64,000 bases of DNA. Origin: Prostheceraeus crozeri. Lineage: Eukaryota > Platyhelminthes > Polycladida > Euryleptidae. Position numbers and translations under genes: made by a program. The notes below the pieces were generated by a model. It ran no database searches and was not told the origin of the DNA. It worked only from the letters and a program-made list of their open reading frames with translations. How positions within the stretch are numbered: the stretch's first letter is position 1; each line of letters begins with the position of its first letter. Shown piece by piece: positions 1-64,000 of this stretch. The stretch is from contig CAJQUW010011506.1 of NCBI GenBank assembly GCA_907163375.1, positions 310,001 to 374,000 of the forward strand, given 5' to 3'.

Positions 1-998
1 CCCTATATCACAGACAGATAAGCTTATCAAAATGAAAAGGTTGCAAAGTGAAATTGTGCAATAATTTCATCAATATTTAAGTGGTTGCTCAATAACAGCC
101 TATTAAGCTGTATCAAAGCGTGAATGAGGAAACTTGGTTGTTTTAAAAACATCAATCAAATTATATTGTAGGCCTACAGAATTATAAGTATATTTTTTTG
201 CAGTTTATCAAATCTGTGACCCTATTTGACAGATCAACTCCCATACATGGCAAGCTTTATAGGGAAAATTCGTAATTTCTTTTGTAATTTCATCGAAGAA
301 GCATTGCTACTCTTTGAAATTTGATGTTTTTCATTCACAACTGTAATAGAACTAGGACAACAAAACTGAAATTAGAACTTTTATTTAATTGGAATCAACT
401 GATATTAAATTTTCAGAGGTGCTAGCAATAATTTGAAGCAGACTGTTTATTTTTGTCCATTCAAAGAATCAAAAATCTTTGCATTATGAAAAAGATGTCG
501 GGAAGCTCACTGTCAGCCAATTTTCATCAAAAATCGCATCTATATCGAAATTCTCCATCTTTAAATCGTTTTCGTGAGGACTACTGGCCAAAACTAGCAC
601 CACGTGGGACAGAGACACATATCCCAATTTAATCTATGAAAGATCAGTTTTCTCATGGTATAATGTTCATAAAAATTGAATTGCAACTCCAATACGAATT
701 TTGCAATTTAAAAAATGGTTATTTGCGGCATTTTTTCAATATACACATATATCTCTCTGACGTTGCATGGCCTTTATTACTGCGTCATAAGTAGTAAGCT
801 ATTAACATTTAACAGTCAAACTTACAATATTGAATTCGATTATATTACACGAAAGTCTAAAATAATTTATAAATAATCAATAAGTTTACAATTATGAACA
901 ATGTGCATTACTCGAATAAAAAGAAAAAGCAATCTCTCCCTTTTTTACGACGATTATTTTTTCTTTAGGTAATATCATTACCCGACGCGATTCGTCTC
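1..998. other. No gene seen; AT-rich noncoding DNA
   Basis: No exon-like open frame with splice sites, no RNA gene and no repeat structure that I can support. It lies beyond the last recognised exon of the host LRR/EF-hand gene, so it may be 3' flank or further intron. Confidence 0.5.
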
Positions 999-1355
999 TC
1001 AGGACAGTCTCAAGGGCGAAGGGCACAGGTCAGGTAATACGTTTAAATCATGACGTCTTTTTATGAGGTGTGGCATGTTCTTGGTGATAGACCGTGATTC
1101 AGTCATTCTAGTAGACATCGCTGATTTATGTTTTGACAGGATTTTGCAACTAAAGTCGTCAATTTTCATCACCTCATCGGCATGTTGTTTTAAGTGGTGC
1201 TCATTAAGGTATTTGTACTGACTGTTCTTGTTCTTAATACTATTAGCGTGCTCGCGATGTCTAAGCCTGAAAGGGCGACAACTTTCTCCGATGTATTGCA
1301 TATTACAGAAGTTGCAACTAATAGATGAACACGATCTGGTAGGCAAAAAAGGCAA
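999..1355 (-). pseudogene. GIY-YIG endonuclease fragment of a retroelement
   Basis: The minus-strand frame has the pattern C-x2-C followed by QYIGES and a basic helix with RHREHANSIKN. This is the usual layout of the GIY-YIG nuclease found at the C-terminus of Penelope-like retroelements and some related elements. Only the nuclease part is visible, with no reverse transcriptase next to it, so I read it as a decayed 3' fragment. A second, more degraded fragment of the same type lies at 61810-62049. The family assignment (Penelope-like) is inference from the domain alone. Confidence 0.55.
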
Positions 1356-1431
1356 ACCATCTGCATTTGGGAAGAAATGTTAGTTTTTGATGAGATGGTT
1401 TCGCAGCGAAATTTATTTCATTTGGTAGTTG

Positions 1432-1525
1432 TCGGTTTACAGTGTAGTGAAGAAGGTGCGAGCTCGTATCCACCGCGGACTTCGGTTCGATTCCTGGGTC
1501 AGGCGAGTGCAGCCGGGGAATCAAA
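1432..1525 (+). repeat. tRNA-like SINE fragment (possible)
   Basis: There is a good pol III B-box-like stretch, GGTTCGATTCC, at about 1484-1494, preceded by a degenerate A-box-like segment. The sequence does not fold as a clean tRNA and has no clear second copy in the window. It is most likely a tRNA-derived repeat fragment. Confidence 0.3.
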
Positions 1526-1834
1526 GGTGTTGGTGTCTTTTATTTACTTAATAATTGTATCCTTAGATATTATATTTAGATGCATCTTTAGATATTCTTT
1601 AAAACATGTTTGAAAATATTGTTGGTCGTGGCTTCAGTGGTCATCAACGTCACATGACATCAAGCTAATTGGTTTATTTTGAGGGCAACTTATGTTAAAA
1701 ACACAACTTTATAGCAGAGGCAAATCTCAAGATGTACAACAATTACAAGAGTGATTGAAGCAGCAATGGAAGATAAGATGAAATTGCTAGTACAGTGGAT
1801 GACTTGATTTATCATTTTGATATCGTCTAGATAC

Positions 1835-2000
1835 GGTGGTCTCCGTGGTACAGTGGTTAAGTGCTTGACCTAACGATCTTTCGGTACAGAGGTCCAGCCC
1901 CAAAAGCGTCATTGGAAGTCGTCAGGAGGAGCATTTGGAATAATAAAATCACAACGCTCCAGCTTTAAGTCTGACTGTGTCAGCACAGTCCAGCAAGGGG
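1835..2000 (+). mobile_element. tRNA-derived SINE, copy 1
   Basis: It begins GGTGGTCTCCGTGGTACAGT, with an A-box-like TGGTACAGTGGTTAAG and a degenerate B box, and then a unique body including GTCATTGGAAGTCG and CACAACGCTCCAG. The same order of blocks recurs in the same orientation at 51468-51691. This copy is the more diverged of the two and its target-site duplication is not obvious. Confidence 0.7.
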
Positions 2001-2180
2001 AAGTAGTGATAAACCATCATTTTTTCATATTATGAAGGGGTAGGGGGTGTTACTCATAAACATTTGTTATGAAGCCAATAACCAAGTAATATTCTAATAT
2101 TTGCTGTGCTGTAATCTGGCTGGACTGCATACTTGTTAATACATTGATTCTTGGAATTAAAGTAGTTTGCCATTAGATAA

Positions 2181-2226
2181 TCATGTTTTCCACATTTCTT
2201 TTTTGTTAAAATGACCATTTCTAAAC
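2181..2226 (-). CDS. Possible terminal exon of the LRR/EF-hand gene
   Basis: A pyrimidine-rich acceptor ending CTGTATCTAG precedes 46 bases that stay open in the phase required by the donor of the exon at 2448-2533 and end in TGA. They would add 15 residues after the EF-hand. The exon is short and has no recognisable motif, so this is a guess from phase and splice site only. Confidence 0.2.
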
Positions 2227-2447
2227 CTAGATACAGAAACATGAAAATGTCATACATTTATGTGGACGTGAAAAATTATGAATTTCCCTTCACATATGCT
2301 TCTATCTGACCATTCGAGAAATTTCAGTTGAAGAATGACACTTATCATGACGCATTTGAAGTATTTTCAGACTCCTTAAAAGCGCTGATGTATCCAACAT
2401 CGTTGAATTTTATCACAGATCAAAAATGTCATAAAACTAATACGCAC

Positions 2448-2533
2448 CTGAAATCAATTTCCCCATCTCCATCTTGATCGAGAAACTTAATTAGTTGATC
2501 CACTTGTAGTGGAGTCATCGGGATGCCAGCATC
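2448..2533 (-). CDS. LRRC74-like gene, EF-hand exon
   Basis: The exon runs from an acceptor (TTTTTAG) to a GTGCGT donor. It begins in phase 0 and encodes an EF-hand: helix, then the loop DQDGDGEIDF with Asp/Asp/Asp/Glu ligands in canonical spacing. It follows directly from the exon at 12788-13045, which also ends in an EF-hand loop, so the protein finishes with paired EF-hands that should bind calcium. It ends in phase 2, so at least one more exon follows. Confidence 0.8.
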
Positions 2534-5500
2534 CTAAAAATGAGAAAATTGTTAATTAATTAAATGCGTATCAGCTGTCATCAACAAGTAATATCAAAGA
2601 CTATGAATTATTTATAGACAAACAACATTCGTAACTCTACATGTTAAACTTTTGGAAGCATTTCATTTGTTCTCAATGAAGCCATTGGACAATTTTTATA
2701 CATTGAAAGATAGGAACTACAATAGATATTTTTGTACTTTTTTGAATACTACACAAATACACAAATTGCAAATTACAAGTTCTCAGTTTACTTGCTCAAA
2801 TGGATGTCAAAACAAAAAGTTGATTTTAAATAGAACAGCAAAGTTTATGTGCAACTGATCGAGATACATTTACTCTTTTGGTTGTCATTCATCCTTCTTA
2901 ATGAATATATATGGAAATGTGGTGTTTTTGCAAGTCAACGACATTTTACACAATAACAATTGTACTAAGAGGCATTTTTACGCTGTGTACTGCATGCTAC
3001 AATGAAGCCAATAAGTCACTTTTATTGAACTTCGGATATTTCGTGCAGCAAAGGCATTCCATTTGGTCACTATTTCAATTTTATCCAACCCTTTCGGAAA
3101 TAGGCCTACCAGAGCCATAGCTATCAAGCTTGTAGACTCTCATAACAGCTGTGGTGATCTCAAACTCATCAGTTCAGTGCTGTGAAAACTTTGTCAACAG
3201 TTATTGTTTGTGGTCGAAATGTGAATCGAGCAGCCAATTTTGAACATTGATTTATGTTGAGTTATTCACAATCACGCGCGATCATGTGCGGACACAAAAT
3301 ACTCGAGTATGAGGAATGTACAATAACATAACTACCACAATCACAACACGAACATGATGTGAACAATAAATAAATAATTTTATAATAATAAAATAATAAA
3401 AAAGATGCTTGGAAAGAGTCTCTGCATCAATTGAGACCCGAGGGGTCCACTGCATCCCGTGGCCTATCTACCATAATTCTCTTTCACTAATTCAATTGAA
3501 GTGAAATATCACATCATTGTCAAAGATGATTATGCACGGGCATGAGCGGTCGATAAATCATCAATCAAAACGGAAAGTAGAAAAGCATGATTGAGGGGTT
3601 CACTGAACCCCCCTCAAGTACCTGGTGTATGATTTAAATGTGCCGCTGACATGACAGCTTATTTGACTGGTAGCAAACATGGACTTATGCGCATTTATAT
3701 ATGTCGGTAATGGCTAAATATTTTGGCTCTCATGCAGCACATGGAAAACTGCATGTACTGTTTTAGGCGACCATGTTCAAAAACATTATATCAAAATGTC
3801 AATTCTATATACATGGTTTTAGAATACATGTGCAAAAACACACTTAAAAAATTCATAACATAAGAAAGATGCATTTGTTCCTTCTACGGTGTGAAGTACA
3901 GAAAATGGCATGCATCAGAGCAAATATTTAAGTCTGGATAACATGAGATTTTATGAGTTGCGCAACAAGGACATTGATTAGATCTTTTCGAGTATTTACT
4001 AAATAATCGCGCATGACATCCAATCCTAGCTAGTGAGCCAGTTAAAATCGATGAAGGGTGCTTCCGAAAAACAATGTAAATAGAAATTTTACATACTGAA
4101 TTGCATCCTCAATCGAAAAATAATAATTTCTCTGTCCCTTCCCCTCTCTCATTCTCACAATGTTTTAGAATACTGATTTGGAGCTCGAAACTGCTCCATT
4201 GGAAATCAGAAAATATTCAAACCTAGGTCGCGGTTGGAACGGCCTCGCACTTTTTCACTTAGCCAGACAGCAGCCTAGCCAGGCAGCAGAGAGGGAATAC
4301 ACGTGAAGGCCGTCTATTTATTAAGTTTTCTTTTTTCAATTGTAATTCATTGAGTGAATTATACAATCATGCATATTGACATAATGAAATGCAATTTGAA
4401 CAAGGGACACAAGAAAATTATAATAATTCCTTGTTGCTGTGCATAGTGCAAAAAATTTAAATTCCCGCTTACTGCTCCCACTCTTGAGGGATTTCCTGAC
4501 TATTTTTCAAAAAAAGGTATCAATTTCATGAAATCATAAACGCGTAGGTAGCCTGTGAGCTTTTTGTGCTGCTTCTCGCGGGACATTCACACTGCATTTC
4601 TTTGAGTTGATTTTGTTAACATAGAAAACATTTTAGACATTTTAAATAGCTAATCAAATAGAGGTATAAATTTCATCATTCTATGCTTCAATAAACGTTT
4701 AGATATGCATAAAATGTAGGAAAATTGGACAAAACGTCTTCTAAAATCATGCATTTTTAATAAATACATTTTGAATTTTAATTGAGAAGCTATATACCAA
4801 CTTAAGCTATATTAGGCCTACTAATTTTTTAAGTAATGCCGTACACACAGTATTGCACACATTTCGCCACTTTACATGCTGAAGGTGCATATGCATGTAT
4901 AAGTCACATCTTTCCTGCATGATAATAATTATCTCATAGAGTATCATTTAGAGAAACATGCAAAAATATATGCCTGAAATTATTCGCTAAAAAAATGTTG
5001 GTAAACGCCTTTCTTTGAGAGCCTACAGTAGCCGGAATACTGACGTCAACATAAAACTTATACCATCCACACCCTCCCACCGAAAGCAAAGTTTGAAAAA
5101 GTCACAGGCAGTAGGTCACCGACCTTCACAGTGCCGTAGCTCTTCTCTTCCATTTTCTCCATGCCGCCGCAGTTTGGTGTCCAATTTTTTAAGTCACCTT
5201 ATTGCTATAACACTCTGGTCCGGCAAAAATAAAACCTAATTCCACAATCCTCCTCTAAACATGAGCCTAGATATGCATTAAATTAGCATAATAAAATTGT
5301 TAATAAAATGCATTAACCATGTGACACTAATCAACTACAATTCTGAAAATATTAACCACTGCAATCATTGATATAGTGATTCTCGAAGACAATTTTGTTA
5401 TAAATTGCGTGCATGTATGTTTGCAATGTCTCGCTGTAGGAAGATAGGTTTCTCTTGGGAATAAACTTGATGCATGTCACATCTTTGAGATTTTATCTGG

Positions 5501-8500
5501 AAAAGTCCTTACATTCACGACATCGCTCCAAATATTTATCTTAAAGTTCAACATTTTGAATTATTCATGACAGACGTCGGATAAGCTAAACCAATATCTG
5601 ACTTGAGGACGATTTGTATGAATAATGTCTTTTGATAATACGGGTACAATGTATGCAGAAAACACTCAAACATGAAGCTAGAACAGTTTTGATTTAGAAT
5701 TTTCAGTAATGTCGCTCTATCGCTTCCTATCTAGAGAAGATAATTCTTTGCTCTTTTACATGCACATTGATTCTCAATTTTGTTGCGACTTTTGACTATT
5801 ACAGAAAATTGCATAGCAGAATGCCTTGTGCGATTGATTGATCAATTGACTATAAAAACTTTAATCGCGTAATTATTGATGACACGATTTATCAAGCGAT
5901 TATGACGCAAAAAGGACGCTACAATAATTAATAATAATTTTCTTCAAGAGGTATTTAAGAATCAAATGACAATGATCAAGAATTAATGACTTTTTAATCG
6001 ACCTCTGTTGAGATTTATATTAGATAGGTATTGATTCTATAATCGATTTTGTTGTGTGCTGATTTGATCTCAAATTTGGCTTTTCTAGCATAGGTAGACT
6101 GCTGTGCCGTGCGACGCTGCTGGATGTTTACTCTATATCGCCGATTCATCGGATTGGTTTCTCTGCCTGTCACTCCAAGGACCGACCACTTTTGCTGCTT
6201 TTCTCGAAAATTTCGTCAAATTCTCAAGCTCTCATCAGACATTGACACTGTTCCTCACAGTTCTTCTCACTGCGTTTTTCGGCAGCTCCCGATTAGAATT
6301 TGCCACAACGTATCAATTCGCTCCATCTCGTTCTGCCGCAGGCATCTTCATCTGTATCACCAGCTGCCCTCATTTCCTCTACCAAGGTATCCATATACCT
6401 TCGCTTCCATCTCCAGCATCTTCATTATCTCTCCTCTTCACATATTCGTATACAACAGAAGCCACGCTGCTACCATCGCATCCTAAACCTTCCAACAAGA
6501 ACTGCTCAGATGTAATCATCTTTTGTAACCGCCAAAGATGATGGTTTATGCATTAAAGTTTTGTATTTTCTATCATTTCAGCATTCTATCCCAATGCTCC
6601 TGAGAAGCAGTAGCAACAGCAAACTGCATTAACTAATCGGGGAATTCAATTTTTGTTGGAAACCTCTGGGTTTTTTCACTTTATTTCTATGCATGTATAT
6701 ACATACATGTAAGTAGGTAGGTAGGGAATTAAAAACTCCTGAATTCAATTGCCAAGTGATGGGTTAAAACCATGAGCGCTAAAATACTTGCAATTTGCTT
6801 GTAGATTTAGATTATTATTCATTTATACTTACATGAGCTTACTGTATATTTAAACAGCGGGTTTATCATATTTCAGCATTTCCAAATCTTTAAGCTTACC
6901 ACTTAAAAACCAAAATGGAAAGTAGGCACCCTCAGATATGGCTGCAAACCTAAAATACTAATCAAAAAAGCATCTAATATATTGCGTATTTAAAAATATC
7001 AGATATGTAGAGGACCAAAGTTTGCAAATTAGTGATACCAATTATCATTACATTGCAATATTTTCATCACTATTAAATGATGCAATTAATTATAATCAAG
7101 CCAATTATTGAGAGGTTGTAATAACGAAATTAAGATGAATATAGGCCTACTACATTAGAATACTCACACTTACTTCTTTTGAAAGTTGTTTTTAAGCACT
7201 TCAGAGAAATATTTCAATTTTGATAAGTCATAACAATATTTTTTGACTATATTTTCATTTTTCCGTCATATTATAATGTAATAGCATTAAAATATATCAG
7301 AATATTTTTCGCCAAAACGAGCGGCTCTGTTAAACATTATTAAAATGGATGATCTACTAGATTGATATAGTTACTTTTAAAAAGATTCAACAGCTATAGC
7401 GGCCAATCGGTGAATGATTCTCAAATCTTTTTAGTAATTAACTTTTTTAAACAAGTTTTTCGAACGTCATTATAATTTTGATTCTGAAATGAATTCCTGT
7501 ATTATTATTATAATCAATATTTTTCATTTTACTCTGAACCCACACCAGATATGTGATGTAAGAATGGACAAAACAGGAGGATGTGTGGCTTTTGATTTGA
7601 GCTGAAGTGATTGCGAGGTGGGCATCAGATCTTTCCTCCTCATAATATCTCTTTAGCTAGTGAGCTGACTTGAACCTACCATTCCTTAATCATCTCCTAA
7701 TGTCATTAACCACCTGAGAGGTTACAGAGGCTGAGTCCCATAGTATTCGAAGATGCTCTCCTTTCAAATTCATTAACCACTCATAATCTCATTAACTATA
7801 ATCGTCTTCTAATGTCATTGCCCTCTCAGTCACGGGAAACCTTTCGTATGGAATATTGTATTTTTCATCAACTAAAGAAATGATAGAAAACGGTAAAGCA
7901 AGAAAAAATATATAGAAATAAAGAAATAATTTCTGTCTGTCAATAATACCTTGTGTAAGATCACAGTGTCTGCTGATGACTAAATTTCGACTATTGTGAC
8001 TTAATCTTAGGCATTGTCCTTGGTGAAACAGGCTCAGTTTATATCGAATGTTCGTGGGAAGTGTAAGGAAAAATATCGTTTGTCATTCATGCTGACAGGA
8101 GACAACTGTCGACAATGTAACGGATGCGATTTGATTTTCTCGTCCCATTGAAATCAAGAGATAGAAGCATAAATCACATATTCAACATAAATGTTCTCAA
8201 CAATCACTTGAATGATGAATTTACTGCTCTTTACTTTATTGTAACTTCATTCAGTATAATCAACGAATTGTACAATCAAAGAGCTTAATTCAATATTTAC
8301 AGTTTACACAATTTACTCTATCGTCTATACAAAAGAGTAGTCTTCCTATGGAAACTTTGTAAACGAAGTTTCAGCACAAACACAAATAGAAGCAGGGCAA
8401 TCTGCTCGTTGAAGATGTTCGGAGTTACAAGAGATAGAATCAAATTTTGTGGCTTGAAGAAAAGAAAATCTAAACTCTTTTCGGAAGCCTGTTCAGCTTT

Positions 8501-8970
8501 TCAAGTATTTTGCTTTGAAATTCTATTAAAACAACTGTATGAACAAATGTTCTATGACGATAGTGGTATCTTACTAACTCTCGCTTCTGCGATCATTCCT
8601 TCACAGACGATTCGGATGATAAAGCAATTCATTTTGCATAGTCTCTTTGATGAAACCGTCCTGAATACATATGATGCATGCGCATTTAGGCCTACTTCAG
8701 AATATCACTTCATAAAGTCAATGTGGCTACTATTTTCAAATTATGATCATCCTCTAGGAATATCAGCTGGTATAGCAAAAAGTGAAATAGGATTAATGTA
8801 CTTTCACACATTCACGCTCGAATAGACCCGAATTGCACCGATATCATATGACTTGCAGGCTATATTCGAGAAAATACGTTGCCTGAAATTCGCAAAATTT
8901 TTCGAACTTTTGTGAAATGATCGGCGATAGTCTCTTGTATCAGTTGATTTGTGAGACAGGTATAATTAAA
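2534..8970. other. Intron DNA, no supported gene
   Basis: This is the first part of the roughly 10.3-kb intron between the last two EF-hand exons. Open frames at 6104-6541 and 8409-8825 have no recognisable domain, promoter or splice context and look like chance frames. I see no other structured element. Confidence 0.5.
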
Positions 8971-9086
8971 CAGGGCTGTAATTATATCTTAATTCACACA
9001 GGGCTGTAGTAATATCTTAATTCACACAGGGCTGTAGTTATATCTTAATTCACACAGGGCTGTAATTATATCTTAATTCACACAGG
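8971..9086. repeat. 28-bp tandem repeat, four units
   Basis: The unit starts CAGGGCTGTA and ends TTAATTCACA. It recurs at 8971, 8999, 9027 and 9055, an exact 28-base period, with one or two substitutions per unit. It is a small minisatellite in an intron. Confidence 0.9.
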
Positions 9087-9313
9087 TATAAAAACAAGAC
9101 TGCAAAGTATGTAGTTCGCAAATTTTGAGGTCAGAGGTGGCGATTGCATTGACTTATACATGATGGAACGAACGAGGAATGACGACGCTTAGACTTAATA
9201 CGAAGCATTACAATGTGTTTGGTATGTCGGTGAAAAGGCGGAATGAGATGATTTAGAAGATGGTCGGAACTTTTTGCTCGTTCAATTTCAAGTCACTTCA
9301 CATGCACCAACAC

Positions 9314-9936
9314 TCAATAGTCAACATGATCAATTTCGACACCAATGATCAGGTCGACATAAGATTCATTTATGATAGGAATGAGCGTCATTACATCATA
9401 AGCAAATTTAATCATTTGTTGCTGGTGAACAATAGGTTTCCACAAAGTTCTCATGTGAGTGGCAAATATGCAAGGCGCCAATGCTGACCCATGAGGTATG
9501 TCGGAAACAACTGCGCGAGGTGAGCAGCTAGCAATCGAGTCGTCAAACATGACAATGTGGATGCGATTTTAGAGAAGAAACTTCTGCACCAAGATTCAAA
9601 ATGCAAAGGAAGACCCACTTCAATCAGAGAATCTAGAAGCCTGTCATAAAGTAAATAATCGAACGCCCGAACTACGAACGATATCACAAGAACGGAATGT
9701 ACATTAGATTCGTCAAGCATTGATATAATGTAGTCATGTGTGAGGACATCGGAATGCAGAACGGAATGACCTGGTCTGAAACCAAACTGGATCGGAGCAT
9801 AAAGGTTCATCAAGTACTCCTTCATGTTTGATATTACGCATCTTTCGAAAACTTTTGAAAATTTTGGTAATACTGAGATGTGCAGTGTACGGCAGTTCCA
9901 TCTTTTCGGAACTGGAGAAATGTTCGCAATTTTCAT
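9314..9936 (-). pseudogene. Non-LTR retrotransposon reverse transcriptase fragment
   Basis: Two overlapping minus-strand frames carry RT motifs. The upstream one (9451-9936) has PVPK, the PISVLPKFSKVFE-type block, QFGFRPGHS and an AFDYLLYDRLLDSL block. The downstream one (9314-9550) has a decayed PQGS box (IPHGSALAPCIF) and a decayed YADD box (FAYDV). The frame changes around 9500, and the catalytic YADD has become FAYD, so it is dead. It resembles the RT of the longer LINE at 51709-54290 in style but is a separate fragment. Confidence 0.8.
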
Positions 9937-9994
9937 TTTAATGGGATATTGAGGCTACTTATCGAAAGAGTTATGACGTTAGCCAAATCATGTG

Positions 9995-10605
9995 AATTCA
10001 AAAAAAAAATAAAGCTAAAGCTTTAAAAACCAAGCTTAAGAAATCTTGGACTTGCGTCTTCTGCTTTTTGCCCAAGTATCAGAAGAAACGTTGGGGGGTC
10101 AAACCCAACCCAAGTTTTGCCAATGTTGCTAATTTATCTTACATATTTAGTTTGCAGATTTGGCGCACTTAAGACTGGCTATGATTTCAAACATCAACTG
10201 AAAATGAGAACAATTCCAGGCATTTCATTTCGTAAATGTCATAATTTCAAGCTACACAAATTTCAAACCAATGATATTTTTAGAATTACAGAGATTCTTC
10301 TTTCAAATTGCTATTTATAGTATCAGCTCAGCATCAATGAGTTAAGTCAAGCAGGTGCCATGATTACAGAAAGCTTCCAAAAAATATTACCATAATAATT
10401 GAAAGCTTTCTTTAGATAATACAGACGGAGAACAGAATCTAAAAAAAATTTCATAATAAAGGTTTTAGATTTTTATTGGCTGCGTATAAGCTATTAAGAT
10501 CAATAAAGTCAATAAATATCCCCATTGGAAAAAAGCTTTGCGAAGTTTAAATTTGCATTCTATTATTTCTTAATATTCGGAGCAGAAGACGAAAAATAAG
10601 GATAT
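9995..10605. repeat. Duplicated noncoding block, copy 1 (about 610 bp)
   Basis: A diverged direct copy lies at about 11715-12345, in the same orientation. Shared landmarks include CAAACATCAACTGAAAATGA, CCAGGCATTTCATTTCGTAA and GTATCAGCTCAGCATCAA, and an AAAAGCTTTGCGAAG near the end. No open frame is conserved between the copies. It is either a tandem segmental duplication or two insertions of an unknown nonautonomous repeat. Confidence 0.85.
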
Positions 10606-11714
10606 CATGATAAAATAAATTTGATCAACTCTGGAAAAGTAGCATTCTCAGTTTCGTCATGACAATCTTAAGATGGAGTTCCCAATAAGTTACCGAAATT
10701 TGTAACTATATCTTGCGACGCATATCCTATGATATTGATATTTCTCATCAATGTAGCGTTTTGGCTTACTTCTATTTCCTATCTAAAATTTCATTTAATT
10801 TTGATCGATTTGTGCTGTACATTCTTTCGAATTTCATTGTTCTTGTTTCCTCATTCCGTACAATAATAATAAAGCGCACTCTCTTTCTGTAAGTAAACAG
10901 AGCAGTCAAGACATATGATGACGTTAACAATTTAGAATTGAGATCCTCAACATCTGCTATTTTCGAAAGAGTGAATTCTCCTTGTATCAGAATCAGATGT
11001 ATTACAAGGCTTGCAAATAGGAGAGGATAAATATTTAACTTGAAGTTCGAACACTATGATAAAGTGGTTCCCTCAATATCCACAAGGAATTTCTGCAAAT
11101 AATAGGACATCTTTGGAAAACATTCTGCAAAACAACTTCCGCTTTAGTGTTTGAGGCTGAAACATCAACTAAGTCAAGCAGTTGTCTATTGTTTGTTGAA
11201 ATATCTCTCACAACGACAATACTAGTCTGCTATAAATCAGGCAACCCAACTGATTGATTGAACCCTTTTCCAAGGAACATTCGTGGGCACTGTCAATGAA
11301 CCTCCATCCGTTTTATTTTACGCAACCCTAAAGGACAAAAAACTAAAGAAGTAATAAAAAGCAATTTTCTACGACCGCGTAGTTTTATATTTCGAATATT
11401 TCGGCTTATCTTTTATCAAAGAAAAGGAAATTGTACGAATGTCGTTAAGAAAATTTAAACTAACCTAACGTATCTATAGAATGCAACCTAGATCATTATT
11501 AGAACATAGACATTGAGACATGCTAACACAGAATTTAAACAAAATTATCATAGATTATTGAGATATCAAAAGATTGAAAACCTTATCAATAGAAAATGGA
11601 AACTAAAAGTTTAATCACTCCTTTAAATAAAAGGACAAAAAAATAAAAATTGATAAAATAAAAAAAATGACAGAAGTTTTGTTACTCCTTTAAGTGAATG
11701 AATCCCGACCGATG
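10606..11714. other. Intron DNA between the two duplicated blocks
   Basis: I see no coding frame, transposon terminus or structured repeat. The spacing between equivalent points of the flanking copies is about 1.7 kb. Confidence 0.5.
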
Positions 11715-12345
11715 GGAGCGAAAAATCAAATTCAAAAAAATGAAGCTAGAACTTTAAAAAACCATGTTCTGGACTTGGGTGTCTTTCTTTTTCCCAAATA
11801 TGAGGATACACACTGGGGGTCAAGCCCAACCAAATTTTCGCTAATCTTTCTAGTCTGTGTCACATATTTAGTCAATAGATTTGGTGCACTTTAGATTGGA
11901 TATGTTTTCAAACATCAACTGAAAATGAGAGCAGTTCCAGGCATTTCATTTCGTAAATGTCATAAATTCAAGCTATGCAAATTTCAAATCAATGATATTT
12001 TTAGAATTACAGAGTTTCTACATTTAAATTCCTATTTATAGTATCAGCTCAGCATCAACGAGTTAAGTCAAACAGGTACCACGATTAGAGAAAGCATTCA
12101 AAAGGCATCTTCGTAATAATTGAAATCTTTCCTTGGATAATATAGGCGAAGAACAGAATCCAAAGCAAATTTCATAACAAAGGTCGCTTCAAATTATTAT
12201 TGACTACGCATATGCATTATTACTAAGGTGAATCGAGTCAATAAATGCCACCATTGGAAAAAAAGCTTTGCGAAGCATACATTTATAGTATCATCATTTT
12301 TTAAGATTCGGAGCGCGCAGAAGATAAAAAATAAAGGAGATGGAA
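11715..12345. repeat. Duplicated noncoding block, copy 2
   Basis: This is the second copy of the block at 9995-10605, diverged by substitutions and small indels along its whole length. It ends near GATTCGGAGCGCGCAGAAGA, where copy 1 has a shorter GATTCGGAGCAGAAGA-like end. Confidence 0.85.
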
Positions 12346-12787
12346 TCAGTGTACCTTGGGATATTTTATCTTGACATGGATAGCGCTAAAACAGCTTGTG
12401 AGTGGTTAATTTTGATCGAAGAGATTTTGCCATGTGATTAACGACGGCCGCAAATTTTTCATGACCAACATCGAATGAGGCAGAGTACCAACACATTATT
12501 AACTATATCCCCAATGTGCATGCAATTTCAATTTTACTAAATGAACTCGAGTTATGGCCCAATTCCACATGAGAGATATGCAAATTTTCCCATTTGGAGA
12601 AATTTCCACGGATTTGACTGATCATAATAGCAAAACAGATGATGAACAATATGAACATTTTCACTGTATGCTGACATTTTTTGAGTCGGCACTCTACCTA
12701 CTCTATAATCCAAAACAGTGGTCAAATATTTTTTGATATTCCACAATAATTGTGTTCAACAAGTCACAACTGAAATAGCAAGCTTAC

Positions 12788-13045
12788 TCGCAATCCCTCT
12801 TTGAATTCGTCGTACGTTACACTCATGCTGCCATCAGCATCAAATTTGGCAAAGAGTTCGGCGAGATTGATATTGTGCTCCGTGATGTAGGCCTGCATGA
12901 ATTGAAATGCTTCATCCACGGCATCGTATGTTTGTAATTTTCTTTTCCCGTAAGAGTCAGTGTATCCCCAAGTACATCTGAATTCACTGTGCACAGCCTT
13001 CGCTTGTTCAACCACCTCAGTAAAAGATTTTGAAAACAAAATTTC
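12788..13045 (-). CDS. LRRC74-like gene, linker and first EF-hand exon
   Basis: This 258-bp exon is exactly 86 codons (phase 0 to phase 0), from a TTATTCCAG acceptor to a GTAAGC donor. It starts EILFSKSFTEV, continues through a helical linker (EQAKAVHSEF), and ends with an EF-hand whose loop is DADGSMSVTYDE. Ligand positions D, D, S and the final E are in place. LRRC74-family proteins have the same order of leucine-rich repeats, a helical linker and acidic calcium-binding-like loops. It joins in frame to the LRR exon at 14178-14501 upstream and the EF-hand exon at 2448-2533 downstream. Confidence 0.85.
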
Positions 13046-14177
13046 CTGGAATAAAGATGAATAAGTTAATGGAGATGCAACATTGTTAAGGACGTGAATT
13101 GTCTACACTGCTTTACAAATATAGTACACACTGAAGGAGCCATTATACTTTGAAATATTTGATATATTACATCAATATATTTTTGACACTTCCACGAAAA
13201 ATGCATTTAGATATTAATGGCACATTACATTACATTTAAGTGACTTTCAAATTGTCTTATCGAAGATGAATTTTGAACTTGCAATAAATGCAGTACAAAA
13301 CTAACCTATAATACTTCAGGCTCTATGTGCATGTGCACTTGTGAACCATATTAATAATGAATGATTTCAGAACCAAATGATGTCAGCATTGGCAGTCCCA
13401 GATATGTTAAACAGCTTGTAAGACGAATCGGATCTCAAATAACAATTTTCCAACAGCCATGTTTGAATCTGTTTACAACTGTTTACAACAGTTTCTTGAA
13501 ACGATGCTGTGACGGCATCATACGGTGGACACGTTGACGACTGATTTGAGAATTGTGACTATTCTGAGCGTATAGTAGTGCAACTTGGGGCCTCACACTA
13601 TGGCATTAGCATGTCATGCATTTTTAGTTAAGACACTATTTTAGCAATTCGTTGGTTTATCAATAATTATAAGAAATAAGAGAAATTATGGTTAATTTTA
13701 TTCATGTCAGCAACCTGTCATCAGACGTCAACCGCAATCTTCTCTACGAGGATGCTTGACAGGAAAAACGAATAAAATATATACACCAAATGACAAATTT
13801 ACTTTATTAACCGGTTCATAAGTCAGCATTCCGACAAAGCAAATCCGGTCCGCAGTCCGCGTGTCAACGCGCCCTATTTCCAACACCGTCTGATCGCAAA
13901 AATTTACTGCTGTAGAAATTTTCATCGATCTTTTTTAAATGTCATGTTTTTCCATCTCAAAGTCTTCTTACTTTAAGAAGCGGAAGTAAATTTATAACCT
14001 CAGCGGTTATTGAGACATTTTATTTCACAACTGTGTCAGAAATGTCTCACTATTTTCAGAAAAATATAAATTCCTTTTTTGCTGTGTATTCAATCCATGT
14101 TCTCTTCTTTTAATACATTTTGCCAAAATTGTTTGATTCCAATTATTTGTGGTTGCGTAAATTCTCAAATAACTAAC
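13046..14177. other. Intron, nothing recognised
   Basis: No exon-like frame or repeat structure is visible. The frame at 13728-13925 has no recognisable content. Confidence 0.5.
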
Positions 14178-14501
14178 CGCAAGATCTAAGTGCTCCAAAG
14201 TCCATTCTTCAGTCTCAGCGATACGAGATAGCGATTCTATAGCGGCACTTTCGTTGATTGGATTTCTTCCAAGTAGTAAGATGGTCAAGGATTCATTTCC
14301 GGTCAATGCCTTGATGATTTCGATGAAACCTCGACTTGAAATTCGATTGCAAGTGAGATCAAGCTCACCAAGAGTCGAATTGGTTTTTAAGGCATCCGCC
14401 ATTGCAACTGCGCCTTCATCCTCAAACCCATTCCATGCCAATTTAATTCGTTTTAATCCGATGTTATCCTGCAATTCAATAGCAAGGACGCAATGCATGA
14501 T
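14178..14501 (-). CDS. LRRC74-like gene, main leucine-rich-repeat exon
   Basis: This 324-bp exon is 108 codons, phase 0 at both ends, with acceptor ATATTTCAG and donor GTTAGT. It holds successive ribonuclease-inhibitor-type leucine-rich repeats of about 28 residues: LKRIKLAWNGFEDEGA, LGELDLTCNRISSRGF, LTILLLGRNPINESA and LEHLDLA. These repeats form curved protein-binding solenoids in this family. The order and the hand-over to the EF-hand exon match LRRC74 proteins. The gene's cellular role cannot be read from the sequence. Confidence 0.9.
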
Positions 14502-17204
14502 CTGAAATATACAAACATGCAAAAGATAAAAGTCAATCTCTTGAATAGGAAGCTTAAATTCTTGCTTTTAATATAATTGGATACTATCATATTTTAGTTT
14601 CTATCAGTCTTCACATAATTTTCCTCTATTTTTTGTAATTTAATTTTGTAATCAACAAGTATTGAATCATTTTCACTTACCCTCGAAAGGACAAAGAGGC
14701 CCTCCATTGCAAACTACACACGCTCATTCTGACCAGATTCTTTTAACCCATGTTGTGGCAATCATGGAATCCTCGTTTTTAATAACCTTTTGGTCAATGC
14801 TCATGCCAATTTCAGTATTTATTGGTATTTTCTTCCTGTATTATTTCTGTACTAATTCTTTATCATTATATTATAGAGTTATCGCTTTCTCTGCGCTTAA
14901 CAATAATTGACTTATGACACTTTGCAATGGGTGATTCTAATTCACATTGTTCAGTGATCTCGACTGAGAGAAACAGATTACATTCTATCGCAGTCTACTA
15001 GTGTTCATGAACCTCGCACAAAGTTAAATTGACCTTCCGACTCGAACATTGTCTTTACACAGAGATCTGTCTTTATACATGCAACAATGCCTTATTTTCG
15101 ACTGAAAATTGAAAAATGTGCTAAACTGAAATTTGCAACTGAGATACCGCAAAATAGCGGAACATATGCTTGTCCAGAAAGCTGCACATAAACCGGCACT
15201 GTCCTGGCTATATAACCGGGACTTCTTGTCACGCCGTCCTAACTTAAGTGATAAAATGATGAATACCACATTTCAATTTCTATCAGTCTGCCCTTATCTT
15301 TCTTCCTGCCTTTTAATTGAATCAATGAACATTTTGAAAGAAAAACAGGAAATTCTCCGACGGGTATGCCCACAATTGAGTAATAAAAATATAGGACGAC
15401 TTTTCAGTTTGTTCACGCCTTTGTCATGCCCGGAAGGAATGAAAGACAAAACTTTACAAATGCAGAAGCCGATATCAAATCATCAAAGGCTCGGAACTAT
15501 ATTTGAGACTAAATAATGAAACTCACAAAGTTATAAGCCCACTACTACCAATGAAGTACGCTAATCTGAATGTCACAACAGTTATTCATAAGTTCACTTG
15601 AATTGAACTTCTTGACATGCTTGCACATGGCCTGTAAAATCAATCGTTTTGAAGATTCCGAACACCATGATGGATCATTTTCATTCAACCCCAAAATGAA
15701 AATTAGGTTGGCATTGTAAGTGGTTTCTCACGGCCGGATTTGAGGATCTGAGAAAATCGTGTTCATTTATCCTGGACTTAACCATTCTCTACATCTCTCC
15801 TATATAAATATGATTACAGATGTAGCCACTGATTTGTTAGATTACATTTTTTAATGATATAAATTAGGTCTCTCAAAAATATCACGGAAATTGCAATCCG
15901 CATAGAGCATTTCATCTCTTTAGGCGGGTGGAAAATTTTCCCTAATGATGGACCGCCGCAAAATCATGGGTCAATATTTTCCGAAATTCCCAATTTTCGG
16001 AAGCAGAAAATGTACCGTCGTTGACATTCTTCATTTAAAAATGGACACTTAATGAAGCTGCGATTTGAATAATCAACAAAATTTTGGTCCGGCATTCTTC
16101 TTTGAAAATTCCGTACCATTGAGTCTACAAACCGTTTGGACCTCGATTAGAACACAATTATCCAATGGGCATTGAATTATCCTTATTTGCTATCGAAAAG
16201 ACAACAGGAACTCGCTTCTTATGTCACCGTACCAAACTTTATTAATCTCACTCATTCCCAATGTTAGCAGCAGGACCGTGCATCGATTTTTGTAATCGTG
16301 AACGAGTCGGCCTTATGCCGCGAGTGTTAAAGATAGTTTCCTTTGGTGTTCTTGTTATCTCGAAATTTCTTTTGAGCTGCTCTGACAAACAGTTCAGTGC
16401 GCCTACTTTATGAACATTTTTTAACCAAATCAGAGTTGACTCTGTGTCTCTGGTCTACCATGTGCAAAAGTCTAGCGAACGCCTGCTCGAGAAGAAGATA
16501 CCGAATGACATCATCTCGTGCTGATGATTGCCGCTTGTTGTGACTGAAAAGACTCGAATAATTGTCGGCATTAATGACCTTTGGTCTTGAAGCTTTTACT
16601 AGTTCTGTCTTCTTGGCGTCTTCAGAAAGTATACAAGCATATTGAGGATTACCATAACATTAACTGGTTGTCATTGGGCTTTTCTTGCGTTGTTGTCAAT
16701 GTTAATCGATGCGAGAAGGACTCCAAAGTTACTTGAACTTCAAAAATAGCTTTTTGAAAATATCAGGTCCTTTGGTACGACAAAAATTACACCAATCAAC
16801 AAAAAAACCCGTTCAACACCCGACGTTTCATTCTGTGGAAAGGTGTTAGGGTGCTGGGCGACTGACATTTTCAAGAAACATTTTTTGTACTATTTTTTTT
16901 AATATTGCACCTTCAATTCTATGTAGGCTTACTTGCTGCTTGCATTTCTAGTTTTAACTCATTGTTATAACTGGAATGGGACCTGCTGACCTGCATTGAG
17001 TTAGTCATCAATTTGTAGCTATGGCCGTCGATCACATGACTGTAGTCCTCGAAATGCTCGCGCAAACATATTTATCACGTGGCTATATGCTAGTATACAT
17101 CTCCTGCCGACTTAGTTTACTTTTGATGTATCGGTAAACATTAATGTCTCTAAGTGTTGCTAATTATACCAATGACCGTTGAGGAGAGCATGGACAGAAA
17201 TTAC
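14502..17204. other. Intron, nothing recognised
   Basis: Short open frames at 14662-14910 and 15133-15516 show no domain or splice context. I see no transposon ends. Confidence 0.5.
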
Positions 17205-17290
17205 CTTAATTCCACGAGCAACTGCAACTGCACCTCTTCCCCGAATGTGATTCCAACTTAGATCGATGAATTCAAGATTAGAATTTTCCG
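17205..17290 (-). CDS. LRRC74-like gene, leucine-rich-repeat exon
   Basis: This 86-bp exon begins in phase 1 after acceptor CATTTGCAG and ends in phase 0 at donor GTAATT. It encodes ENSNLEFIDLSWNHIRGRGA, a typical repeat of this class. Its start phase matches the donor of the exon at 54589-54720. The joined product gives one repeat of normal length, so these two exons are neighbours in the transcript although 37.3 kb apart in DNA. Confidence 0.88.
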
Positions 17291-18018
17291 CTGCAAATGA
17301 AGAAAAAATGTCAACTATGAAAATTTTGATATTTGAATCAAAATATAAATGCTTTTTCAAGCTTTATGGAGGAAGCATGAAAAGTCCAAACGTCCTTACA
17401 AGAATAGCGAATTTCATAGATTGATTACACCATTTTCCGTCGATTAATATGCTACTCGTAGTCGCAAATGAAATTCCAAACAACCAATTCTACATGCACA
17501 TGTGTTATTGGGATGATAAAAATAATCATCCTGTAAAAATATTGAGCTACATTCTGAGTTTAAAAATTGGAGTGCATGCCCGGTAGACTAGAATAGCTGC
17601 AATTTCATCCAATATCAGGGTCATCATCAGGCCGTGTTCACATCCTCAATATCAGTACAACCCCCTCATGCAGCCACACCCAGAGTTAATTTGAGATACG
17701 TAATTACAATATGAAAGCATTATCTCGGGTGTTCACTGAGTAATACTTTAGGAAATCAATGTCATGACGATATTGCGTCTAATTTGGTGTAACATATTAA
17801 TGAATAAAACTGCCTCAGAAAACATAGTGTAAATCGAATTATTGTAAATTGAGTTGCATTCTCAGTTTGAAAACTATGATGAGATTGTCCTATAACGCGT
17901 AATTTGTTTAACCGTCATTAAACGTTAAAGACAGTTTAATGAAATCAACTAAATGACAGTTAAAAGATCTGCTATTTTTTGGTTCAGAGAAACTCACTTT
18001 TAACTGTCTTTTGGAATG
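17291..18018. other. Start of the 37.3-kb intron, nothing recognised
   Basis: No coding or repeat structure seen. Confidence 0.5.
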
Positions 18019-18783
18019 CTTTCATTTAGGGATGCGGAGTCGGAGTCCTATCAAATTATAGGACTCCGGACTCCGGCCTATAACTAGACCCGAAATATAA
18101 TATAAACAAATGATTTATTCTCATGCATAGCTGTCATTGTCTTGATGTCAGCTTTCTCCGTCAAACAAAAGTACAGAGACACTGCTGCATACAAAGCTTA
18201 TAATCGTTGAGGGAATGAACTGTGACAGTGAATAAAGGATTGTCCTTTCACTCTGTGATTTAGTAGAGAAGACAAGCCTTCCTAGCCTCGATCACACCTA
18301 CACGCATAAGGTCACATCAGAGACAAAAATGAAATTCTAGTTTATTTGAGAACGTTACATCTTACCCTCATGTTAATCGTGTGTGATGGCTCCTCCAAAG
18401 CGCCATATTAAAATCGAAAGTGTACTTATATTTTTTGGAGAAGGATAGGGGATTTACCTGCCTGGTAAAGACTGGAGAAAAACCGTGTTAAGCAGACATC
18501 AACAAGATGGGAGGAGCCGAGTCGCATGTATCCAACTGAAAGCGACATCTGATCAACTATCATCGAAAACGATTGATAATTGATGCAATCATAATTAAAT
18601 ATAGGTTCAGGTAAGCCTATAATGATCTATGATGTAGGCTACCAGTTAATTTTTCAAAAAAACTAAGCCTATATACTTGCCACCCGGAGTCGAAGTCGGA
18701 GTCCTATCAAAAGCCGGAGTCCTATCAACCCCCGGAGTCGGAGTACTATCAAAATGATAGGACTCCGCATCCCTGCTTTCATT
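18019..18783. mobile_element. hAT-type nonautonomous transposon (MITE)
   Basis: The element body runs from 18027 to 18775 (749 bp). Its ends are inverted: TAGGGATGCGGAGTCGGAGT on the left and GACTCCGCATCCCTG on the right. It is flanked by a perfect 8-bp duplication CTTTCATT (18019-18026 and 18776-18783). An 8-bp duplication with a CAGGG-type terminus is the hAT superfamily signature; here the first left base is T. Further GGAGTC/GGACTCC motifs repeat near both ends as subterminal repeats. There is no transposase frame inside. Confidence 0.88.
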
Positions 18784-21696
18784 TAATTGTCATTAAGCAG
18801 AGAATGCGCATAACCTTCCATTAATTTTTCAGAACGTCGCGTGTAACAGGATTTCATGATGTCATTCATTTTGACGCATTCTGACATCACAACATAGAAA
18901 ATTATTAAATTTATTGGCATCGTTGCCAAAGATGACCTCGTTTTCCATCAGACACCATTATTTATTCTGAAACCAGCAATCCATAGACATCGAAGCAATT
19001 AATAAGGAAAAGTCTTGTACTATAAACTGTTACGGGGTCTTGCTGAGTACGCTAGTACACAGTAGCTAGACCAAAGCTAGGGCCTAGGTTGCAACTCATG
19101 CTGAATTAAGTTTTAATAGGGCTAAGGTTCAACCTAAATTAGAATATTAGAATCAATAGAACATCAAGACTAAACCCCTGCTGAATCAAGTTTTAGCTAA
19201 ACATTAAGTCTAAAATTAGAAACCAGGGAAATCTAAGTAAGCTCGAACTGAACTCCTGATTAGTGGTCTTGCCAAGTTGTGTTTTAGCTTAACCTTTGAG
19301 AAACATTGGAATCCCCTAATTAGCTGAGTTGTAACTGCGATCAGCTGTAGCATAATGATCTTGCTGAGTAAAGTTCTAGATAGTGCGGTGTCAACGCAAC
19401 CTATTTATTTAGACCATGTTACAAGGTAAACCTCGTGGGAGCAGGTTTAAGCAATTCATTCCTGTACAGGTGCAAGTTTGCAAATGGATTATCTCGAGCT
19501 GATTGAATAGGAAGAATATTGTCAGCAGAGGATTCCGCGTATCATACAGCGAGAGTACGATGATCCCTTATCATTTCACGCAGAGGAGGAATTCGGACTT
19601 CGTTATAGATTGACAAAATCTTCACTACTTTATTGTATGAGGATATATGGCCTCAAAGAAAAATCAATTCAGATTTCAGCTTTCGATTAAAATTTTTGAA
19701 AAAAGAAATATAATTTCAATTATTCTTCCATCAAGTACCTTACTTAAGCTCGCAAGTGAAATGGAAAGAAAGCTTTTCCTTTTTTCTCAAAAGTTGGAAT
19801 TGTCTTAGCGTTTATGATCCAAATTAGCAAACATCGACATCTGCTAATTTCTCACGTCTCAAGGGTTTGAGGGAAAAGAGATTTTTATTCCACTGATTAT
19901 AAAATTGACCTTTTCATCCGTTAACTAGTGTTGTGTCTTTATTTTAGATACATAAAACGCTGATGACAATATTTTCACAATCCTTGAATATGCCGAAGCA
20001 CTAGATGGAATGAGCATATGAACACTTTCTACAGAGACAATATTATGCAGAACTCTATTGAATCGGTGCGATATTACGAAGAAGTGAAAATGTTCCTTTT
20101 TTAAGTTAAAAATAGTATTTTATGAATCGGCCTACCCGCCGAAATTTCACTAAATATGCTAATTACGCATCTAAAAGAGGATGTTTCTATCTCAATAAAA
20201 TAATGATCTTCTCTAAAATCCGAAGCAGCTCAGAAAGACAGGTCGATGTAGTGATTCAAGAACTGCAGGTATAGAAAAGACAAACGTCTTTTCAAATCTA
20301 CTTTATGATGATGTTATACACAAGCTTTTCTTCAGCCGATTTCAATCGCAGACCGCATCCATAGTTGATTTTGTCCTTTTGGTACAACAACTAGACGCAC
20401 AAATGATGTATTTCGTCGTATAAAGAAAATAAAAACATCATTTCTAAGTTGAGAAATGTGCATCGATCAGGAAACAAGAAGGGCATCGGTCAGAAGACAA
20501 TTTTTTGGGGACAAAAGCTAATTGAAAAAATCCCAAATCAATGTAAATGCAATCCTGAATTAGAGTCTGGTTAAAATGAAAAAATGCGCTTTCACATGAT
20601 AGGAAACATAACTTTATTTGTAACTTTATAACTTTATTTGTTCCCGAAGATAGAGTATGCTTCTTTGGGACAGGTGTTTTTGGCACTTTTTCTGCCTTGA
20701 ACTAAATTTTTCATGAAGGAAACTTTGTAAGATTGATTTGAATTTATCATAACCAAAACGAGGAGATCCTAAGGATCAAGATGAAAAACAAATTATGAAA
20801 ATCGGTTCAGACTAAGGATATGACAGACGAAAACACGTTTTTCGACAAATGTTGTTATATAAAATGGATTTACCCAGTCGGCCTTATTGTAATCATAATA
20901 GTAACAATTTGCTTTTCTATAATTTGCACACGCTCTTACAGCTAGAATTATACAGAAAATCGAATTTAGTCGCAAAATTCTATTTTCGTATTTATCAGTA
21001 TTTAGTCGTAAAAAGCGATATGTTGTGAAAATATCCACATGCTACCATATAAATCATTGCAATCACCAAAAACATGGTCTACATGCAATTTAATAGTACT
21101 TAGAAAATCATCTGATCAAATTGATGCATCACTAAGTTTCTACAATAAAAATGAACTTGGTGACCATTACGACTCTCCCATTTGGTTACGATTTGAAACT
21201 CTTTTCCACCCACACCGATAATGTGGAGACAAATATATCATTGTTAGACAGCTTCGTTGTAAAGTTTGTTTTTGCAACCACAAAATACGCCCGCTGTTTA
21301 TTCATTTGAGTGTTATTCATGGTTATTAGAAAGGACTTTATCAGTTCAATATTTGCACAGCTGTCTTCATAAGTTCCGTTTTAGCGTTCCCAGATAATCT
21401 AGACTAAGTAACTTCTTTTGTGTGCGTGTATGATGATTGCTCTACAACGAAACACCTAATGTCTTAAATTGTGACATGGTGTAAAATAACTGTTTTTCGC
21501 ATAATTGTTGCTTATTTTCGCAATTGGCTCTAATACAAGCCAAGTTGATTGTTAAGAATACATGGATACCTGCACCTTAGTCCTATTACAAGTATTGGCG
21601 TCCATGAAAGTGAATGAGGCTTAGGAGCGAGAGATCACGACATTATTAGTATAAGGAGAAACGGCGCATTGGTGTTCCTGTCATCTACAAATTAAT
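18784..21696. other. Intron DNA, no supported gene
   Basis: Around 19050-19400 the motifs GCTGAATTAAGTTTTA, GCTGAATCAAGTTTTAG and CCTAGGTTGCAACTC-like variants recur loosely, suggesting an old degenerate repeat. Nothing else is structured. Confidence 0.4.
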
Positions 21697-21809
21697 CTGA
21701 CGGCGCTATCTTTCTTTTACCCTCAATTTTATAAACAATAGTATCAATCACTAACTCATAAAATTGAATGTAAAAGGTGTAAACAGTTTCATATAGGAAG
21801 CGCCGTCAG
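21697..21809. repeat. Small foldback element (113 bp)
   Basis: It begins CTGACGGCGCT and ends AGCGCCGTCAG, a perfect 11-bp inverted repeat. Further in, CAATTTTAT and ATAAAATTG, with flanking TTTTAC and GTAAAA, also pair, so most of the element is an imperfect palindrome. It is a MITE-like foldback of unknown family. Confidence 0.65.
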
Positions 21810-23578
21810 GTTTCTCCATGCGCAAATTTATAAACATCTTAATCAAATTCATTCCTCTATTAATAAACACCTTCAATTCTGTAAATTCGATATTGATGCA
21901 ACAGTGATTGACAAAGACATCAATGCCATCAATTTACGAGAATCTGGTCTGTTCAAAAGACTATCATGTAACAAAAGAAAGGGAAGAATGCACATTTTGA
22001 ATTTTGATGTCCTCCGCTTTATAGTTGTATTTACTTGATCAGGCTGTCCTAGCTGTGAAAATTTGCAATATAACATCAATTTGCAACTATTTCTTTTAGC
22101 AGTTTAGCTTACACCTTACATTTCAAAACAAAGTGCCTTTCTGCCCATTAATAATCTCGATAATAACTCATTGAAACATTGCCTATTTAAAAGCATGTTT
22201 CATTTAAAAGCACTGTATAAAAAAAAGGATTAAAACCTCGTTTCCAAATAAAGCCGATGATGGAAAACACAGTAAAAAATTAAAAACGGTTTTACAGCCA
22301 TGATTATAACAGAGCATGTTCAAGGCTCATATTCAAAAGCGCGCTTTTAAGACCATCCTTGAAAACAATAGTTTGAAGCAATGTACAACGCACGATTTGA
22401 AAAAAAATTTGAGAGCCAGGATATAGAAAAAACATTCCCAAATTTTTTGACTTCAAGGTTTTATTAAAGGGATTGGCTAGAAATATGTACCAGGCAGGAA
22501 CAGACGTTTCGCGACACTGCCGCTTTTTCAGTGCTCTAAAAACTATGGTAAAGACTGAAGTTGAGCTGAGACCGAAGACACCGAGCGTTATTACACAAAA
22601 TGTACAATTATTGACCATCAAATAAGCAACAAAAAAGCACCTCTGAAAGCGGGGAGTATATTATTAATACAATATTATTAGCCTGGATAATGGCTTATGG
22701 CCTGTTCAACTACTATCGAAATATACGTTCAGGAATTCGATTTTCGGCTGATGTCATATGTTAACGGCTTATGATTTGTGTTGCGTGCTTCCGTCCTAAG
22801 GAGGCTATTTTCTGCTTTCTCCACTACCTGGTCTTTTGAAATTCACAATAAATTAAATGCATGTAATATTTTTCTACATACTATTTAGCAAGTAATTAAT
22901 ATAGATATGATGATTGAAAGGATTCTGATTTTTCAGCATTTCACAAATTATTCAAAACAATAGTAAGCCTACAATAGATTGCTTCTGATTCTGCTGCAAT
23001 TGTCATCATCAACATTTGGCACAACTCGAACACAGGATTCGGGTTTCAGCCTTACTTGTATGCTGGAGTCCGACTCCATAAAGTGGTTCTTTCTGGCCAG
23101 CAACAAGCTTAAATTCAAGAAAAATGTATTGATGATATATCGTACATCACTTGCGTGCATGTGCAATTAAACATTTTTAATAGTCATCACATGCAGCTTA
23201 CCTGATGCTTTAGCATCACAACAATATGATTCGATAATAATTACATGCCATTTTACTTGCTTCGTTGCATTTCATTAATGAATCAGCGTCGTGTGATAAA
23301 TATAATTCTACATTTCTCATGTTTGCATTGGTCTGACAGTATGATGGATATCGTGTGTCTGATCGAAGCTGGATGTAATTGTCAATGTTTAAGATAAAGT
23401 AGCATTATTAATGTACAGTGTAGTGGTCATACTGAAATGACAAATGAGACAACAATAATCGCGTGGTATCGATCAATGAATATAACAGAGAAGATAGACA
23501 ATGAGAAAATTTGTCTTTTCACATGACGATTGAGCCAACTAAGTATTTACATGTACAATAAGTGTTGAAACTTGAATC
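21810..23578. other. Intron DNA left of the Polinton, nothing recognised
   Basis: Short frames at 21873-22079 and 22304-22621 have no recognisable domain. Confidence 0.5.
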
Positions 23579-23584
23579 TCCCAC
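23579..23584. repeat. Target-site duplication, left copy (TCCCAC)
   Basis: These six bases directly before the AGTAGT terminus are repeated exactly at 44318-44323 after the right ACTACT terminus. They fix both boundaries to the base. Confidence 0.95.
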
Positions 23585-23935
23585 AGTAGTGAAAACTGTG
23601 CCCTACTTGCGACGGATAGGTACATGGATAGGTACATGTAAAGTTAAGTGTTATCAATAGGAACATGGATAGGTACATGGATAGGTACATGTATAATTTA
23701 GTTATCGATAGGCACATGGATAGGTACATGTATAATTCAGTGTTATGAATAAGAACTTGTATGAGATCTGTTTTACTGGATAGGTACATGTGTTTGGTAC
23801 ACTCAGTTGAGTACACTGTGTTTGGGAACGTCTATGATCGAACTTGTGTGGTTTGGTTCTGAGCACTTGGGTACGTACCGATAGACGTCCGTCGTTTGAT
23901 TTTGAATGGGTTTGCTCAATTGCGACTATTGTGAC
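23585..23935. repeat. Polinton left terminal inverted repeat
   Basis: 351 bp, nearly identical to the reverse complement of 43928-44317. The outer part begins AGTAGTGAAAACTGTGCCCT, followed by tandem copies of a 12-bp unit GGATAGGTACAT. The inner boundary is just after GCGACTATTGTGAC. Open frames read from this repeat are products of its periodicity, not genes. Confidence 0.95.
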
Positions 23936-24031
23936 TATTGCAACCATTGTAATCAAGATGACACATTGATTTTCCTTTTACGTAGACAAACTATGCTATA
24001 AATATGAGTTAGTTTTTTGGTGACATACATA

Positions 24032-24529
24032 ATGATGACTAGTATCCCAACGTCGTGGGTTGTCGCAAGAGACCTTGGATATTCGTTCAAAGCCATAGAA
24101 ACTGTAACAAATCTCAGTGAAAATATCAACGCTGGTGATTTAGTTGATCGACTAATGGATCTAGATGAGCATGCCATGAATCACAATTTGGATCGTAGGT
24201 GGATAGAGGATTTCTCCATGCTACACTGCAATGATAGTGAAATTAGGAGGATCAAATTGGAACGATATGGAAAGAAGGAGACATCTGACAGTGTTTTAAT
24301 AAAAAGTTCTCCCAATAAAAGTGACTTCAGAAGGAAATTAGAACAAGAGACATTTAAATTATTATGTGAACGGAACTGCGTTAAATGTTTTAAACAGGAA
24401 CGATCCCTTCTCTTTTTGCCATGTTCTCATAGCGCTATGTGTTCTACATGTTATGTACCCCTTGAAACTTCATCTTGTCCCCTTTGTGATGAAGAAATAT
24501 CTTCAACAGTCACTGTATATCGTGCATGA
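24032..24529 (+). CDS. UBA-like plus RING-finger protein, IAP-like
   Basis: 165 residues from the first ATG. The frame is open 15 bases further upstream, but only from a TTG. Residues 10-48 (VVARDLGYSFKAIETV...GDLVDRLMD) look like a ubiquitin-associated domain. Residues 116-152 form a C3HC4 RING with C116, C119, C131, H133, C137, C140, C149 and C152; the FLPCSH and CPLC boxes and the closing TVTVYRA match RING domains of inhibitor-of-apoptosis proteins. No BIR domain is present. The likely role is E3 ubiquitin ligase, possibly acting on host cell-death factors; this function is inference. It is the first gene inside the left terminal repeat, transcribed inward. Confidence 0.8.
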   Translation: MMTSIPTSWVVARDLGYSFKAIETVTNLSENINAGDLVDRLMDLDEHAMNHNLDRRWIEDFSMLHCNDSEIRRIKLERYGKKETSDSVLIKSSPNKSDFRRKLEQETFKLLCERNCVKCFKQERSLLFLPCSHSAMCSTCYVPLETSSCPLCDEEISSTVTVYRA

Positions 24530-24593
24530 TGAGTCATCATGCAGGTCTGTGATTGGTCACTATTGTGTCTTTGTGTGACTTTTCTATATAAGG
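24527..24593 (+). promoter_or_regulatory. Promoter with AP-1 palindrome, inverted CCAAT and TATA box
   Basis: TGATGAGTCATCA (24527-24539) is a palindrome with an AP-1 core TGAGTCA. GATTGG (24551-24556) is an inverted CCAAT box. TATATAA (24585-24591) lies 49 bases before the ATG of the next gene at 24640. The elements are in ordinary pol II order for a rightward promoter. Confidence 0.7.
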
Positions 24594-24639
24594 AGGACAT
24601 TGTACCGTTCTATTTCAAGCATAATTTGAGGCTAATACA

Positions 24640-25266
24640 ATGTCAATCAGCATGTCGTTCACTACCAACATTCCCATTTCAATAATAATTAACCGAAGTC
24701 AACTCTTCACTGGCAATATATTTTATTCTGCCGTGAATATAACTGGCTATAAAGCGGATTTGGTGGATCTGATGGAGGAAATAGTGAAGTATTTCCGCTG
24801 CGGAGAGGACGTTGTGGTGCAGAGAATGCTAATGAGAGTCGTGAACAACGCTCTTACACGAGTTGCAAGATTTTGGCTCAATGAAGTATTTCGCCCACTA
24901 GCTCAAACGGAGATTGTACCGGAATACTCTCGCTGTTGGTGCACCAGTATCCAACGGAAACTCAACACATGTCTCCATGACATTATCACCTCCAGCTACT
25001 ATGACGAGAAGGGTGACAAATGCAAACTGGACTTGTTCAGTGGACCGCCATCAGTAAGCATCAATGTGGCTGCTCAAGGACATTCTGAGGTAATCAGTTT
25101 GCGGGCATACTATGCCAATATTTTAAAGACTTTCCATTCAAAGCCCTGCTGTATGTGCTGTCCAATTTCAAAACATCTAATGAAAGACATTGAGCAGCTC
25201 ATAACTGCTACAAATCAGACTCTAGCCGATGTGAGTGTATATCAGTTTCCATCTACAACTTGTTAA
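24640..25266 (+). CDS. Polinton accessory protein, unknown function
   Basis: 208 residues beginning MSISMSFTTN. I do not recognise a family. The middle is alpha-helical in composition (LVDLMEEIVKYFRCGEDVVV), with tryptophans and cysteines around residues 80-110. A cysteine cluster HSKPCCMCCPISKH near residue 168 could bind a metal. There is no signal peptide or membrane segment. It has its own TATA/AP-1 promoter, separate from the RING gene, which suggests independent (perhaps early or inducible) expression. Confidence 0.6.
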   Translation: MSISMSFTTNIPISIIINRSQLFTGNIFYSAVNITGYKADLVDLMEEIVKYFRCGEDVVVQRMLMRVVNNALTRVARFWLNEVFRPLAQTEIVPEYSRCWCTSIQRKLNTCLHDIITSSYYDEKGDKCKLDLFSGPPSVSINVAAQGHSEVISLRAYYANILKTFHSKPCCMCCPISKHLMKDIEQLITATNQTLADVSVYQFPSTTC

Positions 25267-25394
25267 GTGTTTTATGTAATTTTATAAGTACCAGCAACAA
25301 ACTCTGTGTGAATGCTTGTAAACTTTTGTATATAATGTTGTAAGTACTAAGCAAAAATTGTAATTGTATTATCTATTTCCATATTAGAATAAAA

Positions 25395-25787
25395 ATGTCT
25401 GTAAAACGGAAGGCATCTTCTCGTCAATCGAAACGGTCCTTCAAACCTTCAAGTCAGTTTAAAAAGGCGTTGCGAAAGTTAAACAGGATACATGATAATA
25501 AGAAGAAGTGTAAATTGATTCAAAATTCAAGTGATGATTTCATTCGTGATTTAGCTTTTGCAATACACAAATGTCTACCTATTTACAAGCCTCTGTTGAA
25601 TGCTGGCTCTTTGAATAGCATAAAAAAGTTTTCAAATCCAAGGAGTAGTGATAAGAAAAGGCGAAACTTAATTCAGCGCGGTGGTGGTGGGTTTCTAAGT
25701 ATGTTAAATGATATTGGAAACAGTATTAATGGTGTAATCAATAGTCCGCTTGGAAGGATTGCAGCAACTGCTGCAATGTTAATATAA
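25395..25787 (+). CDS. Small basic protein with GG-rich hydrophobic tail
   Basis: 130 residues. The first 35 are very basic (KRKASSRQSKRSFKPSSQFK). A second basic patch SSDKKRRNLIQRGGGG at about residues 84-99 is followed by a hydrophobic or amphipathic C-terminus ending LGRIAATAAMLI. Small basic proteins with a K/R patch, a double glycine and a hydrophobic tail recur in Polintons and adintoviruses. They are thought to be virion proteins matured by the adenain-like protease. The GG could be such a processing site, which is inference. Confidence 0.6.
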   Translation: MSVKRKASSRQSKRSFKPSSQFKKALRKLNRIHDNKKKCKLIQNSSDDFIRDLAFAIHKCLPIYKPLLNAGSLNSIKKFSNPRSSDKKRRNLIQRGGGGFLSMLNDIGNSINGVINSPLGRIAATAAMLI

Positions 25788-25805
25788 GGTTAGCGAATCA
25801 TAAAG

Positions 25806-25852
25806 TGACACGTCATCACTTTGATTGATGAGTCATATATAGGTGTATATAA
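25806..25852 (+). promoter_or_regulatory. Promoter with AP-1/CRE-like sites and TATA box
   Basis: A CRE-like half site (ACGTCATCAC, about 25810) and TGAGTCA (25829-25835) lie just before TATATAA (25846-25852). The ATG of the next gene is 87 bases downstream at 25939. The arrangement echoes the promoter at 24527-24593. Confidence 0.65.
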
Positions 25853-25938
25853 GGAAGACGCTTTAATGATATTTTACCACTTTCAAGTGACAATTCATTT
25901 GCGCTGGTTGAAAGCTCCGAATTAGTACTTGTTGAAAC

Positions 25939-26664
25939 ATGACTCAGAAAATGTATACAATCAGAGAGGAAGGTGACGCTTTTGAGCAAGATCTCTTGAA
26001 GCTTCGCCCGACACGAAAGGTGCAAGGGATTGGAAATACGTTCTACTTTCAAACCTTGAATTATGGTGATGATGGCTTTTATCTTCAAGTTCCATTCTTC
26101 CACAGTAATTGTATGTCTACATCAGGGTATAGCAATATGAGACAAATGCGAGTGACTTTTCCAAAATGGCAACAGGTGATTCTTAAAACTATTGACTCTT
26201 TCGCGAAAGAATGTATTGAGCTGCCTGAAAGTGCTCCCACTCATTGGAGAAAGGCATTAGATGAAGGAGTTGGTTATAAGGAATTGCCGGAATTCGATAC
26301 ACTGTTTTTAAAACTATCGGATCATTTTCAAGCATTCTATCTCTTTACAAACGCGATGGAATGTGAGGATCTCAAACGGGGCCGCTATATGGGCTTAGTG
26401 CACGTTACCGGACTTTATATTGGTTCACATGGTTCGACTGGTAAAGTCGCATCTTTACAAATGAAGGTTCTTCAACTAGTCTATGAACCACTACCAATTG
26501 ATAAATGTTTAATTAACATTGATAAGACTGCTTCAAGTGATGGGAAGGAAGAGAGTAAAAAGCGAGGGCGGAAATCTAAAGATGGGAATCCTAAATTGAA
26601 GTTGAAGCGCCAAGATGCTGACTTGAAAACTTTCTATAATCCTAATTGTGATGAGGAAACATAA
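25939..26664 (+). CDS. Conserved-type Polinton protein, possible DNA-binding
   Basis: 241 residues, with its own TATA box. The first 180 residues look like a folded domain rich in beta strands (FYFQTLNYGDDGFYLQVPFF, GRYMGLVHVTGLYIGSHGST). The last 40 are a basic tail with KKRGRKSKDGNPKLKLKR, which resembles a nuclear-localisation or AT-hook-like segment. Position before the ATPase and the strand pattern would suit an OB-fold or single-strand DNA-binding protein, but I cannot show a family match. AATAAA at about 26728 could serve as its poly(A) signal. Confidence 0.55.
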   Translation: MTQKMYTIREEGDAFEQDLLKLRPTRKVQGIGNTFYFQTLNYGDDGFYLQVPFFHSNCMSTSGYSNMRQMRVTFPKWQQVILKTIDSFAKECIELPESAPTHWRKALDEGVGYKELPEFDTLFLKLSDHFQAFYLFTNAMECEDLKRGRYMGLVHVTGLYIGSHGSTGKVASLQMKVLQLVYEPLPIDKCLINIDKTASSDGKEESKKRGRKSKDGNPKLKLKRQDADLKTFYNPNCDEET

Positions 26665-26815
26665 ATGTTTTAATTTGTAAATGTTATAATTTGTAAATGT
26701 AACTTGAAAGTTTCTATTCTGAATGTAAATAAACTTGATCTGGAACATGTGTCTGTTTTTGTTGTTCTAAGCAAAATTAGCGGGATGATGAGTTTAATGT
26801 TAATGGAATTATAAG

Positions 26816-27451
26816 ATGACAGATTTTCGTCTATTCACTGATCGCACAATGTGTGTCGCTGGACCAAGTCAGTCCGGTAAAACTACATTTGTAACTGAAT
26901 TGCTACAATATAGAAATGAAATGTTTAACAAGGAAATTAAGAGAGTCAAATGGTATTATGGAATATTTCAACCACAACTACATTCTGCACTTCGCCAGAA
27001 AGGTTATGAGGTGAAGCAAGGGTTGCCATCAACTGAGGATATCAAAGCAGGTGACTTACTAGTATTAGATGATCTATTACGAGAAAGCAAATCTTCAAAG
27101 GATGTAACTGAAATGTTCATTCAAACTGCACATCATAGGGAAGCTTTTATTATCTACATCACCCAAAACATCTTCGATGGAGGGAAAGAGCAAAGAACTA
27201 GAAGTTTGAATACACATTATTTGGCAATATTTAAAAATCCAAGAGATAGCAGTCAGATACATCATCTCAGTAGACAGATATTACCTCAACAACCTAAAGT
27301 ACTTTCAAAAATATATGAAGATGTAACAAAGAAACCACATGGTTATCTATTTATTGATCTAACCCAGGAATGTCCGGAACGACTTCGATTTCGAACAAAT
27401 ATCATACCTAATTCCGCTGAACCAATGACAGTTTTCTCGGTTCACAGTTAG
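26816..27451 (+). CDS. ATP: Genome-packaging ATPase (A32/FtsK-HerA type)
   Basis: 211 residues. Walker A is GPSQSGKT at residues 16-23 and Walker B is LLVLDDL at 80-86. A sensor-like IYITQN follows near residue 133, with arginines in EQRTRS that could act as an arginine finger. The family pumps viral DNA into preformed capsids. It is a core Polinton gene and a marker that the element can form, or once formed, particles. The frame is intact and of normal length. Confidence 0.92.
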   Translation: MTDFRLFTDRTMCVAGPSQSGKTTFVTELLQYRNEMFNKEIKRVKWYYGIFQPQLHSALRQKGYEVKQGLPSTEDIKAGDLLVLDDLLRESKSSKDVTEMFIQTAHHREAFIIYITQNIFDGGKEQRTRSLNTHYLAIFKNPRDSSQIHHLSRQILPQQPKVLSKIYEDVTKKPHGYLFIDLTQECPERLRFRTNIIPNSAEPMTVFSVHS

Positions 27452-27460
27452 TTTTAAGCA

Positions 27461-28141
27461 ATGTACTTTGTTGCCTTATTATTTTCAAACATGTCGTATT
27501 CAAAGATGGTAGTCATTCCTCAAGAGGAGTATGTACAATTGACTACATTACAAAGTGCACAGGAAGTCAAAAATATAGATCAACCTATTACGAATCAACT
27601 TAAGGAACTAACACAAAAGGATATGGAAATTCAGAAGATTAAGGATCCCTATCGACGAATGCAGTTAGCAGCTGAAAACATTAACGAGAGGCGACAGATT
27701 CGTGACAAGTTGCGACGATCTATAACCTTGTCAACACCTCGACCATATCGTGTGCGCGCTGAGCGATTATTTGACTTCATTGATCCACATGTGAAGTTCA
27801 ATGAGAGAGGGGAGATAATAGATGAAACAACTGGTGATGTTGTTAGAAATAGTCACATAGATGACCTTCTACAATATGCTGTCAGAGATGTAAGGCGAAA
27901 ACTAGGTGCACCACAAGGGTGGTCATATTTTCAGAAAATTTTATCTGATCAAAATGTACCTCACAATATTATTGGAGGACCGACTGTGAATGAATTGGAT
28001 AAGGGTCACTTACAAGATGGATCAAAGAGTAAAACACCCACGATGGCGGTCAAGCGAGAGCTTGCAGATACCGATGATCTGCAACCAAAAAGAGCTACTA
28101 GGCGCTCAATGCGTGTTGCGAAGGAGTATAGTAAATATTAA
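27461..28141 (+). CDS. Conserved Polinton protein, unknown function
   Basis: 226 residues; an in-frame second methionine at 27491 (MSYSKMVVIPQEEY) is an equally good start. Residues 30-90 are likely coiled coil (NQLKELTQKDMEIQKIKDP). A globular middle contains FNERGEIIDETTGDVVRNSH, then LLQYAVRDVRRKLGAPQGW. The tail is basic (KRATRRSMRVAKEYSKY). Proteins of this layout sit next to the ATPase or integrase in other Polintons, with no assigned function. It starts 9 bases after the ATPase stop, so the two are closely coupled. Confidence 0.7.
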   Translation: MYFVALLFSNMSYSKMVVIPQEEYVQLTTLQSAQEVKNIDQPITNQLKELTQKDMEIQKIKDPYRRMQLAAENINERRQIRDKLRRSITLSTPRPYRVRAERLFDFIDPHVKFNERGEIIDETTGDVVRNSHIDDLLQYAVRDVRRKLGAPQGWSYFQKILSDQNVPHNIIGGPTVNELDKGHLQDGSKSKTPTMAVKRELADTDDLQPKRATRRSMRVAKEYSKY

Positions 28142-28175
28142 GCAAATATGAATTAAGCCTTGCCTCTCTCATATC

Positions 28176-28502
28176 ATGTCGTTACAAAAATTTTGCTGTT
28201 GTTTGAAATCTGCGCTCGAAGGCAAAGGAGAAGAGGGCATAGAGGTTGATATCAATTGTGTTAGCAGTTGCTGTGCGAGTAATACGCGTGCAAATCAGAA
28301 CAAAGACGATGAGTACAGCAGTGAAACTCAGAAAGATTTATTACGACTTAAATCATCCCGCAAGTTTCAGTCGTCCGGAGGTTCTAGCTCGTGCAGCAGG
28401 TGTGGGAATAGAGAAAGTCAAGAAGTGGTTGAGGAGTCAACCGACTTACACTCTTCACAAAAATGCGAGAAAGCGGTTTCCAACAAGAAAATATGTTGTT
28501 AA
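28176..28502 (+). CDS. Cysteine-rich overlapping frame upstream of integrase (doubtful)
   Basis: 108 residues from an ATG 133 bases before the integrase ATG and in a different frame. The N-terminal part (MSLQKFCCCLKSALEG) and VDINCVSSCCASN are outside or barely overlap the integrase. The later part overlaps it fully and becomes Ser/Gln-rich, as shadow frames do. It could be a small cysteine-rich protein, an upstream frame that lowers integrase translation, or nothing. Confidence 0.3.
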   Translation: MSLQKFCCCLKSALEGKGEEGIEVDINCVSSCCASNTRANQNKDDEYSSETQKDLLRLKSSRKFQSSGGSSSCSRCGNRESQEVVEESTDLHSSQKCEKAVSNKKICC

Positions 28503-29397
28503 CAATATAGATAGTCAATGGCAAGCGGACTTGGCTGACATGCAACAGATATCACAGTACAATGATGGCTATAAATACATCTTAACCGTAATAGATATTT
28601 TATCTCGCTATGCTTGGGCACGTGCGCTGAAATCTAAACGAGGACCAGAAGTTGAAGCGGCTTTTCAGAGCATTTTCGATGAGGGGCGTGTTCCGCAAAG
28701 AATACAGACCGATCAAGGGAAGGAATTCGAAAACTCTCATGTTCGAAGTCTCCTTAAAAGTCATAATGTGGAATTGTTTAGTGTCAAAAGTGCTTATAAA
28801 GCTGCCATGGTTGAGAGGTTCAATCGCACACTGAAGACAAAAATATGGCGCTATTTCACTGCAAAAAATACACATGTTTGGGTAGGTGAGCTGCAGAAAT
28901 TTGTTAAGAATTACAATGAAAGCTACCATCGAATCATTAAGATGAAACCAGTTGATGTTACCCCAGATAATGCGATGGATGTATGGCTTCGATTGTATGA
29001 TAAGAAAGCGAAAAACATTTCCAATGAAAAGAAAATAAATGTTGGTGATAGAGTTCGGATTTCAAAGGTTAAGTCTACATTTGAGAAGGGGTATCTACCT
29101 AATTGGACTGAAGAAGAGTTTTTTGTGGATGAAGTAAATACAAAATTTAGACCCACCATGTATAAATTAATAGATTACCATGGCAATCCAATTGAAGGAA
29201 AATTTTACTCTTATGAATTGCAAGTAGTAGACAGAAGTGAAGAGGTGTATATGATTGATAAAATAATTAGGAGGAAAGGTCATGGCAATCAAAGGAAATA
29301 TCTAGTTAAATGGAAAGGATATCCTGATTCATTCAATAGCTGGATAACGCACCAGGATCTACAAAATGTCGAGATGGGAGACACTCGTAACTTTTAA
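28309..29397 (+). CDS. INT: Retroviral-type DDE integrase with C-terminal chromodomain
   Basis: 362 residues from the ATG at 28309; the frame upstream lacks an ATG. Residues 1-60 hold the usual Polinton integrase N-terminus (LRKIYYDLNHPASF). The catalytic triad is D74 (QADLADM), D135 (QTDQGKEF) and E169 (AAMVERFNRT), with 33 residues between the last two. The final ~50 residues (MIDKIIRRKG...KYLVKWKGY...SWITHQDL) are a chromodomain, which in related integrases guides insertion by binding modified histones. It inserts the element and makes the 6-bp duplication. The frame is intact. Confidence 0.95.
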   Translation: MSTAVKLRKIYYDLNHPASFSRPEVLARAAGVGIEKVKKWLRSQPTYTLHKNARKRFPTRKYVVNNIDSQWQADLADMQQISQYNDGYKYILTVIDILSRYAWARALKSKRGPEVEAAFQSIFDEGRVPQRIQTDQGKEFENSHVRSLLKSHNVELFSVKSAYKAAMVERFNRTLKTKIWRYFTAKNTHVWVGELQKFVKNYNESYHRIIKMKPVDVTPDNAMDVWLRLYDKKAKNISNEKKINVGDRVRISKVKSTFEKGYLPNWTEEEFFVDEVNTKFRPTMYKLIDYHGNPIEGKFYSYELQVVDRSEEVYMIDKIIRRKGHGNQRKYLVKWKGYPDSFNSWITHQDLQNVEMGDTRNF

Positions 29398-29437
29398 GCT
29401 AATATAGCATGTGACTTCTTCCATATATGACTTTAAC

Positions 29438-31015
29438 ATGTCTACTAACTTCAATATCATTCTTCCAAGCAATAGCAACCCCAAGATATTCCCAAGTAAC
29501 AAACCATCTCTATACTCTGTTGAATTCGCTAATCCAATTACTCTGCATGGACCCCATGAAGTTGCTCTAACTGAAATTACTTATTACAACGGTATCAGTT
29601 TGCTAAAGAACAACTATTTTGAATTACATAAAGAAGTGCGAGAGAAGGATGATTGCTTTCGCATATTTCAAAATAGTCTACATGATACATGGGCTTTTCA
29701 TCATCTAACTTTACATCCTTTTTCAACATCTTTACCATCTGTCCAAAACATGATTAAAATTCAAAAGGCATTTGCAACGTCAACTTTTGATTCTAAGGTT
29801 CCCACAATGAGCTTGCAAGATACAGAAAAGGAAATCGGTAGAATGTTTGAACGAATAAATGATCTCTTCAAGCTGACTTTGAATAAATTCTACAAACCAG
29901 TCATAAAGGGGTCAACAAAATTGATGAAGGAAGGGAAGCATGTTCTTCTTGTATTAGGTAAGGATTTGAGTCATACTTTTGGGTATTCCAGAACAACTTT
30001 CTCATCAAGGTATTGGTACAATGGACGTGGGTGGAATTCGGAGAGGAAAGTCACTGATTTTCAATGTAGAATTGTGCCATTGTATGCATTACAAAAAAGG
30101 AGCATCCGAGTAAAAAATAAATTTGAGGTCATTAGAAGTGTTGAAGACTTTGCAAGAAAGTTTCAAGGATCAGTGCCAGAAACGTTAATGACTTGTGAAT
30201 ATAAGAAAGAGAAAGTAACTTTATTTACTGTTGAAACGGAGGCAGAATTTATTGTTTTTACTAAAAAGACACCATTGGAAAAGTCTGAGTCCGCTGTTAT
30301 TGAATTTGGATCTGAAATGATTGGGATGTTTAAGGGCCTTGAAAGCGCACCTTGGTTGACAGAATTAAATGATACATTCAAGGTTCAATTGTCCTCTTCT
30401 AAACTCAAAGCATCAACAAATGCTTCATGGGATATCCACGTATACAGCGAAGACATATCGGGTGATGAATTGTCTACTTCCAGTGAACTTGTAAAAAGAG
30501 TTAATTTGAACATTGAAAGCTTGAAAACGCCATCTGAATTGTGTACAAAGTTAAATGAGTTTGGTGTAGATTACCTTAATGCAGATGAATATCACTTTTC
30601 TTATGACCCACATAAGAAACGCATGATTCTAAAGGTAGGGAAGAACTCTCTTATCAAGCTGGATAGCGTATTAACGACCACATTGGGATTCTCAAAATCA
30701 ACTATTTATGAAGGCACATCAATAGGTGATACAGCCCCATCACTAGAGCGTGATATAAGTAACTTATACGTCTATTGTAACATTATTGAATATACAAGGG
30801 TTGGCGACATTGAGGCCCCACTTCTGCGCACATTTCCTCTCTCATCCGTAAGGAAGCAACTAATCAATCGAGAATTTTTTAACACAATGTATCTACCAAT
30901 CAGCCGAAATTTCATCAATAGAATTGACATATCAATTCATGATGACGCAGGAGAAGTAGTACCGTTCTGTGGTGGTGTTACTGTTTTGACCCTACATATT
31001 AGGTCACGAGAATAA
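29438..31015 (+). CDS. Penton-like minor capsid protein
   Basis: 525 residues from the first ATG; the frame upstream opens only with GTG. The N-terminus FNIILPSNSNPKIFPSN, then LHGPHEVALTEITYYNG, is the characteristic opening of the large second structural protein of Polintons and adintoviruses. The C-terminus (LYVYCNIIEYTRVGD, APLLRTFPL, PISRNFINRIDISIHDDAG) is typical too. The family is thought to be the penton or vertex protein. It starts 40 bases after the integrase stop and precedes the core-like and capsid genes, the usual order. Confidence 0.8.
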   Translation: MSTNFNIILPSNSNPKIFPSNKPSLYSVEFANPITLHGPHEVALTEITYYNGISLLKNNYFELHKEVREKDDCFRIFQNSLHDTWAFHHLTLHPFSTSLPSVQNMIKIQKAFATSTFDSKVPTMSLQDTEKEIGRMFERINDLFKLTLNKFYKPVIKGSTKLMKEGKHVLLVLGKDLSHTFGYSRTTFSSRYWYNGRGWNSERKVTDFQCRIVPLYALQKRSIRVKNKFEVIRSVEDFARKFQGSVPETLMTCEYKKEKVTLFTVETEAEFIVFTKKTPLEKSESAVIEFGSEMIGMFKGLESAPWLTELNDTFKVQLSSSKLKASTNASWDIHVYSEDISGDELSTSSELVKRVNLNIESLKTPSELCTKLNEFGVDYLNADEYHFSYDPHKKRMILKVGKNSLIKLDSVLTTTLGFSKSTIYEGTSIGDTAPSLERDISNLYVYCNIIEYTRVGDIEAPLLRTFPLSSVRKQLINREFFNTMYLPISRNFINRIDISIHDDAGEVVPFCGGVTVLTLHIRSRE

Positions 31016-31058
31016 GGCTTTACGCTATTGTGACTTCCATAGTTATTCAATAGTCATA

Positions 31059-31541
31059 ATGACAGGCATTTACAGTAGACCATCATATCAGAGCGGTTAT
31101 CCCGTGTTTGTTGGAGGTAGACGACAAGTTGGAGGAGGCATATTTGGTGCACTAAGACGTATGGTTCTTCCAACACTCAAAAAGTATGGCGTACCAATCA
31201 TGAAGCGTGTTGGAAGCAGGGCTTTAGATTTTGGTGCAAATGTTGCAGCTGATGCGCTTCAAGGTGAGGATATCGGTGAATCTATGAAAATGCGCGCGCA
31301 GCAATCTGCCATAGACGCATTAGATGATTTAACAAAGACGAGACGTACAGTTCGGAAGAAGCGTAGGAAGTCAAGACAAGTTGGATCAGGCCGAGTTACT
31401 AAGCAAAGACGCAGGAAAAGTAAAAAGCCGACTAGAGCAGCACGTTCTAAATCTAGACGTCGAGTGAAAACAAGAAAGCGCAAACGAAATTCCACAGCTT
31501 CTAGAAACAAGTCAAAACGAAGGAAGACAACATATTTGTAG
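31059..31541 (+). CDS. Basic virion core / pVI-pX-like protein
   Basis: 160 residues. The N-terminal GYPVFVGGRRQVGGGIFGAL has a glycine-rich motif of the type cut by adenain-like proteases, followed by an amphipathic helix (LRRMVLPTLKKYGVPIMKRV). The last 60 residues are almost all Lys, Arg and Ser (TRRTVRKKRRKSRQVGSG), suited to DNA condensation. Small proteins like this lie between the penton-like and capsid genes in many Polintons and are compared with adenovirus core or membrane-lytic proteins. The exact role is inferred. Confidence 0.7.
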   Translation: MTGIYSRPSYQSGYPVFVGGRRQVGGGIFGALRRMVLPTLKKYGVPIMKRVGSRALDFGANVAADALQGEDIGESMKMRAQQSAIDALDDLTKTRRTVRKKRRKSRQVGSGRVTKQRRRKSKKPTRAARSKSRRRVKTRKRKRNSTASRNKSKRRKTTYL

Positions 31542-31551
31542 AGCTAATACG

Positions 31552-32835
31552 ATGCAGAGTATCAATTCGGCTTTGTGTTTCTTCGATTCTCCCCCTCATC
31601 AGACAGACATCATCTCCTCAACAATTGTAGACATAGTCCCCACAACAAATATCGATGGTAACCAGCAGCCTATTCAGTTTGATATACCTGCCAATCCTCA
31701 AGATTATATTGACTGTCAATCCATTGATTTAGAGTTGTGTATACAAATTAAGAAGACTGATGGTACAAATATCGATTCATCCAAGGATAAAGTGGGATTA
31801 GCAAATCTTCCTATTGCCAGTCTGTTCTCAGATGTGTATCTAATATTGAATGACAAACAGATTGAAGGAGGGGATCGAGCATATCCATATGGAGCATATA
31901 TACATACAATGACTCAATTTCAAAAGCAAGCTAAACAGTCACACTTGCAAGTTTCTGGGTGGTATGATGATCAGCAAGGGAAATTTGATGATGTCTCAAA
32001 TACAGGGTTGAAAAGACGAATGGATCTAACAGCGGATTCAAAGGAATTATACTTGAAAGGACCCGTCTATCTTGATTTCCTTCGTCAATCTAGATATCTG
32101 CTATCACAGGTTAAAATGCAAATAAAATTTATTCGTGCAAATCCTGAGTTCGCGTTAATGGCTTTTGGAGCTACAAACTATCAAGTCAACATAAGTAATG
32201 CTGTGCTCAATGTAAGGCGAGTAACAATGAACCCGTCAGTCATCAACGAGCATGCGACAGGATTGAGGAAAAACAATGCAATATATCCAGTTAATTACAG
32301 TGTGTTGACAAACTTCACAATTGGTGCGGGATCATCCTCACATGCCTACCCAAATCTTTTTCCCACTGCAATGCCAAAGGCGGTGTATATCACATTTGTG
32401 GAAAATGAGGCATTCATTGGTGCTTTTGAAAAGAATCCATTCAATTTCCAACACTTTAATGTTAGCAAACTAGCACTCTATCAGGATGGGAAATTTGTAT
32501 CTTGCAAAGCATATGAGCCTAATTTCAAAGATGGCAAATTCGCACGTGAATATGGTTCTATTTTCACCGCCCTCAACATGTTTAATACAGACGATTCAAA
32601 TGGAATTACAATGGATATGTACAAGAATGGCTACTTCTTCATTATGTACAACCTCACAGCAGATGCAGATCTAGGTGGTGAAAGCGTAGGAGTTACAAAG
32701 CCTGGAAATCTACGACTGGAGGTATCATTTGAGTCACCTTTGAAGAAAACAATTACTTGTCTCATTTATGCTATCTATGATAGCAAAGTTGAGATAACAA
32801 GAATGAGAGACGTGACTGTCAGCTATCAGAGATGA
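31552..32835 (+). CDS. MCP: Double-jelly-roll major capsid protein (hexon-like)
   Basis: 427 residues. The N-terminal region has QPIQFDIPANPQDYIDCQSI, then LPIASLFSDVYLILNDKQIE and YPYGAYIHTMTQF. This is the recognisable core of the Polinton capsid protein, often labelled F54H12.2-like in invertebrate genomes. In this family two jelly-roll barrels form pseudo-hexameric capsomers. The frame is intact and of normal length. Its stop overlaps the start of the protease gene (ATGA at 32832-32835). Confidence 0.9.
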   Translation: MQSINSALCFFDSPPHQTDIISSTIVDIVPTTNIDGNQQPIQFDIPANPQDYIDCQSIDLELCIQIKKTDGTNIDSSKDKVGLANLPIASLFSDVYLILNDKQIEGGDRAYPYGAYIHTMTQFQKQAKQSHLQVSGWYDDQQGKFDDVSNTGLKRRMDLTADSKELYLKGPVYLDFLRQSRYLLSQVKMQIKFIRANPEFALMAFGATNYQVNISNAVLNVRRVTMNPSVINEHATGLRKNNAIYPVNYSVLTNFTIGAGSSSHAYPNLFPTAMPKAVYITFVENEAFIGAFEKNPFNFQHFNVSKLALYQDGKFVSCKAYEPNFKDGKFAREYGSIFTALNMFNTDDSNGITMDMYKNGYFFIMYNLTADADLGGESVGVTKPGNLRLEVSFESPLKKTITCLIYAIYDSKVEITRMRDVTVSYQR

Positions 32836-33296
32836 GTAACTTAAGCAACATAGAAATCTTGAGGAAAATGAGGAAAGCTCATCCCTACTCCAAGACAATA
32901 TTTCTCAATGTCTTTTCTAGAGATAATTTACCTGATTCAATTCCTTTCTATCCTTGTTCACTTATCATCAATACGGATACCAACAATCTTCCCGGAAAAC
33001 ATTGGATTGCTGTATACATCAATCGTTATAAAGTTGCCGAATATTTTGACTCTCTTAATCAACCTTGTTTACATGATATCGCATTATGGATGAACAGGTT
33101 CTCCTGGACTGTTAGGAAAGTGACATCGTTCCCACTTCAAAGTAATACATCTCTAATGTGCGGTGGCTATGTACTCTATTTTGTCAACGAGAGACCATTG
33201 AAAAATAACTGTAAAAGTGCTTTAGAACTATTTTCAAAAAACTGTGATAAAAATGATGTAATTCTTACTAAATATGTTGAAACAGTTTTGAAATAA
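32832..33296 (+). CDS. PRO: Adenain-like cysteine protease (virion maturation)
   Basis: 154 residues. H57 lies in GKHWIAVYIN, the acid is D73 in EYFDS, the oxyanion glutamine is Q103 in PLQSN, and the nucleophile is C110 in MCGGYVLYF. This order (His, Asp/Glu, Gln, Cys) is that of adenovirus protease and the Ulp1-like clan. It should cut capsid and core precursors at glycine-rich sites. It starts inside the stop of the capsid gene. AATAAA at 33292-33297 overlaps its own stop codon and probably ends the rightward transcripts. Confidence 0.9.
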   Translation: MSNLSNIEILRKMRKAHPYSKTIFLNVFSRDNLPDSIPFYPCSLIINTDTNNLPGKHWIAVYINRYKVAEYFDSLNQPCLHDIALWMNRFSWTVRKVTSFPLQSNTSLMCGGYVLYFVNERPLKNNCKSALELFSKNCDKNDVILTKYVETVLK

Positions 33297-33297
33297 A
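33292..33297 (+). terminator. Poly(A) signal AATAAA overlapping the protease stop
   Basis: The stop TAA (33294-33296) is part of AATAAA. It marks the end of the rightward structural gene block and is followed by the gap between convergent gene ends. Confidence 0.5.
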
Positions 33298-33360
33298 GTT
33301 TTATGTTGTATCATTAACTTGCTCTCTTTTTTTCCAAAACAAGGATTTATAAGGAAAACA

Positions 33361-33440
33361 AAAACATGTTCATATTTCATTATCTATTCACATATATACA
33401 AAAACATGTTCATATTTCATTATCTATCCACATATATACA
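33361..33440. repeat. 40-bp tandem duplication between convergent genes
   Basis: AAAACATGTTCATATTTCAT starts at 33361 and again at 33401. The two 40-bp units differ by one base (TATTCA versus TATCCA). They fill the gap between the convergent 3' ends of the protease and TBP-like genes. Confidence 0.9.
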
Positions 33441-33444
33441 AAAT

Positions 33445-34014
33445 CTACAATTTGGTTTTCATGAAACATTTTTTCAAATCACATATGATGGGAGGCACAT
33501 CACTTATGTCTTTAATGCCGGTTATCACAATCTTTCCATTATGGAACACATGAACATGATATGGATGCCAGTTAGGCAATTGAGCTGCTGGAAATAGCTC
33601 CACTTCATAAGTTAGATTATGTGATGATGTAACTTTACGGAAATCATAGTGATAGTGTAATTCACATAACACGGTCATTGTCTTCACTTTCCAATCAGAT
33701 AATGAATCACCAAGTAAATGTTCCAAAGTTAAGTGTAGATATGAGAGATCACCCTCCATGACCCTTCCAATACATTGGATTGTTCCATTTGGAAAGAATA
33801 GGATAGTGAGAGATCTATCCTTCCTCTGAATCCTCCATGTTAACATTGAGGGTCTTCCAAGATGTAAGCTCGTTGTCGGCTTCAATTTGCGTTTTATCAG
33901 TAACCATTGTTTTCGGTTGGGTATATTCCTCTCGATCTCTTGTAGATTGAGTTTTGACTTTGCTTTTGTAGTTAACATCCGATTTACAACTTCCAACCGT
34001 TTGATGTCCTCCAT
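33445..34014 (-). CDS. TBP-like protein (TATA-binding protein fold, two repeats)
   Basis: 189 residues from an ATG. The first 65 residues are a basic linker. The rest looks like the saddle fold of TATA-binding protein as two repeats. Repeat 1 has MLTWRIQRKDRSLTILFFPN followed by GTIQCIGRVMEG. Repeat 2 has YEVELFPAAQL, then YHVHVFHNGKIVITGIKD and a closing helix. The patterns (strand, F-x-N/S-G-K/T-I-x-x-T/I-G, and the ELFP turn) match both halves of eukaryotic TBP, but the sequence is very diverged and the DNA-intercalating phenylalanines are not all clear. It may direct transcription of the element. It overlaps the PC4-like gene by 200 bases in another frame. Confidence 0.65.
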   Translation of the reverse strand: MEDIKRLEVVNRMLTTKAKSKLNLQEIERNIPNRKQWLLIKRKLKPTTSLHLGRPSMLTWRIQRKDRSLTILFFPNGTIQCIGRVMEGDLSYLHLTLEHLLGDSLSDWKVKTMTVLCELHYHYDFRKVTSSHNLTYEVELFPAAQLPNWHPYHVHVFHNGKIVITGIKDISDVPPIICDLKKCFMKTKL

Positions 34015-34375
34015 CTTTAATGAATGACGTTATCTGTGGTAGTATCTCCCTTGTAAAGGTTTCCCATGTGACGTCACTGAAACGAAAAAATCGATATTCA
34101 ACATCTTCACGTTTTGGTGAACAGACGTATAGTTTGACTGATGAATCACACTTTATCCATACCTTGTCATCGAGAGGAATCTTGATCCGAGTCTTATGGT
34201 TGTCAATGAGATCCGCAAAGTCTTTCAGTGAAGGTAATGAGTCAATACTAATGCAAACGCCACGATGTTTTCGATCACTATTTGCTATTGAATGACGAAA
34301 TGCTATTCTTTTAGAATTTGTTATGTGAACGTTTTGAACGTCACTAAGTTTCCATGTTCTAATGTAATGAGGCAT
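33815..34375 (-). CDS. PC4-like protein, overlapping the TBP-like gene
   Basis: 186 residues from the first ATG (MPHYIRTWKLSD); the frame upstream opens only with TTG. Residues 1-55 (KRIAFRHSIANSDRKHRGVCI, then LPSLKDFADLIDNHKT) resemble the strands and closing helix of the PC4/p15 single-strand DNA-binding coactivator. Residues 60-110 (VKLYVCSP, VEYRFFRFSDVTWETF, ILPQI) may be a second copy. The last 70 residues are a polar linker reading over the start of the TBP-like gene. If a frameshift or splice joined the two, the product would be a PC4-TBP fusion. I cannot decide between fusion and overlap. Confidence 0.4.
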   Translation of the reverse strand: MPHYIRTWKLSDVQNVHITNSKRIAFRHSIANSDRKHRGVCISIDSLPSLKDFADLIDNHKTRIKIPLDDKVWIKCDSSVKLYVCSPKREDVEYRFFRFSDVTWETFTREILPQITSFIKDGGHQTVGSCKSDVNYKSKVKTQSTRDREEYTQPKTMVTDKTQIEADNELTSWKTLNVNMEDSEEG

Positions 34376-34713
34376 GTTCCGAAAGCTATGTTTCAAATTT
34401 AGGTTTAATGTTTGCCTAAAGTTTGTTATTTTATTAGCTCAACATATCGGAATGATGTTGAGTACAAATTCTTCACATATTCATTCACATTAGGACTACC
34501 TATTTATTAGTAATCATTTCTACATATCGGAAAGATGTAGAAATTTCAATTTTAGTAAGACTACTTATGTATTAGTAAGTGTTGCTACATGTCGGAAGAT
34601 GCAGCAATCGCAAGATCTATTACAAGTGGAATATTATATTGTTTTTATTTAGACTTATTCTACATCACCTGTGACAGGAAGGCATCTCCTTCTCTTCGAC
34701 GGTGGGGGAAGAC
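34376..34713. promoter_or_regulatory. Three related stem-loops between polB and the PC4/TBP-like genes
   Basis: Hairpin 1 has stem 34438-34445/34455-34462, hairpin 2 has 34516-34525/34535-34544, and hairpin 3 has 34582-34590/34599-34607. Their loops are ATCGGAATG, ATCGGAAAG and GTCGGAAG, so TCGGAA is constant. Stem bases change in pairs between copies (for example T-A in hairpin 2 is G-C in hairpin 3). Hairpins 2 and 3 lie in a 65-bp tandem duplication. They are 3' of polB and in the leader or promoter of the next leftward gene. Confidence 0.8.
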
Positions 34714-35705
34714 CTAGGCTGTAGTTTCCATATGGTAATGATAAATTTTTATCCAGCCAACAGCCTTATCCTCCCAAAGTGAAAGACCTCGCTTCCTAAA
34801 TGATTTTGTGCTAACTATGTGATTTTTTGAATTTATAATTGTCATATCTTCAGTTGTATCATTCTCACTATAATAGACACTCCTATAGTCATCATGTTTC
34901 AATTTTTTAACTGCTGCTCTCTGAATTCCTTTTGCACGTTTGATGCTATGATTCGTAGAGTCTAGATATTTCATGGAATACATTTTCGGTTTTAGTAGGA
35001 TCATTTCCTCAAGCAACTTTCCAGCACACTCATCCTTAAAACAACCTAATCTAGCTTTGTTTGTAGTTGAGTATAGTCGGTGATGACTGTCATAGTTTGA
35101 AGAGTCAAACTTTTCGCCGAAGTATAGAAGTATATCTTCCAGACGGACGGATGGTGATGTGTATAAACATAGGAAGAAACTGTCGGTATCACCTCCACAA
35201 AGCCGCGTTCTATTTATCAGTGGACACCCTTTTAGATCATTGTAATATAATTGATACATTTCCAACTTACTATAGTCAAGTACTGCTTGACCAACATATA
35301 TTAATTTATTTAAAACTATTGAAGGTTTGTACATTTCCATACCAACCAGATCTTCATCAAATATTTTGTGTTGAACATAGAGAGGATGATTTGACAATTT
35401 CAGTAAATGTTTCTCATTGTTGACTAGTTTAAATTTTTTCCTTCTCCTTACATTTTCCATTGTTTTACCATATAAAGAATTATTTTTCAATTTGTAGAAT
35501 GACTTTTCGAAGTCAGTGTTTGATTGAGCCCTCTTTTGAGAGTTCATATCAATGTCTGTTTTTAACCAAGGCTTTTGTGTGAATTTTATGCCACTATGAA
35601 TCTTCTTGATTCTCATGCCCATGCTCAAGTAAAATTTTAAAATTGAATAGTGGACTACATAATTTTCCCTATCAAATTGATGGAGCAGAAGTTTCTTGAT
35701 AGAAG
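34714..35705 (-). pseudogene. PolB: DNA polymerase B, C-terminal part (after a frameshift)
   Basis: This minus-strand frame carries the rest of the polymerase domain. Motif B is KLKNNSLYGKTMENV and motif C is GGDTDSFFLCLY with both catalytic aspartates, followed by the thumb region (KPKMYSMKYL, AKGIQRAAVKKL). It has no proper start. It continues the frame at 35655-38510 after a one-base shift located at about 35690-35705, in a short run of T/C. All catalytic motifs are preserved on both sides, so the shift is recent or a sequencing error. Confidence 0.9.
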
Positions 35706-38510
35706 AAAATGTGTATTTGGTCTTACTTTTTCATATAGATTTTTCATATAGTGTGAAAACATTCTCTTTTCAATCATCTGCATTTCTGGAGCTAATGGGA
35801 AATCGGCAGTGTCATCATGAATGGCTGCAGGATACTCTAAATCTAAATCAAAAATGTAGCCGATTTCACCATCATCATCTATATTTTGAACATTTTCTTC
35901 ATTTAAAAAATTATCTAATTCACTTTCATTCAACCATTTGAAATTTGACTGGGGTAGATTTCTACTGAGTGGAGAACCATAAAGGTTATTAACATCTAAG
36001 TAGGTCAAATGTCGACTTTCATGTGTATTATTTCCTAATTCCTCAATGCGTGCACGCGCTCGGTGAATGTTGGTGAAAGTCATACCCCCTCTAATTCCTC
36101 GTTCAAATAGATTGTACATATTTTCATCTTGTATGTAGTGTGGGGGATCATTGGAAGAGAAATTTAGTGCTGAGGTAAAGCTAAGATGTGGGAGACTGAC
36201 AAAATGTACAGGGTCGACTTCATCCTCACGTTGACTCAATGCTCTAAGCACTTCAAATATGTCTGCCAACAATAAAACATCTAACTTCAGATATGCCAGC
36301 ATGTAATCACCAAATGTGCTACAATCAAATTCAATCCACGCCTTGTTAGCGTGTTCATATTCACTATCGGAACAGTGCTCACGAGTAAGATCATTATAGA
36401 ATTCAAATTGTGGTGGTAGACAGTCTTCCGTCAACGTGTTTAAGTTTTTGAAGTATGAATATGGAAACACTCCCTTCTGATATAAAACATTATCACTTAA
36501 TTGTGGAAATTCTACCCTCAATGTCTCTACATGCTCATACGTTTGCAAGCCCTTGGCTAATTCACTCAAGGATGCACTTAGAAATTGATATGAGTCTAAG
36601 AATTTTAGTTTAAAATATACTGTCTTCCCTTTGTATTCATTTACAGGGACACTGGCGGATAAAGTTATATATTTTTCAGCAGTTGCTGCTACAACATCTA
36701 ATTTCCAAGACTTCATTCTTCCAATCGCTTTATAGCAAACGATGTGGCTATCATAATTTTTAAAATTGTGGAAAAATATGGGCAGCTCCCGTCTGTTAAG
36801 TCTTAACCGGAGATTGCATTTCCTACATAATGTTTGCCTATATCGTCCGGTGATATGATCATGATCACGAACTTTTATGACTTCATCGCTGAATTTTGAT
36901 TTACATTTGTTGCAACATTCTGCATTCTCGTGGCGTGCTTTTTCATCCGCTGACAGTGACATTGGCTGCCTAGTTGTTGCACATTGGTTGTCAAATAAGT
37001 CTTGGGCTACAGTTTCTAAGTGGTGCAAGAAACTAATAATGCAATTTTCTCCCTCAAAGAGGTAATACTTGTTTTCAAATTTTGATTGAAGGGCATTATG
37101 CCAGACATGATAAGCTCCAATAGCCGCAGGTTTATGTATTTTATTATCAATGTAGCACTCTATATCTGCATAAATTACTAAAGGAGGACTTAGTTGATAT
37201 TCCATGCTACTTGTTAGTACTTTTAGATCCGATGGCATTTTTTCTATTTGTGCTTTTCCTCGAATACAAAACTGGAAGTGTCGTTCTAGTGTTCTTTTAT
37301 ATGTGAATGACTGAGTGCATCTTTCGCAGAAGTATTTATGTCTTTTTAAAGTTCTCCTATACAATCTTGACAGCTTTGGAATTCCACAATAGTGTGCTGC
37401 TCCATTGTTTAGAATTAGCAAAATATTAACCGTTTGCCTACCAGTAAAGTTACTATTATAACGAACACCTTTGAGTCCATTTTCATAAAAGTGAATGTTA
37501 ATTTTAATATCATTATTTTTCTCAAATTTTGGAATATCTTTAATTGATACTGGTGTGGAAATGCCTTCCATATTTAGCTCAGATGTCCACTCACTATATG
37601 ATTTTACTTCATTCCTTGAATAAGGTACTTCATTATAATGCAATATTGATAAAACTGCATATAGGAAGCAATCATTTGCATTTGAATTAACATTAATGAC
37701 AGCTTTAGAGTTTTTTAACTTCTTTGGTAGAGGAAATGATTGTCCACCTGACAGTATTGGACTTGTTATTACATTGAACTCTATATTTTGTACATCATCT
37801 ATAATCCAATTGCTACCCTTTTTTGTGGAGGCTTCAATATGATTTATTAGACTATTTAGATGATCCTGAAACCAAGCATCATAGTCATAAATATAGTTTG
37901 AGGATGATGAGGTAAAGTGTGCGAGAAAAGTTTCTTCTTCTTGAGGATTAGAACGGACATAACGAATTTGTGCAATCAGACGACCGCGCAATTGATAGCT
38001 CCTTAGTAAGTCAGACACTAAATTCCCTAACATGGAACGCATGCTTTCTAAGAATGATGTTATGTCCACAGTAGGTGTTGTTGGCGTGATATCATACACA
38101 CGTGCATGGCCATTGAGTGCGCTTTCACTGAGACTAACAGTTCCATAGTTATTATGCATATTCATCTCACTATTTGTGTTATGTACATTCATATGCTGTC
38201 GAAATCTACTTATAGAGTTATACGTTTTGCCACACCGAGAGCAGTATTGCATAAAGTTTTGTATGTTAGTTGAAGCGCTGGTTGTTGGCTTAGAAGTAGA
38301 TCTATTTTGATTATTTGAATTTGACTCTGTTATGCTATCATTCGGTTTATTATTGCATACAAGTTTATGCCTCTTAAGATTATCCATCCTATTCGTCTTA
38401 TATGGACACTTGCTACATTGATATGTTTTTCCTAACTTAAAAAATTTCTCATGTCGTTGCAAATTGCCTATGAGAGTGAACACTTTTCCACACTTGGTAC
38501 AGACAACCAT
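35655..38510 (-). pseudogene. PolB: Protein-primed DNA polymerase B, N-terminal and exonuclease part
   Basis: 951 codons from an ATG with a TATA box upstream. C2H2-like fingers lie at residues 4-20, 32-53 and 90-110, with another at 395-415. Residues 270-380 (NDCF with C281, AHYC with H373) resemble a papain/OTU-like fold. Exonuclease motifs are YADIE (447-451), FHNFKNYDSH (580-589) and YLKLDVLLLAD (740-750). RDHDHITGRYR (548-558) with flanking cysteines 533, 536, 562 and 565 is an endonuclease VII-like zinc insert. Motif A is YLDVNNLYG (837-845). It replicates the element by protein priming in this family. The frame breaks near residue 936. Confidence 0.93.
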
Positions 38511-38542
38511 GATTATTGATGAGGATTGAAATTAGCAAGCCC

Positions 38543-38571
38543 TTATATACATCTACCATCTAATGACGTCA
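38543..38571 (-). promoter_or_regulatory. polB promoter: TATA box and consensus CRE
   Basis: On the minus strand TATATAA (38543-38549) lies 33 bases before the polB ATG. A perfect palindromic cAMP-response element TGACGTCA (38564-38571) is just upstream of it. A further GCGTCATCA half site follows at about 38572-38580. Confidence 0.75.
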
Positions 38572-38661
38572 GCGTCATCACCAGCCAATACCGTATGTTC
38601 CGATCTGTTGTAAAGAGAAAACACATAAAATTTTCAGTAATTAATTTTCAAAGAAAAAAAG

Positions 38662-40616
38662 TCAAAGTTTAACACATTTCACAATACCATTGTGGTACAA
38701 CTTCAAGTGGCTGCAGCTTTCACTGCAGCCACCCAAGTCGTCCATCCTCGTTAGACGCACCTTTCTAATGGCATTGTCTCTGCACTCGATGTGCACCAAT
38801 GTTTCTTTGTCGTGCCTCTGAATGTTGGTTACTTGCGAGGCCAACAGGAGGTTTGATTGAGTTATATTTTGTAAGGACTCAACCAAACCTCTGTTGTCCT
38901 CTATTAGTTGAGCCTCACGGGCCTCTGACTCCCATAGACGCTCTTGACAACGGCGTAGTTTTGAGTACATGTCTTCATCCGTCGTTGCATCGAGGTCGAC
39001 ATCATACTCTCGCACTGGGAGAGGGGCCTTGGGAACTGTAGCAGGAGCTGCGGCGGGATAGGAGGTGTCGCGGAGGAAGGAGCTGCGGCTGGGATCGGAG
39101 GTGACGGAGAGGAAGGAGCTGCGGGCGTTGGAGGGGGTGGGATCGGAGGTGCCGGACAAGAAGGAACTGCGGGCGATAGAGGACGCACAGGGGATGGAGG
39201 AGCAAGCGTCATCATCGGGGACAGCGGCAGGCGGACGCTCCAGCTTGGGGATGCCCGGATGTGGCTGAAGGACACCTCTTCCTGTGAGGCACACATGACG
39301 GACTCCTGTAAACAAAGGAAACAATTGTTTATTAGGATAATTGTCAACAAAGTAAGTTTCAAAATGTTTTAATAGAAAATTCTACACTGAAGCAGTTAAC
39401 CAAGCTTCATACTTACATTAGTAACAGATTCATTGTCATCATCGGATGACGAAGTTGGTGAATCGTCGGATGAGGATGATGTTGCAGAATCCTCGGATGA
39501 GGATGATTCGCGTATGGAGTAGGGCCTCTCCTCATTGTCCTCAATGGACGTGGTTGTCGCTGGCGTACTTAAAAAGCTCCTGTGCTTTTTAAGGGATAGA
39601 GATCGCACAGCCTGCAGCGGAAAAATGTGACAATATGTTTATATAAAGAGATAGACATAGACAGGTTTTCAAGGTGTTGTTGTTGTTGTCTGTTATCTGA
39701 GCGTAGACCACAACAATCACACTTACGGGGCTAGAAGCGAGTTTTTTGTCTCCTGGGGAATTCCCTCGAGGCAGCTTCGGGCATGCGGGGATTGATTGAA
39801 CACTTGGAAACAGCTAAAAAAGAGATTCATATTTGATTTCGTCTTAGAAACCATTAAGCAAATTAATTTGTTACCTTTCGCAAGTTTTCCACCACGTTTC
39901 CATCTTCAAACCCGACTGTCATCGCTTGAGGTGGTTCAGTCTGAAATGTTTTGACAACATTGATTTAATTATGCATATGAATAATAACCCAAGTAAATAG
40001 ATTCTCACATCTTTAACGATGAGTTTTTTCTGCACCAACACCTTTGTCTTCTTCGGTGGGGGCATCACCAAATCCTGAAATGTGTAAACGACATATGCTT
40101 ATATTGACTTAATGAAGTAGCATTTTATCTATCCCCAGTGGATCAGTTATTCGTTGAAACTAGGATTGACATCACTTACCTCAAAATCGCTGAAAGTCTC
40201 GTTGACAAATTCTCGGGACTTAGGGGCCTTCTTGGGAGCGCGAGACTTAGGGGCTTTCTTGGGAGGCTGTTGAGGTTCGTCCACCTGGGATAAAACACCT
40301 TCCACCGGCCTGTCCTTCGAAAAGAGGCGTTGCAACTTCTTTTTTTCATTACTAGAAGTCAAATTGATCCCTTTCCGTCCATTCTCAAGAGCACAGGGGG
40401 TATGACGAACAATGAAGGCCTTCGCCGAATCGGTGTTAGCCTTCATATCACTCCTTTCATACGTCCTACAGGAAAGGCAGTAGATGTAGGAGCAGTCTTC
40501 TCGGAAGGTGCACTCCATGTGCCCGCTTTTGTTGGCATGTCGAACGGGCAGTTGACATGTCTCACAAAAATGGAAGACGAGACGTTGTCGTGCGATACTC
40601 TCATGTCGAACCATTT
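38662..40616 (-). CDS. Spliced zinc-binding gene with phase-0 introns inside the Polinton
   Basis: Exons: 40616-40180 (ATG at 40614), 40074-40009, 39940-39875, 39813-39727, 39611-39417 and 39305-38662. All five introns are 68-111 bp with GT-AG ends and all are phase 0. Exon 1 has a Cys/His cluster (FCETCQLPVRHANKSGHMEC, YIYCLSC) that should bind zinc, then KKAPKSR repeats. Exon 5 is acidic and Ser-rich (SSSEDSATSSSSDDSPTSS). The last exon has a Pro/Ala/Ser-rich repeat, then a coiled coil (YSKLRRCQERLWESEAREAQ). In the last exon the coiled coil is in a different frame from the incoming one, so an indel in the repeat (about 39020-39060) or a missed intron must be assumed. I recognise no family; a regulatory or chromatin role is a guess. 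Confidence 0.65.
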
Positions 40617-41148
40617 CTGTAGAGGATAAAAAACTTTTATTATAATTTAATCCCTTATTAAATAAGAAATCATTTATGTACCACCTTCAAAGCTTTATTA
40701 AGTACTAGATTAATATTAGACAAATCTTAAGAAGAAATAAATTTATGGATGAAATAGAAACTGAGATTCGAAAGTTTAATTTCATTTCAAAGGGTTTGTT
40801 TATAAAAAGACATAAAATTTGGAAACAGCTGATTAATCATTATTTAATTACGAAATAATAATAGAATGAAAATGAGATTTCGAAAATTTCAACCATTAAA
40901 AAATTAGTTTAATTAAACAAGTTTGAACTTTATGGAAGCAGCTGATTTATATTTCTTTTAAATTGAAATAGACATAATAGAACGAAAGTAAAATTTTCGA
41001 AAATTTCAACCGTTAATGAATTCGTTTGATTAAACAAATTTGGATTCATACATCAACTATCAGATGACATTGAATTTTCATTTAAACATCTTTTTTATTT
41101 AGAAAGAATGTGTAAAAATACGGATGTCAATTGCACTTTTACTCAGAC

Positions 41149-41328
41149 TTATACAGTCATGTCTCTTCTGGATGACTTAATATAGGAAGAAAATAAAAAA
41201 AACATGGTTAATAATATAACATAAAGTGTTCCTATCCTAAAAACCCAAGCTTCTATATTTAAACCTATTTGGTTATAAAAACTTAATAATGTTCCTACTC
41301 CCGAATATCCTATAAAGTAGCAGAACAT
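41149..41328 (-). CDS. Possible small two-helix membrane protein
   Basis: 59 residues from the first ATG after the TATA box at 41448-41456. Two hydrophobic segments (MFCYFIGYSGVGTLLSFY and FRIGTLYVILLTMFFLF) are separated by a short loop, and the tail is basic (KSSRRD). Against it, GTGAGT at 41338-41343 is a good splice donor, and a good acceptor lies at 40617 just before the ATG of the zinc-binding gene. This segment may therefore be a 5'-UTR intron. Confidence 0.3.
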   Translation of the reverse strand: MFCYFIGYSGVGTLLSFYNQIGLNIEAWVFRIGTLYVILLTMFFLFSSYIKSSRRDMTV

Positions 41329-41343
41329 GACAATGAAACTCAC

Positions 41344-41425
41344 TTTAGAATTGTAATAAGAACCGGAGAACGGAGGAACGAAGAACGACGTCTGTTATGG
41401 ACACTAAATAATTTGAAAATGAGTG
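41344..41425 (-). other. Putative noncoding first exon of the spliced zinc-binding gene
   Basis: No ATG occurs from the expected start site (about 30 bases below the TATA box at 41448-41456) to the donor A|GTGAGT at 41343. The matching acceptor CCTCTACAG ends at 40617, two bases before the coding ATG at 40614. The implied intron is about 727 bp. This is inferred from signals only. Confidence 0.4.
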
Positions 41426-41447
41426 AAAATTCGTTGTGTGCAACTTC

Positions 41448-41498
41448 TTTATATATGAAATTCACAAAGCAACTATGAACAAAGACCTTATGACATCA
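41448..41498 (-). promoter_or_regulatory. TATA promoter with CRE-like site, leftward
   Basis: On the minus strand TATATAAAG (41448-41456) lies about 30 bases before the presumed start of the leader exon. A CRE-like TGATGTCA (plus TGACATCA) lies at about 41490-41497. Confidence 0.55.
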
Positions 41499-41744
41499 CA
41501 TCCTGGAATTGGTACGGTTAAACAAAATTGATAACTCAAACAAGAATTGGAACAGCTGGTTTATTTTTAACCTTAGAAATGGAAGTGCCATCATATGTGT
41601 TGAAAGATTTCTACATGTAAACAGTAGAGTGAATTCAAAGTAATATGAACTGATGGACTGATGTATTATTTGATATACATGTTATTATTAATAGTCATAT
41701 AATGATTCATATTTGAAGATATAAAAACGTGTGGTTTGAATAGA

Positions 41745-41875
41745 ACATTAAAATTTGAATCAAGCGCTAAATTTCGAAAATTCAAATTTGGCGCGAAAAT
41801 TCGAATAATCAAATTTAAAGACTTTTTCGGAAATTTGAATTTCGCGCCAAAATTCAAATAATCAAATTAAAATAC
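41745..41875. promoter_or_regulatory. AT-rich block with two perfect inverted E2F sites
   Basis: TTTGGCGCGAAAA at 41787-41799 and TTTCGCGCCAAAA at 41840-41852 both match the E2F consensus TTTSSCGC with flanking A/T on each side. They face each other within an imperfect inverted repeat. Each is followed by AATTC(G/A)AATAATCAAAT as a direct repeat. E2F controls S-phase genes, and DNA viruses often use such sites. Confidence 0.75.
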
Positions 41876-41876
41876 T

Positions 41877-41965
41877 AGGTTAGGGTTAAGGGTTAGGGTT
41901 AGGGTTAAGGTTAGGGTTAGGGTTAGGGTTAAGGTTAGGGTTAGGGTTTAGGTTAGGGTTAGGGA
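41877..41965 (+). repeat. Telomere-like TTAGGG repeat inside the element
   Basis: About 89 bp of TTAGGG with occasional TTAAGG and TTTAGG variants. TTAGGG is the usual animal telomere repeat. It is interstitial here: unique Polinton sequence lies on both sides and the right terminal repeat is 2 kb away. Confidence 0.95.
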
Positions 41966-42000
41966 AGCAAGAAGAGTATCTATGGCACCCGGAACCCATG

Positions 42001-42095
42001 GGTAAATAAATTTTCGAGTGCGCGAAGCGCACTCGAAAATTTATTTACCATATAATCCGAAAAATTTCGAGGGCGCGAAGCGCCCTCGAAATTTT
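42001..42095. repeat. Two perfect hairpins with GCGAAGC tips
   Basis: Hairpin A (42001-42049) has a 23-bp perfect stem and a GAA loop. Hairpin B (42061-42095) has a 16-bp perfect stem and the same GAA loop. Both tips read GCGAAGC, which is known to form an unusually stable DNA mini-hairpin. The stems differ in length and sequence outside the shared CGAG-N-GCGC part, so they are related but not simple copies. A C/G tract follows at about 42099-42107. Confidence 0.92.
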
Positions 42096-42249
42096 GAGGC
42101 CCCCCCCGCCGTGTATGAAGTGTATGAAGGTCAAAGGTCAAGGTCAAGTGTAGAGGTTTGTATATTATGGTCATTTTTGGTTGTAAAACTTTAACTTTGA
42201 AAATTTGTAAACTTAGTCATTTTTGTAAAAAAACTTGGAATTTTTCAAG

Positions 42250-42580
42250 TTGCATACAGATGCATACAACTAGGATTTTTTCATCAAATGGGTACATACA
42301 ATATATCATTCGAATGCTCTTTTCATGCTGCTTCTAATGGTGTATTGTATGACACATGTATGACATATAACTAGAGAGCTACATGTCTTTAAAGAATGGG
42401 CTAAAAACTTAGTGAATTTAAAAATCTAACATTTGTCTGCTTGCATACAGTTGCATACAACTAGGATTTTCCCATCGAATAGGTACATACCTTATATCAT
42501 TCTAAAGGTCTTTTCATTCTCATTCTTATGGTGTCGTGTATGACACATGTATGATATCATCCTGGACTGCTACAAGCATT
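42250..42580. repeat. Duplicated noncoding block with 191-bp period
   Basis: The first copy starts TGCATACAGATGCATACAAC at 42251, the second TGCATACAGTTGCATACAAC at 42442. Similarity continues through TAGGATTTT, GGTACATAC, ATATCATTC, CTTTTCAT and ATGACACATGTATGA for about 140 bp in each. No coding frame is conserved. Confidence 0.85.
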
Positions 42581-42813
42581 TTAAAATTGATAACATAACT
42601 GTTTCTTTAAAAGTTATATGTTCCTATTTATTTCAAGTTGAAGTCTTCATACTTGATTTTTTGTTTCAATTCAGTTATTGAACATCATTAATTGTAGATA
42701 GTTATTCCCCTTTCCCATTCAGACCTTAATTGAAGACCGATTTGTGAAATGATAAAACAAGTCTGTTCATATATACAAATGAATATTAAATAAAGAGATT
42801 AAGAAAAAACACA

Positions 42814-43275
42814 CTAAATGTCATCAAGGTAAGGAAAGGGTACAAGTTTTTTCAAGTCCACTTGCACATGGATCCTGGTCTTCTTGGGCGCACAGGGACA
42901 GCGACGTGGTGTGTCAAGGTCGATGACCGAAAATTCGAGAGCGGTTGTTAGGTTCCGCTCGTTCGGCTCCATCCTCATGAACACCCGTTTGGTGTGGTAT
43001 TTTTTCGGGGCGTTCTTGACTTTGACCGTGACCCGTCCATAAAGTGGCGTTCGCATGGACTTCTTATTCATGTGACGCATCGTCTCGATTGATACGTCAC
43101 TATCTTCATCACTCGAGTAGTCGGGCGATGCAGGGGCTTGGGTGAACACCACCGGCTCGTTTGGTGTTGTCGATCGCTCCATCGGAGATTGGGGAGGTGT
43201 ATTGGTACGTTCCACTGGCGAAGTGGTACGATCAGCAGTCCCGTTCTCAACTGCGGCTTTCTGTTTGCGATCCAT
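42814..43275 (-). CDS. Right-arm accessory protein, unknown function
   Basis: 153 residues from an ATG. The first 80 residues are Ser/Thr/Pro-rich and disordered (TTSPVERTNTPPQSPMERST) with repeated S/T-P sites and an acidic patch DYSSDEDSDVSIE. The second half is basic, beta-rich and more compact (RVTVKVKNAPKKYHTKRVFM, CPCAPKKTRIHVQVDLKKL). I recognise no family. It has its own TATA box (43358-43364) and shares a 224-bp divergent promoter region with the gene at 43500. Clusters of S/T-P suggest regulation by cyclin- or MAP-type kinases, which is inference. Confidence 0.65.
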   Translation of the reverse strand: MDRKQKAAVENGTADRTTSPVERTNTPPQSPMERSTTPNEPVVFTQAPASPDYSSDEDSDVSIETMRHMNKKSMRTPLYGRVTVKVKNAPKKYHTKRVFMRMEPNERNLTTALEFSVIDLDTPRRCPCAPKKTRIHVQVDLKKLVPFPYLDDI

Positions 43276-43357
43276 TATGACTTGTAGATTTAAAATAATT
43301 GTAACTTGTAAACGTGAGGATTAGAACCTTTGATAAGAATTGGTACAAACCTCGGAC

Positions 43358-43443
43358 TTATATACTTTTTAAACAAAGGAAATCCTAACAGCCAATCAGA
43401 GAGGTACCGAACTTCCCTAAAGAATATATATAACTATATAAAG
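43358..43443. promoter_or_regulatory. Divergent promoter with two TATA boxes
   Basis: TATATAA on the minus strand (43358-43364) serves the gene at 42814-43275. TATATAAAG on the plus strand (43435-43443) serves the gene at 43500. A CCAAT box (CCAATCAG, about 43392-43399) lies between them. Confidence 0.75.
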
Positions 43444-43499
43444 GATGTCATTGTTCCAAACTGTTAAGTACTTATCCTCAACGTTCCATAACAAGAAGC

Positions 43500-43790
43500 A
43501 TGTCCTCAAAACCACTATTTTATTTTCAAAATGACAGCCAAGTCATTATGGGAGGTCAGTTGGACATGACCATGCATCTGTCTTGCGGCTGCAAAGTGGC
43601 CCTGTGGAAGACCTTGACTGTGTCAGCACTTCAAAGGCGGAATGGACTACCAGTGAAGTGTCCGGTACACGAGTGCGATCATGACTTTAGCAACAATAAA
43701 ACATTTCATGAATGGTGTGATGACTTCCTAAAGATCATGGAGTCGCCTGAGGGACGTGATCTACACCCATCATTTATTTTTCATGCTTAA
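43500..43790 (+). CDS. Small zinc-binding (treble-clef-like) protein
   Basis: 96 residues from an ATG about 57 bases after its TATA box. A possible zinc site is formed by HLSCGCKV (H46, C49, C51) and CPVHECDHDF (C74, H77, C79, H81), spaced like the second half of RING or IBR-type fingers. A tryptophan-containing helix follows. It is transcribed outward, toward the right terminal repeat, mirroring the RING gene that is just inside the left repeat. Function unknown; I would compare it with RING-like or B-box proteins. Confidence 0.6.
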   Translation: MSSKPLFYFQNDSQVIMGGQLDMTMHLSCGCKVALWKTLTVSALQRRNGLPVKCPVHECDHDFSNNKTFHEWCDDFLKIMESPEGRDLHPSFIFHA

Positions 43791-43927
43791 ATTAAACTTA
43801 CATTGTAAATCTCTTGTCTTTTTCACTTTAAACATAGTTCTGGAATTGGTTTTCTTATTGGGGAGCAACTAAATCATAACTGCACATTAAAGTTTCACAT
43901 CTAAATAGTGCTACATTTAAAATAATT

Positions 43928-44317
43928 GTCACAATAGTCGCAATTGAGCAAACCCATTCAAAATCAAACAACGGACGTCTATCGGTACGTACCCAAGTGC
44001 TCAGAACCAAACCACACAAGTTCGATCATAGACGTTCCCAAACACAGTGTACTCAACTGAGTGTACCAAACACATGTACCTATCCAGTAAAACAGATCTC
44101 ATACAAGTTCCTATTCATAACACCGAATTATACATGTACCTATCCATGTGCCTATCGATAACTAAATTATACATGTACCTATCCATGTACCTATCCATGT
44201 ACCTATCGATAACTAAATTATACATGTACCTATCCATGTACCTATCCATGTTCCTATTGATAACACTAAACTTTACATGTACCTATCCGTCGCAAGTAGG
44301 GCACAGTTTTTACTACT
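43928..44317. repeat. Polinton right terminal inverted repeat
   Basis: 390 bp. It differs from the left repeat by copy number: one extra 51-bp unit (CCTATCC/CATGTA repeats with GATAACTAAATTAT) and one 12-bp unit fewer, which accounts for the 39-bp difference. The terminus reads TTTTTACTACT, against TTTTCACTACT in the complement of the left end. Confidence 0.95.
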
Positions 44318-44323
44318 TCCCAC
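44318..44323. repeat. Target-site duplication, right copy (TCCCAC)
   Basis: Exact repeat of 23579-23584, produced by staggered integrase cutting on insertion. Confidence 0.95.
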
Positions 44324-47300
44324 AAGATTAAATTGGTCGTTAATCCATGAAATTGTCTAAAGTAATTACCACCATATATCTCATAGATTATAATTTTCTG
44401 CATTGAAAATGAAAAAAATGCAATGAAACATTTTTCTGCATAGATTTTTGGAGTTTATAGAGCATCATGCCCAATAATGGAAAAATACGTGTATATAGAT
44501 AAGTTGAAAAATTGTCGAGTTAAAGCTATAGAGAAAGCATTAATATCCTAATAAAATTGATAGTCGATTCTGTACTTCCGGCATCGATCTATGAAGACAT
44601 AGATCTTATGAACAATCAAATTAGTAGAGCAATAGTTGCAAAGGCTTGCCGTAAGACGCTGTATTCTAAGTGACTTTGTCAAAATGAGTGAATTGCTCGT
44701 ACATGTGCATTGAAGGAAAACTATGAATAAACGCAAATATTGCACTTACAATGCACGGGACCCATAGTTGGTACAGTGTCAACTCAAGAAATGTCAGCTT
44801 GCAGTGAAAAGTTTTACATCTAAGGAGTTTGTCTTTTACGAAATCACGTTTCTGTTGTATAAAAAATAAATTGATCAATTTTAAAAAAGGAACATTTTTC
44901 CTTAGTTTACATGCTAGCGATTTGATACTTGATGCTTGAATATTTTTGAAACTTATAAGGCATCAGCTAGTATGAAATTTTGCTGATGCGTCGCCTAATT
45001 AAAGGGAGATTTAGTTGTTTATCAAGGATATTTATTTCAATGCAGCAAAAATTGAAAACTAATTCTGCATCTTTAACTTAGCAAACTTAGGTAGAGCATC
45101 TTTTCGAAGAGGCTAAATGGGTCTGAGTCAAGACAGTTGCCCAAATTATTGACTGACTGAATGCATTCTTTGGGATCATTGTAAAGAACATTGTAAAGAA
45201 TTGATCGATAAATGGTATGAATAATCATACCCTGTATGCGAATTTAATTTCATACATGTGGATTGATTAAATTCACGTAGGTATGATTTTGTGATTCACT
45301 AAATTAAGCTTGACTTTTGTTACCTGAATATCATTACGGACTTTTTACGTGTATATTTTTAAGTTAATTATGATCATTGTATTTGATTATAATATTTTGC
45401 TCTTTCAGTGTCAAGTAATCTGTCACTATGATCAAGTGCAAGAAAGATACAAGTACTCATATCAACAAGGCTGAGTCTTGTAGTTCATTGAAGTCAATTT
45501 TTAATCCTCTACAAGGTCATCAGTGACTCGAAACTCGAAGGATTGGCAAAATGCTATTCCTTCTTCTGCATTGCTATCATGATCAGTCAATTCTGTGCTA
45601 ATTTCTCCAAAAACAGCAAAATATAGCACAATTCACAAATGGCACTATACGTAACATGAGCTTATTCGATTACACACTCGATACCCACACCTATCAAGAT
45701 TTTCAGCCACTGGTTGCTGCTTTCAATGTGCATATCCGTTATAGCCCTTTGATATCATAGTGAAAGCTACAGAGTGTCAGAATTGTCCATGGTTAGATTC
45801 CGCGAATGAACCGATAATTTTTCAGACATTAAGATAGATTCTTCCGTTTGCTAAAATTCAATAATACGATTACTTCTAAAAGAAAAGTTTCAAAACGTAT
45901 GCTCTTTTAAAATGACAGAAAAACAAAGTACGCATATACGAGTGCATCGTAGCTTATTTCAAAGATCTGGAATGACGTTTGTTAGAACATGTGATAGCAG
46001 TAATGTGAGTCAGGACTGGAAAGTTTGTAGGATAATCGATGGAATTTTGGTCAAATTTCATTTTGGTCAGATCGGATAATATGCAAATATTTTCAATGTC
46101 ATCATAACTTAATTTGCGATCTATTCATTGTCATTTATTATCTTTCATAAACATTCTGAAGGATTAATGTCATTTCTATCTTTCATTACTGTAAATATCT
46201 ATATTTCTTGCCGTTCTATAAGCAGGATATCAAAAACTAAATAGGATCGACAAACATTTCCGATTCCAGGTGGTATGATTATCCTCCAAGAAGCACAATT
46301 TTGACAATCCACTTGTGTCAATTTTTCTTGTCATAAAAGTCATTTAACAAAATGAACCAGTTTCCGAACATTCGAACGACCATCTTGATGAAAGGCATAC
46401 TGAATAACACGATCAGCAAAGTGAAAGCAAGTATTTAATTAGAATGATCACATTTATTATATCGGATCGATCTGCGTGGTTTAGAAGAAACGGCCGTACA
46501 TGCCAATTATCAAAGTCAGAAATGAGAGAATTTTTTAAAAAATAACTTTGCTTGATGAATTGCGTCAATTACAAATGCATGTCGAGTTATGCAGTAATGT
46601 ACGCTAACCAGGAACTTATGGAATGCAGTCAAAGCATATTTCACAGATTACGAGTGCGAGTTCGTAATTAAACAATGAAGATTGAAGATCATCTAAATAT
46701 TGATGAATATTGACTGATAACTGGCATTCATCTTTTGATGTTTTCACATTATTCATGTACTGAAAATCGCTTGGTCCAACTTAAAAACCAAAATCTATTT
46801 TAAAAAAACCTCAAAAACTTGCGGATAACATAAAACGCCGAATCTGCAGATGATAGACAGAGGCAGGGAAGAGTGGCTGAAATAGAACATGATGATGAGC
46901 ATGTGTAAATGATGGAAGGAGAGATGCTTGGTTCTCGATAAATCGAATTCAGCATTTAAATAATCAATTAAATTTCGTTAAAATGCAAAAGTGATGTGCT
47001 TTATGAATCGACGTACATGCATGTAAATGATACAAGAAAAATTATGTAGATATAATAATGGAAGTATTAGTTGAAAAAGCAAGCGGAGTAAGGACAACAT
47101 GATTTTCCTCACACCGTCCCAATAAACAAATGTTGATGCCGAGTGATGTCACCAATGTCTGCTTATGGAAGACCGGTTTCAAATACAATACTTTAATCCT
47201 CCTTTCTTGATCTTACATCCAATGCTTGTCAAGCGCATATTTTTGTTTTTCTGCTTGTTAATATTTTTAGACTTGCTTTTATACAATTTGCCGTCATTAT

Positions 47301-47914
47301 TCATTATTGATTACTCATTTTGATAGCAGAACGGAAATAAAAGTTTGGAAGCATATAAGTCTCTTGAGATACTTTTAATTTCATTGTGAAGAATTTGTGG
47401 AGATGTAGCTCCTCGTGACTTGTCAAGTTTTGAATTCACTTGTTAAAGAAGTTATGTAAAAGTGCAAGAATTGCAAACGAAGGACAAGATTTATGCTACT
47501 CATTTGCTTATGACAATGGCGCCCTATAGTCTGAGTACGATGACTGAAGAGCACAATTAGATTGTAGATTGTGAGTTAGACCACGAAGTTTGATTTAGAC
47601 CCCGTGTTTTCATTCTCATATCCATATGTTACTATAGCGACTTAGCTCAAACTAGCAGTTAATTGCAGTGAAGTAGAAGTTGCAGCAATATTAGAATTTA
47701 GTATTTTCAGATCTTGCAAATATTTTCAATATTTCAATGTAAAACTCCTAGTGACCAAACCAATGAAAATTAAAAGAATAATCCAGAATGCGCAGGAAAT
47801 TTAGGTAGCAAAATTAAAATAGTTTCTCAAACCAAGGTTGGGCGCGATTCTTAGATCAATCGATAAATTGACACTCTTAAAGGTCGCGCACCCACGCCTT
47901 TCATGAAGGGTTAA
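44324..47914. other. Intron DNA right of the Polinton, nothing recognised
   Basis: No coding frame with a domain, no transposon termini and no tandem repeats that I can see. Confidence 0.5.
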
Positions 47915-49095
47915 GGTACTACCGATGCCATATTTATCCTAAGGCAACTACATGAGAAGTACATCAGCAAGTGGAAAGATTTATACGCTGCTTTTGTTGA
48001 TCTTGAGAAGGCGTTTGACCACGTGCCGAGGAGTGTAGTATGGTGGTCTATGAGGAAGCTCGGAATCGATGAATGGATTGTCTCCACCGTTCAATGCATA
48101 TGCGAGCATTCAGAGTCCGTGGTGAGTCGTGACAACGCAACTGGTGAAACCTCCACCATCGTCATGGGGGCTATTTCGCAAGATCACCGTCGTGGATGCC
48201 TTCAAGAGATTCTCTACGCGGATGACTTGGTTATAACATCGGACTCAGTCGAAGATTTAACGACTCGCTTCCTTTTCTGGAAAGAACGTTTCCTGGTGTG
48301 TAGGGAATGGCAGTCAACATCGATAAGACTACCGATCAACCGGAGTGGTCTGCAGGAATGAACTCGATTTGTTGCTCAACTTGCCGAAAATGGTACTGAT
48401 ATGTCAATTCTACGCGCTGATCTCTATTTTAAGTGCCGGCGTTGCAGAGGAGAACTCACTGCATCACAACCGCAGGTCATTCAGATGGTAATTGGTAACG
48501 ACTGTCTGAGGTTGTAGAGCACTTTGTTATTTGGGTAATGTGCGTGGGAGATCCGTAGGCTGTGGTGGGGCGGTAACTGCCCGTATAAGAAGTGCTTGGA
48601 AGAATTTCGATGATCTGTTGCCAGTCCTGACGAATAAAGGGATTTCTCCCAGACGCAGGGGTCATGTTTACAAGGCATGTATAAGAAGCGTGCTGTTGTA
48701 TGCTTCGGAGACATGAGCTATTAAAGCAGAAGATCTCGCAAGCCTCACAAAGAACGAGAACTTCATGATACGTTGGATGTGTGCGGTCAAGCTTTATGAG
48801 CGACGCTCGATGTGCGAACTACGGAGGATGCTTGGCCTGAGAAATTGAGATGCCGATTTGCGACAAAATCGCTTAAGGTGGCACGGTCACCTCCACAGAA
48901 TGTCCAACTGCAAGTGGCCGAGGAGAGTAATCGATCTTGACATATCGCACGATGTCTGGAAGGATATGGAACTCCTACATCTCAAACCTTGACTTGCGCA
49001 AGACCGGACGGTGTGGAGGAGGCGCACTCATGCGATCCAGAATCGACTTCACCTAAATGTTGTGCCCTCAAGTCTGGGGCCCAACCGACAATAAA
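47915..49095 (+). pseudogene. RTE-like LINE reverse transcriptase, decayed
   Basis: Plus-strand pieces read AIFILRQLHEKYISKWK, AFVDLEKAFDHVPRSVVWWS, LYADDLVITSDSVEDL (YADD catalytic box), then in shifted frames RRGHVYKACIRSVLLYASET and RWHGHLHRMS. This matches the palm and tail of RTE-like LINEs. The PQGS block between the palm and YADD is missing, and there are several stops and frameshifts. It is a dead internal fragment. Confidence 0.8.
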
Positions 49096-49838
49096 CGAGG
49101 AGCAAGAGCAAGTAAGTGAGCCTTTCATTTGATTACATTCTAATTTATTTAAAGAAAATGTTTGCTATATTTTGCATGCTGTATATATTTTTCCTGGAGT
49201 CTTCTTAACTTAAGGGACTGTAAATCGGTAATTTATTTTTGGTTGTTTTAACTTTCAAGTCCGGATTTTCTGACGAAATTTGCGGCGTGTGCAATTTCTA
49301 GTTAAAAATCATGAAAATGCTGATATGAAAAAAGTTATATAGGCCTGCTGCATCGTAGCTCCATCTTATCTATCTTGTTCGGGGAAATAGTGAAAAAAGT
49401 CGCATCACTTTATTAAAAACTTTCATATCTCAGCATTTGCTTACGTTATGATTCCCATTTTGCATGCTTATTTAGATAATAATAGACTTTTTGGAATGAA
49501 TCATTTTATAGCTACATGAATTACCTCAACTATTTCGGAAATGGTTTGCTACATATCAGATTACTTTGTTACAACTATCAAAAGGTATATCGCCTTATGA
49601 TATTTCTTTGTACAATACAATCTAAATTGTCGCAAGTATTTAGTAAAATCTAACTAGACAACCAACGAATCTTGATAGAATGTTCGTAGATCAGTGATTC
49701 TCAACAACGATGCCACAGCACACAAGGTTGTTACCGTGTTGTTATCAAAATATTAGTCATTAATGAACCTATAAAAGACCGAAATTTGAATTATTGTCAT
49801 AATTTATTTAAGGCATCTTGCTATATGGATCCGTTAAG
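49096..49838. other. Intron DNA between the LINE fragment and the Tc1/mariner-like element
   Basis: No supported feature. Confidence 0.5.
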
Positions 49839-50948
49839 TAAGGCAAGCCAAGAGTAACGCAAAATATAAATAAGCTTTTATTTTCTTATTATGCAACATT
49901 TTGAATAGAATAAAGCATCAGGGCTCATCACTCCATAAGACGTTGTCCAACACACCAGGATTTTGTAGCATCCGGTTCACAAAATTCATTCGAGCTTCAC
50001 AGTCTACCTCCGTGTGGACAGCATCAGGGATAGATGGTAGGGATACATGCTTAAGCTCCTTCAGAATTCTACGAACACTACGCTCCGGAATATTGGATGT
50101 GCGTGCCACATCAGAGGAGGAAGCAATATCAAGTTTATTCGATGATTGAACTGGCTGCAGAGACTCCATAACCAGTTCAGATCGTTCTTCGTTGAGAGAT
50201 GGGAGACCTGATTTTGGTGCATCATGTAGAGAATAAGTCTTCTCAAATTTGGATGTGATGCTTCTGACTGAAATTGATTTCGAACAATCTTGTGCTTGGT
50301 GTTGAAGGCTCTCAAAGTGGCAGTTGGACGTCGGTTATTTGCCTAAAAAAGTTGAACAAATTCAAGTCTGGTAGGCAAATCCATCACGTTTCCTCGTGAG
50401 AGTCAGTATCACAGTTCTTAAAAACGAGGCGGATTTATGGTTGACATATGCGCATCAAGCACACATTGAATTGAATGATTATTTATGACTGATAATTAAC
50501 GCGTTTATTGATGATAACGAGATCCGGATAAATAAATAAGTGAAGTGTTTGACTTTGTTCAGTTCTTGTTAGTTTCTCTATCAAGCACAGATATCAAGAT
50601 ATATATGGAAGTGCGACGTATGACAGCATTCTCGAAAAATTGAAAAACAGGATTCGATCGGAGATTTCCATGATGCCAGGTACATAGTTCTCTGCTGCAG
50701 TATCTCATCTTGTTCGACGACTTCAAGTTGTAACCGAAGATGATGGAGGTCATTTTGAACATCTATTGTGATGCACTTGTACATGTATATATTTTTGGAA
50801 TAGGTATGATTGCATCACTTTCAGCTATTATTCTAAAAATCTTCAAGCGTGCTAGTGCCCCTGATGCTTTATTCTATTCAAAATGTTGCATAATAAGAAA
50901 ATTATAGCTTATTTATATTTTGCGTTACTTTTGGCCAGCCCTGTAGTA
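49839..50948 (-). mobile_element. Tc1/mariner-like element with about 85-bp inverted ends, decayed
   Basis: The left end (49839-49922) and right end (50858-50948) are inverted copies. Both share AGTAACGCAAAATATAAATA near the outside and GAATAGAATAAAGCATCAGG on the inside. A minus-strand remnant at 49918-50169 reads SVRRILKELKHVSLPSIPDA and ends LDNVLWSDEP, the helix-turn-helix to first catalytic Asp (WSDE) part of a Tc1/mariner-type transposase. The remainder is not open. The outer ends appear to abut TA dinucleotides, as expected of the family. Confidence 0.75.
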
Positions 50949-51450
50949 CATACACATGTGATTTGATAAATCACGTTTTTCAACTTTTATTCCTATTCTG
51001 AGTTATATTATAGACCCATTTGCGTGTAACCCATATCTGCTAATTATGATCATTGTCTTTTATCATGACATTTTATTCTGTCAGAATGTGCTCTTATTAG
51101 CTCTATCACAAGACAACGAAAGAGCTTATTAACAATTAGGCTAAGCTTTAAGGTGATAGTCGGCATCACAGTTAATTATAAAACATTGCCTCTCCAAACT
51201 AATTTGTGACTGGAAGGATTTGTAAAATATTGCTGCTGCTTCTGTATTGCTGTCATGGTAGTCATTTCCTTGGTAATTTCTCCAAAAGAAGTAAAAAATG
51301 CACATCCTACATAGATCCTGCATAGGTGCTAGATAGCAAAAATCTTTATTCATTTGCAATTCATTCACAAGAGTTCATTTATTGAAATTGAAAATGTGTA
51401 ATGTAAAGCGTTTTATTTCAAAGTAATAAAAATCAAAATTTACACACGAC
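50949..51450. other. Intron DNA, nothing recognised
   Basis: No supported feature in this 500-bp stretch. Confidence 0.5.
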
Positions 51451-51708
51451 ATGAATCATTTACAATGGTGTCCGTACAATGGTGGTGTCCGTGGCACAGT
51501 GGTTGCGCACTTGGACTAGCGATCTCATGGTCCAGAGGTCGAACCCGGAAAGTGTCATTGGAAGTCGGCAGGAAGGGCATCCGGACTACAAAGCACCACA
51601 ACGCTCCAAACAAAGTCTGACCTAAGTCAGCACCGTCCAAGGCCCCAGTGACGTAAAATCCGTAAAAAAAGTGACGTAAAATCCGTAAAAAATGAATCAT
51701 TTACAATG
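51451..51708 (+). mobile_element. tRNA-derived SINE, copy 2, with 17-bp target duplication
   Basis: The SINE body (51468-51691) has an A-box-like GTGGCACAGTGGTTGCGC and a B-box-like GAGGTCGAACCCGG, a unique body, and a 3' tail with two copies of AGTGACGTAAAATCCGTAAA. It is flanked by exact copies of ATGAATCATTTACAATG at 51451-51467 and 51692-51708. A long duplication like this is typical of target-primed reverse transcription. It abuts the 3' side of the LINE at 51709-54290. Confidence 0.9.
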
Positions 51709-54290
51709 ACGTCACTGCCTTTAGAGACAACTTAAAAGTTGGACATACACATGTACATTCACTTATGTCATATAAATCAATGTCATACGCAAGAACGAGG
51801 AAAGGTTTATGAGGAACAGATTGCAAATCATCAAAGGAAAGAATTATAAAAAGTGGTACAAAAGGAATAAATGCCCTTGACCTTCGCTGACTTTGGGAAA
51901 GGCATGACTCAAGGTGCCCAGAATAGTAAAGTCTTCTAGGAACCAAATGATGCAGAATGCTATCACGATGTAGCATGTCACTAAACACTCTGCATGCCCT
52001 CTGAAGACGGCGTGCTTCAAGTTCGCCGAGACACATTCCAGAGCACTCGTTGCCGCAGATGATGCGGTGGCAGAGACGTTGCAGTTTTTCAATACGAATA
52101 TTGTTTTCACATTAAAGCCAACAAAAAGTGGTGAATTGTATTCCACAATAGAACGAATAAATGCCCCGAAAACACGTATTAGATCAGCTTTACAAAAGCC
52201 TGCAGCCTTCAAACGACGGAGCGCATAGACTCTTCTGCTAGCGCTTTTACATATATATTCGATGTGCTCATCCCATCTACATGAATCACTAAAGATTACT
52301 CCCAGAAATTTGATGGAAGTACAAAACGACCTGTCCGAAATTGGAACAGGTAAACCACGACGAATATACATGCATTTGGTCTTATCTGTATTCAAACATA
52401 GTCCATGATTCCGGCTCCAATTGCTTATGTTGTCTTCCTCGATTGAAATAATAAGATTAATGTCTGTGTCTGAATATACCGGGATTGCCACAAGAATGTC
52501 ATCTGCGTACTTCACCATCAAAGCGCCATCCACACTGTGTTTTAGCGAACCCATATGTGCAGAGAATAACTGCGGTGCGAGAACGGATCCCTGGGGCACG
52601 CCAGAAGACATGTTACGAAGAGAACTGAACACATTATCTTGGAGACTTATGCGATATCGACGATCTCTCAAAAATGACATTATCCACCTGACAAAGTCAT
52701 GCGGAAGGGCGCCATCAATCAAGGTTTCGACGAGAGAACGGTGATTTAAACTGTCAAAAGCTTGCTTGAGGTCGAAAGATAGCATGATAACCCCTCTCAA
52801 GCCAATAGCATCCACCTGAGAGGTGACAAAATCATGTACAGCTATTTGGGCATGCAATGTACTGGCATTACGCTTGTACGCAAACTGATCACTCCCCGAT
52901 AGTCTTTGTAGTGAGTCGTATACAGATTGCAAAATGATGCCCTCCAAAATCTTAGAGAGAGTTGGGAGCAACGATATGGGGCGAAAATTAGCATCATCAA
53001 ATTTACCATTCTTAGGGATAGGCACGATGTTAGCAGTCTTCCAGATGATAGGCACATGTCCTGTTGAGATGGATATATTGAATATATGTGAAGCAGGATT
53101 GCACAATACATGGGCAGCCTCGCGGATGAGTCTGGCCGACAAAAAGTCACATCCCGGGGATTTCGATTTCAGGTTCAGCATTTTGCTGTAAATGTTGTCG
53201 GGCGAAGCATCAGGGCACCAATGACAAGAAGTCTCAGCAGATTGAAGAGACAGACTAGAATAATCACTTACAGGGGAAAAATGGGACTCGTAGGATGACG
53301 CGAACGATTCAGCTGCAAGAGAAGGAGATTCATGGCCCTTGATCATTGCTTCAAATAGCACAGAAGACTTAGATTTCAAGTCGCACATCTCGCGAACGAT
53401 AGTCCAAATGTTCTTATTGTCTCTTGTACAGTTGGAAACCCACGAACGCTTCGCTTTGACGATCTCAACTTTAATTTTCTCCTTATAATTAGAGTACATG
53501 GTCAAATCACCAGAGCGAAAAGCATTATAGCGCAAATTAACAAGACTTTTGAGGACCGGTGTCATCCACGCTTTGTCTCTCGATCACATTTCAACATAGG
53601 TCTGTGGAAGAGTGTTCATTGCAACTTCAACAAATTCATAGAATAACGTGCATTTGTCGTCTAAACTCAAGTTGGGATCGTAGATACTGTGCTAAGGAGC
53701 ACACTGAAGACTCTGAACGAAATTATCCATGTTACTTTTCCGGAAATCGTAGACTTTCTTTACGTGAGTAACATGATAAGAAGCGTTAACTGGCTTCATA
53801 AGAACAGCCAAATGATCCGAAAGACCAAACGCAGGACAAGTGAAAGCAGAACTGTACTTGGTTTTCAGAAGAGGATCTACAAAGATCTTATCCAAGATGG
53901 CAGTACCTCGAGTGGGAGTAATGACCATTTGAAAAAGTCCGAAGTCATTCATAAATAGGTCACGCGGGAAAGAGTCAAAGTTGCCGGCTACAATCATGTG
54001 TGATGATGGATAGACTTCAAGAAAGTATTGCAAGCAGTTTTGCAGAAATGTGCGAATATCTATTGAGTCTGCGCATCTCATGTTTGGAGGGATGTAGACT
54101 ATAATGCAACAGATGAGGGGCTCCTTCATGATGAAGGAAACATATTCTAAAGATGGTGGACAGTCTCGGAAATTCACAGACGTAAAAGATAAATAGTTGC
54201 GGATGTAAACGCACACACTACCTCCTTTCTTGCCATTATTCCTGTCATAAAGAAAGGGCTGACAATAATCACATTGGGCTATCACATTGG
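51709..54290 (-). pseudogene. Non-LTR retrotransposon (LINE) with endonuclease and RT, 5'-truncated
   Basis: The minus strand reads, from 54285, an AP-type endonuclease (GGSVCVYIRN, IVAGNFDSF, PTRGTAILDKI, GLSDHLAVL). The RT follows in the same frame (53565-52090) with ANIVPIPKNGKFDDANFRPI, MSFDLKQAFDSLNH, SGVPQGSVLAPQLF and VKYADDILVAIP. Two in-frame stops lie between endonuclease and RT (53692-53694 and about 53586). A frameshift near 52090 moves the RT tail (RRLQRACRVFSDML, RRSRAFIPF) to another frame. The start of the endonuclease is missing. The style is CR1/Jockey-like but I cannot assign a clade. Few lesions, so inactivation is fairly recent. Confidence 0.88.
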
Positions 54291-54588
54291 AGATGTAATT
54301 TATAGTGAGTTGTCACTCTACATGAAAACAACTTTACTCTATGACTCTAAACAACATGCTTCGAGATCGTCCAGGTTGTCAATCAGTATGATATGCATAC
54401 TTGATCCAGTACCTCTGATAACATGCCAGTCGTCTTTAGTCAATTATTTAGTGACCTCCTTCAAAGGATCATCACTGTTACGAATATGTCACAAATTATT
54501 TCAATCAAAACTTATCAGTGATTTCCTCCATCATGCCATCAAAATCTTTGAGCTATATTGTTTAAATGAAGTCAAGTTTCATATTTAC

Positions 54589-54720
54589 CTATCAATGAGC
54601 GTAGAGCCTCACAGCAGCGAACACCAAGGTTATTTTCACTTAAATTGACTTCTTGAAGATTTCGATTTTCTTCCAATGCTGCTGCTAGCAGACAGCCGTC
54701 CTCATCACCAAATCCATTGG
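54589..54720 (-). CDS. LRRC74-like gene, leucine-rich-repeat exon before the large intron
   Basis: This 132-bp exon begins in phase 1 after acceptor ATTCTTTTTCAG and ends in phase 1 at GTAAAT. It encodes NGFGDEDGCLLAAALEENRN, then LQEVNLSENNLGVRCCEALR, one and a half ribonuclease-inhibitor-type repeats. Its donor pairs in phase with the acceptor at 17290 and the joined repeat has normal length. The intron between them (17291-54588) holds the Polinton, the LINEs, the SINE and the MITEs. Confidence 0.88.
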
Positions 54721-57271
54721 CTGAAAAAGAATATTGTAGAAATTTTTTGGGCTGCATCAATCACACTCATTTATTACGTCGTATTTTGGCTATCTTAGAA
54801 CGTAGGTGAAATGGTAAATGATCAGGAATTTTTTAATTCGAGCCAACCCGTTTAGAAAGCTCTTCCTTGTCGACTTGGCTCAGAAGAAACACCCGGTCCG
54901 ACCCGACCATCTCAAGAAAAGCCGAGCCTGGTCTGACGCATCCAGAAATAGCCCGGCCAGACCAAAGCATGTTAGATCGAGAAATTTTAGGCCAAGAAAC
55001 AGTCCGACTCGCTCACGATGGACTTTTTGACCCGTTATGGACCACTATTTCGCTAGATGATATGCACAGTAAATGTGTGTAAAAGGTGTAAAACACTTTC
55101 ATGGCTAATTTTTTCCTGAATATGACTATCATGCAAGTGTAAGATTTATGAATTTGAATTTATTTTTCTCCTTAGGCTAAGAAATTTCATAATGCTGTTT
55201 CGGTAAAGGATCGATTGGTTCGAACTATTTCAAATTGTAGGAATGCAACAAATCTATCTGACCAGGATATTTGAGCAATTAGAAATTCATTATTTAACAA
55301 TTAATTAGTCATATATTAATAAGCAAATGTTCGCCCTCACTAATTAATCTCTAATTCCAGGTAAACTGCGGTGGTTAACTATAAAAAAGATCTAGTTTAA
55401 GTGCTTCTATTCATTATCTGTTGCAACATCAAGTCACGAACTGCGAATTTGCATCTTCAATGACCTTCTTGAATTAATCTGAATTACAAACTGATAGCAA
55501 AATGAAAGATTTTGTGTTGAGAAAAGATTGCAGCAACTTCATTCCCTTATTCGTATAATTTCACATAATTTTCAGATTTCAGTGAAGAGAAGAATTGTTA
55601 TGATGAAGATGATGATTGTGCATAGTTGTACCGTGGTATGCATATTTGAGTTTATTATGTGAAATTCAAATTAGCAGATGTAGTTGACTAAATGGAAAAT
55701 AGTTGAAACTTCATCACTTCATGCACACAAGCATGCGTTTTCAGGGGCCATTTGAAGGATATCTGAAAGCAGTAAGGTATGATCTAAATACCAGCTGAGC
55801 TCATAAATCAAAGTTAGAAAAAATCTCAAAGGGAAACTTTCTATAGACATCATGTCCAACCATGGTAGGAAGAGATTTTCATGTAGAGACGCGGACAGAA
55901 TCTTATCACAAATCAGATGGGGTCAAAACAAATCCAGCCAGCATTATCGATAACTGCATTATTGCGCTATATCATCTGTATATTCTAAAGCGAGGAAAAT
56001 GTTATTTCTAGATTAATCTTTGCCTTTTTTAATCGTGTTGTTTCAGATCACAACAACGGCTGCTTTTGATTCGTGTAATTCTTGTGGAACACATTCGGGA
56101 TGTGCATCTGTCCATAATCATAGTAATTTCAACATCACGTCTTGAACATTAAAATATTCTCTCGTATTCCAACCATGATTTACCGACTCTAACATTTTTA
56201 GCCCGGCCCGTGCTTGTTTCTGTTCGAAAATATTAACCACAAAGTCGGCCCACCCGACCTAAGTCTCAACGCACGTATCAAGATACTGAGCATGCATACA
56301 TCCCTGTCGTTTTCGATAAAAGTTTTAAACATTGAGTTTGAAATGAGGACGTTGAAAAATACATATCAAATAAAGCGCAGCATTTGAATTCATTTAATTG
56401 AGTGATTAGCTGAAACTTGATTCAACTGAGTTATTTTTAAAACTGTGATGCAGTAATAGCGTGGTTGTTTGAACAATTAATATCAGTCAAACATTGAAAT
56501 ATGTATTCAATCCGGCAACCACTTCATCACTTAGCTATCAAAATTTAAAACTTGGCAGCTTTTATCATTTAAACGGTGAAGTTTATCATGACATTTAAAA
56601 AAAACATTTAAATGCTATATTAAACGACGTGAATGAGATCGTTGTTAGATTAATCTATAGCATTAAAAAAGCATGAATCCAAGGGTTTCCTATTAGGCAT
56701 TTGCCGAGATTTTTGCGACACAGGTGGGAAGACTTCCAACAACTCATCACTTGAAGCAGACATTCGATTTCAGTTATTTACAATTTAGTTAATAATTTAC
56801 ATATTTTTGAAGTAGCTTCATTTGTCTCGACTCTAAGATCTACTTTCAAGATCGACAGCCACAAGAGGTCATATTATCAAATTGTGTTTCATTTTGTGAG
56901 GAATCTACATATCCTCAGTTGGAAATTTTAGATAGCAGCTGATCGGATCATCGGCTTTTATGTAATCAGTGTAAATGCATAAAGTAAATTTCTACTAATT
57001 GGATCTAGGCTATATATGACTTAATGTAAAAACTATTCATGATAAGGGAAGCTGTGAACTTCTCATTTAAAATGTTGTTTTCCAGGAAAAATTAATGAAA
57101 AATGTTTTGTACTCAAATTCTTATAACAAAATATCGCTCGAATATATGTACGAGCATCATTTTGCATAATTATGTGTATTCGTAATTGGGAAAAGACCTA
57201 TGGAAACAGCATTATCTTATTCTCAAATCATCTGTTTCTCAACTGATTTCAAAAATATTCTTGCATCTCAC
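54721..57271. other. Intron; GC-rich degenerate repeat pieces
   Basis: Stretches rich in CCCGACC/GGCCCGG-type motifs at about 54840-55030 and 56200-56280 look like ends of an old nonautonomous transposon. No matching termini or target duplication could be fixed. Nothing else is seen. Confidence 0.35.
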
Positions 57272-57365
57272 CTGAAATGTCCAGTTTTCGTAACACATCA
57301 TTTGTACTGATGAGCTCTGATATTAGCTTGCCACCGAATTTTCCGATATCAGTTCCAGATAAGTT
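57272..57365 (-). CDS. LRRC74-like gene, leucine-rich-repeat exon
   Basis: This 94-bp exon runs from acceptor TACTTTACAG to donor GTGAGA, phase 0 to phase 1. It encodes NLSGTDIGKFGGKLISELIS, then NDVLRKLDIS, a repeat of the same class. It joins in phase to the exon at 54589-54720. Confidence 0.85.
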
Positions 57366-58250
57366 CTGTAAAGTAATTAATTATTCGTCAGGTGTGACCG
57401 AAAAGTAATCATTACAAATTGAAATATCATAATACTCCATCATATGATGTCTTGGGACTCCGAAATAATTGCACATCCTTCCTTTAAGAAAAATGTTCAA
57501 AAACGCTTATAGATTTTTTAAAAATTGCTGTACAAAAATCAGTTTATACATCACAGTGATCATTCTAGAAATTAAGGAACGAATCTAATTGTATTTTTAT
57601 GAATATATCGTAATCTTAAGTTGTTGCCAAGGTAACTGCCATCTCACGAATATGCGCAAGGGAGGAAAAATCGTAATGAAATCAATGTGGACAAGTAATG
57701 ACTTATCATTCAGTTATCAGATTGCAATCCCATGGGCAGAACAATCGACTGCGACCTTAGGAATGGGGTTGATTGAACTACGATGGGCGGTACAGTACGC
57801 CTAAAATCGTGTAATAGACAGTCGATGAAATTGTACAATGCACAGACAACAATGCAGATAAATGAAATAATTATTGAGTTCGGTCATCTCTGTGATAATT
57901 CTATCAATATCATCAAAGAGATGAATCTGTAAGCTACAAGTTGTCTCCTATTGTGACCCTAATAAATACGCGTATCTCCATCCATTTACATTGGTTTTAG
58001 TTCTGCATCATTGAAGAAGATATTAACTTCACCTCATAATTCATTTGACCAGCAACATGGCAGCATTGTTGAATTCGCGGAGTTCTTGCGGATGTCAATA
58101 TTCCTACACAAGAAATTGATGCCAGAGGAATAAATGTATTATCATTCAACCGATGTTTAGGATATTGATGTCAAACAATCAAAGACGTTACTGCGCAATC
58201 ACCCATTGAAAAAATGAAACTGATTTATACAACATTTAGCATCAACTTAC
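57366..58250. other. Intron, nothing recognised
   Basis: The open frame at 57589-57804 has no recognised content. Confidence 0.5.
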
Positions 58251-58358
58251 AAGCGATCTGATCGAAGTATTCTCTTCCAAAATGATTGTAAGATAAGTAA
58301 GTGCTTTATGGTTCATCGTATTCCCTTTCAGATTCAAAATCGTGCAGTTCGTATTTAT
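58251..58358 (-). CDS. LRRC74-like gene, leucine-rich-repeat exon
   Basis: This 108-bp exon (36 codons, phase 0 at both ends) has acceptor CTCATTTCAG and donor GTAAGT. It encodes NTNCTILNLKGNTMNHKALT, then YLTIILEENTSIRSL, the first repeat after the N-terminal region encoded at 62196-62371. Confidence 0.87.
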
Positions 58359-61300
58359 CTGAAATGAGACAACGTAAATTGGGTTAGAGTGGGATGACGT
58401 TTAGGAATGAAGCTTTGTTTGAAGTTTTTTAAATCACTTTATACCTGCATGATATAGCTGTCAAAACTGTGATGTCGATGCCAATACTAACTTCTTCAGG
58501 ACATTTTGCGGTATTCATACGTCGGTATCACAATTCAGTCTCTTGTAGCTTATTGATCGATGCATCATGTCAAAAATTACAAATTTTACTTCGGGATACA
58601 ATGCACTATTAATAAAATACACAAAAAGAAGTGGACATAATTCGACAAATCGATATTCAAAAATCAAATACTTTTGACATTTTTTTGAGTCAAAACTCGC
58701 AAGCTTTGGATCGGAAAATAATAAATTTGTCATATTATCAATTCAATAGCATCATCGATGTGGAAGGATCTGCTTTTACTGTATTCGGAAAAAGTCAAGA
58801 GATTTAAGTAAGATTGCGACAAAAAGGTGCATTTTCATTGCATGCATCTCTAAATCTTTGCAATATGTAATATTTTTATTATTACTTTTATTTCTGTTAT
58901 ATATTTTAACACAACTATCTTGAGATTTTTGCGCATCCGTATGTCTACTTACACACATGTAGCTGTAGACTTTCTTAGCAAGTAATAGTGATTTTCAAGA
59001 TAAATGATAATTGTCTGCAGTTGACTTAATGAAAACTGCACGGAAAAAATCGAAAGGCACAAAAAGTTGAGCAAAACGAAGCTGTAATGAAAATTTAGTG
59101 CTAGGAACTTTTAATTTCGGAAAACGTTGGTTTGGATTGCCCAAAAACGAAAGCAGCACGACAATTGCTGTCAGACACTCACAAGAAATTCTTAAAGGCC
59201 CGGTGTTACGAATGCAATTTACATCACACCGATATGAATACTGTAGTCACTTCGACAAATCATCCTCTTGGGTTTAAAAAGCAATGAATTATCAGGGGAA
59301 ACAGGTGCTGCTCTTCTGACTTTTCCCTGCTCTTCAGGGTGGAAAGTGTAATGCAGCTTCGAATATCCGGGAGAAAAACAATTGCAATTTTTGGAAGTTG
59401 ACTTTATTAAATTTCCACTTCATTTATCTCTTCTAAGATTTAGACCGATCTAGAGATTTGGACTGTGGCTTCTAGAGGAATCTGTTTGCCTCTTTTTCTG
59501 ATGGATACATTAAGTTATACCGTAACGATTTTCCGATACTTTTTCTGGTCAGCAATTTAGATTGTATGAAAAAGAAGATCATAACACGGGGCAAAGCGAG
59601 CTGTTCAATGACATAGAGCCCGTAAAAAATATTTTCTAGGCTATCAATCAATTTTACTAGAATTTTGTCAATGGCACTACTGAGCGATCCAACAACGGTA
59701 GTGGACATAAGTGCAATTAGAAATCGCGGCGACTGACAAGAGACCATTAAAAACACTTGGAAAAGTTATTGGCGACTTAAAACTTTTTGATGTTTAATGA
59801 TTTTTTAGATGTTTTTTTTAAAGATTTTTAAAGATTTTAATTTTCTAAGATGCTTAATTCACATTGTCATCAAGATAGAAAATTGCATTAAAAGGAGAAG
59901 CGGACGAGCAATTAGTTACAGTGTAGAATTCTTGAATTAAAGCAAAACCATCATGACATTTTAGCCGATTACTCAGCAAAATTTCACATCATGATGAATT
60001 AAGCTGATCGCAAATCATGCAGAGCCTAAAAATCCAAATTGACTCTCTGTGTAACATATGTCTGAAACACTCCATAAGAAAAAAGTGACCGGAACAGTTT
60101 GATCACTAGACAGGTCAGCAGAAGAAGTGTCAACAAAACTGACAATACCCTTCAGAAAGATTGTGCGCCGTGCAGTGAGACTGAGGTTACTACGATTTAT
60201 TGAGTGCTATACCTGCAGCGGATTTCTCACTTTATCACTTATCAGTTCTTTACAATTACGCAAAAAATCCACTGTGTAGAGAGGTCTCATTTGTATGTTT
60301 AAGTAAGTATACCCTAGATGTCTTGCTTACGTATAAGGTTAAGATGTCTAAGTAATTTATAAATTTAAACCAGTTCTAATTGAATCAATCGAATGTCTGA
60401 CATACCAGGGACATGCAGATGCAATCAGTGTGGCTCCCTTCATTTCGTAAATTGCTATACAGTTAAGCAAAGCAATACAGTCTTGTGGGTAGTTGAGAGA
60501 AATTGTCTCAATATGTCATTATTTTGCCTGACTGGCAGGCATCGATTCAAGTTATTAAGATCGATTCAGTAGGACTATATCACATACGATGAACAAATGG
60601 AAATGAAAAAAAGCTTATCAGATTACTGCGGTGCATGATAAAATCATCAGAATGAATGGATGGTATGCGTATCATCTCATCTTCATGTTATCAACTTTTT
60701 ATCTTTTCCCCTCATCAATCATTTATGATACATTGACGAAAACTGTATCGAAATGTCGTGTTCATGTTTATGTGAACGATTTTATGTCAAGTAATCACTC
60801 TAAGAATGACAAGCATGATAACCAGTCTGTCGTATGGTTGATATTGAACATAGTATTCCAGTCAAAAATTATAGAGTAATCAAAGTGAAATAACAACCTT
60901 GGAAGCATTTCCATGATCATGAATTATGGTAAGTTAGATCCATGTGTCTGGCTATTACAGATTGGATGAGCAGTAGGAGCAGTGAAAACTGACGATCATT
61001 AAAATCTACTGAAGCACTACAGAATCTCATGAGGAAATATAAATACTGGCGTGAGAAAATCTTACTAAGCGCTTTTTTGATCCAATGTGCAAGATAACGA
61101 GAAATTCAAATAATTTTGGATTCGAATCCCGATTGATTCCAACATCCACTATGCTGTAATTACATCATTATTTCGCAGACATATTCTTTTGTCAATCAAT
61201 AAAAATAAATATTAAACTAGTCTGCAAATGCAAAAGAAAATCAAATTAGCGCAGACTTGAAAATCAAGCTGATAAAATGATGAAAAATAAATCGAAAGTT

Positions 61301-61809
61301 CTATTGGCTTTGAATCAAAGGTATTTGAAATTATATACTATAAATCGCTGAAAATATGCCAAAACTTGCATATTGCATACAATTAAGTGAATAAGTTGAT
61401 GGACTGAATAAAAGGCTGTCCTAACATGCGGATGATAATCATAACAGATTGCGGAATGCGGAATGCCAGTTCGCGTGGGGAAAACCACATATTTGAGCAA
61501 TTTGAGCATTGTTACTTTCCCTATTGCAAGAACTCGACGTATCCAAAAAAGGCAAAAAGGCATGTAGCCACAACGCAACTTGTCGTATTTAAAAACGAAA
61601 AGCGAAGCCGCTGTCAAATCTAAAGGGGTCAGCAATCATTTCAATTCTCAAAATGCATTTCTTGAAATGCAGATGTCGAAAACTGCAGCTTTTTGTACAC
61701 CAAATATTTAAACTGTCTCAGTCAGCATCAGTGGTGAAAAAGACATCACATAAAAGAAAAATGTATTTACAAAATGCATTTACAAATTTCATATGCAAGT
61801 ATTGCATAG
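58359..61809. other. Intron, nothing recognised
   Basis: Short open frames at 59472-59756 and 60631-60879 have no recognised domain or splice context. Confidence 0.5.
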
Positions 61810-62049
61810 TCATTGAATGAGGAATTGATTGCAGTCTTCTTTTTCTTTTCTTCTCCGGAGCTGATAGCTACATAGCTCCTTAGTTTGTAGATTGGCATTG
61901 TCCTCTACCTTTGCATATATTTTTGTTGCAATGTTATATGGATTGCATGTTTTCAGATGCTTCGATGGTGACGATTGCTTCTGTGTAAGACGCTTTCGAA
62001 AACGGGTATGAAAATGTCGTGTTATACTTCCGATGTAGAATTGTTGCAA
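61810..62049 (-). pseudogene. GIY-YIG endonuclease remnant
   Basis: The minus-strand frame reads QQFYIGSITRHFHTRFRKRL, then SPSKHLKTC and ELCSYQLRRRKEKEDCNQFL. This is the order of a GIY-YIG nuclease domain (YIGS, basic helix, KHLKTC, an E-containing helix) from a retroelement. It is intronic and lacks an RT. Confidence 0.5.
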
Positions 62050-62195
62050 ATTTTGTATTTGGAACAGCTTCTTTCTCTAGTTAACCAAGCATAACCCTCT
62101 TTTTAGGAAACCTATTTATCAATGTAACAAATACTTAAAACAAACAGCCTTACTGCCGCGTTTATTTGCATTTTTAATTCCTATGTATCGCTTAC

Positions 62196-62371
62196 CATCA
62201 AAGGAATAGCTGCTGCTTTGATGCCGTGTGGCCCGAGACCGTAATTGCTCATGTCTAGTGTGTCTTCTTCTCTCAGCTTTTGACCATATCGTGCTGATAT
62301 TGGAGCTCCATATTTTCGACAAGCTTTGAAGTATGCTCTTTCTCCAGTTTTGTCATATTCTGGTGGTTTCT
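62196..62371 (-). CDS. LRRC74-like gene, N-terminal exon
   Basis: This 176-bp exon enters with two bases of a split codon after acceptor TTTTTTTACAG and ends in phase 0 at GTAAGC. It encodes EYDKTGERAYFKACRKYGAP, then ISARYGQKLREEDTLDMSNY and GLGPHGIKAAAIPLM. The block Y-x-x-AC-x-x-x-G-x-x-P followed by L-DMSNYGLGPHGIKAAAIPL is the conserved lead-in to the repeats in LRRC74 proteins. This is the strongest evidence for the family name. The start codon must lie in an upstream exon I did not find. Confidence 0.88.
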
Positions 62372-63199
62372 CTGTAAAAAAAATAATGGAGTGATAGAAT
62401 TCAGAGATGAGCAAAATCATTCTAAAAATGCAGCTTTATTGCAAGATTGGAGGCAATATTTCTGGTTAATTTACATTCTAACAAAAACCGTGTCATCCTG
62501 GCAATAAACCATAATTTGTGGTAGCCTATTATTCTCATTGTTTAATGTATAGATCCTGATTGCTTTTGTACTTTAATATGATAATACTTCAAGAAAATTA
62601 GTACCAGCTCGATGTAGCTGGCATTCCGGTGTTGTATAGAATTTCCTACGCATTTTGGTTTACGATGGGAAACAGAATAATAAAAAGATTTTCCGGTGGG
62701 AAATAAATTCATAGATAGGTTTTCCACGACATGCTTATAGCTCGATTTTCCGATGATATAGATTTTCCTATTAATGTTGGCATATAACACTCATGTCTGT
62801 TAACCACAGCAAAGCTACGGAAATTCAAACATCGTGAGAAAATGTAAATCACAGTTTATGTTGAGATTTAAAAGCACCAGACGGAAAATCGATAATGCAT
62901 CCATTCTATGATGCATTTTCCTGCCGGAAAATACAGGATGGATACCATGCCTTGTCCGATTTGTATGATATGAATAATGAAATGTCTTAATCAAATTCCT
63001 TGCTTATATTTGTATAAGATATCTATGTTTGCTCTTAAATTTAAAATTTCTTACGGTTCGCAATCATCCAGTGATATTTGCGGTTTCAAATTCTACTAAG
63101 TTAATTCAAAATTTCAAATCGCACGTACAATTTTATTATACACGCCGCTCAATACAGGTGCTTCACTTTATAACGAAATGAAAAGCGTCGAACGAAATG
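62372..63199. other. Upstream intron or flank of the LRRC74-like gene
   Basis: No first exon with an ATG and a phase-1 donor could be identified with confidence. Several ATTTTCC(G/T)-rich short repeats occur at 62640-62930. Confidence 0.4.
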
Positions 63200-64000
63200 C
63201 TAGACTGGTTGCTTAGTGTATAGCTTACGGAAACAGCGAACATGCAAGAAGACGCTATTTTGAGGAATATTGGAGAAGAAGCACCTGATGGAAGAACAGT
63301 CAGACGATGGTCCGACAAGTTCCTTAACAACGGTTCCATCTTGCCTTGATCCAGCTCAGGAAATCGTACTTCTCGCGTATTGAATGAGAAGAAGGATTCG
63401 ATCGTGAGCGCCATTATGGACAACCCTCGTACATCACAACTAGTGATCGCAAAGGATGTCGGAGTTTCACATAGGACAGTCGGGAAAACTCTGAAGGAGA
63501 ATGGATATAAACCATACAAGGTTCATCAGATGCCGCAAATTTTCGACCATGACGAAGAGGCAAGACTTGTTTTTTGTCAAGCCATCCTTCGAAAGAACAG
63601 TGAAGAGAGTTCATGATCTAACAAAATCATCTTCATCGATGAGTGCACATTTAACATGTCCGGTCGAGTAAATCATCACAATGATTTCTAGTACGCGACA
63701 GACAATCCTCATGTTTATGACGAGGTACCCATAAGGTCAAAAGGCCTGACCGTTTTCGTCGCGATATCATTTAATGGTATTATAGCAGTGGACATCAGTG
63801 AATAAACCATGACAAGTGATCGCTACTGTGACATTCTGACCGAGAAAGTGTTCCCCGTTCTTGCTCTCCGGTCTCACCGCACCTCTTTGTTTCAACAAGA
63901 TGGTGCTCCACCCCATTTTAGCACCCAGACAAGGAACTTGCTCAACGATTGGTTGAAAAATCGATGTATTGGAAGGGGTGGTCCAATTCCGTGGCCCGCC
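63200..64000 (+). pseudogene. Tc1/mariner-type transposase, decayed and cut by the window end
   Basis: Plus-strand pieces read VRRWSDKFLNNGSIL, SRVLNEKKDSIVSAIMDNPR, an HTH (LVIAKDVGVSHRTVGKTLKE), then the catalytic blocks IIFIDECTFN and LFQQDGAPPHFSTQTRN, and finally GRGGPIPWPA at the edge. This is the order of IS630/Tc1/mariner DDE/D transposases. Several in-frame stops and frameshifts are present. The third catalytic acidic residue would lie past 64000. Confidence 0.85.

Follow-up and report, generated by a model that had tools for sequence, protein, structure and literature searches.

A Polinton gene for a divergent but complete TBP saddle, conserved across a group of related elements

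The window, i.e., the whole stretch of 64,000 nucleotides of Prostheceraeus crozeri DNA that was analysed, contains an element of 20,733 bp (23585-44317), which is bounded by terminal inverted repeats (TIRs) and flanked on both sides by TCCCAC. The inverted repeats, the 6-bp duplication, and an rve integrase with a chromodomain identify the element as a Polinton. Polintons have been proposed as the ancestors of many eukaryotic DNA viruses, and to our knowledge little is known about gene control in them. The features of the element are listed in Table 1. Degenerate GGATAGGTACATG repeats were observed in the TIRs (23585-23790 and 44100-44317), where they are visible as several overlapping inverted pairs.

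Table 1. Features of the Polinton in the window
Feature	Position	Strand	Evidence and remarks
Left target-site duplication copy, TCCCAC (6 bp)	23579..23584	.	Identical to 44318-44323
Left terminal inverted repeat region	23585..23939	+	Begins AGTAGTG; arms of 290 nt at 98%, plus outer arms
RING-finger ORF	24017..24529	+	First ATG 24032; PF13920 1.2e-10; TATAAAT upstream
ORF g241, candidate minor capsid/penton by position	25939..26664	+	23-29% in 3 distant copies; TATATAAGG upstream
Packaging-type ATPase ORF	26816..27451	+	AAA_14 6.7e-5 (weak, below the Pfam cut-off); Pox_A32 0.054
Integrase with chromodomain	28246..29397	+	rve 3.5e-13; Chromo 1.3e-9
Putative major capsid protein (MCP)	31552..32835	+	161 relatives at E<=1e-5, the best 120 listed; synteny in distant copies
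Cysteine protease ORF, adenain/Ulp1-like by position	32832..33296	+	Peptidase_C48 0.065 (weak); syntenic in 20/20 distant loci
TBP-like gene	33445..34014	minus	PF00352 1.9e-12; predicted structure; 189 aa
ORF g193, conserved	33815..34396	minus	Overlaps the TBP start by 200 nt in a different frame; homologues in L057/L059/L061
polB-type gene	34714..38510	minus	Two ORFs (35655-38510, 34714-35628), interrupted here; motifs by eye
Right terminal inverted repeat region	43924..44317	minus	Inverted-repeat arms; ends read
Right target-site duplication copy, TCCCAC	44318..44323	.	Identical to the left copy

The names of the capsid, protease, and polymerase genes rest on the Polinton gene order and on familiar motifs, not on database matches. 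The MCP, which we take to be such from its place in that order, matched nothing in Pfam or in the PDB by sequence, the latter being searched with the capsid profile. The ATPase ORF, which had no sequence match in the PDB, is 49-54% identical in 3 distant copies. In the polB-type gene, the motifs were recognised by eye; neither broken piece matched Pfam DNA_pol_B and the C-terminal piece had no match in the PDB, while the matched pieces of the gene are 46-60% identical in 3 distant copies. Its N-terminal piece scored 5.3e-9 for C2H2 zinc fingers and also showed an Endonuclease VII-like match (2.1e-6). Among the 18 element ORFs scanned, neither an RNA polymerase nor a TFIIB was recognised. Outside the element, reverse-transcriptase ORFs were seen on the minus strand at 51844-53565 (RVT_1, 8.8e-29) and 9451-9936 (3.8e-4, below the curated cut-off), and a leucine-rich-repeat ORF lies at 14025-14522 on the minus strand (LRR_6, 2.2e-8).

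The first-pass annotation had placed a TBP-like gene at 33445-34014, in a Polinton. Its coordinates were exact, the coding strand is the minus strand (the plus strand is stop-rich there), and the two quoted motifs are both found in the product, ILFFPNGTIQCIG in repeat 1 and YEVELFP...HVHVFHNGKIVITG in repeat 2. The proposed TBP fold of the product was borne out by the profile matches and by the predicted structure, and neither a missing TBP fold nor a better match to an unrelated fold, which had been named in advance as refuting outcomes, was found. The Pfam TBP family (PF00352) matched the window protein with 47.3 bits against a cut-off of 22.9, and it matched 104 of 105 relatives at E<=0.001. 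When the window protein was searched against the PDB by phmmer (E<=10), 35 of the 36 distinct sequences retrieved were TBPs or TBP fusions, the best at 1.3e-4; one of these 35 bears only the name ECU04_1440. A profile of the 105 relatives retrieved the same 35 sequences at 2.2e-24 to 9e-18, followed by SMG1 kinases at 0.42 and worse. In that profile, the TBP of M. jannaschii was aligned to positions 1-172 of 176.

The predicted structure of the TBP-like protein is a two-repeat TBP saddle. The model used was built on the alignment of the 105 sequences; an earlier one, with 17 sequences, was of poor quality (pLDDT 66). The relatives were collected with profiles seeded by the TBP-like family itself, as the best 120 of 195 matches, and the alignment (A3) holds 105 of the 121 proteins P0001-P0121, the other 16, mostly short pieces plus some longer rows, being omitted by choice and without a fixed rule. 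Subsets of 92 rows and of 40 rows (the tree) were used elsewhere. The 189-residue protein aligns with the TBP core over its full length and has no N-terminal Pol II-binding domain of the kind found in the herpesvirus vTBP. A chance ORF or an unrelated alpha/beta fold is thus ruled out by the PF00352 match and the comparison with the TBP saddle. The gene product is a divergent but complete TBP saddle.

To describe the contact surfaces, we used the residue roles of cellular TBP, in which F99, F116, F190, and F207 kink the DNA, E186, E188, and L189 contact TFIIB, and K133, K138, and K145 contact TFIIA. The equivalents of F116, F190, and F207 are phenylalanine in 105/105 relatives. The F99 position is proline in 84 of the 85 relatives with data, within a 'GRP' motif, so that three of the four phenylalanines of a canonical TATA-box TBP are present, and membership of that subclass is not claimed. 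T124 is lost in 105/105 and T215 is kept in 100/105. N69 is kept in all 69 relatives with data, and N159 in 78/105, with T in the window protein. The E-x-E-L motif for the TFIIB contact is present (E186 in 102/105, E188 in 99/105 with D in 6, L189 in 102/105). The TFIIA-contact lysines are not: K133 is E in 63/105, K138 is E in 68/105, and K145 is mixed, the window protein having S, T, and D at the three positions. Judged from these kept and changed residues, the C-terminal half seems suited to DNA and TFIIB binding. The N-terminal half is altered, and the contact with TFIIA has probably been lost. Since F99 is replaced by P and T124 is lost, the binding of a canonical TATA box may be weak; the altered half of the saddle is the one that would read the 3' part of a TATA box.

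The host has its own canonical TBP (C9306), with 79% identity to yeast TBP in residues 5-124 and 86% in residues 121-157. It also has a TLF-like gene (C3829), which is 39% identical to yeast TBP; the Polinton-type TBP matches are 23-26% identical to yeast TBP. TLF genes are known from bilaterian animals, which makes a bilaterian host probable. The match of the host TLF/TRF2-like exon (G000:C3829:151570-151929) includes one TGA. In a tree of 46 rows, 40 Polinton-like TBPs were split from 6 canonical ones at 100/100. Three of the former come from this genome and 37 from the database, and for most of these 37 a Polinton context is inferred; the canonical ones were the host TBP, the host TLF-like protein, and those of yeast, E. 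cuniculi, and two archaea. Giant-virus TBPs were compared by structure, outside the tree. The ancestry of the Polinton TBP is therefore shown to be separate from that of the host TBP.

That the TBP-like protein is encoded by a Polinton, as first annotated, is confirmed in the window element as well as in those relatives of it that were examined. Its place beside polB was right only in part: in the order MCP-protease> <TBP-<g193 ... <polB, the TBP-like gene is near polB, and one gene lies between them. In the 2.05-Gb assembly, the gene was open in 150/150 scored matches, the window copy included, all 99-100% identical; of the 10,663 first-look candidates, at most 150 were scored, so that the copy counts are lower bounds. 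With a query from a distant branch (P0039), another kind of match was obtained, and 143 of the 150 scored were open, at 40-47% identity to P0039. At all 20 loci reached via TBP, MCP-PRO> was followed by a convergent <TBP, and g193 was detected at 12 of them. In 3 distant loci that were read further, the order from ATPase to protease was unchanged and polB lay beyond TBP. At L057, L059, and L061, a g534-like sequence in two ORFs was seen between g193 and polB rather than beside the integrase.

The linkage was also approached from the capsid gene, in a survey that covers the Polintons whose capsid genes were close enough to be found. Of 96 listed loci, 14 were examined, and at each of these 14 the TBP is encoded no more than about 1.5 kb from the capsid gene; in a small search set, the E-values of the matches did not exceed 3.4e-26. 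The 14 loci represent four lineages (11 near copies of one, and one each of three); one TBP copy was frame-broken and one match was partial. Outside this genome, the linkage rests on contigs of equal size in both match lists, i.e., the best 120 of 195 TBP matches and the best 120 of 161 capsid matches. The two lists share 9 contigs of exactly equal size. Eight of these are >=5 kb; at 400 other offsets, the mean number was 0.24 and the maximum 2. One equal-size pair, P0003/P0159 (3433 bp, no common source), looks like chance, and 28 of the 36 listed TBP contigs of >=5 kb were without a partner among the best 120 of 161 capsid matches. A search of viral contigs for TBP, capsid, and integrase relatives found none, and a search of genome contigs gave only one match, to 54 residues, in a bacterium. 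Across a group of related Polintons, the TBP-like gene has been conserved. Since the related elements examined carry their own TBP in the same place, it is probable that such elements regulate some of their gene expression themselves.

The copies of the window element were compared for sequence variation. In 27 other copies, the TBP gene had no indels and 10 variable sites in 570; nine of the ten variable codons were synonymous only, and the tenth was the loss of the stop in one copy. The corresponding numbers were 26 in 465 for the protease, 46 in 832 for the capsid end, 21 in 361 for g193 alone, 61 in 887 for the polB piece, and 17 in 148 and 12 in 338 for spacers. The window copy of TBP has T147P, found in 0/27 of the others.

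The element had been said to contain several strong TATA boxes, and indeed TATATAAG occurs four times in it and never in the remaining 43,267 bp of the window. These four boxes precede g208, g241, polB, and g153. No TATA[AT]A[AT] was found within 160 bp before the ATPase gene, g226, INT, g534, g160, MCP, PRO, TBP, or g193 in the window. In this the window TBP gene is unlike that of the distant loci. Of 20 such loci, 17 were resolved, and 15 of these have TATAAAAGG at 43 bp upstream of the ATG of the TBP gene; these loci are near copies of each other, and the count is not one of independent cases. Because the half of the saddle that would read the 3' part of a TATA box is changed, it is doubtful that the TATA boxes of the element are targets of the Polinton TBP; they may serve the host TBP instead. 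Near the right TIR, the divergent ORFs 42814-43275 (minus) and 43500-43790 (plus) share a short region (43275-43500) with several TATATAA boxes. No late-promoter motif was evident before the capsid-module genes: AAGCAAA and ATGCAAA, found post hoc, are not commoner there than in the rest of the window, and they are listed, along with AGCTAATA, as leads only. At L056-L061, ATGCAAA(T), which resembles the octamer motif, stands just upstream of the ATPase, g160, and g534-like genes, with no overall enrichment.

TBPs of viruses as such are already known, from herpesviruses and giant viruses. With cellular TBP (PF00352; archaeal and eukaryotic), the Polinton protein shares the whole-length two-repeat saddle, the equivalents of F116, F190, F207, N69, and T215, and the E-x-E-L-F-P stirrup. 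However, the two are 17-22% identical in structural alignments and fall on opposite sides of the tree, and the Polinton TBP has P for F99, no T124, and mostly acidic residues at K133/K138. The herpesvirus vTBP is described as a TBP-like protein of a DNA virus dependent on the Pol II of its host, acting at late promoters in which TATT replaces TATA (PMC7498053). The beta- and gammaherpesvirus proteins (KSHV ORF24, EBV BcRF1) thus have in common with the Polinton protein that they are TBP-like, and the use of host Pol II would be a further likeness. In ORF24, the TBP-like part lies in mid-protein and an N-terminal domain binds Pol II, whereas the Polinton protein is the saddle alone. Giant-virus (Nucleocytoviricota) TBPs were among the best viral matches by structure; a protein of Heterosigma akashiwo virus, for instance, scored 9.5e-12 with a TMq of 0.63. 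They are 6-20% identical to the Polinton TBP in the 43 rows at E<=0.001. According to PMC11464507, RNA polymerase subunits and a TFIIB are encoded by Megavirus itself; neither was recognised in the 18 Polinton ORFs scanned.

The window element shares terminal inverted repeats, a 6-bp duplication, and an integrase with Polintons/Mavericks and adintoviruses, as well as putative polB-, capsid-, and protease-type genes. The conserved Polinton genes named in the accessible part of PMC4028283 are those for polymerase, integrase, ATPase, cysteine protease, and uncharacterised proteins, with no TBP among them, and algal mirusvirus-like elements are noted in PMC10675990 to have sporadic TATA-binding proteins. 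A Polinton TBP is likewise not described in the available portions of PMC8097293, PMC4028283, PMC10328495, PMC11071296, PMC11071308, PMC11464507, PMC12220804, PMC12638062, and PMC13037468. A partial literature search thus found no report of a TBP in Polintons, and an earlier notice is possible. As far as found, what is new here is that a distinct TBP clade is conserved in elements of another class. Given such a TBP, elements as small as 20 kb, in which no RNA polymerase is recognised, would possess a factor for promoter selection. The Polinton TBP may serve as an annotation marker for such elements and as a route to their early and late promoters. As a natural variant in which one kinking phenylalanine is missing and the TFIIA contact probably lost, it can also help to define the requirements of a TBP; moreover, it adds a TBP clade to the question of the origin of giant-virus TBPs.

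We consider it likely that this divergent but complete saddle binds and bends the DNA at the element's own promoters and passes them to the TFIIB and RNA polymerase II of the host, TFIIA being dispensed with. From the residues kept and changed, we infer DNA binding, TFIIB recruitment, and the loss of the TFIIA contact. Host Pol II would be used because no RNA polymerase or TFIIB was recognised among the element ORFs scanned, and the protein would let the element choose its own promoters. More speculatively, the host TBP would first transcribe the genes with TATA boxes, e.g., polB (and also the TBP-like gene in the case of the other lineage examined), early; the TBP-like protein would then drive a late class, the TATA-less capsid module. 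The distribution of the TATA boxes fits such a scheme, in which a TBP-like protein made early by way of the host TBP later reads other promoters, like the herpesvirus vTBP. A still wider reading is tentative: the TBP could be an ancestral core gene of a major Polinton branch that switches host Pol II from early TATA-box genes to a separate class of late capsid promoters unread by the host TBP, in an early/late programme of the virus type, with g193 as a possible partner in a small initiation module.

The TBP fold could alternatively be reused for replication, packaging, or the choice of integration sites, e.g., in steering new copies to certain host promoters. The gene does stay with the capsid and replication genes; the conserved TFIIB-contact residues point to transcription instead, and we regard such a reuse as unlikely. 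It is also rather improbable that the protein is a mimic directed at the host, which competes with the host TBP or sequesters TFIIB or other factors and thereby damps host transcription. A mimic would agree with a TFIIB-contact stirrup that has been preserved alongside changes to the TFIIA surface and to half of the surface for DNA, but a pure decoy for protein partners would have no need of the three DNA-kinking phenylalanines, which are invariant in the relatives. The recent capture of a host TBP/TRF gene by one element, or a chance ORF, has practically no chance of being right, for although the host has both a TBP and a TLF-like gene, capture is contradicted by the 100/100 split of the 40 Polinton-like from the 6 canonical rows, and by several distinct lineages bearing the gene at the same place.

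The neighbouring g193 matched no Pfam family and nothing convincing in the PDB. By eye it had resembled a PC4/Sub1-like coactivator; there was no Pfam PC4 match, the PDB gave only an unrelated match at 0.35, and hhalign against one PC4 sequence gave P 0.064, with 0.092 for the best of 20 shuffles, so the PC4 idea is unsupported. The homologues at L057, L059, and L061 are of a longer form and also overlap TBP, by about 329 nt in L057. In that lineage, the longer homologue is accompanied upstream by a paralogue of 118 aa (L057 225-893 and 915-1271, minus strand), and the two are 42-50% identical to each other.
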